64,000 nucleotides of DNA from a virus, in IMG/VR virus record IMGVR_UViG_3300046514_000672, positions 1-64,000 of that record. One strand, written 5' to 3'. Below, one piece after another: positions 1 through 64,000 of this stretch (positions are counted from its first letter, which is position 1; the number at the start of each line of letters is the position of its first letter). The notes under the pieces are model-generated. The model saw only the letters and a list, made by a program, of their open reading frames with translations, was not told the DNA's origin and ran no database searches. The translations under genes were made by a program, and so were the position numbers.

Positions 1-318
1 ATAGGTTAATATCTCCTTCGTGATGTCCCGTCACAGGACATATTGCACGTCCCCTGCCATTTGTATCTCATAGTAGTTATTAGTACTAGTACGTGAATAT
101 CTTTCACACCTGTGCCGAATCTTCACACTCCTTCACAGCTTGTGCGTACTCACTAACATAGCGGACGCCGTGCCATGACAAACCACTCTGTTGTACAAAG
201 TCCTTGTCCTATCGTAGTTGTCCGAAGGGTAGACCCTACCCGGCCTGTGAAATTACCTAGATAGAGAAATAATTTTATTTTACAATTTCTCTTTCCTTGT
301 CTATGGTATAATTAAATC
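1..318. other. Left-end non-coding region
   Basis: No gene is supported here. The tract holds several short inverted repeats: ATGTCC/GGACAT at about 23-41, GTGAA/TTCAC near 92-106, the palindrome TTGTACAA at about 192-199, GGGTA/TACCC near 228-242, and an AT-rich 8-bp pair AGAGAAAT (263-270)/ATTTCTCT (285-292) just before the promoter of the first gene. It may be a regulatory or contig-end region. Nothing in it identifies a genome terminus. Confidence 0.5.
304..312 (+). promoter_or_regulatory. Extended -10 promoter placing the start at the ATG
   Basis: TGGTATAAT at 304-312 is a consensus TATAAT preceded by the TGn extension. No good -35 box lies upstream, as is common for extended -10 promoters. 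Transcription would be expected to begin 6-7 bases downstream, at about 318-319, which is the A of the first ATG. There is no Shine-Dalgarno sequence before that ATG, so the mRNA may be leaderless. Confidence 0.5.
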
Positions 319-738
319 ATGGACAAGAACTTATATTGGCAAAAATGGCGGGCGGAAAGACAAGCAGAGGGTATTTGTATTAGTTGTGGGGCAAACAAGG
401 CGACGCAGAGCACGGTTAGATGTACGAAATGTGTAGAGCATAGGAAGGCTCTTGCGAAGAAATATAAGGTGCCGCAGAAAGGATTGGTGAAGAAGGTTCT
501 ACGAGAGCGGGTATTTGAGTACCTGGGGCCGAAATGTGCTTGTTGTGACACGGAACATAGAGCGTTTCTAACTATCGATCACGTTAATCGGGACGGTAGT
601 AAGGAGAGGACGGACACGAAGCAGATGGCGATGTTTAGGGCAGTATTGAGAGGGGAAAGGCCGGATATACGAATTCTCTGCTACAACTGCAATTTTGGGC
701 GCGAGTTCAATGGCGGAGTCTGTCCACACCAGCGTTAA
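319..738 (+). CDS. HNH-endonuclease-like zinc protein
   Basis: This 139-aa basic protein has an N-terminal Cys pair region (CISCGA, then CTKC) and a C-terminal part with CACC, then FLTIDHVNRDG and ILCYNCNFG. The DHxNxDG and CxNCN elements match the zinc-bound His-metal finger of phage HNH proteins that nick or cut DNA. Such proteins are often free-standing homing endonucleases or packaging-associated nucleases; which applies here is not known. It is the first gene of the rightward block and lies directly under a TATAAT box without a ribosome-binding site, so translation may be leaderless. A 33-base gap separates it from the next small gene. The family call is fairly sure and the biological role is not. 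Confidence 0.8.
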   Translation: MDKNLYWQKWRAERQAEGICISCGANKATQSTVRCTKCVEHRKALAKKYKVPQKGLVKKVLRERVFEYLGPKCACCDTEHRAFLTIDHVNRDGSKERTDTKQMAMFRAVLRGERPDIRILCYNCNFGREFNGGVCPHQR

Positions 739-789
739 TTTCTGCATCTGGGGAAGGGTGGGTAGCGTCTAATGGGGTGTGGAGGGGAG

Positions 790-951
790 ATGAGAGACAT
801 GCAGCATCACGTCTTCGACGGCGGGCAAGGTACATACGAAGAGGCCGGGGAGGTCTGGTGCCATCTGTGTCAAGAATGGATCAAAAAGGCCAGTTATGAC
901 TACTGGGGCGAGTGCCCAGGGCCGAACGAACCGTGTCATGTTCAAGGGTAG
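790..951 (+). CDS. Small zinc-binding protein, about 50-53 aa
   Basis: The frame is open from an ATG at 772. A GGAGGGG ribosome-binding sequence at 781-787 points to ATG 790 or, with better spacing, ATG 799. The product contains CHLC and, after about 16 residues, C(x6)CH, which fits one small zinc site. It is rich in Trp, Tyr and Gly and has no membrane segment. It lies between the HNH-like gene and the C39-like gene on the same strand. No named family is recognised. The ribosome-binding site and the paired cysteines are the evidence that it is real. Confidence 0.6.
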   Translation: MRDMQHHVFDGGQGTYEEAGEVWCHLCQEWIKKASYDYWGECPGPNEPCHVQG

Positions 952-985
952 GGAATTGGTAAAATAGAACCAGGGAGACCCATCC

Positions 986-1360
986 ATGAAACTCATCCTC
1001 CAGCCGGAAAATTCGGCCCTCTGCGGGCAGGTATGTGTGGCGATGGCGGCGGGGGTGAGCGTCAAGAAGGCAATTGATACCATCGGCCACGAGTTCGGCA
1101 CAACCACCGCTGATGTCAGGGACGCCCTACGCGGTCTGGGGATGGATGTGGCGGATAGGTTAAAGACAATTGGTAAACGAAAAGGGGTCATCCCAAAGCG
1201 TGCCATTCTCTGCATATCCCGTGCAGGGAACAAACGAGAGGGCAGGAAAGAGCGCGGCCATTGGATGCTGGCCTGGGACGGGGAGATATATGACCCAGGT
1301 GGCATGTGGCCGGAGGGGTACCAGAATTGGAGGATTGTGAGTTACTTGGAGATATATTGA
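986..1360 (+). CDS. C39-like papain-fold cysteine peptidase
   Basis: The 124-aa protein begins with the papain-like signature Q6 ... C13GQVC17VAM, in which Gln forms the oxyanion hole and the first Cys is the likely nucleophile. It ends with GHWMLAWDGEIYDPGG (about residues 91-106), supplying the His and Asp. This pattern is typical of small C39-like domains carried by phages. The substrate is unknown: a peptide bond in peptidoglycan, a leader peptide, or a host protein are all possible. There is no signal peptide. An AGGGAG ribosome-binding site lies about 9 bases upstream. The next gene, also of papain fold, starts 3 bases after the stop, so the two are probably co-translated and may act together in lysis. 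Confidence 0.7.
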   Translation: MKLILQPENSALCGQVCVAMAAGVSVKKAIDTIGHEFGTTTADVRDALRGLGMDVADRLKTIGKRKGVIPKRAILCISRAGNKREGRKERGHWMLAWDGEIYDPGGMWPEGYQNWRIVSYLEIY

Positions 1361-1363
1361 CCT

Positions 1364-1984
1364 ATGGGCTACATCCTCGACTCCTCGCCTCTCCACAACC
1401 ATCTCTTCGACCACTGTTCTGAACCAGACCTCCCAGGCGATCTTTCATCCCTTCCTACCCCTCTCCTCCCTGGGGATCTGGTTCTGTTCGGGGGGAAGAA
1501 TCTCATCTCAGACCTAATCAAGTGGAACACTGACAAAAAGAACCATGCGGTGTCTCATTGTGCCGTGATGATCTCCCCTATCACCCTAGTCGAGGCCACG
1601 ACCCTCAACGGCTGTAACGGAGTGGCCGCGCATCATCTCCAGGACTGGGTAGACCGTTATCCAGGGCAGATATGGGTCCGGTACCTGACGCCTTCGGCAG
1701 TGTCGAGGCTGGATAGAGGAAACCTCATTCAGTTTCTAATGGGACATGTAGGTGAGCCATACTCGAAGCTCCAGGCATTTCTGTCCGCAATTGGTATAGA
1801 AACTGTGGACACATATTACGGCACCAAGCGGTGGTTCTGTAGCAAACTCGCTATGGACGCATATGTGGCCGGTGGGATACTGCCGGTAGGGCTCGGGGAT
1901 GGAATCACCCCTGCGACACTTGGGGACCTCCCGATATTCACCAAGGCCGTACAGGTGAAGGGGAAGAGGAAGGATCTGAGATGA
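1364..1984 (+). CDS. NlpC/P60-like (YiiX-type) hydrolase, endolysin candidate
   Basis: A 206-aa protein with the permuted NlpC/P60 layout: PGDLVLFGG near residue 36, SHCAVMI with a conserved His near 65, and FCSKLAMDAYVAGG near 158-171 carrying a Cys. Members of this fold cleave amide bonds, often in peptidoglycan stem peptides. No other muramidase, amidase or transglycosylase is visible in the window, so this and the adjacent C39-like gene are the best candidates for cell-wall hydrolysis. No signal peptide is present, so release would need a holin; a one-helix peptide gene overlaps the stop codon (ATGA). Fold assignment is fairly good; an endolysin role is inference. Confidence 0.65.
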   Translation: MGYILDSSPLHNHLFDHCSEPDLPGDLSSLPTPLLPGDLVLFGGKNLISDLIKWNTDKKNHAVSHCAVMISPITLVEATTLNGCNGVAAHHLQDWVDRYPGQIWVRYLTPSAVSRLDRGNLIQFLMGHVGEPYSKLQAFLSAIGIETVDTYYGTKRWFCSKLAMDAYVAGGILPVGLGDGITPATLGDLPIFTKAVQVKGKRKDLR

Positions 1985-2085
1985 CGTTAGGGATATTGAT
2001 GATTGTCTTTGGGGCGGCGTCGATCCTGGGATTGGTGTATTTTCTCATCGAACTCAGCGCATATCTCGATGGTGAAGGGAAATAA
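1981..2085 (+). CDS. 34-aa single-helix membrane peptide, holin-like
   Basis: This gene starts inside the stop of the upstream hydrolase (ATGA) and stops immediately before the next ATG at 2086. The peptide has a short N terminus, one hydrophobic helix of about 20 residues (from LGILMIVF to LGLVYFL) and a polar, acidic tail ending in DGEGK. The coupling to a wall-hydrolase-like gene suggests a holin or other lysis helper, but a single helix is not diagnostic. Confidence 0.6.
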   Translation: MTLGILMIVFGAASILGLVYFLIELSAYLDGEGK

Positions 2086-2340
2086 ATGAAGGAAGAGGAG
2101 GTGGGGAGAGATTGGTTCGATGATATCTTCGAAGAGGGCCTGGAGAGGATAAAGACCATTCCTGCACCGAGAGTTCTCACCCAGGCGGAATACGTGGAGC
2201 GGTTCCACCCGGCAGTGGAGCAGGTGACGTGTAGGGCCTGTAACACGTTTAAATCAACGATACTTAAAGACAAGGGGATTTGTATTGAGTGTATGCTCAA
2301 GGGGAAACAGAGAAAAGAAAGAATAGAGGACAAAATATGA
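2086..2340 (+). CDS. Zinc-ribbon protein, 84 aa
   Basis: An acidic, Glu-rich N-terminal half is followed by a four-cysteine zinc ribbon: CRAC near residue 49-52 and CIEC near 66-69, separated by a basic linker. The tail is Lys/Arg/Glu-rich. This resembles small phage zinc ribbons that bind nucleic acid or act as adaptors on host enzymes. The start directly follows the stop of the membrane peptide, with GAAGGGA upstream as ribosome-binding site, and the stop overlaps the next start (ATGA). No specific family is recognised. Confidence 0.7.
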   Translation: MKEEEVGRDWFDDIFEEGLERIKTIPAPRVLTQAEYVERFHPAVEQVTCRACNTFKSTILKDKGICIECMLKGKQRKERIEDKI

Positions 2341-2573
2341 CATTTGGAGATGTCTTTAATCAGCTATTGGAGTTTCCACAGGCTGAGATCTTCCGTGCTG
2401 GGTGGAATGGCAGAGGGATGGGAATAGGTATGCAGGAGCCAGATTTCAATTCTAAAATGGGACATCCATACTTATACCTGCGTGGAGTAGATGGGAGGCG
2501 GTCTCCTTGGACACCCAACCAGTTGGATTTGTTTGGAAGAGATTGGTCGATCTGTAATAAAGAGGAGAGATAA
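2337..2573 (+). CDS. Tad2-like (DUF2829) putative anti-Thoeris protein
   Basis: The ATG at 2337 overlaps the previous stop (ATGA), giving a 78-aa protein. It shows the DUF2829/Tad2 pattern from end to end: an N-terminal TFGDVFNQL helix, the RAGWNGRGMGI signature near residue 20-30, a PYLYLRG strand with an aspartate-rich turn, and PWTPNQLDLFGRDWSI at the C terminus. Tad2 proteins are established anti-defence proteins that bind and sequester the cyclic ADP-ribose isomer made by Thoeris ThsB enzymes, so the effector is not activated. Length and motif order match the family well. Whether this copy binds the same signal is inference. Confidence 0.85.
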   Translation: MTFGDVFNQLLEFPQAEIFRAGWNGRGMGIGMQEPDFNSKMGHPYLYLRGVDGRRSPWTPNQLDLFGRDWSICNKEER

Positions 2574-2574
2574 T

Positions 2575-2910
2575 ATGAGCTGGAAAAGTTTCTTTGGCAC
2601 AGCGGCGAGGGATATTGAGAAGGTGGCGATAGTTGCGGCACCGGTCGCGGCAACAGCATTTGGTGGTGCTCCGGCAGGGAGTTTAGTGTCAGCGGTGATA
2701 TCTGAGATCCAGGGAATGGTGACCGCCGGGAACATGCCAAATAAGGCACTGTTGACGACTAGTATCGGGCAGATTATCGAGGGTGTGATTGGGGTGTTGC
2801 AAGCGACTGGGAAGATACCGAGTCTGGACGTGCCCACAAAAGCATCGGTAGATCTTGGCAAGGCAATGGCCAACGTCAACGCTCCTTCCTTCCCCTCCAC
2901 GAAAGCCTAA
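2575..2910 (+). CDS. 111-aa protein with hydrophobic stretches
   Basis: The start at 2575 is chosen because GAGGAGAG lies just upstream and the sequence before it in frame looks random. The protein is rich in Ala, Val, Ile and Gly, with two moderately hydrophobic segments (about residues 14-36 and 55-75), and lacks a clear signal peptide. Similar Ala/Val-rich small proteins near phage lysis genes are sometimes holin-like or virion-associated. No family is recognised. It is followed 6 bases later by the SprT-like gene. Confidence 0.7.
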   Translation: MSWKSFFGTAARDIEKVAIVAAPVAATAFGGAPAGSLVSAVISEIQGMVTAGNMPNKALLTTSIGQIIEGVIGVLQATGKIPSLDVPTKASVDLGKAMANVNAPSFPSTKA

Positions 2911-2916
2911 CCCTCC

Positions 2917-3369
2917 ATGACAGATAAGGAATACCGGACCACGCGAAACAAAATAATCAAACTATTCAGAACGTGGTCCATACGCCTTGGACTGCGACAT
3001 TGGGACATACGGGTGGATTTTACGCGTGACGACGACTCTGGGAACACCCTAGCAAAGTGTATCCCAGATTGGTCATATAAACATGCGACGATTACCTTCC
3101 ATACGAATCTAATGAATGGGAAGAGTGATAAGAGGATCGCTGAGGTGGTGATTCATGAACTTGTTCACTGCCTTGTTCATGAGATGCGGGAATGGTCGCC
3201 AGAGAGACAATCAGGTGATGCACTCGATAAATGTATGGCACATGAGGAGAGGGTAGTTACGGAGCTTACCGATGCCATTATCTGGAGCTATGAAGACGGG
3301 GCAAAGGACCAAAAGAAAGGCCGATACCCCGGAGAAGAAGGAAGAAAGGGCAAGAAGGTGGGACAGTGA
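2917..3369 (+). CDS. SprT-like zinc metallopeptidase domain protein
   Basis: The 150-aa protein contains HELVH at residues 80-84 (HExxH zinc motif) within VVIHELVHCLVHEM, and a later AHEERVVTEL segment near residue 109 that can supply the third ligand or glutamate. The N-terminal part (LGLRHWDIRVDF and CIPDWSYKHATITFH) fits the SprT/minigluzincin fold seen in many phages. SprT-domain enzymes cut proteins, including protein-DNA crosslinks in eukaryotes; the phage substrate is unknown. The C terminus is a Lys/Gly/Glu-rich tail that overlaps another reading frame. The family call is good and the role is open. Confidence 0.8.
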   Translation: MTDKEYRTTRNKIIKLFRTWSIRLGLRHWDIRVDFTRDDDSGNTLAKCIPDWSYKHATITFHTNLMNGKSDKRIAEVVIHELVHCLVHEMREWSPERQSGDALDKCMAHEERVVTELTDAIIWSYEDGAKDQKKGRYPGEEGRKGKKVGQ

Positions 3370-3556
3370 GTTTATCGCGTGCAGAAATCACCCTACTCGA
3401 CGTTGTAACAAATCCCTTTATGTCCATACTAGAAATTTGCGCTGCGGCAGTTGTAAGCACTCCCCCTCTCATCTCACCTATATGCGGTCAGAACAATGTA
3501 AATGGAAAACACTTTCCCGCCGAAGATATCTTAAAATAAAGGAGAATTCCATCTAA
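3272..3556 (+). CDS. Possible small Cys-rich protein, start uncertain
   Basis: The frame runs from an ATG at 3272, but its first about 30 codons overlap the Lys-rich tail of the SprT-like gene and look like a shadow. The unique part after 3369 encodes a basic Cys-rich protein with ACRNHPTRRCNK, then LRCGSCKHS and a later Cys, as in small zinc fingers. No ribosome-binding site or strong start is seen near 3369, so translation may depend on the upstream gene. A non-coding remnant cannot be ruled out. Confidence 0.4.
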   Translation: MPLSGAMKTGQRTKRKADTPEKKEERARRWDSEFIACRNHPTRRCNKSLYVHTRNLRCGSCKHSPSHLTYMRSEQCKWKTLSRRRYLKIKENSI

Positions 3557-4417
3557 ATGCACAAGCCACAGAATGTCCCATCTACTCAGGATTTCCTAGC
3601 CAGCCTCACCAAGGACTCACCTCCTGACGTTGTGGACATGCAGTTCACGATGAAGATTGGCGATGAGAGTAAGTATGTCACTGCGAACTTTGATCCTAAA
3701 GACTATCCAGATGGGATAGAAATCATCCACCTCACCGACGTACAATACGGGCATCTGGCGTGTAATGTGGATAAATTCATTGAGTATCGAGAGTGGATAC
3801 TATCGGAACCCAATCGTTTCGTATTCTTCGGCGGGGACATGGTAGATGCGGCCACGGCACTCTCAGTTGCTTCGCCATATGAGAACACAGAGGAACCTCA
3901 GGGGCAGGTGTATAAATTCGTCCAGCTTGCCATGCCGATCCGGCACCGGGTACTGGGATATGTAGGCGGGAACCATGAACGCCGGTCCAGCAAAGCATTC
4001 GGGGACCTTGGCCACCTCATCGCCACCCTCCTACGTATTCCATACTCCTCTGGTAAGCAATTCGTAGACATCAACTACGGCGGACATCAGCCGTTCAAGA
4101 ACTCCCTCTGGCACGGTGGGACAGGGAGTAAGACCAAGGGCGCGAAGGCTCAGATGATACATAGGTTCATGACACAGGGAGATTCCCAAGTGTATTGGGT
4201 AGGGCATTTACATGATGTTCTTATGATCGGTGATGTGAGAGAACGTCGCGGGCCTGACGGTGCGATTGTACCGGAGAAATACTGCGGTGTGATGTCATCC
4301 TCGTTCCTTGAGCACTATGGTACATACGCAGAGGTCATGGGACTCCCGGCAGGCGAATGCCAGATGTGGAGATTGGTGTTGGAACCTAATGGTAAGTGGA
4401 TGATGACGCTACGATGA
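3557..4417 (+). CDS. Calcineurin-like metallophosphoesterase
   Basis: The 286-aa protein carries all five metallophosphoesterase motifs in order: HLTDVQYGH (about residue 58-66; DxxxGH form), FGGDMVD (about 91-97), GGNHERR (about 137-143), WHGGTGS (about 184-190) and GHLHD (about 216-220). These bind two metal ions and hydrolyse phosphomono- or diesters. Phage members include DNA repair nucleases and nucleotidases; the absence of an SbcC-like partner in the window argues against an SbcD role. AAGGAGAA precedes the start and the stop overlaps the next gene (ATGA). The enzyme class is sure and the substrate is not known. Confidence 0.85.
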   Translation: MHKPQNVPSTQDFLASLTKDSPPDVVDMQFTMKIGDESKYVTANFDPKDYPDGIEIIHLTDVQYGHLACNVDKFIEYREWILSEPNRFVFFGGDMVDAATALSVASPYENTEEPQGQVYKFVQLAMPIRHRVLGYVGGNHERRSSKAFGDLGHLIATLLRIPYSSGKQFVDINYGGHQPFKNSLWHGGTGSKTKGAKAQMIHRFMTQGDSQVYWVGHLHDVLMIGDVRERRGPDGAIVPEKYCGVMSSSFLEHYGTYAEVMGLPAGECQMWRLVLEPNGKWMMTLR

Positions 4418-4770
4418 GTCGAGAAAAGGATTATTTTAGCCGGGATGAGTATAATAATCTTCCCAAAACAGGACATAAGCCAGTGGAAACCCCAGGAGGC
4501 CATCTTTCCGCTGCTGAAATAAAGGAGATGAACTGGATCAAGCGCACTCCTAGGACCTTCTATACTCCTCCTGAGAAGATAATCAAGATGGGAAAGATGT
4601 TACTAGCCGGGAAGAGAATTGAGGAGATATCTTTAACATTAGATATCAACCGACGCACGGTTAATCGATTTATCAAGCGTCTAGGTTTAGGAAGGATGGA
4701 AAGATGCCGGGATCAACAGGGGAGATGGGATTGGAGTTTCCGATCTATCCAGAGAGGAAAGGGACAGTAG
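4414..4770 (+). CDS. Helix-turn-helix DNA-binding protein
   Basis: The ATG at 4414 overlaps the upstream stop, giving 118 aa. Residues about 65-98 form a resolvase-type helix-turn-helix: LLAGKRIEEISLTLDI followed by NRRTVNRFIKRLGLG, with the recognition helix rich in Arg and Asn. The N-terminal half is charged and unassigned. Such proteins usually act as transcription regulators or as DNA-binding subunits of terminases; the distance from TerL favours regulation. Confident as a DNA-binding protein, function inferred. Confidence 0.7.
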   Translation: MSREKDYFSRDEYNNLPKTGHKPVETPGGHLSAAEIKEMNWIKRTPRTFYTPPEKIIKMGKMLLAGKRIEEISLTLDINRRTVNRFIKRLGLGRMERCRDQQGRWDWSFRSIQRGKGQ

Positions 4771-4772
4771 AT

Positions 4773-5330
4773 ATGTATAAAGCATTTCTTGACATGGATG
4801 GGGTCATAGCAGATTTCATGAAGGCGATATGTAAAGCACATAACCGTCCCAATCCATACGTTAATAATCCTTCCGCGCAAGGAGAGTTCAATACCGAGAA
4901 GGTCTGGGGAATTACACCTGAGGAATTCTGGGCACCGATCCAGGGGGAGAGTTTGGACTTCTGGGCAGGGATTGATAAGACCCCAGAAGCGGATAGGATA
5001 GTGAGATTGGTGTGTAGGGAGTTCGGTGCGGACAACGTGGCAATTCTCACCGCGCCAAGTAGAGATGCTGGGAGCGTTCCTGGGAAGCGGGCATGGATGG
5101 ATAAGAATTATCCCCGTCTAGCGAAGAACATGATCTTCACCTCAGCCAAGGGATTCCTGGCAGGACCGAAGAGAATTCTCATCGACGACAGAGACAGGAA
5201 TGTAGTGGAGTTCAAACAGGCTGGAGGAGACGCTATACTCTTCCCTAGGCTCTGGAATTCCTCTTGGATGCATGATGGGGAGGGGATGAAGATATTAGAG
5301 AGGGAGTTGACGAAGGGGAGGAGATTATGA
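4773..5330 (+). CDS. HAD-family 5'(3')-deoxyribonucleotidase
   Basis: From the ATG at 4773 (ribosome-binding sequence GGAAAGGGA upstream) the 185-aa protein begins with FLDMDGVIADF, the DxDG(V/T) nucleophile motif of HAD phosphatases. LTAPSR (motif II, Ser/Thr) follows near residue 92, a Lys-containing segment (SAKGF) supplies motif III, and ILIDDRDRN near 132-140 is motif IV. The size and motif spacing match 5'-nucleotidases of the NT5C type that remove phosphate from (deoxy)nucleoside monophosphates. It sits beside a putative dATP/dGTP diphosphohydrolase gene, so the two may shape the nucleotide pool together. The stop overlaps the next start. Confidence 0.8.
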   Translation: MYKAFLDMDGVIADFMKAICKAHNRPNPYVNNPSAQGEFNTEKVWGITPEEFWAPIQGESLDFWAGIDKTPEADRIVRLVCREFGADNVAILTAPSRDAGSVPGKRAWMDKNYPRLAKNMIFTSAKGFLAGPKRILIDDRDRNVVEFKQAGGDAILFPRLWNSSWMHDGEGMKILERELTKGRRL

Positions 5331-5701
5331 GAGGTGTTAAAGAAGATTGTCCCAGTAATCAGAAATTTACTTTATTGCCCAAACAGCCAGATGAGCGAAA
5401 AGCCGTTCCCATCGGTACAGGAGTGTTGGATTATTTCCCATTGGCATTGGCAGAGATAGCGAGGGTAAGTAAGGCGGGGAACGACCAACATAACCCTGGC
5501 CAACCACTGCACTGGAACCGAGGAAAGAGCAAGGACCATTGGGATTGTATTATCCGGCATGGCCTGGAACGGGGGATGATCGACACAGACGGGCAGCTTC
5601 ATACCGCGAAACTCGCATGGAGAGCACTTGCACTTCTTCAGGAGGAACTGGAAACACAGGGTGCTATATTGAGAACAGATGGTAACAAGGAAGTTAGATA
5701 A
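5327..5701 (+). CDS. dATP/dGTP diphosphohydrolase-like (DUF5664) protein
   Basis: The 124-aa protein has the DUF5664 layout: PLALAEIARVSKAGNDQHNPG (split by a short turn), then WNRGKSKDHWDCIIRHGL with conserved Asp/His and the final helix TAKLAWRALALLQEEL. The family belongs to the all-alpha NTP pyrophosphohydrolases and is linked in some phages to purine deoxynucleotide hydrolysis, including the 2-aminoadenine pathway. No PurZ-like gene is visible here, so that link is not supported. The start overlaps the upstream nucleotidase by 4 bases, implying translational coupling and joint action on deoxynucleotides. Confidence 0.75.
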   Translation: MRGVKEDCPSNQKFTLLPKQPDERKAVPIGTGVLDYFPLALAEIARVSKAGNDQHNPGQPLHWNRGKSKDHWDCIIRHGLERGMIDTDGQLHTAKLAWRALALLQEELETQGAILRTDGNKEVR

Positions 5702-6026
5702 CAAGGGGAAGATAATATGGACCAGGAGAAAACACGATCCGAAATCATGGACGAACTCACGAAAATCTGCCTCAGGGAAACTAAGGAAAGTTTTATTAAG
5801 TCAGCTATTGCGCTCATTGAGGCGGCAGTTGCAGATAACTCAGGTAGAGTTAGGACTTCAGATTGGAGTCTCAGGGTTAACTATAAGCCGGTGGGAGAGG
5901 ACAGACGGGACGTGGCCAAGACAGTATCAATGGAGACGAATCAGAGAGGTGTGGGGTTTGACGAAAGCAATGAAGGAACCAGGGTTTTGGATGGACAGGA
6001 AGACGCCACCGGATTTTAGTAAATAA
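5679..6026 (+). CDS. XRE-type helix-turn-helix protein, frame disputed
   Basis: This 115-aa frame encodes a recognisable Cro/XRE-like domain near residues 43-80: SLRRQLQITQVELGLQIGV, then SGLTISRWERTDGTWP, as in phage regulators. The N terminus is basic and starts inside the previous gene with only a poor ribosome-binding site. A second open frame (5717-6019), one base out of phase, begins at an ATG with a good GGGGAAG site and has an acidic helical start. Either the HTH frame alone is real, or a frameshift joins the two, or both are used. The HTH frame has the better protein signature. Confidence 0.55.
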   Translation: MVTRKLDNKGKIIWTRRKHDPKSWTNSRKSASGKLRKVLLSQLLRSLRRQLQITQVELGLQIGVSGLTISRWERTDGTWPRQYQWRRIREVWGLTKAMKEPGFWMDRKTPPDFSK

Positions 6027-6037
6027 GGAGAATGAAT

Positions 6038-6196
6038 ATGGCAAAGAAAAAGGTTGTTAAAGAGAAGGAAATGGAAGAATGTCCGGGCTGTAATGGGTCT
6101 GGAACACAACCGTGTGGGTATTGCGGTGCGGATGATATGGAAGAGTGCATTGATTGTGGTGGTACAGGAGAAGTAGAGAAAGAGGACGAGGACTAA
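6038..6196 (+). CDS. DnaJ-type zinc-finger miniprotein, 52 aa
   Basis: An AAGGAG site at 6025-6030 precedes the ATG at 6038. The 52-aa product has CPGCNGSG, then CGYCG and CIDCGGTG, that is, the CxxCxGxG repeats of the DnaJ cysteine-rich domain. The flanks are a basic N terminus and a very acidic tail. In chaperones this element binds two zinc ions and unfolded peptides; free-standing phage versions have unknown roles. Its stop codon shares one base with the next ATG (TAATG). Confidence 0.75.
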   Translation: MAKKKVVKEKEMEECPGCNGSGTQPCGYCGADDMEECIDCGGTGEVEKEDED

Positions 6197-6597
6197 TGGC
6201 ACAATTCAACGCACTCACAGGGCCGGAACTGAAGAAATTCCTCCTGGCAAAGATTGAAGAGGAGTTGGATAAGTCGGATAAGTTTGGGAACCATCTGAGC
6301 CATCCTTGGTTTCAATATACATTTGAGGTGGCGATTAGCACTTATCCACAAAATGCAATGGACGCGAAGCCTGTGGTAATTGCCAAGGGGTTGGATACTA
6401 AGATTGCGGACGAGATTGAGATTGATGCACTATTGCCGGGAGTGGATGAAGAATTTAAGTCTTCGGGAATAGTAGACACCCCAGACAAAGCACGAATCGA
6501 ATCCAACCAGCCCATTCCCACCACGGTTAAAGGTGCAGGAGATGTCCTCGTGGACAAGCCTGTGATGCCGAAGTTCCCGGCTAAGAAGGAGAAGTAA
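6196..6597 (+). CDS. Hypothetical protein, 133 aa
   Basis: The start at 6196 overlaps the upstream stop by one base, and the stop overlaps the next start in the same way. The N-terminal half is an acidic helical domain with Trp and aromatic residues (HPWFQYTFEVAISTYP). The C-terminal half is low-complexity and Pro/Lys-rich, ending in AKKEK. No family is recognised. Its position just upstream of packaging genes could mean a virion or packaging accessory role, but nothing in the sequence proves it. Confidence 0.7.
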   Translation: MAQFNALTGPELKKFLLAKIEEELDKSDKFGNHLSHPWFQYTFEVAISTYPQNAMDAKPVVIAKGLDTKIADEIEIDALLPGVDEEFKSSGIVDTPDKARIESNQPIPTTVKGAGDVLVDKPVMPKFPAKKEK

Positions 6598-6923
6598 TGG
6601 AAGAGGAAATTCCACAAGAAGGGGTATTTCAGGCCGCAGAGAAGAATGTTATTTCCCTCTCCCTCGAAGACCTCAAATCCGTCCTCACCCAGGCTCTAGC
6701 CCCCCTCCAGTCCCGCCTGGATCAGGTAGAGGAGAGGTTGGTGGAGACGGAAACGTCAAGGGACAACGTCCCTCAGGCAGGTAGAAAAGGTGATCCTAAC
6801 GTGAGATGGAGTGATCAACGGATCGCAAGAAAGGCGACAATCGCTACACGGGCTGCAACTGACAATCCTGGGGACTATGACCATATCGTAGACTCATCAT
6901 CCCTCACGCAGCGGGGTGGGTGA
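6597..6923 (+). CDS. Hypothetical coiled-coil protein, 108 aa
   Basis: Residues about 20-52 (SLEDLKSVLTQALAPL, then QSRLDQVEERLVETE) form a heptad-like amphipathic helix, followed by a basic, Gly/Arg-rich tail. It is coupled to both neighbours by overlapping start and stop codons. Short coiled-coil proteins in this position are often scaffold or packaging accessories in phages, but no specific family is recognised. Confidence 0.7.
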   Translation: MEEEIPQEGVFQAAEKNVISLSLEDLKSVLTQALAPLQSRLDQVEERLVETETSRDNVPQAGRKGDPNVRWSDQRIARKATIATRAATDNPGDYDHIVDSSSLTQRGG

Positions 6924-7216
6924 TGTTCAACATCGACCTAGTTCGTGTCTCAGATGCCCTAGAGCGGATAGCCTCCGCTCTTGAGCGTCTCTCCCCACCC
7001 ATCACCGATTCCCTCATCGATCCCCAACTACGCAAGCGCGGCCTCGAATCCCTCGTCACCTACGGAGACAACAATAAACTATGGGTAAAAGAAAACTTCC
7101 AGACTCTAATCGAGGAACAGGGCCTGTCCCCGGACCAAACAAGGGAAGCGTTAGTTCAGGCTATGTCCGAATATCAAGAGGACGAAGAGGAAAATCCATT
7201 CATGGAACCCCTGTAA
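6920..7216 (+). CDS. Hypothetical acidic protein, 97-98 aa
   Basis: Translation can begin at GTG 6920 or ATG 6923; both overlap the previous stop. The N-terminal helix (VSDALERIASALERLS) is a clear amphipathic repeat, and the C-terminal third is strongly acidic. The last 136 bases are also open in another frame used by the next gene. The acidic helical composition is coherent to the end, so this frame is believed. Function unknown. Confidence 0.65.
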   Translation: MMFNIDLVRVSDALERIASALERLSPPITDSLIDPQLRKRGLESLVTYGDNNKLWVKENFQTLIEEQGLSPDQTREALVQAMSEYQEDEEENPFMEPL

Positions 7217-8010
7217 GTAACGTAGACGTGGCGACGAAGGAGGGATTGGAGATTCATAAGGCGAATCCGCCCAAAAAGGGGAATACTCCCGGTCCGAATG
7301 GTTTAAAAGAGACAAAAAGGGACGAATTAGCGGAGAAAAGGGTACTCAAACGTCTCGGAAAGGGAGATGAAACCCCGAAACGGGTGGATTCTCCTGCTAT
7401 TTTGCCCTTTGAGAACACCCTAGCCTATGCTTTCCGCCACGCAGGAGGCAAAGAAACGGCAATTAACGCGGCGAGGCTGCTGATAGACGTAAATATCAAG
7501 TTTAAACGCTTCGTTTTCGCATATGATAGTGCCTCAGTCACAGACAAACAGAGTATTGTCCTGGAAGACCTCTGCCGTGCGGCGGATATGTCTCCTGGAG
7601 AGTTCTTGGCAGAGGCAATTCCTGCCCTCTGGAACAGATCGGCGGACATCGCTAAGATCACCGCCGCTATCGCGCATCCTAGAGTGGTTGAGGCCACTAT
7701 CGACCAATCCATGTCGCCGTTTGGCACCCAGGAGAAGAAAATGCTATTAGAAGCGTCAGGGTTCCTTCCTACCAGCAAGGGAATCACGATTGATAACCGC
7801 CACCAGACTCTAATCGCCAACCGTGGAGGATCGGTAGAGATGGGAAACATCCCAGGTCTCCCCTCCTTCGAAGATGACGGGATAGAAGCCTCTCGTGCGA
7901 TCCGTGGAGATGCGTCAATGTCCTCTGTATCTGCCCCTAAGGCCATTTCTGCCCCTGCTGAGTCCATCATCGACGCTGAAGTTGAGGAAGTGGTCCATGT
8001 TCAGTCCTAG
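7081..8010 (+). CDS. Putative small-terminase-like protein
   Basis: The gene ends 14 bases inside the TerL gene, the usual place of a terminase small subunit. The central region (about residues 100-220) is helical: ENTLAYAFRHAGGKETAINA, then a segment with ARLLIDVNIKF and a later AADMSPGEFLAEAIPALW. No classical small-terminase signature is recognised, so the call rests on position. The start is uncertain: ATG 7081 has GGAG 13 bases upstream but creates a 136-base overlap in which the residues are basic and Gly-rich; GTG 7228 would avoid the overlap but has no ribosome-binding site. The C terminus is Ala/Ser/Glu-rich. Confidence 0.6.
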   Translation: MGKRKLPDSNRGTGPVPGPNKGSVSSGYVRISRGRRGKSIHGTPVSNVDVATKEGLEIHKANPPKKGNTPGPNGLKETKRDELAEKRVLKRLGKGDETPKRVDSPAILPFENTLAYAFRHAGGKETAINAARLLIDVNIKFKRFVFAYDSASVTDKQSIVLEDLCRAADMSPGEFLAEAIPALWNRSADIAKITAAIAHPRVVEATIDQSMSPFGTQEKKMLLEASGFLPTSKGITIDNRHQTLIANRGGSVEMGNIPGLPSFEDDGIEASRAIRGDASMSSVSAPKAISAPAESIIDAEVEEVVHVQS

Positions 8011-10255
8011 GATCATTGAACTCGCGCGGGTCGAGGCGACTAATTCCATAATTAAATCCTCCCCCTTCGATGGTAATAACCGTCCGCTATTCCCCGCTTC
8101 ATTCTCCCTTCAGCGCCATTCCATCGCCCAGGTAGCCCAGGCGAATGCCCATTTGGAGTCTCTTATGACAGAGGATGAGAAGGGCAAGCATATCCTTACC
8201 CGTCCCTACACCACCGATGAGGTTCGGTGGATACGGAACGAGAGAAATATGTGCCGGTGCGATTTTGTCTATTGGGCCACCCGGTACGGGTTTATCATTA
8301 ATTGGGAAGGGGAATTAGTACGTTTCAATCCCAATATCGCCCAACGCATGGCATTGGATCTATTCGCAGAGTTAGAGGAGATGGAAATTGCGATACTAAT
8401 CCAGTTCCTTAAGGCTCGACAGTTAGGTGTAACTACCATTACTGAACTCATCATCCTCTGGAAGACCATTTTCTATCCTCGCACTAACGCCCTCGTCGCC
8501 TCTTCCGACCCCGACAAATCCTCGCAGATGGCCGATAAAATGGTGATATGTTTCAATAACCAGCCCGGTTGGTTAGTACCTGAGGTCACCGCTCAGAGAA
8601 CAGGAGAATTAATTGAGTTTAAGAAACAGAATTCGGCGATTTCAATACAACATGGTACTCAGATGTCTGGTTTGGCTCGTGGCGCGACTCCCACTACCTT
8701 TCATCTCTCAGAGGTTTGTGACTATAGGAATCCAGAAGCACTCATCGATGCCGCGCTTTTACGGGCCGTTCACGACTCTCCGCGAGTGTTCGGAGTACTT
8801 GAATCAACTGCTGCTGGTAGATACAATTACTGGCACAACAAATGGCTCTTCAACATCGAAAACTGGCCCACCCACACCTCCCGTCTCTGTCCAGGATTCC
8901 TTCCCTGGTATGTCGGCACCGACATCTACCCTACCGACACATGGCTCAAAGCACATCCAATCCCTATCGGATGGGAGCCTGAGAATATCGTACTTGCTCA
9001 CGCCGAACGCGCAAAGAATTACGTCAGAACCGGACAAAACAAACTAGTTACTAAATTCCTCGGTGCAAATTGGGAGATGCCAAGGAAACAGATGTGGTTC
9101 TGGTGGGTGACCAGGAAGGAATACGCGGCACTAAAGAAACTAGGAGATTTCTATGCGGAATTATGCGCGGATGACATTGAGGCATTTCAGGCAAATAAAA
9201 AATCTGTGTTCGATGCGGAAGTGCTCTCTGAATTCCGAGAAAATGCCAGATTCCCCTATGGAGTCTACGGTATCCAGGCCGATCAAACCGAGATTCCTCC
9301 TTCTCTCCAGGCTAACCCTAGGGACATTGATCCTAATACACCTCCCATTGATATTCACTGCAAGTGGGCACCGACACAACCTGCTCATGATTATCGCCTT
9401 GTTCCTTTGCTCCATAGGGGTAGTGGGGTATTTGATCCTAACGGTAGAATACTTATGTACGAACCGCCCAGACCAGGATTCACCTACGGCATCGGCACCG
9501 ACACAGGATATGGACAGGGACAAGACAGATCGGTAATACAGATATTGAGGAAGGGAGATGCTGAACGCAATGATGCACAGGTTCTTGAGTTTGCTAGTGA
9601 CGCCGTTAATAGCTTTAATTTATGGCCTATCAATCTTGCTCTTGGTACTCTCTACAGCACTTCTATTGGTGGTCAAATTCGCCAAGCAAAACAAGTTATT
9701 GAGATGGCCGCTAACGGAGAAAATGTTCATAACGAGCTTAAGAAGCGCGGATGGAGAAATTTCCACCGATGGGTCAGATACGACAGAAAAATGATGAACC
9801 AAGAGGCGAGTGCCACGCGGGAAGGATGGTACACCACTTCATGGTCCCGACCGATGGTAATTGACATGCTCCTTGACGCATTGAATTCAGGCTGGCTCGA
9901 TATCAACTCCCCTTGGTTCATAAATGAAATGGGAGATTTACAACTGGATTATGAGAAACAGAAAATCGAGGCTGTTGCGGGTGCTCATGACGACAGAATA
10001 ATGTCTATGGGGATTGTGCTTTTTAGTCTACATGCTCTTGAAACTAGACACGCTGATAAGTGGAAAGAACGCACCCAACGTGACCTAGCCACCCCAGTAG
10101 TGTTTGCTAAGTTCTCTCCAGGTGAGCAAGGAATGGGACCGGCAACTGACTCACCGTTAGATTCCTACACCTACCGCGTGGTCAACCCCTACGACAACGA
10201 GGACCTGCGCGGTCCAGGATCTATGATATGGACGCCAAGGGACGAGGAAAGGTAG
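7997..10255 (+). CDS. terL: Terminase large subunit
   Basis: The ATG at 7997 has GAGGAAG 7 bases upstream and gives 752 aa. The N-terminal ATPase shows a Walker A variant KARQLGVTT near residue 138 and a Walker B FHLSEVCDY near 234. The C-terminal nuclease domain has GIGTDTGYGQGQDRSV near 497-512 and AHDDRIMSMG near 663-672, giving the acidic residues of the RNase-H fold. The enzyme packages DNA into the prohead and cuts the concatemer. Length is on the long side for TerL but not unusual. The internal antisense and +1 open frames are shadows. This gene fixes the identity of the window as a tailed phage. Confidence 0.95.
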   Translation: MFSPRIIELARVEATNSIIKSSPFDGNNRPLFPASFSLQRHSIAQVAQANAHLESLMTEDEKGKHILTRPYTTDEVRWIRNERNMCRCDFVYWATRYGFIINWEGELVRFNPNIAQRMALDLFAELEEMEIAILIQFLKARQLGVTTITELIILWKTIFYPRTNALVASSDPDKSSQMADKMVICFNNQPGWLVPEVTAQRTGELIEFKKQNSAISIQHGTQMSGLARGATPTTFHLSEVCDYRNPEALIDAALLRAVHDSPRVFGVLESTAAGRYNYWHNKWLFNIENWPTHTSRLCPGFLPWYVGTDIYPTDTWLKAHPIPIGWEPENIVLAHAERAKNYVRTGQNKLVTKFLGANWEMPRKQMWFWWVTRKEYAALKKLGDFYAELCADDIEAFQANKKSVFDAEVLSEFRENARFPYGVYGIQADQTEIPPSLQANPRDIDPNTPPIDIHCKWAPTQPAHDYRLVPLLHRGSGVFDPNGRILMYEPPRPGFTYGIGTDTGYGQGQDRSVIQILRKGDAERNDAQVLEFASDAVNSFNLWPINLALGTLYSTSIGGQIRQAKQVIEMAANGENVHNELKKRGWRNFHRWVRYDRKMMNQEASATREGWYTTSWSRPMVIDMLLDALNSGWLDINSPWFINEMGDLQLDYEKQKIEAVAGAHDDRIMSMGIVLFSLHALETRHADKWKERTQRDLATPVVFAKFSPGEQGMGPATDSPLDSYTYRVVNPYDNEDLRGPGSMIWTPRDEER

Positions 10256-10264
10256 AATAAAGGT

Positions 10265-10450
10265 ATGGAAACAGAACCCAGAGGATTGTCAAGGCAAATG
10301 ACTCGGGAGATGCTTATGGTGCAGGCGAAGAACTTCCTGGGAGCTAACCCAGTAGTTGTCGCGCACCTCAATCGCAAACAGAGGAGAAAAGTAGCCCAGG
10401 ATCTCGTGAAGAGACTATTAAAGGAGACGAGGGAAAATGATCGCATATGA
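10265..10450 (+). CDS. Hypothetical basic helical protein, 61 aa
   Basis: A short gene between TerL and the zinc-ribbon protein, with AAAGG just before the start and a 14-base overlap with the next gene. The product is basic and helical (HLNRKQRRKVAQDLVKRLLK), a composition suited to binding nucleic acid or the portal/terminase complex. No family is recognised. Confidence 0.65.
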   Translation: METEPRGLSRQMTREMLMVQAKNFLGANPVVVAHLNRKQRRKVAQDLVKRLLKETRENDRI

Positions 10451-11069
10451 CTATATCTGTCCCAAAGGACATATCACGGAGCATTTCCTCCGTGAGTTTC
10501 AGGAAGAGGTTACCTGTGGCCATTCCAAATGCAAATCGCCTGCCCGATATCATCCTTCTTTCCATTACACCTCCCGATCCGCACAGCCCTTTTCCCCAGT
10601 CGTTATTCATAAGGATGCCCAAGGAAATGTGCGATTCCCTGGTCATGTTAACGCAAGAGTTCCTAAGGGATTTCGTAAAGTCGAACTCACAACGATAGGA
10701 GAGGTGAGGCAGTTTGAGAATGAGATGAACGCTAGGGATAGGGTTCAGGCGAAGGAGTTTCAGAACACTAGGCAGAAATTCCTGGACGGACAATTAGCGG
10801 AGAATAGGAGAGCGTTAGACGCTATTGCTAATGGCGGAACATGGCAAGGGATAGAGAAGGATGGTACTCCGGTGACGAGGCAGGGACTGTCCCCTAAGGG
10901 CAAACGCTTCCTCGACGCCATGCGAGAGGTCTCCCGCCAACGGCAGGAGAAGTCCCGTTCAGACTCCAACCCTCAGTTCTATGTTGAGGCATTCACCAAT
11001 GATTCCTCCAACCGCGTGCGATATGAAGACAAAGCTAACGATTGGGGACATTCAGGATCTAGGAAATAA
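10437..11069 (+). CDS. Zinc-ribbon virion-associated protein, 210 aa
   Basis: Residues 8-33 form a zinc ribbon of the FmdB/putative regulatory type: CPKGH, then CGHSKCKSPA. A helical, Arg/Gln-rich middle and an Arg/Lys-rich C terminus follow. It lies between terminase and portal, three bases before the portal start, so a packaging or head-assembly role is likely. The ribbon is clear; the function is not known. Confidence 0.7.
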   Translation: MIAYDYICPKGHITEHFLREFQEEVTCGHSKCKSPARYHPSFHYTSRSAQPFSPVVIHKDAQGNVRFPGHVNARVPKGFRKVELTTIGEVRQFENEMNARDRVQAKEFQNTRQKFLDGQLAENRRALDAIANGGTWQGIEKDGTPVTRQGLSPKGKRFLDAMREVSRQRQEKSRSDSNPQFYVEAFTNDSSNRVRYEDKANDWGHSGSRK

Positions 11070-11071
11070 TC

Positions 11072-13267
11072 ATGTATAATTCATACACTGTACCATCGAG
11101 GTTGTTGAAGGAAGATATCCGCCTGGGATGGCTACAGGATGCGGTTCGGGAAGGGGAGACATTCCTCAGGAACCAAACTGCATATATGGACTTTCCCAAC
11201 GTCAAGAATATCGTGGCCGGTATGCAGAGGGGGAAGATCCCCCAGCAGCTTTCCAAAATCAATGTGAATCTTCAGAAGAGAATTATCAGGGACGTGGTCT
11301 CTACCATGTCCAATCTCCGCCCGCTCTGGGGATATGCCTCTGACAATGAGGAACTGGCTCAGGAATCGGAGATGTTGAACAAGCTCCTGATCAATTGGTA
11401 TCAGTCAACGTTCTCGGATATTGAGATAAAGAAGTGTCTACAGTATGCTGGTGTGTTCGGCACTGGATATATCGGGCCGGATTGGAAGAGTAATTACTGG
11501 GTGCGGGGACGTGGTGAGATCGTTCTTAAGGTGTATTCTCCTGAGGATGTACTCCCAGTGCAGTTACCGGCTGATAACGATCTCCAACGTGCATACGGTG
11601 TGAGTCTCCGCGAAGCCGTCCCCATCAACCTCGCCCGCGCCATGTTCCCGACAATGGCAGGGAAGATCATCCCAGATCGGCAATCTCCCTCTGGCCTGCG
11701 TCGTGGACTCACCCGGCTAAAATCCTATCTCTCCCCGGTACTCAACCGATTCGCAGCCGATCAGAGACCAAACAGGACCGCTGATACCTCCTTCCCGGTA
11801 GTGGATATCTACCAAACATATCTCCTAGATCTCTCGGTTAACGAAGGTCCTGACGAATTGGTGATGGGTGAACCAGGAACCTCCTGGTCATATGTAGTCC
11901 CCGTGTTAGGATCTAACATCCCTGATGGGACTAATCCTGATGGGACGCCTCGGTTTAGGAAAGCCAGCCCTGAGGATGCGATGATCTACCCATTTCGTCG
12001 CCTCATCACATGGTGCAACTCCGGCATCCTCCGCGATGACACTTCATATTGGTGGCATGGGATGGTGCCGATAGTGAAGATGTCCTTTGACGAATGGGCA
12101 TGGGAGTTCCTAGGATACTCGATGACGAGAGACCTGGACTCCATCGAGCAGTCCACTAACACCATCCGCAGAGCTATTGATGACTCTGCAAATGCTCGTC
12201 TCCGCCCGCCGATGATGTTTGATGACAGAACCCTCAGCAAGTCCCTGGTTGAGTCCGTTGACACTCGCGTCCCAGGTCAAGCGGTAGGCGTGGACTTCAC
12301 CGTTGGTGACCGTCCTATGCGGCCCATTCTGGAACCGCAGTATTACGATGTTCCGTCATGGATTTTGGAGGTGGTGAAGGGAAATGATGAAAGCCAAAAA
12401 TATCTATCAGGCGTGCAGGATTTCTCGGCCCTGGCGAAGGCGCAGCAGATACCAAGTTCAGATACGGTAGAAAAGATCATGGAAATGGCGGGGCCGATTG
12501 TTACGTCTATCTCCAGGAATATGGAAGCGGCACTAGGACAATTAGGAGAAATGATCAAATGCATGTTCTTCCAGTTCTACACGGCTAAACGTCGTATCCA
12601 GATTCTTGGTAAGGACGGCATCACCCCTCTCGACACCTCTTATTTCACTCCTGACAAACTTACCCCCTCACACATGCCCGGTGAGGCCAAGGACCGTTCC
12701 TCAGCCTTCACCGACGTTGCCCGCGCCCGCATGGCAATGGGGAGCATATATTTCAAGATCACTCCTAATTCTCTCCATCAGATTACACAAATGACAAGAA
12801 AGCTCCTCTATATCCAACTCCAAAAGGCCGGTATTCCCATCGATCCCTGGACGATGGCGGAGATCAACGATATTCCCAATTTCGGTCAGCCCCCAGACGG
12901 TACCACTACCGTGTTCCAACGGTGGGTGGCGTTTGAGAAGATTAAAGGGGAATTATCGGCAAGTATCCAGGCCAATGCTCAGTTGATTATGCAACAGGAG
13001 CAGCTACGCTTCGCAGCTATGGTGCAGTTAGCACAGCAAGAACAAGGTCCGCAGCCTGGACAGGGCGGTCCCGGTGGTCCGGGCGGTCAGCCCCCTCCCG
13101 GCGCTGGCGGGGCTCCGGGCTCTCCATCTGGCGCTCCTCTCCCTCAGTCCTCCCCTTCGCCTGCGCTAGGTCAGAACGCCCCCGGTCGCCCGCCTGAGTT
13201 CAACGGCGGCTCTCCTCAGATCGTACAGAAGGACGGCGGAACGAGAAGTACCATCACCTCAAAATAG
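11072..13267 (+). CDS. Portal protein
   Basis: The 731-aa protein follows TerL and precedes the head genes, as portals do. Its N-terminal part (LNKLLINWYQSTFSDIEIKK and CLQYAGVFGTGYIGPDW) resembles the portal wing/clip region, and helices near residues 440-520 (GVQDFSALAKAQQ, SISRNMEAALGQLGEMI) resemble the stem and crown of podovirus-type portals. The last about 80 residues are a Gly/Pro/Gln-rich low-complexity tail, probably flexible in the capsid interior. In the virion it forms the 12-subunit ring through which DNA passes. No catalytic motif is expected. Confidence rests on size, position and overall pattern. Confidence 0.85.
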   Translation: MYNSYTVPSRLLKEDIRLGWLQDAVREGETFLRNQTAYMDFPNVKNIVAGMQRGKIPQQLSKINVNLQKRIIRDVVSTMSNLRPLWGYASDNEELAQESEMLNKLLINWYQSTFSDIEIKKCLQYAGVFGTGYIGPDWKSNYWVRGRGEIVLKVYSPEDVLPVQLPADNDLQRAYGVSLREAVPINLARAMFPTMAGKIIPDRQSPSGLRRGLTRLKSYLSPVLNRFAADQRPNRTADTSFPVVDIYQTYLLDLSVNEGPDELVMGEPGTSWSYVVPVLGSNIPDGTNPDGTPRFRKASPEDAMIYPFRRLITWCNSGILRDDTSYWWHGMVPIVKMSFDEWAWEFLGYSMTRDLDSIEQSTNTIRRAIDDSANARLRPPMMFDDRTLSKSLVESVDTRVPGQAVGVDFTVGDRPMRPILEPQYYDVPSWILEVVKGNDESQKYLSGVQDFSALAKAQQIPSSDTVEKIMEMAGPIVTSISRNMEAALGQLGEMIKCMFFQFYTAKRRIQILGKDGITPLDTSYFTPDKLTPSHMPGEAKDRSSAFTDVARARMAMGSIYFKITPNSLHQITQMTRKLLYIQLQKAGIPIDPWTMAEINDIPNFGQPPDGTTTVFQRWVAFEKIKGELSASIQANAQLIMQQEQLRFAAMVQLAQQEQGPQPGQGGPGGPGGQPPPGAGGAPGSPSGAPLPQSSPSPALGQNAPGRPPEFNGGSPQIVQKDGGTRSTITSK

Positions 13268-13396
13268 ATCTATGGATGGTTTACTTGATTAAACGCGGAA
13301 TACGAAAGGTTCCCTACTGCCTGAGGAAGTATCAGGACATCCATACTTTGCTATACTACAAGTGACAGCTCTCCTCGCTGTTTCCTCCTCCTTGGC

Positions 13397-13440
13397 CCAA
13401 CGCCCAGCAATCCCCACCGGGACCTGGGCGTTGGTGTTTT
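13397..13440 (+). terminator. Rho-independent terminator after the portal gene
   Basis: CCAACGCCCAG (13397-13407) and CTGGGCGTTGG (13424-13434) form a perfect 11-bp GC-rich hairpin with a 16-base loop, followed by TGTTTTCT. The stop of the portal gene lies about 130 bases upstream. It would end or reduce transcription from the packaging genes before the head genes. Confidence 0.75.
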
Positions 13441-13450
13441 CTCCTAAAGT

Positions 13451-13478
13451 GTCAAGTTTATCGTACGGAAAACTTGAC
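13451..13478. repeat. 9-bp inverted repeat, possible operator
   Basis: GTCAAGTTT (13451-13459) and AAACTTGAC (13470-13478) are a perfect inverted repeat with a 10-base spacer. The right arm runs into TTGACA (13474-13479), but no well-spaced -10 follows it. The repeat lies between the terminator and the promoter-like element of the next gene, so a regulatory site is possible. Confidence 0.4.
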
Positions 13479-13533
13479 ATCTATAGCCTGTAACCTATCT
13501 AGTTTATAGTGTCTTATAGGTCCTAGGCTATTG

Positions 13534-13542
13534 TGATATTAT
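13534..13542 (+). promoter_or_regulatory. Extended -10 promoter for the small head genes
   Basis: TGATATTAT (13534-13542) is an extended -10 element 19 bases before the ATG at 13562, with GAGGTG as ribosome-binding site. No strong -35 is seen. Its surroundings (ATTGTG.TAT..TGAA) resemble those of the capsid-gene promoter near 15911, which suggests shared control of the head genes. Confidence 0.5.
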
Positions 13543-13561
13543 GAAGTTGTCGAGGTGAATT

Positions 13562-13741
13562 ATGCCAAGTGTATCAAAATCACAACAGGCCGCTATGGCA
13601 ATTGCGGAGCATGAACCTGAGAAACTCAATCCCTCCAATAAAGGATTACTCAAAATGTCAAAGAAATCCCTCCATGATTTCGCCTCGACGCCCACGAAAG
13701 GGCTACCGTCCAAGGTAGGTTCGAAAGGAAAAAATGCCTAA
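13562..13741 (+). CDS. DUF3008-like small protein, 59 aa
   Basis: GAGGTGAATT precedes the ATG. The 59-aa protein follows the DUF3008 pattern: an MPSVSKSQQAAMAIAEH start (the MPxxSKxQQ signature), then LKMSKKSLHDFASTPTKGLP. This widespread phage family has no known function and usually lies near portal and head genes, as here. The stop overlaps the next start by 8 bases. Confidence 0.75.
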   Translation: MPSVSKSQQAAMAIAEHEPEKLNPSNKGLLKMSKKSLHDFASTPTKGLPSKVGSKGKNA

Positions 13742-13988
13742 CCAATTAACTGATTTCTTATTTGGTAAAGGGGCGTTGGATAAGGCAGCAGGAGACGCGC
13801 AACAAAAAGCACGATCTGCCGGTCAGGTTCCTGCTACTCCTGCTTATTCTACTTCAGATATGGCGCAAATGGCAGAGGACTCCGCCCAACGGGCACGTTC
13901 CGCTGGCCAAACTCCCGCAGGCAGTAAAGCTCCCTATAAATCTCCCCTCTCAACCCCAATGACTCCTGTTTCTCAGAAAGGAAAATAA
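13734..13988 (+). CDS. Hypothetical head-region protein with an internal repeat
   Basis: The 84-aa protein contains two similar segments, GDAQQKARSAGQVPAT and EDSAQRARSAGQTPAG, about 30 residues apart, so part of it arose by duplication. The rest is Ser/Pro/Gly/Lys-rich and probably disordered. AAAGGAAAAA lies before the start. It belongs to the string of tiny genes between portal and scaffold. Function unknown. Confidence 0.65.
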   Translation: MPNQLTDFLFGKGALDKAAGDAQQKARSAGQVPATPAYSTSDMAQMAEDSAQRARSAGQTPAGSKAPYKSPLSTPMTPVSQKGK

Positions 13989-13989
13989 C

Positions 13990-14112
13990 ATGGCTCTCTC
14001 CACTCCCTTCGTCGATGGCAAAATCAAAGGTATGTCCGGTGGCAAATCGGACGGTAAGAAATCTGACGGCAAGAAAGCTCCTAAAATGGGCGGAAAGATG
14101 AAGGGCAAGTAA
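13990..14112 (+). CDS. 40-aa Lys/Gly-rich peptide
   Basis: AGAAAGGAAAA precedes the ATG at 13990. The peptide is highly basic and repetitive (SDGKKSDGKKAPKMGG), with no hydrophobic segment. Such Lys/Gly-rich peptides may bind DNA or the inner capsid surface, but no family is recognised. Its tight fit between neighbours supports expression. Confidence 0.55.
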   Translation: MALSTPFVDGKIKGMSGGKSDGKKSDGKKAPKMGGKMKGK

Positions 14113-14115
14113 CCA

Positions 14116-14460
14116 ATGGCCTCCTTCGCTCCTCCTCTCCCAGGCGGGCCGGGAGGTGGACCTACCCCTCCCTCTCCCCAACAGGCCCCACCTTCCCCCG
14201 GTGGTCCTCCTCCTGGACTCTCAGGTCTCGTGGGCGGTGTGCCTAACGCCACTCCCCTCGGCCCCACCCCTGATCAACAGGTGGAGGCGTATATGGAACA
14301 GGTGAGAAATCTCCATATGGCAATTGACGCCCTCGCCACCCAGCATCCTGAGGCGGCTAATGATCTAAATGACGCGAAAAATGCCCTCACAGCGAGTATG
14401 AGTAAGGTGGCGGTGAGTTCGGCATCCCCTGAGAGTGCTCCGCAACCGCAAACGTTTTAG
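14116..14460 (+). CDS. Pro/Gly-rich head-region protein, 114 aa
   Basis: The first about 50 residues are a Pro/Gly-rich linker-like stretch. Residues about 53-100 form helices (QQVEAYMEQVRNLHMAI and EAANDLNDAKNALTASM). This composition is typical of flexible head or scaffold accessories. It starts 3 bases after the preceding stop. No known family. Confidence 0.6.
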   Translation: MASFAPPLPGGPGGGPTPPSPQQAPPSPGGPPPGLSGLVGGVPNATPLGPTPDQQVEAYMEQVRNLHMAIDALATQHPEAANDLNDAKNALTASMSKVAVSSASPESAPQPQTF

Positions 14461-14467
14461 AGGAATT

Positions 14468-14695
14468 ATGCCAGATAATCAACAGGATTTAGATCGTGCC
14501 ACTAAGACAATGGTAGACGCATCTGTGGCAGAAAAGAATGAGCGTAATACCGCTGCTGGTATGAATTCTGGTGATAGAACTAGTGCTAGAGCGGATATGT
14601 ATGGCCGTACAATGCAACAAGCCGCGCAAGATCGGCAGCAGATTCAAAAGAAAATGGGAGCTTTGTCTACCACAATGACTCCTGTTAAGAAGTAG
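14468..14695 (+). CDS. Hypothetical head-region protein, 75 aa
   Basis: The start at 14468 is chosen for the AGAGGAATT upstream; the longer frame overlaps the preceding gene without support. The protein is polar and helical, rich in Gln, Arg and Met, and ends in MTPVKK, echoing the MTPVSQK end of the 84-aa protein upstream. Function unknown. Confidence 0.6.
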   Translation: MPDNQQDLDRATKTMVDASVAEKNERNTAAGMNSGDRTSARADMYGRTMQQAAQDRQQIQKKMGALSTTMTPVKK

Positions 14696-14702
14696 AGGAA
14701 TT

Positions 14703-14906
14703 ATGGCAAAATTAACCATGTCAGAAAGGAAGGCACTCCCCAAGAGTGATTTCGCAGTACCTAGCAAAGCTCCAGGGCCGGGAAGCTACCCAATAAATGA
14801 CAAAGCTCACGCCCGCAACGCCCTCTCCCGTGCGTCTCAGTTCGGGAGCAAAGCAGTTAAAGCAATTGTAAAGTCCAAGGCAGATAGGAAGTTAGGTTCT
14901 AAATAA
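14703..14906 (+). CDS. DUF6582-like small protein, 67 aa
   Basis: The pattern TMSERKALPKSDFAVP, then YPINDKAHARNALSRASQFG, matches a small domain common in phage head-region proteins (the ALPxSxFAxP...YPIxDxxHARNAL...A form, which I recall as DUF6582). It is basic at the C terminus. GAGGAATT precedes the start. Often found near capsid maturation genes; the function is not established. Confidence 0.7.
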   Translation: MAKLTMSERKALPKSDFAVPSKAPGPGSYPINDKAHARNALSRASQFGSKAVKAIVKSKADRKLGSK

Positions 14907-14923
14907 GGAGAAAAGGAAACAGT

Positions 14924-15844
14924 ATGGCACTTTCAGCAGAATCGCAACGTTGGTTGGAATCGCTTAAGACAGAGGGTGGATTGACAGATGAGGCATTTAA
15001 TGCCATTAAATCTGCTATTAATGACAAAGCAGACAATTTCGTAAAAGGTTCAGTCCTCCGGCAGGATGACTATTCCCGACAGATGGCGGCGTTTAAGGAG
15101 ACCCAGACAGCGGTTGAGAAAGCCGCTGCGGATCTCAAGGTCAAGGAAGCTGCGGTTACCAAGTTCCAGACCGATCTGGGAACCTGGAAAGAAGGCGCTG
15201 AAGCGAATTATAAGAAGGCCCTGGCTGAACGCGAAGCCTCTGAGCGCCGTGTGGCGGCGGTTACTGGCCGGTTCCGTACTACCGCTGAATCTATGGGCCT
15301 GGACGCGAATGAACTGTTAAAGGACTTAGACGTGACTCCTGTGGAAGATAAGAATAAACCTAACCAGAATCAGCAACAGTTCGATGCGACTGGATATGTC
15401 AAGAAGGAAGACCTGGGACGTGCAGTTGCCGAATCTGGCATCATCGACGCTTCTATCCATGACCTGGACATCGAGCATCAGGCTCTAACAGGTCAGCGTC
15501 TCCCCGGTGCGCGGGCACTTGTCGAGGAGGCAATTAAGGCGAATAAACCTCTCACTCAGTACGTCGCTGAGAAATACAACTACGCCGATCTCCGCAAAAA
15601 GGCCGACGACGCTGCTATCGCCAAGCGGATTGAAGAGGGTGTTCAGGCAGAACTCACTAAGCGATATTCAGAGAATATGCTACCGGGGAATGTTCGTCCC
15701 GGTGTCAGAGATGACCTTAAGGGCTCTCCCATTTTCCAGGTGGAGGGTGGACTTAAACCTCCCGGTAATGAAGGCGGAGGTGGGGTGAGTGCTGCGATGG
15801 CGGCGTTCTCTGCCGGGAAATATAAGGGCGGACACCAAAATTAA
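14924..15844 (+). CDS. Putative capsid scaffolding protein
   Basis: This 306-aa protein sits immediately upstream of the capsid gene. Residues about 60-135 form a long coiled coil rich in Ala, Glu and Lys (MAAFKETQTAVEKAAADL onward). The C-terminal end is Gly-rich (NEGGGGVSAAMAAFSAG), followed by a basic tip that could bind coat protein. This is the usual build of scaffold proteins that guide prohead assembly and are then removed. No protease domain is visible. The call is by position and composition. Confidence 0.7.
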   Translation: MALSAESQRWLESLKTEGGLTDEAFNAIKSAINDKADNFVKGSVLRQDDYSRQMAAFKETQTAVEKAAADLKVKEAAVTKFQTDLGTWKEGAEANYKKALAEREASERRVAAVTGRFRTTAESMGLDANELLKDLDVTPVEDKNKPNQNQQQFDATGYVKKEDLGRAVAESGIIDASIHDLDIEHQALTGQRLPGARALVEEAIKANKPLTQYVAEKYNYADLRKKADDAAIAKRIEEGVQAELTKRYSENMLPGNVRPGVRDDLKGSPIFQVEGGLKPPGNEGGGGVSAAMAAFSAGKYKGGHQN

Positions 15845-15876
15845 TATTTAGAAAAAGTGGTATAGTTTTTCTAAAT

Positions 15877-15907
15877 TGCCCAGGGGATTTGACATCTCTC
15901 CTGGGCA
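15877..15907 (+). terminator. Terminator-like hairpin before the capsid gene
   Basis: TGCCCAGG (15877-15884) and CCTGGGCA (15900-15907) form a perfect 8-bp GC-rich stem with a 15-base loop, 33 bases after the scaffold stop. What follows (TTGTGTTATATT) is only moderately T-rich, so it may attenuate rather than stop transcription. The loop contains the TTGACA box of the next promoter. Confidence 0.55.
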
Positions 15908-15919
15908 TTGTGTTATATT
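15889..15919 (+). promoter_or_regulatory. Promoter for the major capsid gene
   Basis: TTGACA at 15889-15894 is followed, after 19 bases, by TATATT at 15914-15919, itself preceded by TGn (15911-15913). The -35 lies in the loop of the terminator-like hairpin, so the hairpin and the promoter overlap. Transcription would start near 15926 and leave a leader of about 210 bases. Confidence 0.65.
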
Positions 15920-15925
15920 GAAATC

Positions 15926-16138
15926 GTGAAGTAGAACTGAAATGGGTAGTGGGAGAGGATTTGGTAGAAAGTCCTCGTGGCAAGTAGTCATTTCCTTTCC
16001 CTAGCTCCCAACCCAGGAACCTACCTCAATCATTTCGGAGATTCACCTAGGATCTCTGCTTCGAAACCTAAGCCGCTCCTCAGCGCCTAGGAAGAAACGG
16101 ATCAGGTCGAACCATCCATTTCCCATTTAGGAGATATT
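15926..16138 (+). promoter_or_regulatory. Structured 5' leader of the capsid mRNA
   Basis: No open frame is supported. The leader pairs GGGT-TGGGAG (15944-15955, with a 2-base bulge) with CTCCCAACCC (16005-16014), encloses GAGGA (15955-15959)/TCCTC (15972-15976), and continues with GAGAT/ATCTC and CGCT/AGCG hairpins toward the start. TTTAGGAGATATT provides the ribosome-binding site. Such a leader could stabilise the most abundant late mRNA or control its translation. Confidence 0.5.
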
Positions 16139-17269
16139 ATGGCTGATCCCATTCTTGACGAAATCAATTTAACTACGCTGGCGGAAATCTATCCGCACAC
16201 AATCGAGGACAACTTCTTCCTCGACACGCCGTTTCTGGCGTATATGCGTGCCCATGCCCTGACGGATTTCACCGGTGGCGCTAACACGCGATTTACCTTC
16301 CTCTATAACCCGATGATCGGTGGGGCTTATGCTCGTGGTGAGAATTTCAACATCACCAAGCGTCAGACCCTGGCCGGTGCGGTGTTTGATCCGAAGCTCT
16401 ACGAAGTGTCGATTCCTGAATATCTGGAAGATCTGGAAGTGTTGAACAAAGGCCCTCTGGCGGTGTTCTCGCTCATCGACACCGACATGGCCAATGCCAT
16501 GCATACCATCTCTGCAATCGTCGCCATTGCTCTAGCCCGGCACGGTCAGGCTTCTGGCGGTGGTGTGGTTGACAACCGGCCCAAGGAAATCAACGGCTGG
16601 GCAGAGGCAATGAATGACGGTGTAACCAATTCCTGGGACGGTAACTATTTCACCACCTACGGCACAGCAACCCGTAACGGTGTGATCAGTTCCGCGCTCA
16701 ATTCCGTCCCTTACTGGAACGGTTCTCAGGCCGGTGCGGCTGCTCCCATCACCTATCAGACCCTTGAGGAAACGTACCAGACGGCCTCGATTGGCCGTGA
16801 GGAACCGAACCTAGGTGTGTCGAACAAGGCAGTGTATGCTTTTATCAAAGAGCGTATCCAGCCCCAGCAACGGTTCGCCCAGGAACGTGATCCTTATTTC
16901 GGCGTCTCCGGCATGAAGATGAACTCTGCCATGATCATGAAGGATGATTACTTCCCCAGCTTGAAGTACGGTAAGAACGACCCTGACCTGGGGAACTATC
17001 TGACCGCGAATTTCACCTCTCATTCCACGACTGGTGCGAATTCCAATATGCCGACTGCGACTACCCTTCAGCCCAACGAAGTCTTCAATTGGTTCAATAC
17101 CAAGAAATGGCTGCTGCGGATCAGCAATTCCGCCCTCTACGGTTTCGGCTTCACGGGCTTCAAACCCGCGCAGGATAACACCCGCGTGGTTGGTCAGATC
17201 CTGGCCGCGCTGAACCTGGAGTGCGTTGCTCCTCGTCTCCAAATGCAGATCTTCGGGATTAACGCGTAA
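16139..17269 (+). CDS. Major capsid protein
   Basis: The 376-aa protein follows the scaffold, has its own promoter and a strong AGGAG site, and has high-expression base composition. The fold-level pattern fits an HK97-like coat: an N-terminal arm (ILDEINLTTLAEIYPHTIED), a strand-rich E-loop region with Gly/Arg, a long helix (FSLIDTDMANAMHTISAIVA) as spine, and a C-terminal P/A-domain ending with LECVAPRLQMQIFGINA. Many copies form the icosahedral shell. No protease cleavage site can be assigned. The main alternative would be another abundant head protein, but position and size favour coat. Confidence 0.85.
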   Translation: MADPILDEINLTTLAEIYPHTIEDNFFLDTPFLAYMRAHALTDFTGGANTRFTFLYNPMIGGAYARGENFNITKRQTLAGAVFDPKLYEVSIPEYLEDLEVLNKGPLAVFSLIDTDMANAMHTISAIVAIALARHGQASGGGVVDNRPKEINGWAEAMNDGVTNSWDGNYFTTYGTATRNGVISSALNSVPYWNGSQAGAAAPITYQTLEETYQTASIGREEPNLGVSNKAVYAFIKERIQPQQRFAQERDPYFGVSGMKMNSAMIMKDDYFPSLKYGKNDPDLGNYLTANFTSHSTTGANSNMPTATTLQPNEVFNWFNTKKWLLRISNSALYGFGFTGFKPAQDNTRVVGQILAALNLECVAPRLQMQIFGINA

Positions 17270-17299
17270 CGAAGAAGAAAGGAAAAAGGACATAATAAT

Positions 17300-17920
17300 A
17301 TGGCTAACAATACTGGAATTCTTCGTTATTCGAATCGATTCTTCAACGGCGCAAATGCCACTGGTGACGCTACTCCTGGCGGTGTGGTGGCTGGGTATAC
17401 CAACCAGCCTCCGCAATACGTAGGCCAGCTTGGCGCGGTGGAACAGCTCTCCGCGTCTGGTGCGGCTCGGGTTACCGATCCTGCCGCTGCTCAGACCCTC
17501 TACGGTGGTGAGTATCAGTATGTGAAATTTGCTGATGACTCCACGGCGTATGCTGTGGGCCAGATCCTCTACTGGAAGGACACGGAGAACTACATTGTCA
17601 CCAATGTGCCTCCGACATCCCTCACAGTGGCTGGTGTGGCGCTGTCTATCGTCACTGGCGGGAACTACTGGTTTATGCAGGTCTCTGGTAAGGCTTCGGT
17701 GAAATTCGCCGCAGGTCTGACCACGCCTGCAATCGGCCAGCCGGTTTTCTCCAACGAGGCTACTCCTCCGCTGGCGGTTAACTCTGCTACCGACGCAACG
17801 GCTGTTCTCTCTGGTGGCGCGGTGGTTGGTCTCTCGCAGTATATCGGTGTGGCGTTTGTCGCGCCGGTGTCCTCGACGATCACTGCTGTGGTTCTCAAGG
17901 GTCTGCCTCGGGTCGCGTAA
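17300..17920 (+). CDS. Putative capsid decoration protein
   Basis: The gene lies 30 bases after the capsid gene, with AGAAAGGAAAAAGG upstream. The 206-aa product is Gly/Ala/Val/Thr-rich and strand-rich, with YVKFADDSTAYAVGQILYW and a pattern of short beta strands and turns as in phage head-decoration and DUF2190-like proteins. It lacks helices and hydrophobic segments. It likely sits on the capsid surface. Confidence 0.65.
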   Translation: MANNTGILRYSNRFFNGANATGDATPGGVVAGYTNQPPQYVGQLGAVEQLSASGAARVTDPAAAQTLYGGEYQYVKFADDSTAYAVGQILYWKDTENYIVTNVPPTSLTVAGVALSIVTGGNYWFMQVSGKASVKFAAGLTTPAIGQPVFSNEATPPLAVNSATDATAVLSGGAVVGLSQYIGVAFVAPVSSTITAVVLKGLPRVA

Positions 17921-17937
17921 AGGAAAGGATATAACAA

Positions 17938-18483
17938 ATGTCTGTCACTCTCACTCGTGTTCCTGATGGTGAGGATGTTTGGGGACGAACTAGGGTCACA
18001 ATGTTCGATGTGGCCCTGGACACCTCTTATCCTCTCACAGGTGGATATGTAATTAATGCTCAGGATGTTGGGCTGAAGGCTTTCAAAGGGGTGGATATTG
18101 TAGGGTCGAATAAGGCAGGTGGTGCAGTTCTGCCGATATTTGATCTCACGTCTCTAACCTCTCCCGGCCAACTCCCGACTTCCCTGGCGCTCCGTCTATT
18201 TCTCCCTTCTGGTGGGGCTACCGCTCCTGCCACGCTCACCGCTCCTGTTGGTGGCACTGCGGGTGCCATTACCGTTGCTGGGACCGCTACTGGAACTATT
18301 CCGGCTGGCGGAACCACGGTGACCTCTACCGCTGCTAATGGCGCGATTGTATCTGTTCCTGGCACGGGGCTCACCGCCTCTCAGGCCACTGGCGGAGCCG
18401 TTGTGGCCGGGATCGGTAAGGAAGTGGGTAATACCACGGACGTGTCTACCCTTATCTATCGTGTACGGTTCCTTGGGTTCTAA
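17938..18483 (+). CDS. Putative head decoration or fibre protein
   Basis: A 181-aa protein with an N-terminal strand-rich domain and a low-complexity Ala/Thr/Gly/Pro-rich central part (GTATGTIPAGGTTVTSTAA), which resembles flexible head-fibre stalks. It ends with a short strand region (LIYRVRFLGF). AAGGAAAGGATA precedes the start. It is placed between the decoration protein and the connector, so a head-surface location is likely. No family identified. Confidence 0.6.
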   Translation: MSVTLTRVPDGEDVWGRTRVTMFDVALDTSYPLTGGYVINAQDVGLKAFKGVDIVGSNKAGGAVLPIFDLTSLTSPGQLPTSLALRLFLPSGGATAPATLTAPVGGTAGAITVAGTATGTIPAGGTTVTSTAANGAIVSVPGTGLTASQATGGAVVAGIGKEVGNTTDVSTLIYRVRFLGF

Positions 18484-18485
18484 TA

Positions 18486-19511
18486 ATGCCGCAGCTAATT
18501 GAATTAGCATCTGAGATAACGGGAGAGGTTCCTGGCCTCTCCCATCAGTTCGCACGAAAATATATCAACCAAGCTCTCGATTCCATCCAGAGGGATTATC
18601 TCTGGAGCTGGAACATCGGTGAGGGGATATTGATCACCCCTGGTGCGATTGGTACTGGGACAGTTTCTGTCACCCTATATAGTAATCAAGTTACGTTTGA
18701 TTCAGCGGCCCAGGCGACACTGCTCCCATTTGTCCTCTCTAACGACCCCAATCCATTAATCAAGAGACAATTCCGTCTCCCCAATGGGCCGATCTATAAC
18801 ATCCTCGGTTACGACCCCTCGACAGGAATTATGACCCTGGACCGGATCTACACTGAGCCTACCGATCCCACGGCTATTTATGCCATATATCGTTGTTATT
18901 ACGATCCGCCCAGTTCAGATGGGATCGTTCCTAACTATGATTTCCTGAGATATCTTTCGATTCTAAATCCCATTCAGGGCTACACCATCTCCGGTCGCCG
19001 TCTCACCCAGACGCGGGAGATGTTGAACCGGCGTGATCCCTTGCGCGGTGCCCAGGGTTATCCCTATTACGCTTTCGCATACAAACCCACCGGTAACGGT
19101 GCACCTTCCAATGGCCCTACCAATGGCATCACACAATATGAACTCTGGCCGCACCCCACCTTCCTCCAGGCATACCCGGCACAATACGTCCGTCAGCATA
19201 TCGACCTTGGCCTCAACGATTACCTCCCTAACCAATGTCCTCCCAACCTCATCCGCTACAAGGCCAAGGAACTCGCATTCCGTTGGGCAATGCAGAATGC
19301 AGGACGCATCTCAGAACTCAAGGGAGTTGATTGGAGATTTGCACTATCTGAAGTGGAGAAGAAATACAATTTCGAACTCGTCGGTGCGAAACGTAATGAT
19401 AAGGAAATCGTCCTCGACATTATCCACCCAGGCTCGACCGGCATCTACGACTTCCAGGGTCCTATCGATAGTAATTATGCCCAATCCCACGGGATATTAG
19501 GGTACGTATAG
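18486..19511 (+). CDS. Head-tail connector (adaptor) protein
   Basis: The 341-aa protein begins with a helical segment (LIELASEITGEVPGLSHQFARKY, split at Gly) typical of gp4- or gp11-like adaptors that bind beneath the portal; the segment QALDSIQRDYLWSW is the usual second helix with aromatic end. A strand-rich central insertion (residues about 45-140) and a C-terminal helix pair (YKAKELAFRWAMQNAG) follow. It starts 3 bases after the previous stop. A connector role is inferred from the N-terminal pattern and position between head and tail genes. Confidence 0.65.
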   Translation: MPQLIELASEITGEVPGLSHQFARKYINQALDSIQRDYLWSWNIGEGILITPGAIGTGTVSVTLYSNQVTFDSAAQATLLPFVLSNDPNPLIKRQFRLPNGPIYNILGYDPSTGIMTLDRIYTEPTDPTAIYAIYRCYYDPPSSDGIVPNYDFLRYLSILNPIQGYTISGRRLTQTREMLNRRDPLRGAQGYPYYAFAYKPTGNGAPSNGPTNGITQYELWPHPTFLQAYPAQYVRQHIDLGLNDYLPNQCPPNLIRYKAKELAFRWAMQNAGRISELKGVDWRFALSEVEKKYNFELVGAKRNDKEIVLDIIHPGSTGIYDFQGPIDSNYAQSHGILGYV

Positions 19512-19539
19512 TTAGATATAATGTAATTAAAGGAGATCT

Positions 19540-19764
19540 ATGGCTGACAAATACCTTAATGGCCCGTTCGAAGGGGATATGAAACCCTGCCCCTCACCCA
19601 CTTCTATGAGTCAGAAGTTGTCACTTCCGAGTTACCTTCCGACTAAAGAGGACACATCTGTGTTGAAGACGGTTACTGAAGTGTCTCTGCCGCACAGTAA
19701 CGCGAAACTCGAATCCCCCTTTGAGCAGGATTTCCGTCCCGGTGTCGATTCCAGCAAGAAATAA
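19540..19764 (+). CDS. Hypothetical protein, 74 aa
   Basis: AAAGGAGATCT precedes the start and a TATAAT box at 19517-19522 lies upstream without a good -35. The product is polar, Ser/Pro/Lys-rich and probably disordered (KPCPSPTSMSQKLSLPS). It lies between two connector-type genes. No family recognised. Confidence 0.6.
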   Translation: MADKYLNGPFEGDMKPCPSPTSMSQKLSLPSYLPTKEDTSVLKTVTEVSLPHSNAKLESPFEQDFRPGVDSSKK

Positions 19765-19784
19765 AGGAAGGATTTCGGTGATTA

Positions 19785-21113
19785 ATGTATACCCAAACAA
19801 CCCTGGGACAGCTCTCAACACAGTTATTCCTACGCCTGAGCGCCCAGGGTTTTTGGACGATGGACGAGATACAGGGGTATGTAGTGGAGGCGTTACGGAC
19901 ATGGCAGGCGTTCTCCCAGTCGTATACGATCAAGGCCACAATTCCTACTACTCCCAACGTTTTCTTCTACGACTTATTCAAATTGATCCCTTCCCTCACT
20001 CCGACAATCACAGATCGGAATTTAATCGTTGATATCCAACGGTCCCTCCAGGAACCTGTCTCCCCCATCTCATGGATAGGATCTGAACAATTCACCTTCC
20101 AACAGGTGATTAATGCTATTCAGAGATCTAGGAATAAGTTCCTCCTGGAGACTGGTATGGTTAACACGGTTGTGGAGATCCCAGGCCCAACTCCCTCCTC
20201 TGGCACTCTCGAACTTTCCCATAACACCATCGATGTTAGACATGCTATGTGGAAGGATCGGGAGGGGAACTATTCCCTCCTCTGGGAAACCGATCCCTAC
20301 TCCCTCACCGCAGGAAATACTAAATGGTACAACACTCCCCAGGCAGTTCCCACGGACTATTCAGTGTTCGTGCAGCAGCCATTGGTGCTTCAGCTCGCTC
20401 CGCCCCCTAATGATGTGGGTAGGGTGAATCTCATCACGGTAGAGTCTCTACCTGACCTGGACCCTGCTAATGTCGCTACTGTCCTAGGCATCCCTGATGA
20501 TTATTGCTGGATCATTAAGTTCGGTGCCCTCGCTGACCTCTTCTATCAGGACGGCCCTGGACAGGACGAAGGCCGCGCACAATACTGTCAGTCCCGATAT
20601 GAGGATGGAATTAAACTATCCCGAACATCGAATTTCATTCGTTTCGGGTATCAGACAGGCGTGCCCAGTTTCATAGACTCTATTTCCGAACTCGACACCA
20701 CCAACCCTACCTGGATGAGCAAACTTCCAGGGACTCCTGACAGCATCGGCCTCGCGGGTAATATCGCCCTCACCACTCCTATCCCAGATGACAAACCCCA
20801 TTCCATGTCCTTCGACATCACGCCGAATTTCCCTATCGGCGGGCCGTTGAATTACGTCCAGGTAGGCAGGGAAGTACTCGATGTGATCGTTGATTACGCG
20901 CAACACCTTGCATATGTCAAGGAGGGGAGCTTTGAGCTAAAACAATCCCAGGGCCTCTACAAAAACCTCGTCATGCTCGCCGCCACACAGAACGACCGAT
21001 TCCGCGCTGAGTCCATTAACTTCGACGTTCTCTCCGACCGGTCAGAACGAGAGAAGAAGGAAAATCCCAGGAGACGTTCAGATACACAGTTAAAGGAGCT
21101 GGATTATGAATAA
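19785..21113 (+). CDS. Connector/tail-neck protein, 442 aa
   Basis: The N terminus (TLGQLSTQLFLRLSAQGFWT, then MDEIQGYVVEALRTWQAF) resembles that of the preceding adaptor and of tail-neck proteins that begin with a helical connector domain. A long strand-rich middle follows, with a C-terminal amphipathic helix and a charged tail (RREKK-type region near the end). An AAGGAAGGA sequence is about 15 bases before the start. The protein probably extends the portal-adaptor ring. The stop overlaps the next gene by 8 bases. Confidence 0.6.
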   Translation: MYTQTTLGQLSTQLFLRLSAQGFWTMDEIQGYVVEALRTWQAFSQSYTIKATIPTTPNVFFYDLFKLIPSLTPTITDRNLIVDIQRSLQEPVSPISWIGSEQFTFQQVINAIQRSRNKFLLETGMVNTVVEIPGPTPSSGTLELSHNTIDVRHAMWKDREGNYSLLWETDPYSLTAGNTKWYNTPQAVPTDYSVFVQQPLVLQLAPPPNDVGRVNLITVESLPDLDPANVATVLGIPDDYCWIIKFGALADLFYQDGPGQDEGRAQYCQSRYEDGIKLSRTSNFIRFGYQTGVPSFIDSISELDTTNPTWMSKLPGTPDSIGLAGNIALTTPIPDDKPHSMSFDITPNFPIGGPLNYVQVGREVLDVIVDYAQHLAYVKEGSFELKQSQGLYKNLVMLAATQNDRFRAESINFDVLSDRSEREKKENPRRRSDTQLKELDYE

Positions 21114-23049
21114 ATTTCTACGTATCATGGCCATGTTAGTTATCACGTCCGGGGTAATGTCCGCCAAGCAAAAGCTCATGGGATACTGCGAAGCGGGGAA
21201 CAATCCCGTTATCACCAACACCATTGTCTCCACTACAGTAGTGCAGAAATCCTTCCCGTCCTGTACGGTGACTGTATATATTACCGGTACTCTCACCCTA
21301 GCTTCTATCTTCGCTGACAACCTTGGCACCACCCTCTCCAACCCCTTCACGGCAAATAACGACGGTTCCTGGGGATTCTATGCCTCTAATGGAATCTATG
21401 ATGTGAATTTCTCCAACGGTGGTATCCCCACCCCTTTCACTCTCGGCGGGAATCTCATTAACGATCCATCTGTGTTCTACAATGACGTTACGTTATTTGG
21501 CGCTTTCTGTGACGGTATGACAGATGACGCACCCGCAATCAACGCGGCTCTGGCTAATGGTGGGACTGTGCTCCTTCCACAGAAACAAACCTGTAGACTG
21601 GCATCAACTATCACCATCCCTGCCGCATATACCGAACTCCAATGTAACGGATCTACTCTTCTCTACACCGGCACGGGAGATCTCTTAGATGTGTCTGCGT
21701 TTGGCAACACTCCTCCCTACGTCACAGGAAAGGTGGAGAAATGTCTTTTTGACGCAACGGGTAATGCCAATGGCAACCTCATCGGTGTGCATCAGTTCTC
21801 GCGGTTAGGATTTGTGTATGAGGACGTGCGGTTCTCAAACTTCTCCACCACCAACTCAGTAGGTATGGAGTGGGAGAATATCGCGCCGTCTGGTACTTCT
21901 CCAGGGTTTACCGAGCAATCTGCTATCAGAAAAGCAGATTTCTTCAATTGTAACAAGGGCCTGAAATATATCAACACCGCTGGGTTTAATAGTTTCTTCT
22001 ATAACTATATCACCGACGTACATTTCACCCTCCTCGACGGCCAGATCGGGCTCTCTATCGAAGGTAACGGCACCTCCAATAACCTCCTAGTCTTCGGCGG
22101 AACATATGACCTTCGCGTGAACATCTCCGCTAATGTCTCTGCACGTGGAGTATCTGTAACAGGCGGAGCGGTAGTTGAGAGACAGAATTACTTCGGTGTG
22201 GGAGGGGAAAAGACATCTGGATCGGCAACAGATTACTCTCTATATGTAGATGCCGCTTCGTCAGTATATACCACCGGCCATGTATCCATTGATAACACAG
22301 GAGTGTTTTATGGCGGAGCTGAATCCTCCCTCGTTGTCCTACCACCCGTCAACCCCACCACCGGTTCCGTTCATTTCGAAAACGGAGGTGGTATCTCCCC
22401 GCCCAGGCATTGTAAATATGACCTTGGCTATCCCTCCATCACCCCTAACGCCGCTAGTGATGCGAAGTTCTGGCTGGCGAACTTCGGCGGCACGGAGAAT
22501 GATTGTAATTTTCAGATTCTAAAGCGTGCGACGGATAATACCAATCCCGATGTGGATATTCAAGGTACCGGCCCTGCGCCGGTTAATATCTTCTTCACTG
22601 ACGCCCTCTCAGGTAACATCGGCATCGGTCCTGGATGGTCGGTGGCTTCCGCGCCAGTGTATAATCTCGATCTTGGAAAGGTTGGCACCACCTTCCGCAC
22701 TCCTAATACTTTCATGTCAGGAACCTCCAAAGGCTTCCATCAACAATACGTCTCTCCCAATCCTGATGAGTCTTTTTCTGTCCTTATCGGTGCCGGTGCC
22801 TCCACAGCGACCTTTAACTTCACCACAGCTTGGAACTCTCTCCCCATGTGCATCGCTACGCCCAACACAACCCTGGTGTCATACGGAGCTAACCCCATCA
22901 TCGCAGGCTGGGCAATCGCTCCCTCTGTCTCCTCCGTCACCCTCAACCAGTGGGCTATGAACCTCACACCCGGTGGGTCCTACGGCACCTCAACCACCCT
23001 CACCTTCCCAGTGACATACTTCATCCATTGTAAAGGAAACCCCAACTAA
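21106..23049 (+). CDS. Tailspike/adhesin-like beta-helix protein with signal peptide
   Basis: The 647-aa protein starts with a typical signal peptide: Asn-Lys start, hydrophobic core FLRIMAMLVITSGV and a short SA site near residue 20. Residues about 25-115 form a module shared with the 849-aa protein (CEAGN..., then SFPSCTVTVY and NPFTANNDGSWGFYA). Residues about 130-450 (NDVTLFGAFCDGMTDDAPAI onward) match the entry to a right-handed parallel beta-helix of pectate-lyase type, as in tailspikes. It ends in a strand-rich domain. A virion spike is the usual role; the signal peptide and paired cysteines instead suggest export. Both are inference; the beta-helix is well supported. Confidence 0.75.
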   Translation: MNKFLRIMAMLVITSGVMSAKQKLMGYCEAGNNPVITNTIVSTTVVQKSFPSCTVTVYITGTLTLASIFADNLGTTLSNPFTANNDGSWGFYASNGIYDVNFSNGGIPTPFTLGGNLINDPSVFYNDVTLFGAFCDGMTDDAPAINAALANGGTVLLPQKQTCRLASTITIPAAYTELQCNGSTLLYTGTGDLLDVSAFGNTPPYVTGKVEKCLFDATGNANGNLIGVHQFSRLGFVYEDVRFSNFSTTNSVGMEWENIAPSGTSPGFTEQSAIRKADFFNCNKGLKYINTAGFNSFFYNYITDVHFTLLDGQIGLSIEGNGTSNNLLVFGGTYDLRVNISANVSARGVSVTGGAVVERQNYFGVGGEKTSGSATDYSLYVDAASSVYTTGHVSIDNTGVFYGGAESSLVVLPPVNPTTGSVHFENGGGISPPRHCKYDLGYPSITPNAASDAKFWLANFGGTENDCNFQILKRATDNTNPDVDIQGTGPAPVNIFFTDALSGNIGIGPGWSVASAPVYNLDLGKVGTTFRTPNTFMSGTSKGFHQQYVSPNPDESFSVLIGAGASTATFNFTTAWNSLPMCIATPNTTLVSYGANPIIAGWAIAPSVSSVTLNQWAMNLTPGGSYGTSTTLTFPVTYFIHCKGNPN

Positions 23050-23050
23050 T

Positions 23051-26000
23051 ATGTCTCTGCAATCCGATCTCTCCGCTCTGTTAGGACCTAACAAATCTAT
23101 CGGCCAAGAATTCAGGCGCGTCTCGAAACGTGCGATATCTTTAGGAGTTGAGCTTAACTCTCCTGTGGATCTCGTGCCACCTGGGAAGTATCCTCTTTTA
23201 CAAAATGTTAGATCTTATCAGGGGGGAAGGATCGAGGCACGACAGGGATTGGTGAGAGTAGCGCAGGCTCCTATCGCAGACACTAACGTTCACTCCATCG
23301 CTAGAATGAATGATTATGTATTTCAGAACTTCGTGAGGTTCCTTGGTGCGGGGACAAATCTCTACTCAGGGGTGAACAGCTTTACCCAGATCGATACTGG
23401 ATACTCGGGCGACCCCCTTTCCGTCGTCCCCTATCGTCCTGATCAGTCCCCTAGGGTCTGGGCATATATCGCCAACGCCAATAAAATGCGTAAGGTAGAT
23501 ACGGACAACACCGTATATAACGTAGGTATTGCTCCTCCTATTGATATCCCCTCTGCCGAACTTGCCCCGCCTAATTACCTACCTGCGAATGTGTTTGATC
23601 TAGGGGCCGGGAACTGGGGAGCAACGGGTGCGACAAATCCAGTGTTGGGAAATAGATTAACAGGTGTTACCATTGGCACCATTCTCTATATCAATGGCGT
23701 ATCTGGCTGGGCACTAATCGCCCCTTCTGGAGGTTTCTCTGACGCTATTTCCACAGGAATGAGATTGATCATCAACGGAGGAGCTGGAAATCAGGAGTCT
23801 GCTACTGTCGAGGACACAAAGAAGGTATTCGTCCCCAACGCCTCACCTGCATTAACCGTAACGGGGATTATCTACGACAACCCTATAGCCGCCACTGGTC
23901 TTGCAACCATTACCCTTAGTCAACAATTAAATGGCATTGAGAGGAACTCTCTTATTCAAATTGAAAGTGAATGGGTGAGGGTGATATCTGTCACTCCTGC
24001 TCCAACTGGTATCTACAACGCCAGTTTTCGTGTCTCTACTACCATCTCACATGGTGTGGGATCGGGGATCACTCTTCCACCCCAAGGCAACATCTATATC
24101 TACCTTGCCAACACTCACGTTGCCGGTGAGCCACTAACCGCCACCATGCAGACATCTACCATCGCAGGTGGGTCCACAGGAGCCACTGGGAGCTTCTACA
24201 CCAATGCCGCAGCGGCGTTCCCGTATAATTTTGGTGCTATCGGTGGTGTGCCGATCCAACCTGATGATTTTATCCATGTTGGTGTATATGTGGACCATCC
24301 AGAGTGGTTAGTGGAGGGGAAATTAGTATTAGATATCGATCCTAATACCACGGTCACACATACTGCGTTAGATGGCAACCAGAATGCCTATTGGAAATCA
24401 TTTCGTCCTAATGACCTCCAGCCAATTATTCTCTCTGCTGAGACCACTGATTCTGCAAGGACCGCCGCTATTCAACTCCAGGTACAGAATGAATCTGACG
24501 TGGCGTTTGCGACTAACCTAGAGGGAGGTATCGCGCCGGAACTACAATCTGGATCATCCCAACAGGTATTGGGACAACAGGTGTGGACGGATTTTATCTG
24601 GAAAGTGTCTGACCTGTTCAGGGTGGGTAGTAATCAATTCGTGGATCTCTCCACGCTTCGTGCGATACAGTTCCGTATCACTGTCGCCGCAGGACAGACA
24701 ATTAATGTCTCAGTGCATAACTTATGGGTGGGCGGTGGATATGGACCGGATAACTGGCCTAACCACTCTCCATTTATCTATCGGGTGAGATATAGATCCT
24801 CCGCCACCGGCGCTAAGTCTCTTCCCGGCCCAGCAATGAGAACTGGGATTGATTCCCGGCGTCAGGCGATCACCGTTACCTGCGCCCAGTCCCTTGATCC
24901 TCAGGTAGACAAAATTGACATTGAGAGGTTGGGCGGAACGAATCCAGACTGGCATTATATCGCCACTATCGCCAATTCCTCCACGCCTACATATATCGAC
25001 GCCCAAGCCAGTGGGGCTATTATCACCAATCCTCCATTGGATATCGATGTGTCTCAGCCGTTTGCCATTTCAGACTTGCCCAAAACCTCTACCGTTACTG
25101 TCTCAGGTACAGCGGTGTTTCGCACCGCAGGGAGTGTTTTTAACACCGCCTGGGAGAAAGGGACGGAGGTGATCGTCAATGGCATTTCCACTACCCTCTA
25201 TGCATCCCCTTACTCCACTGCCCTTCTTCACGTTGCTGACACCATCCCATCAGGCACTGGATTAATCCTGGAGATCAACGAACCCATTCTTGCTGGTCAG
25301 CCTCTCCCGGTTATGTGGGGACCGTTCTATGAGTGCCTGTTTGGTGTAGGGAATCCCCTCGACGCAGGGAGTGTATATTTCACTAACCCTACTAATCCAG
25401 ATGGTGCGTCGGTGAAGAATCGTATAGAGGTAACCTCTCCATCAGAGAAAATGCAAAACGGCTGTCTCTATGACGGCAGGAGTTATGCATTTTCAGACCA
25501 GAGATTCTTCCAAGTAACCCCCTCTAGTTCCGCTACGGTTAAGTTCGACTTCACAGAGATCCCCAATGGTAAGGGACTGTTCGCCAAATGGGCATTCTCA
25601 GTAGGTAAGAAGATCCACTTCCTAGCATCAGATGGGATATATGAGACCACCGGCGGGGAACCGATTTGTATCTCTGACGATATCCGGCCACTATTCCCAC
25701 AGGGCGATTCCCCTGGATTTGCAGTTAATAGTATAAATCCTATAGACATGACTATGACAGATAACCTACGTCTGGCGGAGCACCAAGGATATGTATATTT
25801 TGATTATATAGACACTAGTGGATTTTTAAAAACACTTGTTTATGTCGAAGACGACAAAGCATGGTATCCAGATAGTTATTTTTCTGGAGACATACTAAAG
25901 GGTGTCCTTAGTCATTATTCTGAAACAGGAGAATTTAAAGGAGTAGAATATAGAACTCTACTTATTGGAGGAAACAACAATCTTCTTTTCACTCCAGGCG

Positions 26001-26992
26001 GAACTTTTGATGATAACGAAGAGATTCTATGTACCGCCGCTACCCCCGCAGAGAATTTAGACGACCCTAGGGCCAAAAAACAATTTGGAGATTTGGCATT
26101 TGATTTAGATCCTGATAATACAGACATCACAGTGATGCCAAGAATTAGCAATCTTTCTACCTCTCTACCGTCTGTAGTTTATAATTATGCCGGTCGCGGA
26201 ATTTCCGCTCCGCTTGATTTATCCTCTGGTGCGGGAGTGTTCGCTAGGAATATAGGAGTGATATTTAGTTGGTCTACTAGAACGGGTAATCCTAAGATCT
26301 ACGGCTACGACATTTCGTATCTCCTTCGCCCAGAAGACACAGCGATGAGAGCAACGGACTGGTCGGATGATGGATATCCAGGGGACAAATTCTTCCAGGG
26401 ATTTTTGCTCACATGTGACACTAAAGGACTAGACAAGGTGATTAAGATCCAAGGGGATCAGGGGGACGTAGAGACGTTTACCATTAATCATAATGGTATT
26501 GAGACAAAACCGTATGTGTTCACCCCGCCGAAGATCTTCTCCTTGGTAAGGATAATTTCTACTGATACAGTACTCTGGGATTATTACAAGACCAAATGGG
26601 TATGGGAGCCGTCGCCGAACTTAGTGACCTTGTATCAAACCCAAGGCACTACCCATGACATCCCTGGGTATCAATTCCTAAAAGACGGCTACATCGCGCA
26701 TATGTCTACGGCAGATGTCATCCTTACCATTAACGTGGACGGGACGCTGTTCAGTTACAAAATCCCAGCCTCAGGCGGTGTGTATGTTAAGAACTACCTA
26801 GTGTTCGCCATCAATCCCTCCACCGGGCAGGCGCTGAAGGGCAAGTTATTTGCATACGGTGTGTCCTCAACCGCACCTTTCCGCCTCTTTGAGAAAGACT
26901 GCGAGGTACGGGTCCATTCCTGGATCGGCGGGGATTACGTGGTAAAGCAGCCATTTGGGGATATCCACAGGTTGGCCGGGGCTAGAATATAG
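23051..26992 (+). CDS. Large tail hub/nozzle-like protein, 1313 aa
   Basis: This very long protein is strand-rich with no signal peptide and no coiled coil. The N terminus (FRRVSKRAISLGVELNSPVD, then PPGKYPLLQNVRSYQGGRIEARQGL) resembles the first strands of podovirus nozzle and gp10-type proteins, which begin with NVR...G.l..R.G. Repeated patterns such as RAIQFRIT and YWKSFRPND are of beta-sandwich type, and a late region (RLAEHQGYVYFDYIDTSG) resembles blades of a beta-propeller. It follows the connector genes, so a tail tube/nozzle role is likely. It starts one base after the spike-like gene. Confidence 0.6.
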   Translation: MSLQSDLSALLGPNKSIGQEFRRVSKRAISLGVELNSPVDLVPPGKYPLLQNVRSYQGGRIEARQGLVRVAQAPIADTNVHSIARMNDYVFQNFVRFLGAGTNLYSGVNSFTQIDTGYSGDPLSVVPYRPDQSPRVWAYIANANKMRKVDTDNTVYNVGIAPPIDIPSAELAPPNYLPANVFDLGAGNWGATGATNPVLGNRLTGVTIGTILYINGVSGWALIAPSGGFSDAISTGMRLIINGGAGNQESATVEDTKKVFVPNASPALTVTGIIYDNPIAATGLATITLSQQLNGIERNSLIQIESEWVRVISVTPAPTGIYNASFRVSTTISHGVGSGITLPPQGNIYIYLANTHVAGEPLTATMQTSTIAGGSTGATGSFYTNAAAAFPYNFGAIGGVPIQPDDFIHVGVYVDHPEWLVEGKLVLDIDPNTTVTHTALDGNQNAYWKSFRPNDLQPIILSAETTDSARTAAIQLQVQNESDVAFATNLEGGIAPELQSGSSQQVLGQQVWTDFIWKVSDLFRVGSNQFVDLSTLRAIQFRITVAAGQTINVSVHNLWVGGGYGPDNWPNHSPFIYRVRYRSSATGAKSLPGPAMRTGIDSRRQAITVTCAQSLDPQVDKIDIERLGGTNPDWHYIATIANSSTPTYIDAQASGAIITNPPLDIDVSQPFAISDLPKTSTVTVSGTAVFRTAGSVFNTAWEKGTEVIVNGISTTLYASPYSTALLHVADTIPSGTGLILEINEPILAGQPLPVMWGPFYECLFGVGNPLDAGSVYFTNPTNPDGASVKNRIEVTSPSEKMQNGCLYDGRSYAFSDQRFFQVTPSSSATVKFDFTEIPNGKGLFAKWAFSVGKKIHFLASDGIYETTGGEPICISDDIRPLFPQGDSPGFAVNSINPIDMTMTDNLRLAEHQGYVYFDYIDTSGFLKTLVYVEDDKAWYPDSYFSGDILKGVLSHYSETGEFKGVEYRTLLIGGNNNLLFTPGGTFDDNEEILCTAATPAENLDDPRAKKQFGDLAFDLDPDNTDITVMPRISNLSTSLPSVVYNYAGRGISAPLDLSSGAGVFARNIGVIFSWSTRTGNPKIYGYDISYLLRPEDTAMRATDWSDDGYPGDKFFQGFLLTCDTKGLDKVIKIQGDQGDVETFTINHNGIETKPYVFTPPKIFSLVRIISTDTVLWDYYKTKWVWEPSPNLVTLYQTQGTTHDIPGYQFLKDGYIAHMSTADVILTINVDGTLFSYKIPASGGVYVKNYLVFAINPSTGQALKGKLFAYGVSSTAPFRLFEKDCEVRVHSWIGGDYVVKQPFGDIHRLAGARI

Positions 26993-27020
26993 TTGATAGA
27001 ATAGAGTTATAGGAGATCAA

Positions 27021-27377
27021 ATGGCGATTAACAGACCAAGGCGATCATATTACGGGGTGCAAATAACCTTGACAAGTGCGGATACTAACTATGAGATTTA
27101 CACTCTGGTTGAGGCAATTGTCACCGTGGCCACTAACCCTTCCGACGCGCCGGGTGCGTGTAGGGAGTTTAACATCCAGTCCGATCCTGGGAATGACGGG
27201 AGTAATCCGATACTGGTTGGGGATTCTGAACTATCTGCAACACGATATGGATATTCTCTCTCTGCTGGGGATTCCAGAGTGTACCGGAGTGATATCAATA
27301 ACGTTCAGGTAGCTGGGAAATATGTACGGTCCCATGCGTCTGGGCAGAAGTTGAATGTGGAGATCGATCTGGGATAA
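27021..27377 (+). CDS. Hypothetical tail-associated protein, 118 aa
   Basis: GGAGATCAA precedes the start. The product is a small strand-rich protein without signal peptide, with YYGVQITLTSADTNYEIYTL and a Ser/Gly/Asp-rich turn region, compatible with a beta-sandwich tail or decoration protein. It lies between the hub-like gene and the first exported fibre-type gene, with a one-base gap to the next ATG. No family recognised. Confidence 0.6.
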   Translation: MAINRPRRSYYGVQITLTSADTNYEIYTLVEAIVTVATNPSDAPGACREFNIQSDPGNDGSNPILVGDSELSATRYGYSLSAGDSRVYRSDINNVQVAGKYVRSHASGQKLNVEIDLG

Positions 27378-27378
27378 T

Positions 27379-28002
27379 ATGAAGAAACTATTCTATCCAT
27401 TATCGTTTCTTTTCGTACTATTACTCTCTGTATACTTCACACCGCTACCTGTGTATTCACAGGGCGGAGGTGGAATTAGTATTTCTGTGGCGAGGAAATT
27501 CGTTATCTACACTACCCTCCCAGCTACATGCGCGGCGGGACAGGTAGCTTATCAGATTTCTGACACCTCCTTTTACGGTTGTACCTCTACTAACACATGG
27601 CATCTCTTGGGCACCTCTGGCGGATCAGGAACGGTAACCAGTATTGTATTTTCTGCTCCTCTCACGGGCGGTACTGTCACCACAACCGGAACTGTTGGGT
27701 GCGCCACCTGTACGATTACCATAGCTTCAGGAACTAAGGCCCTGGCTACTTCCCTTATCGCTTCTGGGGCATGTTCTGCTGCCCAGACAGCCACAGCTAC
27801 CGGTACTTTAACCACCGATTCTATCGCAGCATCTTTCAACGCTGACCCCACGGGTGTAACAGGATACACTCCCTCCACTTCTGGAGGGCTCTATATTGTC
27901 GCGTACCCCACTGCGGATCTTGCCAATTTCAAAGTCTGCAACAATACTTCCGCAGGAATTACTCCCGGCGCAATTACCCTTAATTTCCGCGTTACTCGAT
28001 AA
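27379..28002 (+). CDS. Exported fibre-like protein, 207 aa
   Basis: The ATG at 27379 gives a long signal peptide (Lys-Lys start, core LSFLFVLLLSVYF, likely cleavage after YSQ). The mature part has Cys pairs (CAAGQ...YGC; CATC; GAC...VC). Its last about 95 residues are nearly the same as the end of the 849-aa protein downstream (SGTKALATS... to ...NFRVTR), so this terminal module was duplicated. Probably a cell-surface or virion-tip protein. A fibre role is inferred from its neighbours. Confidence 0.7.
   Translation: MKKLFYPLSFLFVLLLSVYFTPLPVYSQGGGGISISVARKFVIYTTLPATCAAGQVAYQISDTSFYGCTSTNTWHLLGTSGGSGTVTSIVFSAPLTGGTVTTTGTVGCATCTITIASGTKALATSLIASGACSAAQTATATGTLTTDSIAASFNADPTGVTGYTPSTSGGLYIVAYPTADLANFKVCNNTSAGITPGAITLNFRVTR
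27715..28002 (+). repeat. Duplicated fibre C-terminal module, copy 1
   Basis: This stretch encodes SGTKALATS, then QTATATGTLTTD, FNADPTG, GYTPSTSGGLYI and VCNNT. It aligns along its whole length with bases 30264-30561 of the downstream fibre-like gene. The relation is clear at protein level but less so at base level, so the duplication is not very recent. Confidence 0.75.
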
Positions 28003-28011
28003 GGAGAAGAT

Positions 28012-30561
28012 ATGAAATTACTCTCAAAGATACTCATCCTTTGCTCCTTGGGAGTAATGTCATATGGGAGGGGATTACTCTCAGGGAATTGTGAACAGGG
28101 AGGATGGAGAGTTCAAACACAAGGAATGCAATCCTCGACCCTCGTTCAGCGTAGTTTCCCTGCATGTACGGTGACGGTATATGTGGTAGGGTCTGGAACC
28201 CCTGCTACTATTTATTCCTCCAGCTCCGGTTCGCCCCATCTCAACCCATTCACTGCCGGTCCTGATGGGAGTTATCTCTTCTACGCAGATGATAATAATT
28301 ATGAGATTCATTTCTCAGGTGCGAATATCATCACAGCATTTATTCGCTACGGCACGGTATCCTCCGGTAGCGGAAGCCTTGCCAACGTCTCCACCACACC
28401 CACTGCTAATTTCATTCCCCAGGCATATAATACAGCTCTAATAGATATTGGATGGCTACCTAGAACCGGCACTGGATCTAAGGTCCTCACCGCTACCGGC
28501 ACCCTCACCCCTGACACAGGCGCGTGTTTTGATTCTAATAACAACGCTGTGTCCTGCCCTAATGGATTGTTTGACGCCACGGTTCTCTACGTCTCTGCCA
28601 CCGGTAATGACGCTAACCCTGGCACATCCTGGGCGTTTCCTAAACGCACCGTGGCCGCAGCGGTCAATGCTCTCCCTCTCTCAGTAGGCGGCGTGGCATC
28701 ACACACAGGCACGGTGAACATCGGTCCTGGAACATTCGTGGAAACCGCCACGCCTATCGAGTTCAACGCCGACATCCACCTTGTTTGTGCGGCGTCTGGA
28801 GACAACGGCGAAGGGGTGAATAACGCTACGGTGATTCAGTTAGGCTCTGGCCGTAACACCTCCCTCTTCTCATACACCTCTGCATACTCTATGGCAAACG
28901 GCTACGCACATTTTCTCCAGGCAGACCATTGTATGTTTGATGGGAATAAAGGGAGTAATTCTTCAGCTCCTGCGCTCATCAAGATCTGGAACGGTGGATA
29001 TCAAAATAGCTTTCATGAGGTAGGGTTCCAGAACGCACATGGCGTGGCGTTGCAGATCGATAACCAAGCGGTGAACTTCTCATGCTTTGTATGCACCTTC
29101 GCAGGAAATGATGGAGGTGCGTTTTATCTCAATGACCTCGTAGGCGCTAACGTCGTCTCCTTCTATGACACACAGATCGATAACTCAGGGGTGAATCCTA
29201 TCCTCATCACCCAGGCACTGACCGACACCGGTGGATCAAATATCGCCACGTTTATCAATACTAAATTCGAAGCCACAACCGGCGTCGTCAACCACGCGCA
29301 CGTCATCGACTTTACTCCTCCTTCCTCCAGCGGCAATCCATTCTCCATTAATATCATGGGACTCACGGCAGAGAACACGATTGGTTCCGGCACCTTCGCC
29401 ATCTTCCAAGAGAACCAAGGGGGGTACGGAGCGAATTGGAATATTCAAGGAGTGAATGTTGGTGGGTATACTGGGGCGTTTAAGAATAATAAGAACGGTG
29501 CGATTAGTAATAACGGGGAAATTAAACACCTCATCGATTCCGACACAGCCAATCTCTATGAGTCCTCTCCTGATATTCAGGTATCGGGCGGCGCGGGGAT
29601 TTATTCCGGTCTCGGTACGCCTGTTGGTAATGTCGCGGCATGCATAGGATCGGTGTATATGCGCTTGAATGGCGGCGTGAGTACTACCCTCTATGTCAAA
29701 CAATCGGGAATATGTACGGACAACACTGGCTGGGCACCGGCAGGAGGCGGAGGTGGCGGATCTGTTGACGCTACGATTATTCAAGAGGCAACATTAGTGG
29801 CCGTTGCTTCTGGATCTGGCACGGCCTATGCAGGCAACGCCACTACTTGTATCTCTAGCTATCTGGCTGGACAGGTATTTCTATGGAAACCGGATACCAC
29901 TAATACTTCCACCACTCCTTCGTTAAATATCTGTACTCAGGGGCCGAAGACAATTGTTCATAGGTCAGATAGTTCAGCCTTGGCAAATAATGAATTAGAT
30001 ACCGGCCAATACTGCACATCTCTCTATGACGGCACCAATATGCTCACGTCTGGGTGTTTCATGGGTCCTGGAACCACTACCTATACCTATAACAACTCCC
30101 TCGCCACACCTGCCAGTGGGCATGGGAACTTGGGATTCTACGGTACCGGGAAGGTTATCCAAGGTGTGTCTGATGACGGAACTAATAGCTATTCTGTACA
30201 GGATAATACCTGCACCGGACAGGTCGTGCAAAAGATTGTCGCAGGCTCTATTACTTGTGGATCGGTAGGTTTAGAAATTGCAACAGGATCAAAAGCTCTT
30301 GCCACTGGTGCCATTTCTTCTGGAACCTGTACCTCGGCCCAAACCGCTACGGCCACCGGCACATTAACTACTGATACTATCCTAGCGGCTTTCAACGCTG
30401 ACCCTACTGGAACTACCGGATATCTCCCCTCCACATCAGGTGGACTTTATATTATTGCCTATCCCACTGCCGACACGGTTAACTTTAAAGTTTGTAATAA
30501 TACAATTGGAAGTATAACCCCTGGTGCCGCTATCACTATTAATTGGAGAACAATACGATGA
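28012..30561 (+). CDS. Exported beta-helix fibre/adhesin-like protein, 849 aa
   Basis: Signal peptide at the N terminus (core SKILILCSLGVMSYG). Residues about 25-110 are the module also found in the 647-aa protein (GNCEQGGW, SFPACTVTVYVVGSG, NPFTAGPDGSYLFYA). The middle, from VLYVSATGNDANPGTSW, matches the opening of parallel beta-helix proteins (YVsatGnDaNpGTsWa), followed by many turns. A Gly-rich linker leads to the duplicated terminal module. AGGAGAA precedes the start. Such proteins usually bind or degrade surface glycans. Export instead of direct tail assembly is suggested by the signal peptide and cysteines but not proven. Confidence 0.75.
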   Translation: MKLLSKILILCSLGVMSYGRGLLSGNCEQGGWRVQTQGMQSSTLVQRSFPACTVTVYVVGSGTPATIYSSSSGSPHLNPFTAGPDGSYLFYADDNNYEIHFSGANIITAFIRYGTVSSGSGSLANVSTTPTANFIPQAYNTALIDIGWLPRTGTGSKVLTATGTLTPDTGACFDSNNNAVSCPNGLFDATVLYVSATGNDANPGTSWAFPKRTVAAAVNALPLSVGGVASHTGTVNIGPGTFVETATPIEFNADIHLVCAASGDNGEGVNNATVIQLGSGRNTSLFSYTSAYSMANGYAHFLQADHCMFDGNKGSNSSAPALIKIWNGGYQNSFHEVGFQNAHGVALQIDNQAVNFSCFVCTFAGNDGGAFYLNDLVGANVVSFYDTQIDNSGVNPILITQALTDTGGSNIATFINTKFEATTGVVNHAHVIDFTPPSSSGNPFSINIMGLTAENTIGSGTFAIFQENQGGYGANWNIQGVNVGGYTGAFKNNKNGAISNNGEIKHLIDSDTANLYESSPDIQVSGGAGIYSGLGTPVGNVAACIGSVYMRLNGGVSTTLYVKQSGICTDNTGWAPAGGGGGGSVDATIIQEATLVAVASGSGTAYAGNATTCISSYLAGQVFLWKPDTTNTSTTPSLNICTQGPKTIVHRSDSSALANNELDTGQYCTSLYDGTNMLTSGCFMGPGTTTYTYNNSLATPASGHGNLGFYGTGKVIQGVSDDGTNSYSVQDNTCTGQVVQKIVAGSITCGSVGLEIATGSKALATGAISSGTCTSAQTATATGTLTTDTILAAFNADPTGTTGYLPSTSGGLYIIAYPTADTVNFKVCNNTIGSITPGAAITINWRTIR
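30264..30561 (+). repeat. Duplicated fibre C-terminal module, copy 2
   Basis: Second copy of the module at 27715-28002: TGSKALATG, TATATGTLTTDT, FNADPTGT, GYLPSTSGGLYI, FKVCNNT and an Arg end. It forms the last about 98 residues of the 849-aa protein and is probably a trimerisation or tip-binding domain. Confidence 0.75.
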
Positions 30562-31289
30562 AAAAACTAATTCTATTATTCCTATTAGCCATACAAGGAA
30601 TCTTTGCGACATGTACCACGCCTTGTAAGGATACCCAGTTCTTTGCCACCAATGGGGCTACAGGAACTACGCCTGCTATGAACAACACAGGTGCGACGGC
30701 ACTTATTGTCCTTGGCAGTTGCTTTAGCCAAGACTGCTCAGGCATAACCATCACCAGTTCTCCTGGTAACACTTTCACATGTTTAACGTCATTGTCTGGA
30801 GCAACAAGTTCTGCAATTTTATGTTATGCACTTACTCCGATAGTGAGTAGTTCTCAAACAGTATCTTACAGCGGCTGCTCTGTTGGGTGTGGAGTGTTTG
30901 CAATGTCCTTAACCGGAACAGGAGCATTGGATGGCAGTCCTGGGTTTGTTTCTCATCTCGATTCCGGCGGCACCGTTAGCAGTTTTCAGCCTGGATCTAT
31001 TTCCACGTCACAATCCAACAGCGTAGTCATATCTGGTATGGGAGGATATTGTACTAGTTCTTTTGGTATCATTAGCATCGATTCAAGCTATACCATTGGT
31101 GTTAGTCAATGTCTGGCCACCGCGATGGACGGAGGCATTGCCTACAAGGTGATTTCTGCCGCTGGAGCAACTAATCCTACATGGAGTATAACCAGCGCCA
31201 ACTGGCAAAACGCAGCAGGATATAACATTGCATTTTTAGCCGCTGCCACTAGTACTGCATCCCAACCTAATATATTAGGGATTTTATAA
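30558..31289 (+). CDS. Exported Cys-rich fibre-associated protein, 243 aa
   Basis: The ATG at 30558 overlaps the previous stop (ATGA) and gives a short signal peptide (core LILLFLLAIQGIFA, followed by TCTTPC). The mature protein has several Cys pairs (CTTPC, CFSQDC, CSVGCG), is Ser/Thr/Gly-rich and predicted strand-rich. Its pattern (TGATALIVLGSCFS onward) resembles the beta-sandwich units found in the next, 2123-aa protein (STGSNEVITS type). Likely a surface or tail-tip accessory. One-base overlap with the next start. Confidence 0.65.
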   Translation: MKKLILLFLLAIQGIFATCTTPCKDTQFFATNGATGTTPAMNNTGATALIVLGSCFSQDCSGITITSSPGNTFTCLTSLSGATSSAILCYALTPIVSSSQTVSYSGCSVGCGVFAMSLTGTGALDGSPGFVSHLDSGGTVSSFQPGSISTSQSNSVVISGMGGYCTSSFGIISIDSSYTIGVSQCLATAMDGGIAYKVISAAGATNPTWSITSANWQNAAGYNIAFLAAATSTASQPNILGIL

Positions 31290-34200
31290 TGAAGAATTTA
31301 TTTCTTTTATTCTTTCTGTGCCTTGGTAATTTATTCTCCCAAGTAACCGTTTCGTTCTCTTATCCCATGAACGGTGCGACAATTGGTGGAGGCGGGATAC
31401 AACTTTCCGGACCGGTTGCCTCTTCCGCAGCCGCGATTACTAGTGTAACCATTTCCATTAATGGAGGAGCCTTTGGAGGATTTGCTACATTATTCGGTTC
31501 TCCTCCTAATACATGGCTAATGTCATTACAGGGTTCGGCCATGACAGCCGGGGCTACTACGTTACAACTTAAAGCCACCGATGCCATGTCAAATACCGGT
31601 TTGTCATCTATTATTAACGTCACGGTTATCCATAGCAATCCTCAATGTTCCCACACCACCGCTCCTGGAAGTTCATCTATCTTCTGCGAAAAGGCGGTGA
31701 CAAATATTAGCACATCCACCAATACCGCAAGATCGGTTACGCTTACCGGTGGGCTAACCGCAGGACAATTAATATTCTGCCAAGCCGAGGCATCTGTCCC
31801 AGCTTCACCGGCCACACAATTAACCAGTAGCGTTACCGCTGGAGCTACGCTTATTCACGTAGTTAGTTCTGCTGGATTCCCGGCTACTCCATTTTTCGCC
31901 ACGTTGAGTCCTATTGGTGGCCTAGGCACAGGTACACCTCAAGTTCCTACCCCCGAAGATACAGTAACCGTTACTAACGTGTCTGGATTGAACTGGACGG
32001 TTACGGCAGTTCCCCAAAACCACGCTAGCGGAGAAATCGTAGGTAACTGGAGTGTGGTGCAAGGACAAAGTAATTATCCCTGGAAATCCACATATTTAAC
32101 CGATAGCTTAGGCATTCCCTTCACGTTCTATAACGAAGTAGGAACTCGGGCAACTGATAACGATGTAGAGCAGATGGGAACCTATTATGCCTTCGTCCCT
32201 GCCTCAACAGGATCTAATGAGGTAATTACCAGCCAGAATCCCAACGGTTCCGGACAGGTAAATCTTCTTCAGTGCGCGCTTTTCTCTGGAGTCAATTCTG
32301 TCGGTAATGGTGCGTACCTTATGGGCTGGGCAGGCCAGAACGATGGATCAACCGTTTTACCTGGGCCAGCTTATGTAAACCCATTTATTGTGACTCCTGG
32401 AGATCTAATCGTTACGTCTGTTTTTGCGGCTCCTATTGTGCCTCTTGGTACTGCCCAACTAGCAATTGAAGATACTTCTAAGCCCTACGGCCAAATCAAT
32501 TACTTTGTCGCCACTTCCAGTCCAGTACAACCTGAGACATCTGCTAATGTGGATGGATTTTTTGAAGTATCTATAGCCTTCCATCCAACTGGATTTAGTA
32601 GTGGAGGCGTGCAGGCATTTATCACAGAACCATACATTAGTCCTAGGCCGGGTGAGAAAACATCTCAATTGGCGTTAGTAGCCGCGCAGGTAACAACCAG
32701 CACTGGGACTATTACTAATGTAGATGTGTCATTTGATAACGGGCCGTATAATGCTACTTTTGGTCCTATGGCATTGGAAGGCGGGTCCAGTTGGAATGCA
32801 CAACTAGACGCCAGGATAGTGTCCGCAGGTTCCCACACATTACAGGTCCGTGCGACGGATTCCTTTGGTAATATAGGATACTCCTCTCCCGCGACACCGA
32901 TTATTATTGAACATATTCCATTTGTGTGTGCCCACACACAGGTTGGTCCCCCAGGAACAGGGTATTTCTGTGAACAATATGCAGCGGCTGATGGAGTTAA
33001 TCCACAAGCTATTACCTTTCCAGCAGTGGCCGGGGTGGGATTACGTGCAGGGCAGACGATTATCCTACAGACATCGATGGGCAACGCGCAGGTATTCCAG
33101 ACCACTAATAACGGCGCGATTGATAACGTACAGACATCATTTCTCCTCAATGGCGCATGTTCTAGCTTCCCGGCCACACCATTTGACGTGAAAGTAAATG
33201 AACACGCAGGATATGGTGCATATGGCCGTGTGGAGAAAATGACAGTTCATGCCTGCACAGGGTCTACTGCTTCTAGTGTTACCAGAGGCGTGCCTGGGAA
33301 TGATTGTGTGATTCCTAGTGGGGAACTGAGTGCATGTTCCATCGCCATTGCACATGATAATGGGGCCTGGGTGAATCGCTGGGGAGCACAGACACCGGAC
33401 ACAACCAATATCACCTCCACTCATGGATTCACATGGACGGCGGTTAAGCGAGTATCATCTGGGCCATTTGCTGACCTAGACGACGCCAATGGTGCTATAT
33501 GGTATACGGTAGTGCCGTCAAACATCTCTACAGATGAGGTGATTACATTTACTGATGCCATTTCTAATTTCTCTATCGTATTGGGTGTGGTATACACAGG
33601 ACTAGGCGCATTGGAACCTGGGGCGGTATACACCACTAATCTGGGCGGGTTTGGTTCTGGATCTGCCAGCACCGGTCCATATTTCTCCCAACCAGGAGAT
33701 ATAAATATCGCCCTAATTGGCGGAGCACCAGAGAGTGTCATCCCATCGAATCCAATTACTAACGTGCGTGCAGGAGATACTGTTAGACCATATTCAATCT
33801 TTGCTGATCAATACTCTGTGTCGTCTATCGCTAATATCGGAACTTATATGGGATCTGAGGGTGCGTCAGTGATAGGTATGGCATTTCAACCAGCGGCCCC
33901 CTCTACATTTGGTAGATCGATTGTGCTTAGTTCTCAAACGGCATTTAACAATTCCATCCCTGGTATTCCCTCTAATGGTGTTTGTACAATGGAAATTTCC
34001 ATGCATGATTGGGGGAATCAGGTTGTCTCTGAACATCCAATACAGAATAATATTTGTGATATCAATACATATTGGTTTGCTGTATCAGGCGGCAATCCTC
34101 AGATGTTATTAACTCCTCTACACAATACAGGTGCAGGTGACTGTCAAGTGAACTTCACTGGACATAATCTAGTAACCATTCGTTGGCAAAGGATACCGGC

Positions 34201-37200
34201 CACGGGCAGTACTGGAACAATCATCTGCCAAGCTACGGACGAAACAGGGAATACCTTTGTTAATATGTCTACCAATTATACGGGGATAACTGGACCAGTT
34301 ACGACAAATGGATTTACCGTTGGCGGAACGACTACTCCTATCTCATATGCTTATGCGAGAGTGTATGGTACTAATTTCTCGGCTACCGCCACTCCCCCTA
34401 CCACAGCACAAGATCAAACAGGAGCAGTGTTTCAATGGAAATTCGACCTAGGGAATAATGTAGGAAGTTTAAATGATTCCACCGCCGGGAATACTCATCC
34501 AGCCACACTCTCATCGGGTTCCCCAACCTATGTTAATACGGCCTATCAGAATCTAATCAAGGCCCTACCTAGAACCCTCAACGCACCTGCGTATACAAAA
34601 TGGTTGCCGTTTAAGGTGAACGCTACCAACACCCTCGATGGGTCCACTTCATATACTCAGGCTAACGCCTCCCCAAATGTCTCTGTTACCTCATGGACTA
34701 ATGTTAGCGGTCCAGTTACTCCTATCATTGTCTCTCCGTCTGCATTAGTTACTAATGTTACTGGATTAACCCAACGAGGTGGATATACATATAATCTCCA
34801 TGTGGTTGACACCTCCTCCAATAGTGCTGACGCACAATTGTTGGTAGGGGCTGTGGATTATGATGCCAATGGAGTGTTGGTACAGACGGCAGATGAGAAA
34901 AAGATCTATGGAGATCAGATAGTATGGGGGAAAAATCCCTGGGGATATGCTGATGAGAGGAACTGCACTGCGGTTAATCTCCAGATTAATGGAACAAATT
35001 GTAATGGAGATCAAATCCAAGCGTCGGGGAATGCATATTTTTCTACCACTACTTGGCTAACTCCAGCAACAGGAACGGTAAGTTATCCATTTGCCGGGTA
35101 TGGTCCGTCTCCAGGGCAAGCGTGTTTGGCGGGAGGGGTAACCAAGGCAACATTAAATGGGTCGATTACATCTTCGGCTACGTCCATCTTGATCCATCAT
35201 TCAGAATGCCTAGACCTAACCTCCTTTCCGACGTGGATTTTAATTGGCAATACTATAGGAAACATAAGTGGAGTTCCACAACAAGAGCAGGTATGTATTT
35301 CTTCTTCTGGCGGAGTGTTCACCGGGGATGCTACACTAGCTGTCTGTTACGACGGTCGTGGAATGGCTGGAGCAAATCTATTAAATGCCCAGCCTTTAGG
35401 ATCTGCTCAGATGTGGGCGGACACTACAATAGTGGGGCAATTCAAGATCACCGGTAGTGGGACTAAATTCTATTCCGATCCTGCCAGACCCATATGCCCC
35501 GCTGGAGTTCCTGGGCCTCCTGGACCAGTAGCTTATTACATAGGTCAAGCGGCATTTACTGCTGGTTCCTCCACCGCAACCTTATCAGGATTTGGAGCGG
35601 CATGGACAACTCTTAACGGAGTGGTAGCAGGTGGATACATCCGCGCCAATGCCACTCATGCATCCGGTACACCATTTGCTTTCTGGGCAAAGATTGTTTC
35701 CGTCACAGACCCAACTCATTTAGTCATGGATAGACCTGCACCTACTGGGATTGATGCAGGGCCTTTTAACTATGCCATTACCGCGACACAATTCCTCTCC
35801 CTCGACTGGATACAGAACAGCCACGCATATCGGTCACTTTGGCAGGGAAGTGGATGTGCGTCTGAAACGGCAGCGTTCGGAGTGCCGTCACATGATGTTA
35901 CAAGTTTAGACTCTACTGTTCAGTCTGGGGTTAATATCAGCTACAAGAATGCCCTAGGTGCGATTAGTTCTCAAGGTCCTAATTTCTATGCTACCGGTCG
36001 TGCGGAAAGACAACTTGAACATAGAAGTGGATACACACCGGCGCTAACCGCCGCGAATCAGATTGATGATAATTATGTCAGAGATCCTGAGGTATCTGGG
36101 ATTGGTGGAGGGAGTCCATTATTAAATGGTGGAGGGATTATTGGAAGCATCATAGATAAAATATTTAACGGCTCTACGCCATTGGATTGGTTAGATGTTA
36201 CGCCATTTGCCTCACAAGGAGTGGCGGAGGCGGCGAAGAATTGCAACACTGCTGATCCCAGAGATCAGGGATATCCACAAGGATGGTTGGGATTAGTGGC
36301 GCTGAAGGACCCAAATTTTACGCGCCAAATGACATGGACCACCGGCCTACAAGCCTGGGCAACTAGGGACCAAACGTGTAGGAGAAATGCAACTGATGGA
36401 TATGCAGGGGTTCAGGTGAATTCCTGGGCGGGCTCTAGTATAGGTGGTATACCCGGAGCGCCATTAACCCTCACCAACGGCAGTAAACTTGCTTCCCCAA
36501 CCACGGGGACATTCTCTCCGGGAATCTGTGCAGGGGTGGATGACGGAACTGGAACTATTCATGTTATTGTCGGGTCCACAATCGCAACAGTGGTCACGGG
36601 GAATGTCGCGGCAGGTGGGTTTAGAATAACCATCACCGACACCTCAGTGTCTCCGCCATTAGTGGTAACAAGGGAATACTCAGGCTCGGGCGGCATGGGA
36701 AGTACCATTACTCTCGCTGGGGCCTGGACGGGCCTCACCACTGGAGATTATACGTTTATGGTTGAGGATGGAAGTCTACAGGGATATATGACTTCTATTG
36801 GTAACTCTAACCTAGACTGGCCGGATGTTTCTGTGGCTACTGGATTAATTAATAATCGCACCCTTCAACATTTTTACGCATGTCAGTACAACTCCCCTAC
36901 CCAGATCACACTTAATCGCTCCTGGGACCAACTAGCAGGAACTACCACTAATAACTATATGGTTAGTTATGTGGTAAGTGGGTTTGAGGTGCAGCCGTTT
37001 ATGTTGGGGGGAATTAAAGCATCTGGCACTAGATGGGCAGGACAGAACTCCGACCCTACAGTTTCTTCTGCTTATTCCATTATGAACGGGCAATTAGGGA
37101 CCTGGATTGCGAACTTCGGTTCTGATCTTAACTCTCCAGGGACTTTAGGAATATATTATAACCGGGTTAGTGGAGACTGTGAAGTGCCGGGAGTTCCTAA

Positions 37201-37660
37201 CCCCTCTCCCACATTTGATAGTATTCATGGAACCTCCCTCACCCAACCTTCATGTGGATTTATGGGCCTTACCACAACAACCGGAGGACAATATACCGCT
37301 AGAGTAAATACCGCAGAAGCCATCACCGGATACGAAGCATATTACGACGCACAGTGTGCGTTAGGAATATCTCAATGCAATACAGCAAGAGCATTCGTCG
37401 ATAAGTATTACGGCGCAGTCTATGGCGATTGTTCGATGACACAGGGAGGAGGAAGTACCTTTTACTGTGACGCGCATTTTGTCAATACCCAGAATGAGTT
37501 ATCTAATGCCTTCCTAGGCGGGATCAAATGGACCGGGTTCTTCTTCGGCATGGGAAATTCCGCGAGGTGGCCAGCACATAGATTAAATGCGGGAATACCT
37601 ACATCCCCTAAGGTACAGTTCTTCGGCGGAGTGTATGATTTAGGTGGGGTACATAACTAA
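31289..37660 (+). CDS. Giant exported multidomain adhesin-like protein, 2123 aa
   Basis: It starts with a signal peptide (core LFLLFFLCLGNLFS). Two Ig-like modules are visible, at about residues 18-115 (TVSFSYPMNGATIGGG) and 445-535 (ITEPYISPRPGEKTSQLAL); each is followed by a Cys-paired CxHT...FCE segment (about 120-137 and 546-569) and a beta-sandwich unit. Concanavalin/LamG-like stretches occur near 870-1065. A short collagen-like GVPGPPGPV lies near 1405. The last 700 residues are unassigned and Gly/Tyr/Trp-rich. It is the largest gene of the window. It may be a fibre or an exported adhesin. Confidence 0.65.
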   Translation: MKNLFLLFFLCLGNLFSQVTVSFSYPMNGATIGGGGIQLSGPVASSAAAITSVTISINGGAFGGFATLFGSPPNTWLMSLQGSAMTAGATTLQLKATDAMSNTGLSSIINVTVIHSNPQCSHTTAPGSSSIFCEKAVTNISTSTNTARSVTLTGGLTAGQLIFCQAEASVPASPATQLTSSVTAGATLIHVVSSAGFPATPFFATLSPIGGLGTGTPQVPTPEDTVTVTNVSGLNWTVTAVPQNHASGEIVGNWSVVQGQSNYPWKSTYLTDSLGIPFTFYNEVGTRATDNDVEQMGTYYAFVPASTGSNEVITSQNPNGSGQVNLLQCALFSGVNSVGNGAYLMGWAGQNDGSTVLPGPAYVNPFIVTPGDLIVTSVFAAPIVPLGTAQLAIEDTSKPYGQINYFVATSSPVQPETSANVDGFFEVSIAFHPTGFSSGGVQAFITEPYISPRPGEKTSQLALVAAQVTTSTGTITNVDVSFDNGPYNATFGPMALEGGSSWNAQLDARIVSAGSHTLQVRATDSFGNIGYSSPATPIIIEHIPFVCAHTQVGPPGTGYFCEQYAAADGVNPQAITFPAVAGVGLRAGQTIILQTSMGNAQVFQTTNNGAIDNVQTSFLLNGACSSFPATPFDVKVNEHAGYGAYGRVEKMTVHACTGSTASSVTRGVPGNDCVIPSGELSACSIAIAHDNGAWVNRWGAQTPDTTNITSTHGFTWTAVKRVSSGPFADLDDANGAIWYTVVPSNISTDEVITFTDAISNFSIVLGVVYTGLGALEPGAVYTTNLGGFGSGSASTGPYFSQPGDINIALIGGAPESVIPSNPITNVRAGDTVRPYSIFADQYSVSSIANIGTYMGSEGASVIGMAFQPAAPSTFGRSIVLSSQTAFNNSIPGIPSNGVCTMEISMHDWGNQVVSEHPIQNNICDINTYWFAVSGGNPQMLLTPLHNTGAGDCQVNFTGHNLVTIRWQRIPATGSTGTIICQATDETGNTFVNMSTNYTGITGPVTTNGFTVGGTTTPISYAYARVYGTNFSATATPPTTAQDQTGAVFQWKFDLGNNVGSLNDSTAGNTHPATLSSGSPTYVNTAYQNLIKALPRTLNAPAYTKWLPFKVNATNTLDGSTSYTQANASPNVSVTSWTNVSGPVTPIIVSPSALVTNVTGLTQRGGYTYNLHVVDTSSNSADAQLLVGAVDYDANGVLVQTADEKKIYGDQIVWGKNPWGYADERNCTAVNLQINGTNCNGDQIQASGNAYFSTTTWLTPATGTVSYPFAGYGPSPGQACLAGGVTKATLNGSITSSATSILIHHSECLDLTSFPTWILIGNTIGNISGVPQQEQVCISSSGGVFTGDATLAVCYDGRGMAGANLLNAQPLGSAQMWADTTIVGQFKITGSGTKFYSDPARPICPAGVPGPPGPVAYYIGQAAFTAGSSTATLSGFGAAWTTLNGVVAGGYIRANATHASGTPFAFWAKIVSVTDPTHLVMDRPAPTGIDAGPFNYAITATQFLSLDWIQNSHAYRSLWQGSGCASETAAFGVPSHDVTSLDSTVQSGVNISYKNALGAISSQGPNFYATGRAERQLEHRSGYTPALTAANQIDDNYVRDPEVSGIGGGSPLLNGGGIIGSIIDKIFNGSTPLDWLDVTPFASQGVAEAAKNCNTADPRDQGYPQGWLGLVALKDPNFTRQMTWTTGLQAWATRDQTCRRNATDGYAGVQVNSWAGSSIGGIPGAPLTLTNGSKLASPTTGTFSPGICAGVDDGTGTIHVIVGSTIATVVTGNVAAGGFRITITDTSVSPPLVVTREYSGSGGMGSTITLAGAWTGLTTGDYTFMVEDGSLQGYMTSIGNSNLDWPDVSVATGLINNRTLQHFYACQYNSPTQITLNRSWDQLAGTTTNNYMVSYVVSGFEVQPFMLGGIKASGTRWAGQNSDPTVSSAYSIMNGQLGTWIANFGSDLNSPGTLGIYYNRVSGDCEVPGVPNPSPTFDSIHGTSLTQPSCGFMGLTTTTGGQYTARVNTAEAITGYEAYYDAQCALGISQCNTARAFVDKYYGAVYGDCSMTQGGGSTFYCDAHFVNTQNELSNAFLGGIKWTGFFFGMGNSARWPAHRLNAGIPTSPKVQFFGGVYDLGGVHN

Positions 37661-39087
37661 TGGGATTCATACCTAATTTCCTAGGCAAGGTAGATCCGCA
37701 AGTTAATAAGACAATTGCGGATCTATATGCTAGGGTGGTGGCGTTGGAGGCAAAGGAGAAGGAGAAACAGACCACACCTCCGATTGACTACGCGGCGATT
37801 AGTAAACAACTGTCAATTGCTGGCACAGCCCCTCTCAACATCTCAGGGCTAATCGGTGAGCTGTCCCAGGTACAGAAGTCTAAAGCCGTGCCGATAACCA
37901 CCGGGGCTCTCCCCGCACCTGGAAGTCCACTTGCCCAACCGGGCAGTCTAGTGCAGTTCAACGGCATCCTCTATTTCTATAACACCAACACCAACCCAGG
38001 AGTATGGACACCGGTGGGCGCGGTAGGTGTATTTCTCCAGGACACACATGCTAATCGTATTGCTAACTTCCCTCCTGGGACGTTCGCTGTGGGAACTGTG
38101 TTCTGGGAGACGGATAGGAATGTGCTGTATCTTAATGAAGGGACATTTGGATCTAGTCATTGGGAATATATATTAGGACAATATGATGACGTGATTGCTA
38201 ATAGACCTAGTGATCTAGGTTCTGCCGATAAGTATTTTCTCTTCTTCGCCACTGACACCAGGATCACTTTCGTCTGGACCGGAGGAGCATGGAGCTATGT
38301 CACCGGGATACATGAAGACGTAATCGCCAACCGCCCGGCACCCCAGCCCGATGGCTATCTCTATGCCGCTACGGACTGGAGGATAGTATGGGTGTCCTTA
38401 GGCGGAGCGTGGCATTACTTCTGGGGAATAATGGACGATGTGGCCGCAAACCGGCCAGCATCTTTAGGAGCTAATGATGTAGGGTTTGCGTTTATCGCCA
38501 CAGATACGTTGATATTCGAGTATTGGGACGGTGCCGCTTGGCATACGGTGGGGGCAGGTGGGATCACGCAACTCACAGGTGATGTAACAGCGGGTCCGGG
38601 TAGTGGCTCTCAAGTTGCCACGGCAGTTAAAATCCCTCCCGGCGTCACTCTCACAGGTACTCCAGGTGTGGGAGATGTCCCTACCGCTACGTCCTCTACC
38701 ACTGCTACATGGCAACCGGGGACATCCCCTCCCGGAGCCTGGACGCCATATACACCTACGATAACTGCTGGCGCGGCGGTAACCACCACTACATTAAAAG
38801 CCGCGTATCAAGTGGTGGGGAAGACAGTTGTGTATAGGATATATTGGCTGGGGAGTTTAGGCGGAGCGTCAGCGAATATCTCCTTTACCGTTCCTGTATC
38901 AGCGTTCTCTTCTGGTGTGAGTTATGCCCAGATGGCACCAATGACACACTTGCGCGGAGGGACATTAACCTTTGCTTCTGCGGTGCTAATCGACGGATCG
39001 AGTACCTTTACCTGCGCGGCAGGGACGAATTTCCCAGGATCTACCACCTTAGAGATCCTATTGGAGGGTGTTTATGAGGCGGCGTAA
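37660..39087 (+). CDS. Tail fibre with four tandem repeats, 475 aa
   Basis: Unlike its neighbours it has no signal peptide. The N terminus (GKVDPQVNKTIADLYARVVALEAKEKEK) is a coiled coil suited to trimer formation. Four repeats of about 42 residues follow at about residues 126-300, each starting near (D/E)DVIANRP and ending with (F/W)xATDxRIxFVW.GGAWxYV; the first copy is divergent. A linker with TQLTGDVTAGPGSGSQVAT (split at Gly) resembles phage fibre spacers, and the end is a beta-sandwich like those at fibre tips. One-base overlap with the preceding gene. Likely a virion fibre. Confidence 0.75.
   Translation: MGFIPNFLGKVDPQVNKTIADLYARVVALEAKEKEKQTTPPIDYAAISKQLSIAGTAPLNISGLIGELSQVQKSKAVPITTGALPAPGSPLAQPGSLVQFNGILYFYNTNTNPGVWTPVGAVGVFLQDTHANRIANFPPGTFAVGTVFWETDRNVLYLNEGTFGSSHWEYILGQYDDVIANRPSDLGSADKYFLFFATDTRITFVWTGGAWSYVTGIHEDVIANRPAPQPDGYLYAATDWRIVWVSLGGAWHYFWGIMDDVAANRPASLGANDVGFAFIATDTLIFEYWDGAAWHTVGAGGITQLTGDVTAGPGSGSQVATAVKIPPGVTLTGTPGVGDVPTATSSTTATWQPGTSPPGAWTPYTPTITAGAAVTTTTLKAAYQVVGKTVVYRIYWLGSLGGASANISFTVPVSAFSSGVSYAQMAPMTHLRGGTLTFASAVLIDGSSTFTCAAGTNFPGSTTLEILLEGVYEAA
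38038..38560 (+). repeat. Tandem repeats inside the tail fibre gene
   Basis: Four units of about 40-43 codons starting near 38038, 38182, 38313 and 38434. Conserved positions are the ANRP (ANRI in the first) opening, an ATD (ETD) box and a W(x)YV/YF ending. They probably form stacked beta units in the fibre shaft. Confidence 0.7.
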
Positions 39088-39117
39088 GATTATCAGTATA
39101 ATGGAATTGAGGATATC

Positions 39118-39822
39118 ATGAGTTTCTGGAGCACATTAAGCGGCGGGCTGGCCAGTTTGATTCCTGGAGTTGGGCCGTTTATTGGTCCGTTAGTGGGGGC
39201 GGGCGTGGCGGGATTGACTGGGGGATTGTTGGGGAAAGGGTCGGGGTCTGCTACTAGCGGGGGCGACACCACCGCTTCGCTTAATGGACAACTGGGGCAA
39301 GTGTTAGGTGGAGGTAGTCCTACTCCACAGGCACAACAGGCGAGTAAATATTATTCCACAATCCTCAACGGTAACAGAACCGCCACAGAGGCATTGCTTC
39401 GTCCGCAGGTGTCTACCGTGTTAGGTCAGTATGACAACGCTGCGAAGGCCGCTGCGGAACTGGGTCCTAGAGGTGGGGGACGGACTGAGACCCAGGCGGA
39501 GTTAGGGTCTAAGAAGGTTGGTGTGTATGAGAATGCCCTGGAAACGGCACAACCTAAGGCTGCGGAAGGGTTGACGACGCTGTCAGGACAGAATAATGGA
39601 TTGATATCTTCTCTGTTAGGGGCCAGGACCGGTAGTAATCAGTTAGGGTTTGAGCAGACACAGGAGACGAATAAGCAACTAGGCGGGTTGGGAAGTGGGA
39701 TTGGGAGTATATTAGTTAATTTACTCAAGGGTAAAGGTAAGGCTCCTGGCGGAGGCGGCGGTGGAGGCGGTATTTTAGGTGGTGGAGGTGGTGGATCGTT
39801 TGGTGACGCGGGAGATGAATAA
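39118..39822 (+). CDS. Gly-zipper internal virion/pore-like protein, 234 aa
   Basis: The N terminus (LASLIPGVGPFIGPLVGAG, then VAGLTGGLLGKG) is a glycine-zipper hydrophobic stretch that can insert in membranes, as in ejection proteins that are stored in the head and form a channel at infection. The middle is helical and polar; the end is a long poly-Gly tract (codons about 205-228). AGGATATC precedes the start. The stop overlaps the next start (TAATG). Role inferred from composition and neighbours. Confidence 0.6.
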   Translation: MSFWSTLSGGLASLIPGVGPFIGPLVGAGVAGLTGGLLGKGSGSATSGGDTTASLNGQLGQVLGGGSPTPQAQQASKYYSTILNGNRTATEALLRPQVSTVLGQYDNAAKAAAELGPRGGGRTETQAELGSKKVGVYENALETAQPKAAEGLTTLSGQNNGLISSLLGARTGSNQLGFEQTQETNKQLGGLGSGIGSILVNLLKGKGKAPGGGGGGGGILGGGGGGSFGDAGDE

Positions 39823-41741
39823 TGATACTTCCACTGCTTGCTGGATTCGCTGAGGGCGCGGGCAAAGAATTCTCTGGTATTGCTGAGAAGGAACGTGCTA
39901 ATAAGATGCAGAACGACCGGCTAGTTGCCGGGGCATTGTTAGATAAGTTAAAGGACCCCACCCTCTCCCCTGAGGACCATGACAATATCTCCCGGCAATA
40001 TTATAAGACCCTTGGTGTGAAGGGCGGAGACATCGAGCAGATCATGCAGGCGCATAACTATATGCGTCAGGCCGCGCAGGATCACATGGCGCAGCATGGT
40101 CCTCCTCCTGGGAATAGTGATGATCCTGGGAATTCTTTAGCCCCCTCACCAACATTAGGAGCTATTCCTACTCAGGAAGGACAAGGAACATCGGGCGGAC
40201 AAGGGCCTCTGGGACAAATCCCATCCATGCCGGTTACGCCTACTAAACGATTAACCGTTGGCGATTTAAAAGAACAACAGGCAAATAGTGATGCTTTGAT
40301 AAAGGGCAGAACTTCTAATCTAATCGACGAGGAAAAGAAGGACACGGAATTATCCAATAACATTAAATTATATAAGAGATATACCGGTCAGTCCCCCTCC
40401 AACGACCAGATCGCGCAGATGTTGAATATGCAGCCACGGTTCCGGCCATTAGTAGGGAACATCGCGCCCAGAACGGTTAGCGGAGAAGATGCGGTTTCGT
40501 CTGGCGCACAAACAGATCTCGACGGTGCGGCGATTGATCCTACAGGTGAGTATCAGAGAGTGATGGAAGCGGATCACGTTACTACACGAGGATTCATCAA
40601 AACCCTCCATCGGGCGTCGGGTGCAGAGTGGGTACAAATACAAACACCTAACGCTCCTGCTCCCATCTGGGGGCATATTTTCAGGGACAAACAAGGGAAT
40701 ATTACTAAGATCGATCAGACGCCGGGGATGCAGCCTCCTAGTGGATATTTAGAGTCTGATAAAACCGCCAATCATCAAGTATTTAAGACAATATTACAAA
40801 GTGATGGTAGCGAAACTTTAGTACCCGTAACCGAAAAGACTCAAACTACTTCTACTCCTCAACTGGCCGCAGCGGGTACTGGGGCAACACCTACTACTCC
40901 TCTTCCAGGACAAGGCCAATCCCAATCCGCAGCCCCTGGAAGTGCATTACCTAAAGCGTCTTCCATCACTCCGGCCTCACCCCTTCCTTCAATTCCTCAG
41001 GGTTTAGGCGGACCTATCGCAACTGGTGCTACCAGTCCATATACCTCTCCTATCCGGCCTGGAGCTAACGGTACTGGGATTGTGGTAGGACATAAACCAT
41101 TAACTAAGGAAGAATTCACTGCGGTAAATACCTCTCGTCAGGGCTTAGAAATGATCAGTAGGATTGAGGGTTTGATTAAAGCAGATCCTAATGCACTCTA
41201 TAAACAGGCAGGGCCGGGATCGTTAGGAGCTAGACGACTCGCTTCGTATATGGGAGAGTTATCAGATCTCATTAAACGTTTGCGATCAGGCGCGGCGACG
41301 AATGAGTCTGAGGAGAAATTTTATCTCGGGCAATTGCCAGGAGCAATGGATAAGCTCAGTGAGAATCTACCCTTTGGGCTGGCCGAACCTGGATTGGTAG
41401 AGGATAAACTCAATCTACATAAGAATTTATTTAATGGAGTCATTCAACAATGGGGAAATAGGGCGGTTGGCGGCTGGCCTACTTCTCCTACAGCTACTGC
41501 ACAGGATTTCGGCGTTGACCCTAGTAAGGTAGAGAAGCCTAACGTGGGAGATTGGGTGCCCAGATTTGATAAGCAAGAAGCGGCCAAGAACAAGAACGCT
41601 ACTCCTTCCACTCCGTTACCTAATGGACCTGATACTAAGATAGAGGTGAAAGCTCCTGATGGTCAGATCGGCCATCTTACCCAGAAACAGATTGACGCCG
41701 CAAAGAAGGAAGGGGTTATATTTACCCCGACTAAGAAATAA
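39822..41741 (+). CDS. Putative internal virion (ejection) protein, 639 aa
   Basis: Begins with a short Gly/Ala-rich helix (LLAGFAEGAGKEFSGIAEKE) and continues with helical, Gln/Lys/Asp-rich sequence broken by Pro/Ser/Thr-rich linkers (about residues 90-140 and 345-410). There is no enzymatic motif. Two such long low-complexity proteins beside a Gly-zipper protein are typical of podovirus ejection sets that travel into the host with the DNA. One-base overlaps bind it to both neighbours. No sequence family is recognised. Confidence 0.55.
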   Translation: MILPLLAGFAEGAGKEFSGIAEKERANKMQNDRLVAGALLDKLKDPTLSPEDHDNISRQYYKTLGVKGGDIEQIMQAHNYMRQAAQDHMAQHGPPPGNSDDPGNSLAPSPTLGAIPTQEGQGTSGGQGPLGQIPSMPVTPTKRLTVGDLKEQQANSDALIKGRTSNLIDEEKKDTELSNNIKLYKRYTGQSPSNDQIAQMLNMQPRFRPLVGNIAPRTVSGEDAVSSGAQTDLDGAAIDPTGEYQRVMEADHVTTRGFIKTLHRASGAEWVQIQTPNAPAPIWGHIFRDKQGNITKIDQTPGMQPPSGYLESDKTANHQVFKTILQSDGSETLVPVTEKTQTTSTPQLAAAGTGATPTTPLPGQGQSQSAAPGSALPKASSITPASPLPSIPQGLGGPIATGATSPYTSPIRPGANGTGIVVGHKPLTKEEFTAVNTSRQGLEMISRIEGLIKADPNALYKQAGPGSLGARRLASYMGELSDLIKRLRSGAATNESEEKFYLGQLPGAMDKLSENLPFGLAEPGLVEDKLNLHKNLFNGVIQQWGNRAVGGWPTSPTATAQDFGVDPSKVEKPNVGDWVPRFDKQEAAKNKNATPSTPLPNGPDTKIEVKAPDGQIGHLTQKQIDAAKKEGVIFTPTKK

Positions 41742-43402
41742 TGCCTGAAGATTATTCCAAATACGGATTCGAACCTAAGGCGCAGGATTATTCTAAGTAT
41801 GGGTTTGAACCTAAACCCACACAAGAAGATGTGGATAAATTAGGACAATCCGATCTCCCTGGTGCGGCTAAAGAGTTCGGGCAGGGCGCGTTGAATCTTG
41901 TAAAAGGAATTGGATCAGGGGTTACACATTCCGCTGTGGGACTATATGATATGTATAGGCAGATGGGAAGAACACCCACTGGTGCAGATACCACTCAAGG
42001 CCCGGTGAGGATTGGCACGGCTCCTCCTAACTCAGTCCTAAATCCTTCTCCACTTCCTCAAGCGCCACAAGTCCTCCAACAAGCTGGCCACCCCCCACAG
42101 GGAACCATGATGGGTACGGTTGGGAGAGGAGCAGAACAGTTAGGTGAGTTCTTCCTCCCTGGATCTGCCACTAACGATATGGTGAAACTTGCGGAGAAAG
42201 CACCGGGTATTCTCCGCACGCCTGCGGAGATACTTGCAAATGGGGCAATAAAGGGAGCAATTAGAACAGGAGGAGAAGCTCTGGGAGCTGGAGTAACCAC
42301 CGCAGTGCAGACAGATATGGACAAGGAAAAAATTGCCCAGGCGGCGTTATATTCAGGAATAACATCTGGCGCGTTCTCAACCGTAGGAACATTATTACAA
42401 ACAATCCCTCCGGCTTTTGCCTACTCTAAACTATATATCCCTAGCAGGTTCGATCTTCATAAACGCAATGAAATCTATGCCGATGGGATTGAGAACGCTA
42501 TTAATATCTCCAAGGCGGGAATTGATAAAGCACGGGCGGTAGAGGAATTGAATCGCGCAGGGGTGCAAAATATCATTGATCAGAATGGCCATGTGGCAAT
42601 AGATCCTAATATTGTCAAGGCTCCCGTGGCGAAGCTCCTCGACTGGGCGGACAAGATCGGGGACAAGGAGATGGCAAAAAGTATTAATAAAACCTGGAAG
42701 AATTTCTCTGAGAGATACGGTGCGATAGACGCGGTACCTGCCACGCCCTCTACAACTATCCAGGTTCCAGGGGCTAATCCCGCTGCTTCATTGACCCCTG
42801 CGGGAATGCCCAGAACAATATCTATGCCTGGGACACCCGCCCAACCGGCAAAGCCTATGACGATGACGTTGTCGGAGGCGAATGATGTAAAGGGGGCACT
42901 TTACGGTGTGCTTGAAGACGCCTATGGACGGTTAGGATCTAACAAGAAACTCGCACAAAAAGCTGTGGCGAGGGGATTGAAGGAGTCGATTGAGGACATC
43001 GCGCCAGAGGTGAAGGCGCTGAATCAGAACACACAAAATGCCAAGATCCTCGGAGACGCGATTGAGAAATATGTAGAGGCCAATCCAGATCTACTCCAGG
43101 GATACCATTTAGCATATTTCCTCGCGGCGGGACTGGGCAATTATCTCCCTCATGCTAGTGGATATGCGGCGGCAGCGGCGACGATTGACGCATTACGTAA
43201 CCCCAGGATACGCTCTGCCCTGGTTCTCACTGCTCATGGTCAGGGACCGGTAGCGGCGGCTGCAAGAGGGGCAGCTACTTTAGCTACTCGTGGTGGAGCT
43301 GCGGCTATTGCTAATCCTCAAGTCTCCCAAGGATTCTCCCCCATGCCCTCCGGCCTCGACACTTCTGCTTATCAGGTACCCAATGGAACAACCAACAAAT
43401 AA
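41741..43402 (+). CDS. Putative internal virion (ejection) protein, 553 aa
   Basis: The protein opens with a tandem repeat, DYSKYGFEPKAQ then DYSKYGFEPKPT, a motif common at the start of phage internal proteins. Ala/Gly-rich helical stretches with membrane-active character (KGAIRTGGEALGAGVTTAV; HASGYAAAAATIDAL) alternate with Pro-rich linkers (about residues 330-375). No catalytic motif is seen. It completes the presumed ejection set and overlaps the next small gene by 20 bases. Confidence 0.55.
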   Translation: MPEDYSKYGFEPKAQDYSKYGFEPKPTQEDVDKLGQSDLPGAAKEFGQGALNLVKGIGSGVTHSAVGLYDMYRQMGRTPTGADTTQGPVRIGTAPPNSVLNPSPLPQAPQVLQQAGHPPQGTMMGTVGRGAEQLGEFFLPGSATNDMVKLAEKAPGILRTPAEILANGAIKGAIRTGGEALGAGVTTAVQTDMDKEKIAQAALYSGITSGAFSTVGTLLQTIPPAFAYSKLYIPSRFDLHKRNEIYADGIENAINISKAGIDKARAVEELNRAGVQNIIDQNGHVAIDPNIVKAPVAKLLDWADKIGDKEMAKSINKTWKNFSERYGAIDAVPATPSTTIQVPGANPAASLTPAGMPRTISMPGTPAQPAKPMTMTLSEANDVKGALYGVLEDAYGRLGSNKKLAQKAVARGLKESIEDIAPEVKALNQNTQNAKILGDAIEKYVEANPDLLQGYHLAYFLAAGLGNYLPHASGYAAAAATIDALRNPRIRSALVLTAHGQGPVAAAARGAATLATRGGAAAIANPQVSQGFSPMPSGLDTSAYQVPNGTTNK

Positions 43403-43664
43403 CATAAACGACATCCAACGACAGATCGACACTGCCACGAAGATAGAGAGAATCGAGACCATGACAGAGGAGATCTATCATCGGTTGTTTGGGAATGGCC
43501 AGCCTGGGGAACTTGATAAGTTGAAATTTGAGGCGGAGAAATTGAAAACGGAGATAAAGGATCTTCAAACCACTAGATCCTGGGCGAAAGGGGTTATGTC
43601 CACCTTGGGCCTGCTCGTCACAGGGGATATTGGAATGCACTTGAAGAACTTCTTCAAGAACTAG
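43383..43664 (+). CDS. Coiled-coil protein with a possible membrane end, 93 aa
   Basis: The ATG at 43383 is in the end of the preceding gene; only a weak AGG lies upstream. Residues 8-65 are a coiled-coil-like charged helix with the phage-typical HRLFGNGQPGELDKL turn, and residues about 69-86 (WAKGVMSTLGLLVTGDIG) are moderately hydrophobic. Similar layouts occur in phage holin-region proteins. It is the last rightward gene and converges with the leftward block. Confidence 0.6.
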   Translation: MEQPTNNINDIQRQIDTATKIERIETMTEEIYHRLFGNGQPGELDKLKFEAEKLKTEIKDLQTTRSWAKGVMSTLGLLVTGDIGMHLKNFFKN

Positions 43665-43885
43665 TGTCGAGCGTTCTCTGCCCTTTTTACATCTTTCCAC
43701 GCCTCCTCCACCCCTTTCCAGAGGTGGAGTTCTCTTGCGTCTATGATTCCTGGGGTGTCTTGTGCTCGTAGCGCGATCCAAACGTTCCAGGCGGCTGCGA
43801 AGACGTTCTCAGGAGGAGGAGGGCTCTGGGCACGGCTGAGGGCCGGGAATAGGGTTCCTAGGGCCAGGAATGACCGTCGTTTCAT
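43661..43885 (-). CDS. Small exported protein with twin-arginine signal, 74 aa
   Basis: The N terminus MKRRSFLAL followed by GTLFPALSRAQS has the RRxFL twin-arginine motif, a short hydrophobic core and an AxA-like cleavage site (SRAQ), so export of a folded protein by the Tat route is predicted. The mature part is only about 53 residues, with Trp-rich helices (AAAWNVWIALR; WKGVEEAWKDV) and no cysteines. It is coupled to the polymerase gene (ATGA) and is the last gene of the leftward operon. Its stop overlaps the end of the rightward block by 4 bases. Function unknown. Confidence 0.65.
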   Translation of the reverse strand: MKRRSFLALGTLFPALSRAQSPPPPENVFAAAWNVWIALRAQDTPGIIDARELHLWKGVEEAWKDVKRAENARH

Positions 43886-46800
43886 GCCGCCACTCCTTTC
43901 ATACCCGTCAAATTTCCCGTCTTCTCGTCATAGTCTGCCCAGTTCTCTCCTACCTTGGGTTCTGCGTCTACGAATAGGCCGTTGGGTGCCATCTCAGGGT
44001 CGGTGAGGGTGAGACAGGGCTCTCGCATGATACGGAGTTCGTCCTCTAAGCACTTGTCTACAAGATTAGTATCGCAGTGGAAGATCAAGGAGTCATGGAT
44101 TTGATTGATGAAATTGTACTTGGCAAACAAATCCTCCTCTTGTTTCCATTTCAACATTAAAGTTTTGCGATACCATTCAAAATCCGCCAACGCTGCATCA
44201 CGTTCGGCTTCCGTTTTAAACCCAGCTTTGTTCACCGCCTCAAATACGTCTTCAAACGTAGATTTCAAGGCACCAACAGGAAGCCTATACCCGGCACTCC
44301 TCAACATCTCCTCCTTGATCATCCCAAACGCGTCGTTCGCTGGGAAGAACGCCACAGCACTCTCAAAATCATCCCCCTGGGACCAGTCGCCCATAGAATT
44401 AGTGAACTTGTTCCATTTGCTACTATCCCATTTGAAAACGTCGTAGAAGCGGCGGATGTATCCCCACCTCGATATCAAATATGTCTGCTTATGTGCTAAC
44501 TGTGTTATCTCCTTTTGGAACTTTGTCACTCCTGAGAAGGTTTCTTTAAATAAGGTAAGAAATTCTTCCACTTCCTTCGACGACTTGTAGCTCTCCGGGT
44601 TCTGTTCGAAAATAGATCTCGCCCCCTGGGAAAACCCAATACCAAGAATCACCCGCTTGGATTTGTAGTCTCGTACCTGTTGGAAGGTACATCCGTTGGG
44701 ATAATTTGGGATCGCTTCCGCTGGGTACAGTCTCGGATCGGCTTTCATCTTTTTGAACCATTCTTTTAAATCCTTATCTGACCAGGACATGAGATCCTTG
44801 GCCTCGGGAAGCTTGAGACGAAAGGCCGTCATGTAGCTGTGAACATCGATGGCGCTTAATCTTGCGTAGGCGTGGTCTTTGGCTTCGAAGGCTAGGGTTT
44901 GGGCGTGGAAACTTTTCTTATCGATTTCGATAAGTCTTCTTCCAGGCTTCGCACAGATCGCCATGCGGAACTCTTTAGCAAGATCACCGTGTTTGGGAAA
45001 ATTCTGTACGTTTGGTTCTGTTGACGAAAGTTGTCCCGTAGCAGTATCAGCGAGGTTGAACGTGCTGTGAATATACCCATTTCTTATTTGCTCCTTCAAA
45101 CCAGTATAATATGTCCCACCAAACTTTTTCAACTTCGATATCTCTACCAACATCCCAAACACCGGATCACCGGTTGCCTTCGCTAACTTTTCCATCTCCT
45201 TAGCGCCGGTATTGTCTTTTAGTTCTTTATCCTTTTTATCTCGGACTTTAGGAACCTGATATTTCGTGAGACGTTCAGCATCCGAGCGAGATTGCCCCTT
45301 TGCCATCCTCCTCGCCACTTCTTCATTATGTTTGTATTCAATGTATTTAATCTTCTGCGGCCCCGATCCCACCGAGAAGGGAATGATTCTACACCACCTT
45401 GAAAGTCTCTCCACGTCCAGGGTTTGTTTGTTGAAAACCTCCACATCACGTTTAGAGTAAACCACCTTTCTCTCTTCCAGTTGCTCTGGGACCACTGGCT
45501 CCCCGTCGTCACCAATAATTGGAACCGATTCAGTAATAACAATCCTACCTGATCCATCCACTGGGTTCCCAGAGAGATCCAGAAATGGAAGTAGTTGTTT
45601 GGGCGTGTTGACATATCCATATTCTGCAACGGCTCCCTTCTTTTTACGTTTAGGTTCAAGGTTGAGGATGGCTTCGGGGATTAGACTCTGAATCTGGGTA
45701 TTGATCTCCTCAGCGCGGGAGAGGATCTTCTCACCGAATATTTTATGCTTCTCTTCGTCGATGGGGAACCCGCGTTTACTGGCGAGGATCATCTCAGGGC
45801 GTAACATGAGAACATGGCGGTTGAAGGAATTGCGGAGTCCCCTCTGGTCCATTACCGAGAATATCCCCTCTGCGTCCATGTGGAGAGAGATCACGTCGCA
45901 GCATCCATATTCCTCTTCCGCGTCGAATGCTAAGTGCTTCCAAGGGGCTAGGTCAGGTGCGTAAAAGGAGGTGGCGAATTGCAACCCCCTGGGAAGGTCC
46001 GGTTGTACCCACGACCACGCAGCCATGAGGTCTACGTCTTCTCCGTTAATGACTAATCCATGCCCTGCGACAACCTTGTTATCGAACTTCCAGCCGTTCC
46101 AGGTGAGCTTGCGGTTCCTGCCAGCGAGTAGGCGTCTACTTCCTTCCTTGACCCATTCAGTACGGAATCCTGGGAATACATATCCAGTGGTCTGGTCAAA
46201 TGCGAACTGGATCTGATCCACCTCGGTTTTGATAACGTCGATCTCGGATTCATCCCCGGCCATCTCTAATGAACGGGGTGTTTCAATATCCCACGCAAGG
46301 TCCCATTCAGGGTGTTTCTCCGCGAGGCGGATGATATTGTCCATGACATTTCTGTCACCCTTGACGACATTAAACTTTCGATATCCTCTGAATCCTACCT
46401 TGGCGATGTTGAGGGCAAGTTCTATATCCCTTGTCACCACCCCCGCCAGCGTCATTCCCCCTTGAGCTTTTTCAACCTTGCCTCCCATTCCTCCTGACTG
46501 AGCCTCTTTATCTTTGGAACGAGTTTTGGAGCCTCTGAGGAGAAATGAAGGATGGTATGTGGCGATGACTGGGATTGGCTTTCCGTCAACAAAGTATTCA
46601 GGCCGGGACGATTGTAATATGTATCCACGGATGAGTTTAATGCCTTGATTGTATCCTGCCATACCGGTGATGGTCCGGGTGGGAATTGCTCCGAGGGCGA
46701 CAATGGCTCTAGGTCTCCTATCGGCGATGAGCTTTCGGTTGTATTGTTGACAGTGTTCGATTGCACTGGTTTCATAAGGCGCACCGTCAAGCCAATTTCC

Positions 46801-47064
46801 AGCTCCTGGCTGGCACCAGATTGTGTTTGAAAGGAGAAGTTGTGAACGGTCGAGACCGGAGATTCTGCGGATAATTCCTTGAAAAACGCTACCGCTAGGG
46901 GAATTTGGCCGCAACGGAAGACTGTCTTGTGCTTCTCTCGCTCCAAGATGGTCGCCAACGACAAGGACTCCAGAAGATCCGAGACCTTCAGGAGACATAA
47001 ATCCAATAGCTTTGTTGGTGTCATATAATGTACATCCTTTACAAGTGTCAGGCTGACGGTTCAT
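43882..47064 (-). CDS. DNA polymerase I with N-terminal uracil-DNA glycosylase domain
   Basis: The 1060-aa protein is a fusion. Residues 1-190 follow family-4 UDG: four cysteines (C8, C11, C84, C105) spaced as Fe-S ligands and a YHPSFLL motif at 170-176. Residues about 250-400 are a 3'-5' exonuclease: WDIET (D259, E261), WKFDN (D328), YGCCD (D390). Residues about 600-1040 are family-A polymerase: EPNVQNFP (683-690), motif A EIDKKSFH (D715), motif B RDYKSKRVILGIGFSQG (798-814), motif C QIHDSL (D991). Motif A lacks the usual YSQIE and motif C has S in place of E. A UDG domain on PolA is known from phage SPO1-type polymerases. It replicates the phage genome. Confidence 0.9.
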   Translation of the reverse strand: MNRQPDTCKGCTLYDTNKAIGFMSPEGLGSSGVLVVGDHLGAREAQDSLPLRPNSPSGSVFQGIIRRISGLDRSQLLLSNTIWCQPGAGNWLDGAPYETSAIEHCQQYNRKLIADRRPRAIVALGAIPTRTITGMAGYNQGIKLIRGYILQSSRPEYFVDGKPIPVIATYHPSFLLRGSKTRSKDKEAQSGGMGGKVEKAQGGMTLAGVVTRDIELALNIAKVGFRGYRKFNVVKGDRNVMDNIIRLAEKHPEWDLAWDIETPRSLEMAGDESEIDVIKTEVDQIQFAFDQTTGYVFPGFRTEWVKEGSRRLLAGRNRKLTWNGWKFDNKVVAGHGLVINGEDVDLMAAWSWVQPDLPRGLQFATSFYAPDLAPWKHLAFDAEEEYGCCDVISLHMDAEGIFSVMDQRGLRNSFNRHVLMLRPEMILASKRGFPIDEEKHKIFGEKILSRAEEINTQIQSLIPEAILNLEPKRKKKGAVAEYGYVNTPKQLLPFLDLSGNPVDGSGRIVITESVPIIGDDGEPVVPEQLEERKVVYSKRDVEVFNKQTLDVERLSRWCRIIPFSVGSGPQKIKYIEYKHNEEVARRMAKGQSRSDAERLTKYQVPKVRDKKDKELKDNTGAKEMEKLAKATGDPVFGMLVEISKLKKFGGTYYTGLKEQIRNGYIHSTFNLADTATGQLSSTEPNVQNFPKHGDLAKEFRMAICAKPGRRLIEIDKKSFHAQTLAFEAKDHAYARLSAIDVHSYMTAFRLKLPEAKDLMSWSDKDLKEWFKKMKADPRLYPAEAIPNYPNGCTFQQVRDYKSKRVILGIGFSQGARSIFEQNPESYKSSKEVEEFLTLFKETFSGVTKFQKEITQLAHKQTYLISRWGYIRRFYDVFKWDSSKWNKFTNSMGDWSQGDDFESAVAFFPANDAFGMIKEEMLRSAGYRLPVGALKSTFEDVFEAVNKAGFKTEAERDAALADFEWYRKTLMLKWKQEEDLFAKYNFINQIHDSLIFHCDTNLVDKCLEDELRIMREPCLTLTDPEMAPNGLFVDAEPKVGENWADYDEKTGNLTGMKGVAA

Positions 47065-47213
47065 TCCTTCTCCTTCTTCCTCAACCCCTTTAACACGTCA
47101 ATAGTCTGAGCGACAGTCCTCGCTAGGATCTCGATGTAGATTACCACTACCATGAGGAAACTGAGGCCATCGGTGATGGGTTTCTGTAGTGTGGCGAAGT
47201 CTGGGATGGTCAT
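47061..47213 (-). CDS. 50-aa single-helix membrane protein
   Basis: The gene stops within the polymerase start (ATGA). The peptide has one hydrophobic helix (GLSFLMVVVIYIEILA) and a basic, Lys/Glu-rich cytoplasmic-type tail (LKGLRKKEKE). Size, topology and charge fit a small holin-like or membrane-anchor protein. Its coupling to a DNA polymerase gene is odd and could mean membrane placement of replication, but no family is recognised. Confidence 0.65.
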   Translation of the reverse strand: MTIPDFATLQKPITDGLSFLMVVVIYIEILARTVAQTIDVLKGLRKKEKE

Positions 47214-47220
47214 TGGATTC

Positions 47221-47379
47221 CTACTCTTTTGGAACTTGTGGTTTTAACCATTTCCATAATGCAAATGCACAATCTTCGCAAACAAAATATGAAGCAGACT
47301 TTTTGTAAGTGACATCTAATACAGTAAGATCTTTCAGCTCCCCACAACGATCACAGAATGATTCTCCTTCAATAATCAT
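47221..47379 (-). CDS. Zinc-ribbon miniprotein, 52 aa (paralogue A)
   Basis: AAGGAGAGAG lies 3-8 bases before the ATG. The product has CDRCGE near residue 9 and CEDCAF near 36, a four-cysteine zinc ribbon, with an aromatic end (LWKWLKP). It resembles the 58-aa protein encoded just upstream (CDRC, a KxVxxT-like strand, CLNC, FLQP), so the two are tandem paralogues. A minus-strand promoter (TTAACA, TATAAT) lies between them. Confidence 0.7.
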   Translation of the reverse strand: MIIEGESFCDRCGELKDLTVLDVTYKKSASYFVCEDCAFALWKWLKPQVPKE

Positions 47380-47433
47380 CTCTCTCCTTTATGCGTAGGG
47401 CCACTTCCCGTAGGAGGTAGCCCGCATTCGCCA

Positions 47434-47463
47434 ATTATAAATATAGGCAATCGTTTGTGTTAA
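47434..47463 (-). promoter_or_regulatory. Leftward promoter for the polymerase operon
   Basis: On the minus strand TTAACA (47463-47458) is separated by 18 bases from TATAAT (47439-47434). This is a near-consensus sigma-70 promoter. Transcription would begin near 47427, about 48 bases before the ATG of the zinc-ribbon gene, and serve the membrane peptide, polymerase and Tat-signal genes. Confidence 0.65.
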
Positions 47464-47495
47464 GAGCATTACTACTCAGCTCAGTCTAGTTACCC

Positions 47496-47672
47496 TTAGA
47501 CTCTAGGGGTGTCCACTACGGCAACCTTGGCAAGGGGTTGAAGAAACCGGGTTAGGGATTCTCGACAATTAAGGCACAAATGCAGGCTTTTTTCTACATA
47601 TGCATCTTGTGTAATATTTACAGATTTAATTCGATCTGTGGACGTACATCGGTCGCAATAGGTTATGGTCAT
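47496..47672 (-). CDS. Zinc-ribbon miniprotein, 58 aa (paralogue B)
   Basis: The start overlaps the stop of the upstream gene (ATGA), and GGAGAAAC lies 4-11 bases before the ATG. CDRC at residues 6-9 and CLNC at 33-36 form a zinc ribbon; the end is helical (ESLTRFLQPLAKV). Paralogous to the 52-aa protein downstream. Function unknown; small ribbons like this may bind host polymerase or nucleic acid. Confidence 0.7.
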   Translation of the reverse strand: MTITYCDRCTSTDRIKSVNITQDAYVEKSLHLCLNCRESLTRFLQPLAKVAVVDTPRV

Positions 47673-47926
47673 TTTGTTTCTCCAGACTCTAGGGGAGGGG
47701 CAGATAAGGAAAGAGAATATGGGGGCTTGTCAAACCTTGCCCACACTCCCCGTCCGAATCCGTCCTTTACCATTGACATACATTCTAGTTCACACAGGAG
47801 ACGCAGGGCGTCTGCATTGGCCGTTAGCCAACCTGTTTCGTACACCCCACTTCTCTCTATACAGTGCTGCATGACCATGTCAACCAGCGCCCATTTTAAT
47901 GCGTTGTTTTCTTCCTCAATGGTCAT
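47669..47926 (-). CDS. Hypothetical protein, 85 aa
   Basis: The start at 47926 is chosen because AGAGGAGA precedes it with correct spacing; the longer frame to 47956 lacks such support. The protein is helical and acidic at the N terminus (EEENNALKWALVDMVMQHCIE) with a conserved-looking Trp-Leu-Thr-Ala-Asn segment and a Phe/Gly/Trp-rich end. No family is recognised. It is coupled to the zinc-ribbon gene. Confidence 0.6.
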   Translation of the reverse strand: MTIEEENNALKWALVDMVMQHCIERSGVYETGWLTANADALRLLCELECMSMVKDGFGRGVWARFDKPPYSLSLSAPPLESGETK

Positions 47927-48097
47927 TTTGATTCTCCTCTTGGTGGATATCGGCAAGTAGGCTCGGACCCTACTGTATTACACTCTAGCGCCACACCCTT
48001 GGATCTAGCTTCCCTCCCTCATAAGGGAGTTTAGGCACTTACCCGATGGATCATACAGACTGCCCGGTTGTCGTGCTTAAATCTTAGATGCTACTCC
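47927..48097. other. Non-coding tract with hairpins
   Basis: No gene is supported. It contains a perfect 6-bp hairpin (CTCCCT at 48014-48019, AGGGAG at 48024-48029, 4-base loop) and a longer pairing TTTAGGCAC (48030-48038) with GTGCTTAAA (48073-48081), which has one mismatch in the leftward transcript. Without a T-run it is not a clear terminator; it may be a leader or a processing site. Confidence 0.4.
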
Positions 48098-48580
48098 TCA
48101 GTTCCCCGATCCAAAATGTAATTCCGCCAGCCCCGGCGCAATCTCATATGCAGACAGGACATCCCCAGGCCGGTCAACCCAGAAGTTATGGACGACTGAG
48201 CGGTCATAGAGGCTACCGGCAAATTCCTCGAACTGGTCGGGATTGTTGAGATCGCCGGTGAATCCAACTACATGGCCCTGGGTGGCCTTACCTGAGATGA
48301 CCCAGATCTTCGTGTCAGAGTCCATATAGGTCACCGGAATCCACAGGGCAGAATTCAGTCCGTCTGTGAGCAGCGCAGTAGGGTCGATCTGTTGGACCTT
48401 GGCCAGCATCGCCTGGGCCTGGGCCTTGGTGGAGAAGAATTGCCAAAGGTTCTTCGGCACCGGGATAACCACCGATCCCTGGAATGTAAACACAGTGTAC
48501 ACAGCGTTAGGCTGTGTGGTCATAGCCGGGAGGGAAGGGATTCCCAGGGCCAGCATTGATAATAGAATTAGTTTCTTCAT
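48098..48580 (-). CDS. Secreted protein of unknown function, 160 aa
   Basis: The ATG at 48580 is preceded by AAAGGAAAA and gives a classical signal peptide (Lys-Lys start, core LILLSMLALGIPSLPA, Ala cleavage site). The longer open frame upstream has no such support. The mature part is about 140 residues, mixed strand and helix, with no cysteine and no known motif (FWVDRPGDVLSAYEIAPG near the end). It is one of three exported products in the leftward block, expressed with replication genes. Possible roles are exclusion or envelope modification; unproven. Confidence 0.7.
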   Translation of the reverse strand: MKKLILLSMLALGIPSLPAMTTQPNAVYTVFTFQGSVVIPVPKNLWQFFSTKAQAQAMLAKVQQIDPTALLTDGLNSALWIPVTYMDSDTKIWVISGKATQGHVVGFTGDLNNPDQFEEFAGSLYDRSVVHNFWVDRPGDVLSAYEIAPGLAELHFGSGN

Positions 48581-48590
48581 ATTTTCCTTT

Positions 48591-48788
48591 CTATTTGAAA
48601 CTCGAATCGTGGCTGAATTCTTCAGGATGCTCACGAATAGCTGATCGGGCCATGACGACATTTTGTGCGGAATTGATGGCTGTGCTAAACATCTCCACAT
48701 CGTCACTGTGTGCCGTGGGCAGGGCGACAAATGCAGTGTATGCATCCGTCAACATGGTTATCACATTCATTTCTTCTGTATTCAACAT
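48591..48788 (-). CDS. Small conserved-type phage protein, 65 aa
   Basis: TTGAGG lies before the ATG at 48788. The pattern (MLTDAYTAFVALPTAHSDD, then INSAQNVVMARSAIREHPEEF) resembles a small helical phage family seen in many siphophages, in which a HP/SD turn is followed by an Ala/Arg helix ending in HPE.F. No function is known for that group. It starts 3 bases after the tiny upstream gene. Confidence 0.65.
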   Translation of the reverse strand: MLNTEEMNVITMLTDAYTAFVALPTAHSDDVEMFSTAINSAQNVVMARSAIREHPEEFSHDSSFK

Positions 48789-48790
48789 AA

Positions 48791-48868
48791 TTATACCTCA
48801 AATACTCTCGGGAAGTCATACCATTTTATCTCAACTTCCCCTGTAGGAGAGACGTAGAAGATTCTCAT
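48791..48868 (-). CDS. 25-aa peptide gene
   Basis: The ATG at 48868 overlaps the upstream stop (ATGA), with AGAGGAG a few bases before. The peptide MRIFYVSPTGEVEIKWYD-FPRVFEV is compact and strand-like. It fills the gap between two credible genes without spare space, which supports translation, but so short an ORF could be a coupling device. Confidence 0.4.
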   Translation of the reverse strand: MRIFYVSPTGEVEIKWYDFPRVFEV

Positions 48869-48999
48869 TGCATCTCCTCTGTCATCTCCTTTATAAGGGT
48901 CTTCCTTCCTTCATAATCCTGCGGACGTTCGTGTTCTTGTGTGACGTAGCGGAGGATCATGATTAGGGAACGGAGGACCAATTTTTGAAACGTTGACAT
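48865..48999 (-). CDS. Hypothetical small protein, 44 aa
   Basis: AGGAGAGAAAT precedes the ATG at 48999. The product has a hydrophobic-basic N-terminal helix (LVLRSLIMILRYV) and a charged Glu/Lys-rich end. It could lie on the membrane. It is coupled to the next peptide gene (ATGA). No family recognised. Confidence 0.5.
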   Translation of the reverse strand: MSTFQKLVLRSLIMILRYVTQEHERPQDYEGRKTLIKEMTEEMQ

Positions 49000-49008
49000 A
49001 TTTCTCTC

Positions 49009-49383
49009 CTATTGCAATATCGTAATCTGAATCAACGTCGGCGGGAACAGAGTAGGAACCGTAGGGGCCACATCATTGCTCGGCACGGACTCATTAGGCA
49101 CCGCAGTGGAATTTGTCGCGGTAACGAAGTAACAATATGTGGTTCCACCGGTTACTGTCGCGTCCACATATGTCTTGGGGACGATGGGGGAGGAATTGAT
49201 CTTGGTGAAACCAGAGGGGACAGAGGTGGGCGGAGTGGACGGACAAGCACCGACTAAACGATAAGCATTGTAATTGGTACCGGCAGGGTTAGCCGTGTCT
49301 GCCCAGGTAATGGTAACGGAATGTGTAGGTGTCTGGGCGAAGATCACCACAGACAGGAGCGGAAGTAGCAATAGTTTTTTCAT
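49009..49383 (-). CDS. Secreted fibronectin type III-like protein, 124 aa
   Basis: The N terminus has a signal peptide (Lys-Lys start, core LLLLPLLSVVIFA). The mature part is a single Fn3-type domain: HSVTITWADTAN, then YNAYRLVG, YVDATVTGGTTYCYFVTATN and SVPSND, the usual beta-sandwich with the Tyr-corner. Two cysteines could pair. Fn3 domains in phages bind surfaces or carbohydrates. A secreted single domain next to replication genes suggests action at the envelope, for example exclusion or modification. Overlaps the helicase stop (ATGA). Confidence 0.75.
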   Translation of the reverse strand: MKKLLLLPLLSVVIFAQTPTHSVTITWADTANPAGTNYNAYRLVGACPSTPPTSVPSGFTKINSSPIVPKTYVDATVTGGTTYCYFVTATNSTAVPNESVPSNDVAPTVPTLFPPTLIQITILQ

Positions 49384-50813
49384 AAATATTTTCTCACTTT
49401 CGGATCAACTTTAATTCTCTCTGCTAACTTGAACGGTTCACCTACGATGGTCAGCCCTTCATGATTCTTACACCGTGACAGCGCCACATACGCCATCCCA
49501 GGATGGCCAAAGAACGGGTCGCGGATGTCGATCTGTACACGATCCAGGGTCAGCCCTTGGGACTTATGAGCGGTTGTGGCGTATGCGAGTCTAAGGGGAT
49601 AAAACTTAATAGCTCCTGTGTTCCAAGTTCCAGAACTACAGTTATAGCTTGGGAGTCCCCATTGCGCGTGTCGAATGCCACGGGCGTCATGGTCACACCC
49701 TTCCTCACAATAGATATGGGTAGGCGGGAATTGTTGCCCTGGGTACAATACCTCATTCCTGACAACTCCGTCCCAGGGGTCCAGCCCCATCCGCTCCGCT
49801 TCATCTCCTCGCGCAACCTTGTATCGAATAATCGGCCTGATACCAACCAGGGATGAATTACGTACCAGCTTGATCCAAATTGTTCCATCGACATCTTTCT
49901 CCTGTATAGTCCCACAGTCTCCGTTAGCATATGCGAATCCATTCCCATCTGCCGGGGAGGCGTTGGCAAGGATCATGACATAGGCCCCGTCCTTGAGCTT
50001 TAACATCTCAGGGATATTCTTCCACTCATTGGCTTGGTCTCCCCAGGTGAGAGACTTCATACCATAGGCAACCCCAGGCAGTGCGATCAGTTCAGAGTAA
50101 TTATGATTATCCACCTGATCATTCTTAGACATGATGGTAGAGCCTTGGAAGGCTTTCATCACGGAGGGTTTGAATTTGACACCGAGGGACTTGAGGATAT
50201 CTACACTTGCCTGTCCCTCGCCCTTCCTCGCATGGTTTAGAGCCTGAAGAAACTCCAGATTATCCTGTCTCCAGATTTTCTCCAGCCGCACTGTATCATG
50301 TTCGAAATGTGCCCAGCTATCCGCCTCAAATGCCCATGGTGCCTTCACGGGAGGGAGCTGGCAGAAGTCCCCGGTGCAAATGATCCCTAATGGTCTCCCT
50401 TCCATGTCCTTGAATTGATTCGCTTGATTCGCCGCGTTGTGGATGTAGTCGAGCTGCCTGCCGTCCATCATCGAGACTTCGTCTATGACGAGGTTCCTTA
50501 CTCCCTTTCCTATTTTGTGGAGTTTAGATGTAAGATAACCCCGGTCAAAGTTATCCCTAAGCTTATCAGTATCATAATAACCGAGAACGGAGTTGAGAGT
50601 TGTAGTGCCCAGATTAATAGCAGCAATGCCAGTGGTAGCAGTAAGTAGACCATACTTCGGGTCCTCCTCGATTAGTTTCTTTTGTAAATATGTCTTACCA
50701 GTGCCCGCCGCGCCGGTGATGAACTTGCAATGCACGGAAGATGGGACATAATTATCATCCTCCAGGGAGGATGGTTGGGGGGCAGTGTTTAGTAATTCGT
50801 CTAGTGTGGCCAT
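49380..50813 (-). CDS. PIF1/RecD-like DNA helicase
   Basis: The 477-aa protein has superfamily-1B helicase motifs in order: Walker A GAAGTGKT (34-41), motif Ia TATTGIAAINLG, Walker B VIDEVSMMD (about 110-118), motif III TGDFCQLPPV, motif IV-type WRQDN, and C-terminal motifs V/VI TTAHKSQGLTLDRVQID and AYVALSRCKN. Dda- and PIF1-type helicases unwind DNA 5' to 3' and assist replication and recombination in phages. The insert around residues 340-390 holds a Cys/His cluster (CEEGCDHDARGIRH). Confident on class. Confidence 0.9.
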   Translation of the reverse strand: MATLDELLNTAPQPSSLEDDNYVPSSVHCKFITGAAGTGKTYLQKKLIEEDPKYGLLTATTGIAAINLGTTTLNSVLGYYDTDKLRDNFDRGYLTSKLHKIGKGVRNLVIDEVSMMDGRQLDYIHNAANQANQFKDMEGRPLGIICTGDFCQLPPVKAPWAFEADSWAHFEHDTVRLEKIWRQDNLEFLQALNHARKGEGQASVDILKSLGVKFKPSVMKAFQGSTIMSKNDQVDNHNYSELIALPGVAYGMKSLTWGDQANEWKNIPEMLKLKDGAYVMILANASPADGNGFAYANGDCGTIQEKDVDGTIWIKLVRNSSLVGIRPIIRYKVARGDEAERMGLDPWDGVVRNEVLYPGQQFPPTHIYCEEGCDHDARGIRHAQWGLPSYNCSSGTWNTGAIKFYPLRLAYATTAHKSQGLTLDRVQIDIRDPFFGHPGMAYVALSRCKNHEGLTIVGEPFKLAERIKVDPKVRKYL

Positions 50814-50962
50814 AGTTTCCCGTTCTCAATAATACATTCCAAATGCCATACATTTCGTAGGTTATCCTCATCCGGCAGTGCAGAGATAATCTCAGGGTCC
50901 TCTACAAACCGTTTACATAGGAGACAATGGGTATGAGTTTGTATAACGGCAGGGTAGTTATT
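50801..50962 (-). CDS. Small zinc-finger protein, about 53 aa
   Basis: The frame is open from a TTG at 51007, but the first 15 codons overlap the preceding gene. A TTG at 50962, with GAGGGTGG just upstream and overlapping the preceding stop, is the better start. The product has CLLC near residue 14 and WHLEC near 40, that is a Cys2-His-Cys zinc site, and ends overlapping the helicase start. The start is not certain. Confidence 0.5.
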   Translation of the reverse strand, partial: NNYPAVIQTHTHCLLCKRFVEDPEIISALPDEDNLRNVWHLECIIENGKLWPH

Positions 50963-51161
50963 CAAGTTCCCACCCTCTCTTCTCTGCGATCCGATAAATA
51001 GTATCAATCCTTTCTCTCACTGCAATCCCGTTAGTGTTGAAGTTCACCACTTCACCGTCTGACGTGGAGTTCCAGAAGGGTTCGGTAACTCTAATATTCA
51101 ACTCCTCTTGGAGTTCTTCCTTGTTCATTGCCTTAAGGGGTTTGGGGGAATGGATTTTCAT
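50958..51161 (-). CDS. Hypothetical protein, 67 aa
   Basis: AAAGGAC lies 9 bases before the ATG. The protein is acidic-helical (AMNKEELQEELNIR) with a second amphipathic helix (VRERIDTIYRIAEKRG). It is the first gene after the palindrome-containing leader and is coupled to the zinc-finger gene. No family recognised. Confidence 0.6.
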   Translation of the reverse strand: MKIHSPKPLKAMNKEELQEELNIRVTEPFWNSTSDGEVVNFNTNGIAVRERIDTIYRIAEKRGWELE

Positions 51162-51460
51162 GATGTTTTGTGTCCTTTCGAAATTAAACGTTCCGAAGCT
51201 TACGGTACTAGAATATGAACGTGAAAGTTATCTAGCTTTCCCTGTACAGGGGCTAACCGTTTAAATATGAGAAGGTTCCACACTGGTCCACCTACAAACC
51301 CGAGGCAATCCGCAGGTTTACCCAACTGGGAATGACCCATCGGCTCCCACAGCCAGTCACAGCCGGATTTAAATCTCCGTTACTCACTGGTCTACGCCTC
51401 ACCTACCCAGGAAGCACCCAGGAACGGAAGTTTGCCACGCTTCCGCATATCGTTGGAAGG
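51162..51460. other. Leader region with palindrome and hairpins
   Basis: No gene is supported on either strand. It carries the palindrome CCCTGTACAGGG (51240-51251), an AT-rich element shared with another leftward leader (51253-51271), a GAAAG/CTTTC hairpin (51223-51240), a 6-bp hairpin CGGAAG/CTTCCG (51425-51445), and imperfect copies of a CACTGGTC-x-AC sequence near 51281 and 51385. It probably controls the helicase operon. Confidence 0.5.
51240..51251. promoter_or_regulatory. 12-bp palindrome, possible operator
   Basis: CCCTGTACAGGG is a perfect palindrome about 80 bases upstream of the 67-aa gene. Dyad symmetry of this size fits a dimeric repressor; the nearby 60-aa HTH protein encoded at 51461-51643 is a candidate binder. 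The core CTGTACAG resembles half of a LexA site but lacks the spacing. Confidence 0.4.
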
Positions 51461-51470
51461 TTATCCTTCC
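51455..51470 (-). terminator. Hairpin at the end of the HTH gene
   Basis: GGAAGG and CCTTCC form a perfect 6-bp hairpin with a 4-base loop that includes the stop codon of the HTH gene. No T-run follows on the minus strand, so it may protect the mRNA end or pause transcription rather than terminate. Confidence 0.35.
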
Positions 51471-51643
51471 GAATTCATACTCCGCCGTACCCGCAGCACA
51501 GCATATTCATGCACGCCCAGGGCAGAGACAATACTCGCACTCGTCTCGCCCTTAGCGATACGGGAGCGGATACTCTTCTCTTGATTAGCCGTCAACGGAT
51601 ACTTCTGGGGACGACCGGGACCTGATTGTTTCTTGGTTGCCAT
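51461..51643 (-). CDS. Small HTH regulator, 60 aa
   Basis: AAAGGAATT precedes the ATG at 51643. The protein begins with a basic, AT-hook-like GPGRPQKYPL and then has a resolvase-type helix-turn-helix, KGETSASIVSALGVHEYAVL with basic RVRR. It stands alone between two structured non-coding tracts, which suggests a regulator of its surroundings. Confidence 0.7.
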   Translation of the reverse strand: MATKKQSGPGRPQKYPLTANQEKSIRSRIAKGETSASIVSALGVHEYAVLRVRRSMNSEG

Positions 51644-51649
51644 ATAATT

Positions 51650-51938
51650 CCTTTCTATTGGTCATTGGCAATTTCGTCAATTGGGGTGGTCTTAGAGCCT
51701 AACGGCATTCATCCCGTTGGTACCTTACTTCAGCTCTAACGTCACCGGACCTTCGACCTATATTCTCCAAGCCTAGGTATTCAACTCGCCACACCATAGC
51801 GGGAGGGGGTTTCTGCGGGATGGAAGCCTGGACGAACCGTAGCTATAAACCATCCGGGTTACTCCTCCCCCTCTCTAGCCCCTAGCTTGGTACTTCCCTT
51901 AACCCCAGTGAGAGCGGAACTGGGTCCTTGGTAAAGGA
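51650..51938 (-). ncRNA. Candidate structured RNA, about 290 nt
   Basis: This tract has no supported ORF but many nested complementary arms: TCCTT/AAGGA (51925-51938), CCCAGT/ACTGGG (51904-51924), a 7-bp stem 51803-51809 with 51867-51873 enclosing a 6-bp stem 51818-51823 with 51850-51855, ACCTA/TAGGT (51756-51778), and a 7-bp stem TTAGAGC (51692-51698)/GCTCTAA (51733-51739) enclosing AACGG/CCGTT (51701-51718). It is transcribed leftward after the SSB-like gene and before the HTH gene. It could be a leader, a regulatory RNA or a processing element. Confidence 0.5.
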
Positions 51939-52580
51939 TTAGTCAGGGAAGTAATCTTGAATTTTAGCCTGGGCGGCGACTTCACCCGTGCCCTTAATGT
52001 TAATCACGTGGTTGTAACGGTCAGAACCAGGGAGCTTAGGAAAGTTCTTCTGGCCCGACAGTGCAGTTTTATACTTCGGAGCCTCAGCCGTGCCGTCGTT
52101 GTACTGCGCGACCCATTTGGTAGAGACCTTGATGATAGGTTCACCGGCAAGTGCCTCACGAAACGCCTTCGCCAGGGCCAATGGAGTCTTCAAACTCTCC
52201 ACAAACGCACGGGCCTCAGGATTCTTCGCCCCGCCAAGGATCTGAAGGATGATATACGCCATCGGGTTCTTGTTGTCAAACACGAGGGTGTTCACGCGTT
52301 CAAACACGCGGCGGTTGTTGTTGGCGTCCTCACTGACCACCCCGGCAGAGAACTTCGTAGCGAAATACGTTCGCTTTTCCCCTGCCTTATTCGGTTTCGT
52401 TTCTTTCTGTTCCCAGTCCGGGGACAGATAAAGTTTCACCCGATGTACCCCGTCGTCGATAGGCGGAGGGCCTTCCATAGGATTAGCATCGGGATTGAGT
52501 TCGATCTCTTCCGCGACCATCGAGCTGTCTAGGCTATCCAGGTCCACTTTATAGCTTTGATTATTTGTTTCGTCCGCCAT
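51939..52580 (-). CDS. Putative single-stranded DNA-binding protein
   Basis: The 213-aa protein has an acidic N terminus (VAEEIELNPDANPMEG), an OB-fold-like strand series (VHRVKLYLSPDWEQK, KRTYFATKFSAGVV, RRVFERVNTLVF) and Gly-Gly turn near residue 115. It lies directly after a RecA-fold ATPase gene, which is the usual neighbour of phage SSBs. The typical acidic C-terminal tip ends with QDYFPD. The call is by context and fold pattern; an alternative is a DUF-type recombination accessory. Confidence 0.5.
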   Translation of the reverse strand: MADETNNQSYKVDLDSLDSSMVAEEIELNPDANPMEGPPPIDDGVHRVKLYLSPDWEQKETKPNKAGEKRTYFATKFSAGVVSEDANNNRRVFERVNTLVFDNKNPMAYIILQILGGAKNPEARAFVESLKTPLALAKAFREALAGEPIIKVSTKWVAQYNDGTAEAPKYKTALSGQKNFPKLPGSDRYNHVINIKGTGEVAAQAKIQDYFPD

Positions 52581-52650
52581 TTATTTCCTTTCGTTTCCTT
52601 CCTTGCAATTAGTTAGATACAGATTGAGCATAAAAGATTCAGGGATTATT

Positions 52651-52935
52651 TCATTCCCAGACCGTATCAATTTCTGTGGTTTTGGGAACTTTGGGAACAA
52701 CGATAAATCTGGGTTCGTCACCGGCCACCCACGCCGAACGTCTTTCCATAACAGAAGATCCATATTGTGCCGCAATGAATTGATCAAACTCGGAGGGCCT
52801 ACGAAAGTCCACGATTTCATAGGTCGCCAGCAGCTTTTCAATATTTTGTTTGGCATCTGGCGTAGAGTAAATATCAGATGGGCGCTTTGTTACCGTCTCA
52901 ACCGTCTCAACCTTCTTTGTATATGTATATTTCAT
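52651..52935 (-). CDS. Hypothetical protein, 94 aa
   Basis: The ATG at 52935 overlaps the upstream stop (ATGA), with GGAAAGGAT before it; the longer frame is not supported. The N terminus is Thr/Val/Lys-rich (KVETVETVTKRPSD), the middle is helical and acidic, and the end is strand-like (PRFIVVPKVPKTTEID). No family recognised. It lies between the RecA-fold ATPase and SSB-like genes, so a recombination accessory role is possible. Confidence 0.6.
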   Translation of the reverse strand: MKYTYTKKVETVETVTKRPSDIYSTPDAKQNIEKLLATYEIVDFRRPSEFDQFIAAQYGSSVMERRSAWVAGDEPRFIVVPKVPKTTEIDTVWE

Positions 52936-54071
52936 CCTAATCCTTTCCTCTTCGCATCGATCTCCTCTTTCCACTTCCTTGCGTCATCCGTCCCTAATGT
53001 CAACATCTCATCCTGAGCGCGGAGATAATCCCCCACTCCCACATTCCCTAACAGAAAGTACCCATTAGGTGCATTCATCCTCTTTTTAAACGCCTCCATC
53101 TTCCCTGGGACCAACCTGGACTTCGCAGGCCACATGATCCCAGTGGCGGAGTCAGGATGGGACTGGAACCATGCGCGAACCCTGAGTTCAGAGAGCTTCT
53201 GCTTCTCATTCAATGGGTCCTTACCCTTCTCTTCCTGGTAGTCTTCGAAGTGCAGACAGTCTCCTACGTACTGAGGGATCGCAGCGGTAATTGCACTGCC
53301 TGCCACTAACGGTCCATACTTCGTTTGTTTGTCGAGTTTGTCTTCTCCCTTACCCTCCAGAGAAGTGTAAAGTATCCGCTCAACAGGCAGGCTAGAGAAA
53401 TTCCGAATAAGATCGAGGATGAAGTTCTGAGCATAGTTATAATGCCCGCGACTTGGAGCGCCAAAAGAAAAAGATCCAAAATCGGACTCTTCGGTAAACT
53501 TCGATACCACATCCTCATTTATCTTCCTCCCCTTATCTACAGCGTCACGCATAATAGCAGAGGAAATACTCGCCCAGCCTTCGATAGCAAATGCGCCTAC
53601 GTCAGCTAGGAGTTTCTTCCTATCATCCCTGGATGGAACCGTCACTGCCCCTGGTTGCCTGATCCCATGTTCCAACTTCTTCGGCCACGCTCCTTTACTC
53701 GCAGCGATCAACGCCGCGTTCATACTCTGTTCGTCAATCACCCTCCAGGGTTCGATAATCCCTATGTTCACCTCAGGCTGGATAGGCGCATAACCCCCAC
53801 CGTCAGCCGTGATGAGTCTTGTTTTCTTCCCAGTCTTCTCATAGATATACCTAGCAAACTGCCCTATCTGCGAGGTCTTGAACGTTCCGGTGGGTCCGTA
53901 CATGACCATTGTGTTGTGGAGCATTTCTGCCACTGCCTGGGGGTCTGAGACTGTGAAGGATTGGTCGGACAACGCAGGTTTGGGTACAAACTTCTCGCGT
54001 ATCTCTTTTCCGATCTCAGAGTAGATAGGAATATTTTGTAAATTAGGTTCTGATTTCTTTGGAAATTCCAT
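52932..54071 (-). CDS. RecA-fold (Sak4/AAA_24-like) ATPase with PolA-like N terminus
   Basis: The 379-aa protein has Walker A GPTGTFKTS (59-67), then a RecA-like core with LITADGGGY (Sak4-type Asp) and hydrophobic strands (VERILYTSLEGKGEDK). Phage Sak4-type ATPases promote single-strand annealing with SSB, and an SSB-like gene follows. Unusually, residues 8-32 (EPNLQNIP, then GKEIREKFVPKP) match the segment of family-A DNA polymerases just before motif A. AAGGAAAGG precedes the ATG, so this is the true N terminus. The role of that peptide is unknown. Confidence 0.75.
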   Translation of the reverse strand: MEFPKKSEPNLQNIPIYSEIGKEIREKFVPKPALSDQSFTVSDPQAVAEMLHNTMVMYGPTGTFKTSQIGQFARYIYEKTGKKTRLITADGGGYAPIQPEVNIGIIEPWRVIDEQSMNAALIAASKGAWPKKLEHGIRQPGAVTVPSRDDRKKLLADVGAFAIEGWASISSAIMRDAVDKGRKINEDVVSKFTEESDFGSFSFGAPSRGHYNYAQNFILDLIRNFSSLPVERILYTSLEGKGEDKLDKQTKYGPLVAGSAITAAIPQYVGDCLHFEDYQEEKGKDPLNEKQKLSELRVRAWFQSHPDSATGIMWPAKSRLVPGKMEAFKKRMNAPNGYFLLGNVGVGDYLRAQDEMLTLGTDDARKWKEEIDAKRKGLG

Positions 54072-54099
54072 TCATTCCTTTCCTTGGGGAGATACTTTT

Positions 54100-54108
54100 A
54101 TTATAGCA
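54100..54108 (-). promoter_or_regulatory. Extended -10 promoter before the RecA-fold ATPase
   Basis: On the minus strand TGCTATAAT (54108-54100) is a consensus extended -10 located about 29 bases before the ATG at 54071. No good -35 is seen. It overlaps the 3' end of the upstream gene's spacer. Confidence 0.45.
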
Positions 54109-54109
54109 A

Positions 54110-54322
54110 TTACTGTAGTCGAGCGGCAACGGGAGGATTGACGTAGTTGAAGATTTGTTCTGCCGCGACTAGCCCTTGTTGGGCGCAAAATACTCCATCT
54201 ATGCCCTCTCGATTACTCCCAGCAAATGCCTTGGCAATCTCCATCGCGGCGTTAGCAATGGCATTTCTCCTCATCACCTCTCGTTGTTCTAGCTCTGCTG
54301 GGTCGATCATTGTTGCTTTCAT
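54110..54322 (-). CDS. Hypothetical helical protein, 70 aa
   Basis: A helical, Ala/Glu-rich protein (RRNAIANAAMEIAKAFAG) with a single Cys, ending in YVNPPVAARLQ. The start overlaps the stop of the upstream membrane protein. The composition suggests a small soluble accessory of the recombination set. No family recognised. Confidence 0.6.
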   Translation of the reverse strand: MKATMIDPAELEQREVMRRNAIANAAMEIAKAFAGSNREGIDGVFCAQQGLVAAEQIFNYVNPPVAARLQ

Positions 54323-54597
54323 TAAAACTCCTGACCTTTGAATTGACGTGGCGGTTGCTGCGTCATTACCTCATTCACGGTCTCGATTAATGTCTTATAC
54401 GCGGTTTCGTATTTCTCCAGGCCCAGGATGCGGAGATTCGCCTCGGCCAACTTATCTTTGTTCTGTGCATTTTCGAACTGGAGTTCTGTGTATCCTTTCA
54501 GTTTTGTTTGGTCACTAATGGCATATCCTACCACTCCGCCCACGAACAATGACATAGCCACACACACTATCGGCACCGCCACATTAAGCTGCTTCAT
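54322..54597 (-). CDS. Membrane-anchored coiled-coil protein, 91 aa
   Basis: Residues about 6-28 (VAVPIVCVAMSLFVGGVVGYA) are a transmembrane or uncleaved signal segment, followed by a coiled coil (FENAQNKDKLAEANLRILGLEKYETAY) and a polar end. This is the build of an inner-membrane spanin, but no outer-membrane lipoprotein partner is seen nearby. An alternative is a membrane tether of replication proteins. Overlaps both neighbours. Confidence 0.6.
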   Translation of the reverse strand: MKQLNVAVPIVCVAMSLFVGGVVGYAISDQTKLKGYTELQFENAQNKDKLAEANLRILGLEKYETAYKTLIETVNEVMTQQPPRQFKGQEF

Positions 54598-54823
54598 ATT
54601 GCTCCTTTTGTTTGTCGAGCAAGGTCTGGTCGGTTAGTGTACGCTCTAGTTGGTTGACCAGTGAAAACTTCGGATCAACCGCCTCTCCCGCCAACACCAC
54701 CTCCACAAACTCTTTCTGCTCCGGCACACGGCGTACAAACTGCGCCAGGGCCAGGGTATACGCAGCCTCAGCGATAGCCAAATCTCGATCATCCAACGAT
54801 GCAAATTTCAATATCCTCTTCAT
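54584..54823 (-). CDS. Hypothetical protein, 79 aa
   Basis: The ATG at 54823 follows the stop of the ParB-like gene by one base and has AAAGGAGCAT upstream. The protein is helical (DRDLAIAEAAYTLALAQFV) and acidic, with no cysteine or hydrophobic segment. Function unknown. Confidence 0.6.
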   Translation of the reverse strand: MKRILKFASLDDRDLAIAEAAYTLALAQFVRRVPEQKEFVEVVLAGEAVDPKFSLVNQLERTLTDQTLLDKQKEQYEAA

Positions 54824-54824
54824 A

Positions 54825-55733
54825 TTATGCTCCTTTCTCTTTACAATATTTCCCAAAGGCATTGTCGAGTTGCTTATCTGAAATGGTTCCTTCCAGCCGT
54901 AGGAGGATCTTTTTCTTCAATTCCACCTCTCCATGATTACTCCCAGGCCCCTCTTCATCAATCGCCTCGTTCAAATACTTCTTAAACCCTGGCATCTTCA
55001 TCGTGATCACCGCGCCTGCTTCCTCAGCAGCCTCACGAATCGCGGCAGATCTCGCGCCACGAGGAGCTTTCAATTCCTGAGGTTCTTGCATCTCTTGTAC
55101 CGTTGGCGGAGGAGAAGATAATACATTCTGTATAACTTCTGCCCGTTTCTGCATGTCCTTCACCTTCAAGAGAGTAAACGCATCATCCGCCGTGATCTCT
55201 CCCTTATGCACTTTGATCTGCACCGCTTCCGGGAGTTCCGTTACCAGCTTCAGCGCCTGACTCACCTGCGCCTCACTGCCCAGACCAAGGATTAATTTAA
55301 TCTCTTGCTGATTGTATTTACTCTCAGTGAGCCGCATTGCCGCACGTCCGTGATCGATAATAGTCAGAGACTTCTTCGCTACATTCTCTCTGAGGTTATC
55401 AACCAAGATGTCAACCTCTGACTTGTCCTTATCCGTCTCTAGCACCACCGGAATCATGAACTCAGGATGGGTCTTACCATATTCATTCGCCGCGAACCAC
55501 CTACGATAGCCGATGATGACCTTCAGGCTAGGTCCAGTTTCAGTCTTAACTGGCACCACGGTAATCGCCTGCATAATCCCCCGACCTGCCTCCAGGTCCT
55601 CAAGGATATCTGCCACGTCCGCTACTGTATATGGAAACGCCCTTCCATTCTCCTCTTGGTTGACAATAAGGTCCCGTGGGTATACCTCTCGGCCTTCAAA
55701 ACGTTTACTCTCGATTGATAGTGTACGCGCCAT
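54825..55733 (-). CDS. ParB-like nuclease-domain protein
   Basis: The 302-aa protein shows the ParB/Spo0J N-terminal fold: a strand with PYTVADVADILEDLEAG, the box VIIGYRRWFAANEYG near residues 72-86 (GxRRxxA), then DNLRENVAKKSLT near 112-124 (NxxR box; canonical ENIQR is varied). A helix-turn-helix segment follows (NQQEIKLILGLGSEAQVSQAL). The C-terminal third is charged and unassigned. In phages ParB-like proteins act in DNA binding, CTP-switching, or partition; the role here is unknown. It sits in the replication/recombination set. Confidence 0.8.
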   Translation of the reverse strand: MARTLSIESKRFEGREVYPRDLIVNQEENGRAFPYTVADVADILEDLEAGRGIMQAITVVPVKTETGPSLKVIIGYRRWFAANEYGKTHPEFMIPVVLETDKDKSEVDILVDNLRENVAKKSLTIIDHGRAAMRLTESKYNQQEIKLILGLGSEAQVSQALKLVTELPEAVQIKVHKGEITADDAFTLLKVKDMQKRAEVIQNVLSSPPPTVQEMQEPQELKAPRGARSAAIREAAEEAGAVITMKMPGFKKYLNEAIDEEGPGSNHGEVELKKKILLRLEGTISDKQLDNAFGKYCKEKGA

Positions 55734-55746
55734 TTCTGCTCCTCAA

Positions 55747-57171
55747 TTAATCAGATGCAATTACTTCGATAGAAGTTTCAGCCAAGTGATTAGGGGTTCT
55801 GGGCTCAACCGTCAAGCTACTCAACGGATCATACATATACCCCTTACTCCCATAACACAGCCCCTTGAACTGACAATAATAGCAGTCAGTAGGGTAGTCA
55901 GGATGCATGGGGAAGTGTTCATCCAGTTTCTCCTCGAACCCAGGCTGGCCTAGAACGTTGAACACGTCTTGTCGTCCCTTTGCCAGTCTTCGTTCTTCAT
56001 AGAGGATCGTCCGTTTCCACCTGTCAATATCCTCTTCGTTCCGATAATACTCCATAGGAAGTACAAACTGCTGTTGTATTCCATACCCTGGATCAAACCC
56101 CTGGATGGACTCATGGGCGAGTATCCCCATCCACTCCTTCACCCCAATCTGTCCCTCTTCCCATATAGGAGTAGATCTCCAGCCCTTCCCCAGGGTATGA
56201 TTCCCTCCCATGTCATCCTTGAAGTTCCATTGCAATGCATATGGCATCATCCCCGCCATTAATTGTTTGTTCTTTGTCATCCGCACCGGGCCTAGGTCCT
56301 CAGTCTTCTTAAATGGCCGGATGAGAGGATTGAAATATGTGTACTTCCCAGACCCTTCTGGGTATTCTTTACGCGTGCCCTTGAGGGCGAACTCCATTTT
56401 TACCGCGTCGATGAAAGGAGAGGCACCAGAAGAATATCTATCAACAAACCATCTAGGAACGGTTTCAGTAATTTTCTCAACCGGCACGGGAATCATTGTC
56501 CCGGCCTGCGCCTCATCCATTATCTTCTGCCACCTCCCCAGCCGCTGTTCCACCGTCGCAATCTCACTCATCCCCTGCATATCATGACGATTCTGTTCCT
56601 CGTCATGCACGGGTTTCCATACCTTCTTGGTCTTGAGGGATAGGATATATAGTCCTAATGTATCCTTATCCATGAGTAATGCGTCACCTCGCATTCCCCA
56701 GACTAGATCGAATCCAAGAATAGGATCATTCTCTTCTCGACTACCTAGTGTGAAAATTGCACTCTCATCCCTCTCCGCCTCGACAATCTCAAACCTCTCC
56801 TTTATCTGCGGCAACGCGAAATAATCATACCCTCTGATCAATGCCTCGATCAGTGCCGCCTGTTCGTAATAGACATAACTCGCATCCTCACCCGCCTCCA
56901 GTGCCAGCCCCACAGACTTCACCTGCGGCCAATAGCCTTTCCACTTCCCATACCCTTCTAATGTTCTCCCCACCGCCTCATCCACATTAGATCCTAACAA
57001 TAGGTGATTAATCCCCTCATGAAACGCACCACCAGTGAGAAGATCCATGTTCATACGATTGGGACGTACACCTGAGATAGGCGTACCGTTGGGTACCTCA
57101 TATCCATACCATCGTGCCCGGGGACACCTACGCCCCTCAAGTACTCGTGAACGATCTGAATAGCTTCGCAT
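55747..57171 (-). CDS. Cas4/RecB-like PD-(D/E)XK exonuclease with Fe-S cysteines
   Basis: The 474-aa protein has an N-terminal Cys (C16 in RRCPRARWYGYEV) and a C-terminal CYYCQFKGLC (C430, C433, C439), the four-cysteine arrangement that holds a Fe-S cluster in Cas4- and AddB-type nucleases. The nuclease core shows GAFHEGINHLL (His motif), MRGDALLMD (Asp) and LYILSLKTKKVW (ExK-type strand; here S-L-K-T-K). These enzymes resect DNA ends. It is expressed with a RecA-fold ATPase and SSB-like protein, suggesting a recombination module. Confidence 0.8.
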   Translation of the reverse strand: MRSYSDRSRVLEGRRCPRARWYGYEVPNGTPISGVRPNRMNMDLLTGGAFHEGINHLLLGSNVDEAVGRTLEGYGKWKGYWPQVKSVGLALEAGEDASYVYYEQAALIEALIRGYDYFALPQIKERFEIVEAERDESAIFTLGSREENDPILGFDLVWGMRGDALLMDKDTLGLYILSLKTKKVWKPVHDEEQNRHDMQGMSEIATVEQRLGRWQKIMDEAQAGTMIPVPVEKITETVPRWFVDRYSSGASPFIDAVKMEFALKGTRKEYPEGSGKYTYFNPLIRPFKKTEDLGPVRMTKNKQLMAGMMPYALQWNFKDDMGGNHTLGKGWRSTPIWEEGQIGVKEWMGILAHESIQGFDPGYGIQQQFVLPMEYYRNEEDIDRWKRTILYEERRLAKGRQDVFNVLGQPGFEEKLDEHFPMHPDYPTDCYYCQFKGLCYGSKGYMYDPLSSLTVEPRTPNHLAETSIEVIASD

Positions 57172-57182
57172 AATTATCCCCT

Positions 57183-57395
57183 TTAGTGTTTTATTTCACG
57201 TTCATATTCAACAGATGGAGATTCTTCTATTTCCCCGAACTCCGCACCGCACCAGTCACATTTTTCATGTGACCATGAATGGTTACAGTGGTGTCCGCAG
57301 GGACGTTGAGACTTTGGGCATTTATAGTATGGATCTGTTTCTTCATTATCAGGATCTTCTTCGCAAGAAATACAAGTTTCGTCTAGTTCTGTCAT
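57183..57395 (-). CDS. Cys/His-rich zinc protein, 70 aa
   Basis: An acidic protein with many metal ligands: CISC near residue 8, then CPKSQRPCGHHCNHSW and CDWCGAEFG. The middle resembles a double zinc site. The start overlaps the stop of the 50-aa gene (ATGA). Function unknown; it may be an adaptor or nucleic-acid binder. Confidence 0.7.
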   Translation of the reverse strand: MTELDETCISCEEDPDNEETDPYYKCPKSQRPCGHHCNHSWSHEKCDWCGAEFGEIEESPSVEYEREIKH

Positions 57396-57544
57396 ATCTC
57401 CACCTCCTCAACCACGGTTTCGATTAGAGACGCTCCTTGAGCCTTAGCCCATTTATACGCCTCTTCCTTTGTAAGAAATGCAGACAGTCCAGAACTGATA
57501 TCATCCCCATAATCAATACGATAGTATACAGGATAGATTTTCAT
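57392..57544 (-). CDS. Hypothetical acidic protein, 50 aa
   Basis: Starts inside the stop of the upstream gene (ATGA; GCGAGGAA before it) and ends inside the next start. The product has a strand-rich start (KIYPVYYRIDYGDDIS) and a helical acidic second half (LTKEEAYKWAKAQGA). Such small alpha/beta proteins are common phage host-takeover candidates. No family recognised. Confidence 0.6.
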   Translation of the reverse strand: MKIYPVYYRIDYGDDISSGLSAFLTKEEAYKWAKAQGASLIETVVEEVEI

Positions 57545-57921
57545 TTCCTCGCCTCCTCAACCACCCCCGCAATCAACCCGTCCACAATCTCCATTAACTT
57601 TCCCTGGCTCGGTATCTTCCTTACCACCACCGTCTTCCCACTCAGCGTCCTAAACTTCTCATCATCGTCCTTGAGAAGAAACAATATCTTCATCGTCATC
57701 CCACCAAACCTCCCCCACCTCTTGAGAGAATTAATCATCCTCTCCTCATTCCCCCTTTTCCATCTCTCCTTAAATTTCTCCCTGCTAAATCCCTCCGGCG
57801 TCCTCATCCTCATGCCCCGACTCCCCGCCTCGCTCCACCCCTCAGCACTAAACTTAGTTGACGCTAACGCCCGCTCCAGTTTCTCCCTGTTCGTTGCTGG
57901 CTTTTCCTTCCCCAATGACAT
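57541..57921 (-). CDS. Hypothetical basic protein, 126 aa
   Basis: The first 68 bases overlap the end of the helicase-type ATPase gene. The protein is very basic in the first two thirds (REKFKERWKRGNEERM; SLKRWGRFGG) and strand-like later (KTVVVRKIPSQGK), which fits a DNA-binding accessory of the helicase. No family recognised. Coupled to the next gene by ATGA. Confidence 0.6.
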   Translation of the reverse strand: MSLGKEKPATNREKLERALASTKFSAEGWSEAGSRGMRMRTPEGFSREKFKERWKRGNEERMINSLKRWGRFGGMTMKILFLLKDDDEKFRTLSGKTVVVRKIPSQGKLMEIVDGLIAGVVEEARK

Positions 57922-58867
57922 ATTCCCCCTTCCTCACCCTCACCAGCTTTCCATCCTCTACTTCTTTCGCAATATACCTATCAAACGTCCTTCTATTCAC
58001 CCCCTTCTTAACCGCCACACTCATTAGATGAGAATAATCAAATTTCGCTCCAGGTATTTTCTCCCTTCCCTCCAGTATCGTATCGATGATGAACCTGCTA
58101 TATCCCTCGGCCTTGGCGATCCTCTCCGGCAGTTCAAACCACCCCTGGTCATTCAATGACATATTCAACATCTCATTAGGATGATTACGTGGAAGGAGAC
58201 TCACGATCCGTTGATTGTCCTTCTCCCCGCTCTCGATAATTATCACTCCCTCACTGTAGCTCGCCCATGCCACAGATCCTAATATCTTCTGTCTAGGGTC
58301 CAAAAACTTCTCCCCCTCCTTGACTTTCGTGGTATGACATGCTCCAACAATCGTAACTCCCTTGATCTTACAGTATCTCTGCAATCCCGCCAGCCAACTA
58401 CTCACCACCTTGTAGTTGTTCACCTGTCCGTCAGGACACATCCCTGTGAATCCGTCAATATAGATGAAATCTGGCCTGTATCCATAGAGACTGGTGAGCC
58501 TAGGCAGGATCTTTCCCGTCAGGTCCGCACCTACCAGATTCTCATCCACCAGTGAGAACACCGGAAACTTCACCTCCAGCCGCTCCTGCGTCTCGTACAC
58601 GCTGTCCACCGCCCGATCCCCTGAGATGTACGCCCACTTCACCGGCATCGTCCTACGGCCCAGGAAATCGCTTGGCGGGGTATCGTGGAGGGCCTTATAG
58701 AGCTGGAACAGCATCGTGGTCTTTCCCACACCGCTCGCACCCCCGATCAAATGCACTCGTCCTGCCGGGAACAGATCCTCGATAATATACCTCGCCTTCT
58801 TACTACCATTTCTTAATGTTTTTTCTGCAACCGTTTCCTCTCCCGCCACGTCTAATATAGAATCCAT
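57854..58867 (-). CDS. RepA/AAA_25-type replicative helicase-like ATPase
   Basis: The 337-aa protein has Walker A GGASGVGKTT (42-51), Walker B DFIYIDGFTG (about 132-141) and the following VGACHTTKVKEG segment typical of RepA/RecA-fold hexameric helicases. The C terminus is a winged-helix domain (NRRTFDRYIAKEVEDGKLVR). A primase domain is absent. It is the first gene of a long leftward operon and starts after a structured non-coding tract, where an origin could lie. GAAAGGGA precedes the ATG. Confidence 0.8.
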   Translation of the reverse strand: MDSILDVAGEETVAEKTLRNGSKKARYIIEDLFPAGRVHLIGGASGVGKTTMLFQLYKALHDTPPSDFLGRRTMPVKWAYISGDRAVDSVYETQERLEVKFPVFSLVDENLVGADLTGKILPRLTSLYGYRPDFIYIDGFTGMCPDGQVNNYKVVSSWLAGLQRYCKIKGVTIVGACHTTKVKEGEKFLDPRQKILGSVAWASYSEGVIIIESGEKDNQRIVSLLPRNHPNEMLNMSLNDQGWFELPERIAKAEGYSRFIIDTILEGREKIPGAKFDYSHLMSVAVKKGVNRRTFDRYIAKEVEDGKLVRVRKGEYVIGEGKASNEQGETGAGVSVN

Positions 58868-59239
58868 ACAATTTCCCTTTCACGCCCACCAACCCACATC
58901 ACCAGCCCCAGGGGGGGCCTAACCATATAAATATAGGTTTCGTGTCAAGATAACTAACTAGCAGAATAGGGGTTGTAAGATATGGACAGAGCTTTCCCGG
59001 CCTTTAGTCGTTGTTGCAAACAAAGGTAGACAACGGGCATAGGTCTCAGTGTCCAAATCTCCCCCTTGTCTAAACCGCATTTCGACATCCCCTCTCCTGC
59101 AAAAGCTATCAAAACTCTCTGTCCATATCTCTATGTACCTAATATACCATAGAATTAGAGAGATTATGACATCTGTCTAATCCCCCTACTGTAACTGGGG
59201 TTCAGGGTGGGTATACACTTTTACACCCCTGTATAGGTG
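58868..59239. other. Structured intergenic region, possible origin or control RNA
   Basis: A 372-base gap without supported genes. From right to left on the minus strand it contains a hairpin near the 59240 gene end (CAGGG/CCCTG around 59195-59229), the large inverted repeat described separately (58978-59130), a 6-bp hairpin CGTTGT/ACAACG inside it (59009-59035), and a TTGACA box (minus, 58948-58943) with the AT-rich element CTAACCATATAAATATAGG (58919-58937). It precedes the helicase gene, so control of replication is plausible. Confidence 0.55.
58978..59130. repeat. 14-bp perfect inverted repeat enclosing 125 bases
   Basis: AGATATGGACAGAG (58978-58991) is exactly complementary in reverse to CTCTGTCCATATCT (59117-59130). 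Together with the inner 6-bp hairpin (59009-59014/59030-59035) it could fold into one long-armed structure as RNA or extrude in DNA. It is the longest perfect inverted repeat I found in non-coding sequence here. Confidence 0.7.
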
Positions 59240-59671
59240 TTAATTGAGGTTGAGGAACTTTAATGAGTCGGAAGGTGGGCCGATTGCCGCATCCATAGAG
59301 TCTAACTCAACCTTCAATACTATCGGTGGAATCCCCATAGTCGCCCCCAGCTTGTCGAACACCTGTCGTAGGCGTTTCCTTCCTTGCCCTGCCTTGGCCG
59401 CTGCGGCGAGCTTGGCGCGGCTGAACATGAATCCCCCTAGTGTCCCGGCTAGTCGTTTAGGGATCGCTCCTGCCCCCGCCAGCGCCTCAGCGGCGCGGGA
59501 TATAGCCACCTGCCCAGCATAGTCCACATCATTCTCTTCTCCAGGCTTCAGGAAGGTAATCCCCTGCGCCACAACCACCCCGTGTTCTAGTACGTCACAT
59601 ACCGTCGCCTGTCGCTGACGGAGACGGTATTCAAACTTCCTTCCTCGAATGTTTAATGGTAGATATGTCAT
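59240..59671 (-). CDS. Hypothetical protein, 143 aa
   Basis: The start overlaps the upstream stop (ATGA). The protein has a strand-rich N terminus (FEYRLRQRQATVCDVLEHG), an Ala/Gly-rich helical middle (ISRAAEALAGAGAIPKRLAG) and a basic segment (QGRKRLRQVFDKLG). It is the last gene of the right-end operon, followed by the structured gap. No family recognised. Confidence 0.65.
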   Translation of the reverse strand: MTYLPLNIRGRKFEYRLRQRQATVCDVLEHGVVVAQGITFLKPGEENDVDYAGQVAISRAAEALAGAGAIPKRLAGTLGGFMFSRAKLAAAAKAGQGRKRLRQVFDKLGATMGIPPIVLKVELDSMDAAIGPPSDSLKFLNLN

Positions 59672-59916
59672 ACAGTTCCTTGTCTCCTTTTCTGTTCTTC
59701 TTTAAACTCCTCAAATGCTGGGAAAGTTCCCCTCTTAGCCATTTCCAAGGCTTCTTGTTTTTCTCTATTTGCTTTTCGCTGGGCGATAGCAACTATACTA
59801 TTATAATCCTGTTCCGCCCCCTGCATACAGGCTTTAGAACAAAATAATGTAGTGTAAACATTTTCATCCGAATAGCCAAATGGCGTTTCACAATAATCAC
59901 AAGTCAAAGTTTGCAT
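59668..59916 (-). CDS. TRASH-like zinc-finger protein, 82 aa
   Basis: Residues 6-30 form a MYM/TRASH-type finger: CDYCETPFGYS, then FCSKACMQG, typical of phage and plasmid zinc proteins. A long charged helix (AIAQRKANREKQEALEMAKR) follows. It overlaps the upstream gene by 13 bases. Likely a protein- or nucleic-acid-binding accessory. Confidence 0.7.
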   Translation of the reverse strand: MQTLTCDYCETPFGYSDENVYTTLFCSKACMQGAEQDYNSIVAIAQRKANREKQEALEMAKRGTFPAFEEFKEEQKRRQGTV

Positions 59917-60020
59917 ATCTCATACTCCTTCGGTACTGGCCCATCCACGCCCTTGATCCAGAACCTTATGTATTCCTCCCCCTCATACAGTTCATAACAC
60001 CCGCCGTAATCAGTGAGCAC
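59904..60020 (-). CDS. Possible short protein, 38-40 aa
   Basis: The frame extends to an ATG at 60161, but its first 45 codons overlap the zinc-ribbon gene in a basic, shadow-like sequence. GTG codons at 60026 and 60020, with GAGGGCGG upstream, are better starts. The unique part (TDYGGCYELYEGEEYIRFW) is coherent and acidic. A coupling peptide is possible. Confidence 0.45.
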   Translation of the reverse strand: MLTDYGGCYELYEGEEYIRFWIKGVDGPVPKEYEICKL

Positions 60021-60216
60021 CTGCACCGCCCTCTTTACAGGCAAGGCAGAATTCCTTATTGCTACTGATACGCACTCTGCATCCTTCACCACCGCAACGT
60101 TTGAAGGTGTTCTTGATGATCTTACTGAGCGCTTGGATACGTAGTTCTTCTTTCGTGCCATAATTATCTGGATTCCTTCTCACTCCTCTTGGATTATTGA
60201 TTGGTTTTCTACGCAT
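60010..60216 (-). CDS. Basic zinc-ribbon protein, 68 aa
   Basis: GGGAGGG lies before the ATG at 60216. The protein has a very basic N terminus (RRKPINNPRGVRRNPDN) and a zinc site with CGGEGC and CLAC near the C terminus. This is typical for small nucleic-acid-binding proteins. Overlaps the DksA-like gene by 8 bases. Confidence 0.65.
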   Translation of the reverse strand: MRRKPINNPRGVRRNPDNYGTKEELRIQALSKIIKNTFKRCGGEGCRVRISSNKEFCLACKEGGAGAH

Positions 60217-60583
60217 GATATCCCTCCCGAACCTCCTGGCATTCACGGCAATATTCACTCTCCGGCACTATCCGTAACCTCGCCATTGGTATCTCTTCTT
60301 CACAATTCGTACATACCCCATACGGAGTCGCCAGTTCCACATCAATATCCTCAAGGAGCAATCTATGTATCGCATAGTTCACCTTCTCAAGGAGTTTGGT
60401 CTCCCGGTTGATCTCCCCCGCGCCCTGTTCACGATTAGCGGCCTGTGTCGCACGATCTAATGGATCTGCTAATCTCTCTACATCTATCCTCTCTGCCCTC
60501 TTCGCCGGGGACAACGATGCTAACAGTCCCGCACGTTTGAGTTTGAGGAGGGTTAGAATCTCCTCGCGTTGTTTGGATGTCAC
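60209..60583 (-). CDS. DksA/TraR-family zinc-finger protein
   Basis: Starts at GTG 60583 with GAGGAG 8 bases upstream. The 124-aa protein has a helical N-terminal coiled coil (KLLEKVNYAIHRLLLEDID preceded by Arg/Glu-rich helices) and a C4 finger: YGVCTNCEEEIPMARLR, then YCRECQE, the DksA/TraR signature. Such proteins enter the RNA polymerase secondary channel and redirect transcription, so this is a candidate regulator of host or phage promoters early in infection. Confidence 0.85.
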   Translation of the reverse strand: MTSKQREEILTLLKLKRAGLLASLSPAKRAERIDVERLADPLDRATQAANREQGAGEINRETKLLEKVNYAIHRLLLEDIDVELATPYGVCTNCEEEIPMARLRIVPESEYCRECQEVREGYHA

Positions 60584-60587
60584 AATT

Positions 60588-60665
60588 TCATCTCCTCTTT
60601 TTCCCTTTCATCCCCTCAATCCCAACCACCATCAATAGGATTAGGATTGTTACTACTATCGTCAA
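60588..60665 (-). CDS. Possible 25-aa membrane peptide
   Basis: A TTG at 60665 overlaps the stop of the upstream gene (TTGA). The peptide has an uninterrupted hydrophobic core (TIVVTILILLMVVGI) and a basic end (MKGKKRR), the positive-inside pattern of a one-pass peptide. A different short frame (60616-60684) occupies part of the same bases, and no ribosome-binding site is seen, so this remains tentative. Confidence 0.3.
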   Translation of the reverse strand: MTIVVTILILLMVVGIEGMKGKKRR

Positions 60666-60814
60666 TTGGTCCTCGGGTAATCATGTTCTGTTCGTTCACC
60701 CTGTCGATATCCTACCGCCGTGCTATGCTGCACCAGATTAATTACGTCCGTAGACAATCCAGGGTTAGCTTCTAATAATCCCTTATACTTACTGAAGAAT
60801 TCTAGTAGTGTCAT
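60662..60814 (-). CDS. Hypothetical protein, 50 aa
   Basis: The ATG at 60814 overlaps the preceding stop, with GGTGGAG upstream. The peptide is helical at first (MTLLEFFSKYKGLLEANPG) and polar and His/Arg-rich later. Without family. Tight coupling supports translation. Confidence 0.5.
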   Translation of the reverse strand: MTLLEFFSKYKGLLEANPGLSTDVINLVQHSTAVGYRQGERTEHDYPRTN

Positions 60815-61032
60815 CACTCCACCGTCCCTGTTGCGATCCTATTCGTAATCCCCAACCCCCTAATCACCGGTATGGCGTCCGCGTGGCGCAATACGTACCT
60901 TTTGTCCTTGCTTAGCCCCTTCAGACGGTATGTAATACCGGACGAATCCACTTCGATAATTATGTTCCTTCCTTGATACTGTACCTCCACCTCGCGTACC
61001 GTTGGTTTCTCTCCCACTAACAGTTTCTTCAT
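60814..61032 (-). CDS. Hypothetical strand-rich protein, 72 aa
   Basis: GGAAGGGAG lies upstream of the ATG at 61032. The strand pattern (VREVEVQYQGRNIIIEVDSSG; ITYRLKGL, then KRYVLRHADAIPVI) suggests a small beta protein. Most of the gene is also open in a second frame (60860-61105). This frame has the more regular protein pattern. Confidence 0.65.
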   Translation of the reverse strand: MKKLLVGEKPTVREVEVQYQGRNIIIEVDSSGITYRLKGLSKDKRYVLRHADAIPVIRGLGITNRIATGTVE

Positions 61033-61105
61033 AGTCCCTATTCTCCCTTCCTAAATCACTACTGAACTCATAATCACTAATCGGGTCCGCCCAGGGATCT
61101 ATCAT
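60860..61105 (-). CDS. Possible overlapping protein, 81 aa
   Basis: Starts at an ATG with a strong GGAGGGAC site and is coupled to the upstream stop (ATGA). The first 24 residues (MIDPWADPISDYEFSSDLG) lie in otherwise empty sequence, but the rest (173 bases) overlaps the 72-aa gene in another frame and is polar and irregular. Either a real overlapping gene or a short leader peptide that runs on. Confidence 0.4.
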   Translation of the reverse strand: MIDPWADPISDYEFSSDLGRENRDYEETVSGRETNGTRGGGTVSRKEHNYRSGFVRYYIPSEGAKQGQKVRIAPRGRHTGD

Positions 61106-61329
61106 CTGTCCCTCCAGATCCTATAATGGTCTTCATCAACTCGCCTAGACACAAAATGTTTAGTGCCGTCTAAATTCCGCCTATGTATACCCCCTGATAA
61201 CTTTCCAGAATTCTTTGCCTTCACTAAGAAACTATCCCCTACCTCCAATTCATCCCAGGGATATTTAGCATTCCTGGGATTCCCCTCTATGGGGATACCC
61301 TTATCTACTTTAATAGAGAACTTGTCCAT
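61102..61329 (-). CDS. Small phage protein of the EVGDSF type, 75 aa
   Basis: The sequence KVDKGIPIEG, then KYPWDELEVGDSFLVKA and FVSRRVDEDHYRIWR, matches a small family common in tailed phages, in which a KYPF/W-x-E(M/L)EVGDSF box is followed by a basic strand. These are thought to be beta-rich regulatory-type proteins, but no function is established. The start overlaps the upstream gene by 20 bases. Confidence 0.7.
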   Translation of the reverse strand: MDKFSIKVDKGIPIEGNPRNAKYPWDELEVGDSFLVKAKNSGKLSGGIHRRNLDGTKHFVSRRVDEDHYRIWRDR

Positions 61330-61594
61330 ATTCCCTCGGCTTTCTATTCCTCACCGCCCACAATCGTTTAGGTCCCTCTTCAAACACCTCCTCCTCAATA
61401 TCCCCTTTCTCCCAGGCCAACCCTGGCGGAATGTATCCAGTTAGATGCTGGATAAGTTCAAGCGGATGCGGGGTTAACTTAGCCGGTGCCTTTCTCCGGT
61501 CTAGGACGATCCTGTACTCATTCCCCTCAGGATCTACCTTCAGATCCGTATAAAACTCACTGGCATTCCCTCTCACGCCTTTAATTACTATCAT
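61310..61594 (-). CDS. Hypothetical protein, 94 aa
   Basis: A mixed strand/helix protein (YRIVLDRRKAPAKLTPHPLE, then LIQHLTGYIPPGLAWEKG) with an acidic centre and basic end. The start overlaps the previous stop (ATGA), and it overlaps the next gene by 20 bases. No family recognised. Confidence 0.6.
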   Translation of the reverse strand: MIVIKGVRGNASEFYTDLKVDPEGNEYRIVLDRRKAPAKLTPHPLELIQHLTGYIPPGLAWEKGDIEEEVFEEGPKRLWAVRNRKPREYGQVLY

Positions 61595-62022
61595 GCTGAT
61601 GCTTCCTTCCCTTTCTGAATATCCCCTCTCACAAACGCAACCTGATGTCCGCCGATAGACACCTTATCCTTCGGCACTTGATATGCCTTTAGTTGGATGC
61701 CATATCTCTCAAAAAGATTCCGCGCCTTTGGTCCGAAGTATTCCTGCGCTTGTCGTTTATTGGCAAATGCAAACACTATATCCTTCTCGCCTTTATTCCC
61801 ATTGGTATAGAACTCATCCCAATTCCGATGATCTGTTACGGCCTTCCACTCATACCAATCACTAAACCCACTCCTAGGTGGAATCTCAACACCGTCCATA
61901 AATGGCACTGGCATATTGTTCCCCTCGAAGTACATCCAATCTCCAAAAGGATATGCACGCCTTAACTTAGGTGCCTGAAACGGCCCAAATCCCTTCTCAT
62001 CTTCATACCTATATACAGTCAT
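61591..62022 (-). CDS. Hypothetical protein, 143 aa
   Basis: AAGGAGAATAG lies before the start. The protein is rich in Phe, Tyr and Trp (WMYFEGNNMPVPFMDGVE; GFSDWYEWKAV) and includes a basic-acidic mix near the end (FANKRQAQEYFGPKARN). It looks globular. No family recognised. Confidence 0.6.
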   Translation of the reverse strand: MTVYRYEDEKGFGPFQAPKLRRAYPFGDWMYFEGNNMPVPFMDGVEIPPRSGFSDWYEWKAVTDHRNWDEFYTNGNKGEKDIVFAFANKRQAQEYFGPKARNLFERYGIQLKAYQVPKDKVSIGGHQVAFVRGDIQKGKEASA

Positions 62023-62078
62023 TGCCTTTCTCTATTCTCCTTATGGTTAGTTACCATTGCCTGATTTGATGACTACCG

Positions 62079-62705
62079 TTAGCCTTTGGATTCAGCTAAT
62101 CTTTTCCACACTCCCCAGGTAATCGCCTGCAACTGATTAGGGATTAGTCCTAACCTCTCCGCAAGTCTAACGTAATGCATTGCGTACCAGGGATACTCCC
62201 CTGGGGTTACTATCGCGTCCTTGTCTGCCGTAGCGCCTCGGTTGCTCCTAGACTCTATAGCAAGTCCTTTAGCATGCCGATCAATCGTTACCACCCCTAT
62301 ATATTCAGGGTCTAATATGTTCTGGTAGAAACTCTTGGTTTTATTCCCTCCCAGGACATCCATAGGAATCTCACCGTTGAGAATACGAATTGCCTTAGTG
62401 ATATTCCCCATGCCATAACTACCTACCATTGGCACGTTATCTATCTTCCATCCATCGATCAAACGTTCAGCATCTAATAGATTCCTTCCCCATTCATTCC
62501 CAGGGGACAGCGCGGCCACTACCCCTATCACATGCGGTAGTGGTACCTCTTGTCTCTCTGCTATGATCTGGCATGCGCTATTCGCATCACGATACCAGAA
62601 CATACCGATATCTCTCTCTTGGTCTGTTGCTTGAGAGAGGACAGAGAGAATATTCCTCTCTATCCTCTTTGACCATCCTTTATGCTTGGTAGCTTTGTTC
62701 GCCAT
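62079..62705 (-). CDS. Conserved-type phage protein with AALSP and VTIDRHA motifs
   Basis: From ATG 62705 (ATG 62717 and TTG 62747 are possible) the protein has about 208 aa. It shows motifs of a widespread phage family: FWYRDANSACQIIAER, VVAALSPGNEWGRNLLDAE, LGGNKTKSFYQNIL, GVVTIDRHAKGLA and LQAITWGVWKRL. The helical build and the Asp-containing VTIDRHA segment recall HhH-GPD DNA glycosylases, but this is only a resemblance. No function is established. It overlaps the next gene, which argues for the shorter starts. Confidence 0.65.
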   Translation of the reverse strand: MANKATKHKGWSKRIERNILSVLSQATDQERDIGMFWYRDANSACQIIAERQEVPLPHVIGVVAALSPGNEWGRNLLDAERLIDGWKIDNVPMVGSYGMGNITKAIRILNGEIPMDVLGGNKTKSFYQNILDPEYIGVVTIDRHAKGLAIESRSNRGATADKDAIVTPGEYPWYAMHYVRLAERLGLIPNQLQAITWGVWKRLAESKG

Positions 62706-62907
62706 AGGGGGTATCATTACCTCCTCTCTTAGCGTTAGCCCCTGCAATTGCTGGATTCAGTACCCAATCATTGGTACTGGCATCATACCAAAGGATCGCG
62801 GTTTCGCCATTGCTGGCATAGATAACCCGATGCCGTAAGGGTCCATATTGTTTCTGGACCTTACGCACGGCAGAGTTAATTTGTTGTGATGTTGCTCTCA
62901 TTCCCAT
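62680..62907 (-). CDS. Hypothetical protein, 75 aa
   Basis: AGGAGATAACT precedes the ATG at 62907. The protein has a basic N-terminal helix (QQINSAVRKVQKQYGPLR), a strand-like middle (HRVIYASNGETAILWYD) and a polar end. It ends within the start region of the AALSP-type gene. No family recognised. Confidence 0.6.
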   Translation of the reverse strand: MGMRATSQQINSAVRKVQKQYGPLRHRVIYASNGETAILWYDASTNDWVLNPAIAGANAKRGGNDTPYGEQSYQA

Positions 62908-62919
62908 AGTTATCTCCTG

Positions 62920-63345
62920 TTACCTCTGATCATGTTTCAACTCGTGCAGGTGTACCCGCAGGAATTCTTCCCTTTCCTGATCCATCGGTTCAGGATAGCT
63001 CTCGACAAAATCACTACTCACCACTTCAGTAGTGCGTAATACACTTTCCTGATCAAACACCTTGCCGATCCATTGGGCATGATCGTTAGCCCTAGTGTTC
63101 ACTACCGCGTGATCATCGCCGATCAGGGGGTACGCCTCTAGTACCTCAATCACCACGCTAGGCTCACGTACAAACTTCCCCTTGTCATTCGTCCATCCAC
63201 CCTCACTCTTAGTGAGTGTGAATCCGCCATATACCTTTGCAGTCCGTTCAAGTACCGTCTCTAATCTCTCATCCACATTCGTGATATGGAACCCCTGGCC
63301 GGTAACTCCTGTCCCCAGGTAGAATCTAAACCTATTCGATAGCAT
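62920..63345 (-). CDS. DUF3574-like hypothetical protein, about 141 aa
   Basis: ATG 63345 is preferred (AAAGGAC about 11 bases upstream); a TTG at 63408 would add 21 residues. The pattern FYLGTGVTGQGFHIT, LETVLERTAKVYGGFTL, EGGWTNDKGKFVREPSVVIEVL resembles the small ferredoxin-like DUF3574 fold (long-range Gly-Trp then REPS). No function is known. The end is acidic and His-rich. Confidence 0.5.
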   Translation of the reverse strand: MLSNRFRFYLGTGVTGQGFHITNVDERLETVLERTAKVYGGFTLTKSEGGWTNDKGKFVREPSVVIEVLEAYPLIGDDHAVVNTRANDHAQWIGKVFDQESVLRTTEVVSSDFVESYPEPMDQEREEFLRVHLHELKHDQR

Positions 63346-63448
63346 ACTGTATTTGTGTCCTTTGTTGGGAAGATATCCCAGAAAAGGGACTAGCAGATTG
63401 ACCGCCAATGTCCCCTTCCCGCGAAATCCTAGAAGGAGGTTACAGGAC

Positions 63449-63682
63449 TCACTTGGTTATATTCGATGCGATGGTTTCCTCCTTCGATTCACCCTTTATC
63501 ACATGCCTAGGGTGTAGCCATATACTCCCACCAGTTACGGCAGAAACTACGTAATCATCCAAGTGCCATAGGTCCACGCGATTATCTATGATCCCTGCCG
63601 TATCTGGCACTACACGGTCATTGAAATGCTTAGGAATGATCGGACGTACTCCTGTGATGGAACACCACTCTCTAAGGGTCAT
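63449..63682 (-). CDS. Hypothetical protein, 77 aa
   Basis: The start overlaps the upstream stop (ATGA) and AGGAGGTG lies before it. The protein begins REWCSITGVRPI and continues with strand-rich sequence (NRVDLWHLDDYVVSAV). It may be a small beta protein. No family recognised. Confidence 0.55.
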   Translation of the reverse strand: MTLREWCSITGVRPIIPKHFNDRVVPDTAGIIDNRVDLWHLDDYVVSAVTGGSIWLHPRHVIKGESKEETIASNITK

Positions 63683-63813
63683 TCGAACACCTCCTTAGAC
63701 TTCTTTCTGTCTCTCTTGTTCCATTCCATACCGCATTGGATACACCTGAACCATTTGAGGAGTCCTAGTGTCCCTAGTAGTGAACATTGACCACCACATA
63801 GTTTGCACGTCAT
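63679..63813 (-). CDS. Zinc-ribbon miniprotein, 44 aa
   Basis: Starts inside the stop of the gene above (ATGA) and ends inside the next start. The product has CKLCGGQC and, after a Leu-rich turn, CIQCGMEW, a typical zinc ribbon, with a very basic end (KRDRKKSK). Similar small ribbons occur at several places in this window. Confidence 0.65.
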   Translation of the reverse strand: MTCKLCGGQCSLLGTLGLLKWFRCIQCGMEWNKRDRKKSKEVFE

Positions 63814-64000
63814 TTGCCTAGGAGTCCTTTCAACTCCGCTTTAACCCTCTTGGCCGTGTCGCCGCGCCATGAGCTTGCATTGCTCAAAAAGTATGCCACA
63901 ATCGACCGTCCCGAGTCCTGAAAGTACGGATCATTGATCGAGTCCAATTCTCTCATGGCATTGAGATATGGTTCGGCAGCATAATTGACTTTCTTCCAAT
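63810..64000 (-). CDS. Phage hypothetical protein, cut by the window end
   Basis: The frame is open from 64000 leftward to the stop at 63810, so only the C-terminal 62 residues are visible. They read WKKVNYAAEPYLNAMREL, then DSGRSIVAYFLSNASSWRGD and KAELKGLLG, a pattern common at the C terminus of a small tailed-phage protein family with no known function. The start lies beyond the window. Confidence 0.65.
   Translation of the reverse strand, partial: WKKVNYAAEPYLNAMRELDSINDPYFQDSGRSIVAYFLSNASSWRGDTAKRVKAELKGLLGK

Follow-up and report, generated by a model that had tools for sequence, protein, structure and literature searches.

Why would a tailed virus carry genes for proteins with signal peptides among its tail genes? 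The fibers and spikes of tailed phages are generally taken to reach their folded, assembled state in the reducing cytoplasm, and we know of no exported route. The question is raised by five proteins of 647, 207, 849, 243, and 2123 aa encoded by a soil phage represented by an IMG/VR record of 65,653 bases, of which a stretch of 64,000 bases (the window) was analyzed. The explanation that we favor, with some confidence, is that these proteins are tailspikes and fiber parts that are exported via the periplasm, become oxidized, and attach to virions at lysis. For the signal-peptide proteins, export and oxidation are well supported, as judged from sequence; attachment of the spikes to virions, its timing at lysis, and trimerization are steps that we infer.

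Signal peptides within the late operon

The late genes of the window lie on the + strand and run from a P22-like portal gene through the major capsid gene (16139..17269; product 34% identical to Tunturi_1 gp8) and the tail genes to three large cysteine-free proteins (39118-43402). A tail protein gene (19785..21113) overlaps the start of the gene for the 647-aa protein (21106..23049), which is tailspike-like, with a signal peptide, a head-binding module, and a possibly pectate-lyase-like central part. Between the signal-peptide genes stands a 1313-aa structural protein without a signal (23051..26992), by eye related to Tunturi_1 gp31, for which the pattern scan gave no relatives. The 207-aa protein (27379..28002; start taken as the second ATG of the 27355 open reading frame) has a signal peptide, a cysteine-pair module (CAAGQV...FYGC), and a largely virus-specific C-terminal domain with two cysteines. 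It is followed by the tailspike-like 849-aa protein (28012..30561), made up of a signal peptide, a head-binding module, a long middle, and a C-terminal domain; by the 243-aa protein (30558..31289), a predicted exported protein with 10 cysteines past the cleavage site whose gene is translationally coupled to the 849-aa gene; and by the 2123-aa protein (31289..37660), likewise predicted to be exported, with 32 mature cysteines and a duplicated CxHT...FCE region. All of these genes are on the + strand, as is that of the 475-aa repeat fiber next to them (37660..39087), which offers the contrast drawn in the initial annotation in that it has no signal peptide and 1 cysteine in 475 aa. Because the five genes overlap or abut their neighbors, with translational overlap with tail genes on either side, we regard them as probable operon members and not as inserted morons. 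Promoter-like and terminator-like sites in the window were no more frequent than in shuffled sequence.

Signals were called with a home-made rule (charged n-region, hydrophobic core, small-x-small site; alternative starts allowed), which was loosened after a stricter first form missed Tunturi gp12 and gp13 and which passes 3.9% of 12,000 shuffled N termini. All five open reading frames were found where the initial annotation had placed them, and a Sec signal was called on every one; each has the n-h-c signal and cleavage site of a Sec-exported protein, and none has a lipobox. That of the 647-aa protein is MNKFLRIMAMLVITSGVMS (21106..21162, + strand; residues ~1-19). Across the structural block (16139-43402), the rule called a signal on these five and on 0 of 11 other genes. 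In three phages used as controls (lambda, P22, and Serratia MTx), no fiber, spike, or tip gene was called; the strong calls there were lambda Lom (a true signal), Rz, and a few genes that are small or not tail genes, and lambda Z and a single head gene of MTx were marginal false calls.

Signal prediction on the tail genes of related phages, the check that the initial annotation had proposed, was made with the same rule and returned signal-peptide tail genes in Tunturi_1 and Tunturi_2, in Tunturi_4, and in about 100 IMG/VR loci collected by homology search. Tunturi_1 and Tunturi_2 are isolated podoviruses of Tunturiibacter, a member of the Acidobacteriota (PMC11924767). Their gp12, gp13, gp14, gp16, and gp17 have signals and 1.3 to 2.7% cysteine, the other structural genes being mostly below 1%; the main text of the paper that describes these phages makes no mention of signal peptides (PMC11924767). 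In the siphovirus Tunturi_4, signals and cysteines are found in gp113 and gp114, and the ~50% identity of gp114 to part of gp17 suggests that unrelated phages of Tunturiibacter exchange such exported modules. All three phages resemble the window in their signal peptides, in their cysteine richness, and in the place of these genes among the tail genes, and Tunturi gp12 shares with the 647- and 849-aa proteins the head-binding module and cysteine pair, but the central domains of gp12-gp17 and gp113-gp114 differ from those of the window proteins. No signal-peptide tail genes were found in Tunturi_3 or in the first 50 kb of Tunturi_5, the part read, so such genes do not seem to be required to infect this host genus. 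Closer relatives, as judged by capsid (60-68% identity), have signal-peptide genes at the same position wherever they are long enough. Known hosts are limited to those of Tunturi_1, Tunturi_2, and Tunturi_4 and of a few prophages, and we assume that the IMG/VR relatives probably infect mostly Acidobacteriota. In one close relative, three glycosyltransferase-like or TPR-like frames lie between the capsid and tail genes (L075:11540-16789); L077:9441 is similar.

Tailspike and fiber modules of the exported proteins

Structure prediction of the cysteine module, likewise proposed, was also carried out. The head-binding module of the 647-aa protein (about residues 22-125, with Cys28 and Cys53; 21169..21480, + strand) folds at pLDDT 90-98 and matches tailspike head-binding domains. 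When 37 modules were combined into a profile, it matched the Pan3 cyanophage tailspikes (E = 6e-5) as well as the head-binding domain of the Pam1 tailspike (E = 0.004), and Foldseek placed the same two at the top for the modeled 647 module (9vyg from Pan3 and 7eeq from Pam1; probability 1.00, E = 0.01-0.08, the PDB fold matches being at E above 0.01). Together, the profile and fold matches indicate that the 647- and 849-aa proteins carry a tailspike head-binding domain straight after a cleavable signal. The module is present in 36 viral loci and in tailspikes of proteobacterial phages (14 phage tailspike homologs), and the module proteins without a signal are for the most part proteobacterial phage proteins that are annotated as tailspikes or EPS depolymerases and start directly with the module.

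With the head-binding tailspikes of Pan3 (9vyg/9vyh), Pam1 (7eeq), Serratia MTx, Escherichia ep3, and Pantoea Vid5, the 647- and 849-aa proteins share this module, a beta-rich body with a weak pectate-lyase signal, and a place in the late operon. They differ in having a cleavable signal before the module, a conserved cysteine pair, and a cysteine-rich mature protein, typically with an even count, and they depart from the usual cytoplasmic, signal-less condition of tailspikes, a trait that is not part of the definition. Matches that would point to a beta-helix body fall short of the cut-offs (PF12708, E = 0.033; PHROG EPS depolymerase, E = 0.0015), and the body model of the 647-aa protein is of low confidence.

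Signal and cysteine pair go together. By raw scoring, the second cysteine of the module occurs in 34 of 35 signal-peptide proteins and in 1 of 18 without a signal (Fisher p = 1e-11), but both exceptions are miscalls: L091 has a signal-peptide start farther upstream, and L122 begins MELKTYFAQ, with no signal. After correction the cysteine is present in all 35 and in 0 of 18, an association to which phylogeny contributes, since most of the signal-less module proteins come from other host groups, and which was scored with scan patterns that favored cysteine. Within the same capsid lineage, the spike of L099 has lost its signal and both cysteines together (C to V and C to A), whereas the neighboring gene at 5718 retains a signal-peptide-like start and five cysteines.

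The C-terminal domain common to the 849- and 207-aa proteins is a 97-aa beta-sandwich (30268..30558, + strand, in the 849-aa gene) with two cysteines that are invariant in 43 relatives. It was found in 55 IMG/VR contigs, where 42 of 56 proteins were called as having signal peptides and the others mostly look truncated or have a wrong start. There was no match in isolated phages or plasmids, one match in the GTDB collection (a Bryobacterales MAG), and matches in 4 of 396 acidobacterial genomes, two of the four weak; of these acidobacterial loci, one adjoins terminase, portal, and capsid genes and one a lambda-J-like gene (names assigned by eye). Its abundance in viruses and rarity in bacteria suggest that this is mainly a virus domain. 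The predicted fold, with pLDDT 90-97 for most of its length, is similar to the C-terminal domains of the KP32gp38 and phi297 depolymerases/tailspikes (probabilities 0.85-0.99, E above 0.05) and matches viral proteins in BFVD at E = 1e-4.

The gene right after that of a C-terminal-domain protein usually overlaps it and is almost always called exported. A PGPG motif occurs in the mature product of 31 of 43 signal-peptide genes in this position versus 3 of 238 other signal-peptide genes (p = 4e-28), mostly 5-7 residues past the cleavage site, and we suggest that the PGPG N terminus of the next fiber part, once freed by cleavage, may dock with the C-terminal domain. In the window the cassette gene order is present and the PGPG motif is absent. 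The two-gene cassette with Q..[FW]PGPG at the mature N terminus is seen at L002:10279, L003:3334, L007:10279, L022:10420, L026:1908, and L051:10333, among others. In the Bryobacterales MAG (L064:5029-11735), ordinary chromosomal genes flank those for a C-terminal-domain protein, a protein with PGPG, and an exported protein of 1424 aa, with no phage structural genes within the stretch read; this may be either a domesticated remnant or a mis-assembly. By eye, the 243- and 2123-aa proteins of the window resemble genes beside this cassette. Neither of the two has a head-binding domain or a relative among the collected loci at E = 1e-4, and the 2123-aa protein, which has weak PKD and Ig-like matches, has no relative among the INPHARED phages at E = 1e-3.

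Our favored explanation would work as follows. The phage would make its tailspikes and fiber parts as Sec precursors, which late in infection would be exported and have their signals cut by signal peptidase, and their many cysteines would form disulfides in the periplasm. At lysis, the spikes would meet short-tailed particles assembled in the cytoplasm and dock on the tail via the head-binding domain behind the cleaved signal. Completed particles of P22 can acquire their tailspikes in vitro, which makes attachment at lysis plausible.

It is possible, if somewhat unlikely, that the five are exported, disulfide-bonded proteins that are not on virions at all. They would then be released in the course of infection or upon lysis, as soluble depolymerases, decoys for receptors, or surface adhesins. 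Such proteins would explain the signals, cleavage, and oxidation equally well, and a signal-peptide gene in a tail operon has a precedent in lambda lom (PMC12309495). A distant C-terminal-domain protein is also encoded next to an ABC permease on an acidobacterial chromosome, with no phage genes there (L073). Yet the tailspike head-binding domain, the only apparent use of which is docking to a tail, is retained by two of the five, and of 396 acidobacterial genomes only 2 strongly match the C-terminal domain, compared to 55 viral contigs that have it. Proteins that stay off the virion would also leave Tunturi_1 apparently without a large receptor-binding protein, as its late region has no signal-less fiber larger than the 124-aa gp33. 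These points, along with the position of the genes inside the late operon, make exported virion tailspikes the likelier reading. Thus, of the initial proposal that these are secreted adhesins, decoys, or surface modifiers, the export is well supported by the parity and cleavage evidence below, but as to destination we moderately favor exported tailspikes over secreted decoys. The signal-less fiber at 37660-39087 could be the real receptor-binding protein of the window.

Cysteine parity and signal cleavage

The cysteine motifs are as first described: C28/C53 in the 647-aa protein (CEAGN...SFPSC), C27/C52 in the 849-aa protein (CEQGG...SFPAC), and C120/C133 and C547/C561 in the 2123-aa protein. 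The mature 647-, 207-, 849-, 243-, and 2123-aa proteins contain 11, 6, 18, 10, and 32 cysteines (77 in 3,972 aa, 1.94%), compared to 14 in 4,878 aa (0.29%) for the 11 other structural genes of the block.

If a mature protein is exported and oxidized, an even number of cysteines is expected. We examined parity in cysteine-containing + strand genes of at least 150 aa from the window, the Tunturi phages, and relatives. The count was even in 157 of 187 mature signal-peptide proteins (84%, p = 3e-22) versus 231 of 503 proteins without a signal (46%); alternative starts were allowed, and these sequences are related and independent only as far as clustering makes them so. When sequences were clustered at 30% identity over half the length and a single protein was kept from each cluster, 80% were even (p = 5e-11), and adding the cysteines of the signal itself lowered this share to 57%. 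Stricter signal calls gave 139 of 165. Where the signal has an odd number of cysteines (n = 65), the mature part was even in 58 cases (p = 4e-11). Glutamine stands at +1 after the predicted site in 87 of 229 cases, against a 4.6% background, with an AxA site before it. Parity and this signature suggest that the signals are cut and that the mature cysteines are all bonded. Proteins of the exported tail set have Tat-type signals at L002:10279, L038:7270, and L097:13534 (RRLFLRG, RRRFLK, and RREFIK, respectively), and in L002 and L038 the Tat signal occupies the cassette position held elsewhere by a Sec signal, which suggests that export itself is under selection. The original suggestion that the five products are exported and oxidized thus gains strong support, at the level of sequence, from cysteine parity, the coupling of cysteines to signals, the cleavage-site signature, and the shared Tat position. 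The predicted exported tail-locus protein at L052:13260 has 72 cysteines in its mature part, an even number.

The same evidence weighs against the other suggestion made at the outset, that the hydrophobic N termini are reused as a virion anchor, and more broadly against uncleaved N termini that would hold these proteins in the virion or a membrane. Some structural proteins do have hydrophobic N termini, but here the cysteine arithmetic works only with the signal removed, and homologous tailspikes begin directly with the head-binding domain. Further, the signals diverge in sequence yet keep the n-h-c form and AxA-Q sites, and Tat signals are found at the same cassette position in L002 and L038. 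Given parity and glutamine at +1, we reject the virion anchor as very improbable. Least probable of all is an artifact of start choice, of the home-made predictor, or of cysteine-rich, host-like composition: shuffled N termini do pass at the rate given above and alternative starts were allowed, but parity played no part in the signal calls and still separates the groups, and the annotated Tunturi CDS starts yield identical calls.

Comparison with known systems

Lambda Lom and similar exported morons resemble the window genes in that a signal-peptide gene lies inside a tail gene block. Lom, however, is an outer-membrane beta-barrel whose mature part has no cysteine, whereas the window proteins are large, tailspike-like, several per genome, and translationally coupled to tail genes, and their confidently modeled parts are beta-sandwich modules, not those of a Lom-type beta-barrel or lipoprotein. 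Filamentous phage coat proteins are virion proteins that use Sec signals, but filamentous phages assemble in the membrane, while the window phage and its relatives are tailed, with cytoplasmic capsid assembly. A literature search of openly licensed papers turned up no description of tailed phages that export their tailspikes. Tailspikes as such are known; the group-wide exported, disulfide-bonded version predicted here from sequence appears undescribed in the papers searchable.

We consider the chances about even that in some tailed phages, at least of Acidobacteriota, assembly is divided between two compartments, with head and tail tube made in the cytoplasm, disulfide-bonded receptor-binding spikes in the periplasm, and the two joined at lysis; the widespread two-gene cassette may build a branched exported fiber. 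If true, tailed-phage assembly would gain a periplasmic route of maturation, used by a whole group of soil phages. One would then have to ask how, at lysis, spikes and particles come together, and the proteins would be a source of disulfide-stabilized enzymes and adhesins. Tunturi_1 and Tunturi_4 are isolated with a cultured host, which makes the proposal directly testable.

Outside the tail block, two further signal-peptide proteins are encoded on the minus strand at 48098-48580 (MKKLILLSMLALGIPSLPA...) and 49009-49383 (MKKLLLLPLLSVVIFA...), with no relatives among the collected loci at E = 1e-4. Also on that strand, 43882-47064 encodes a 1060-aa protein that combines DNA polymerase A with a uracil-DNA-glycosylase-superfamily domain.
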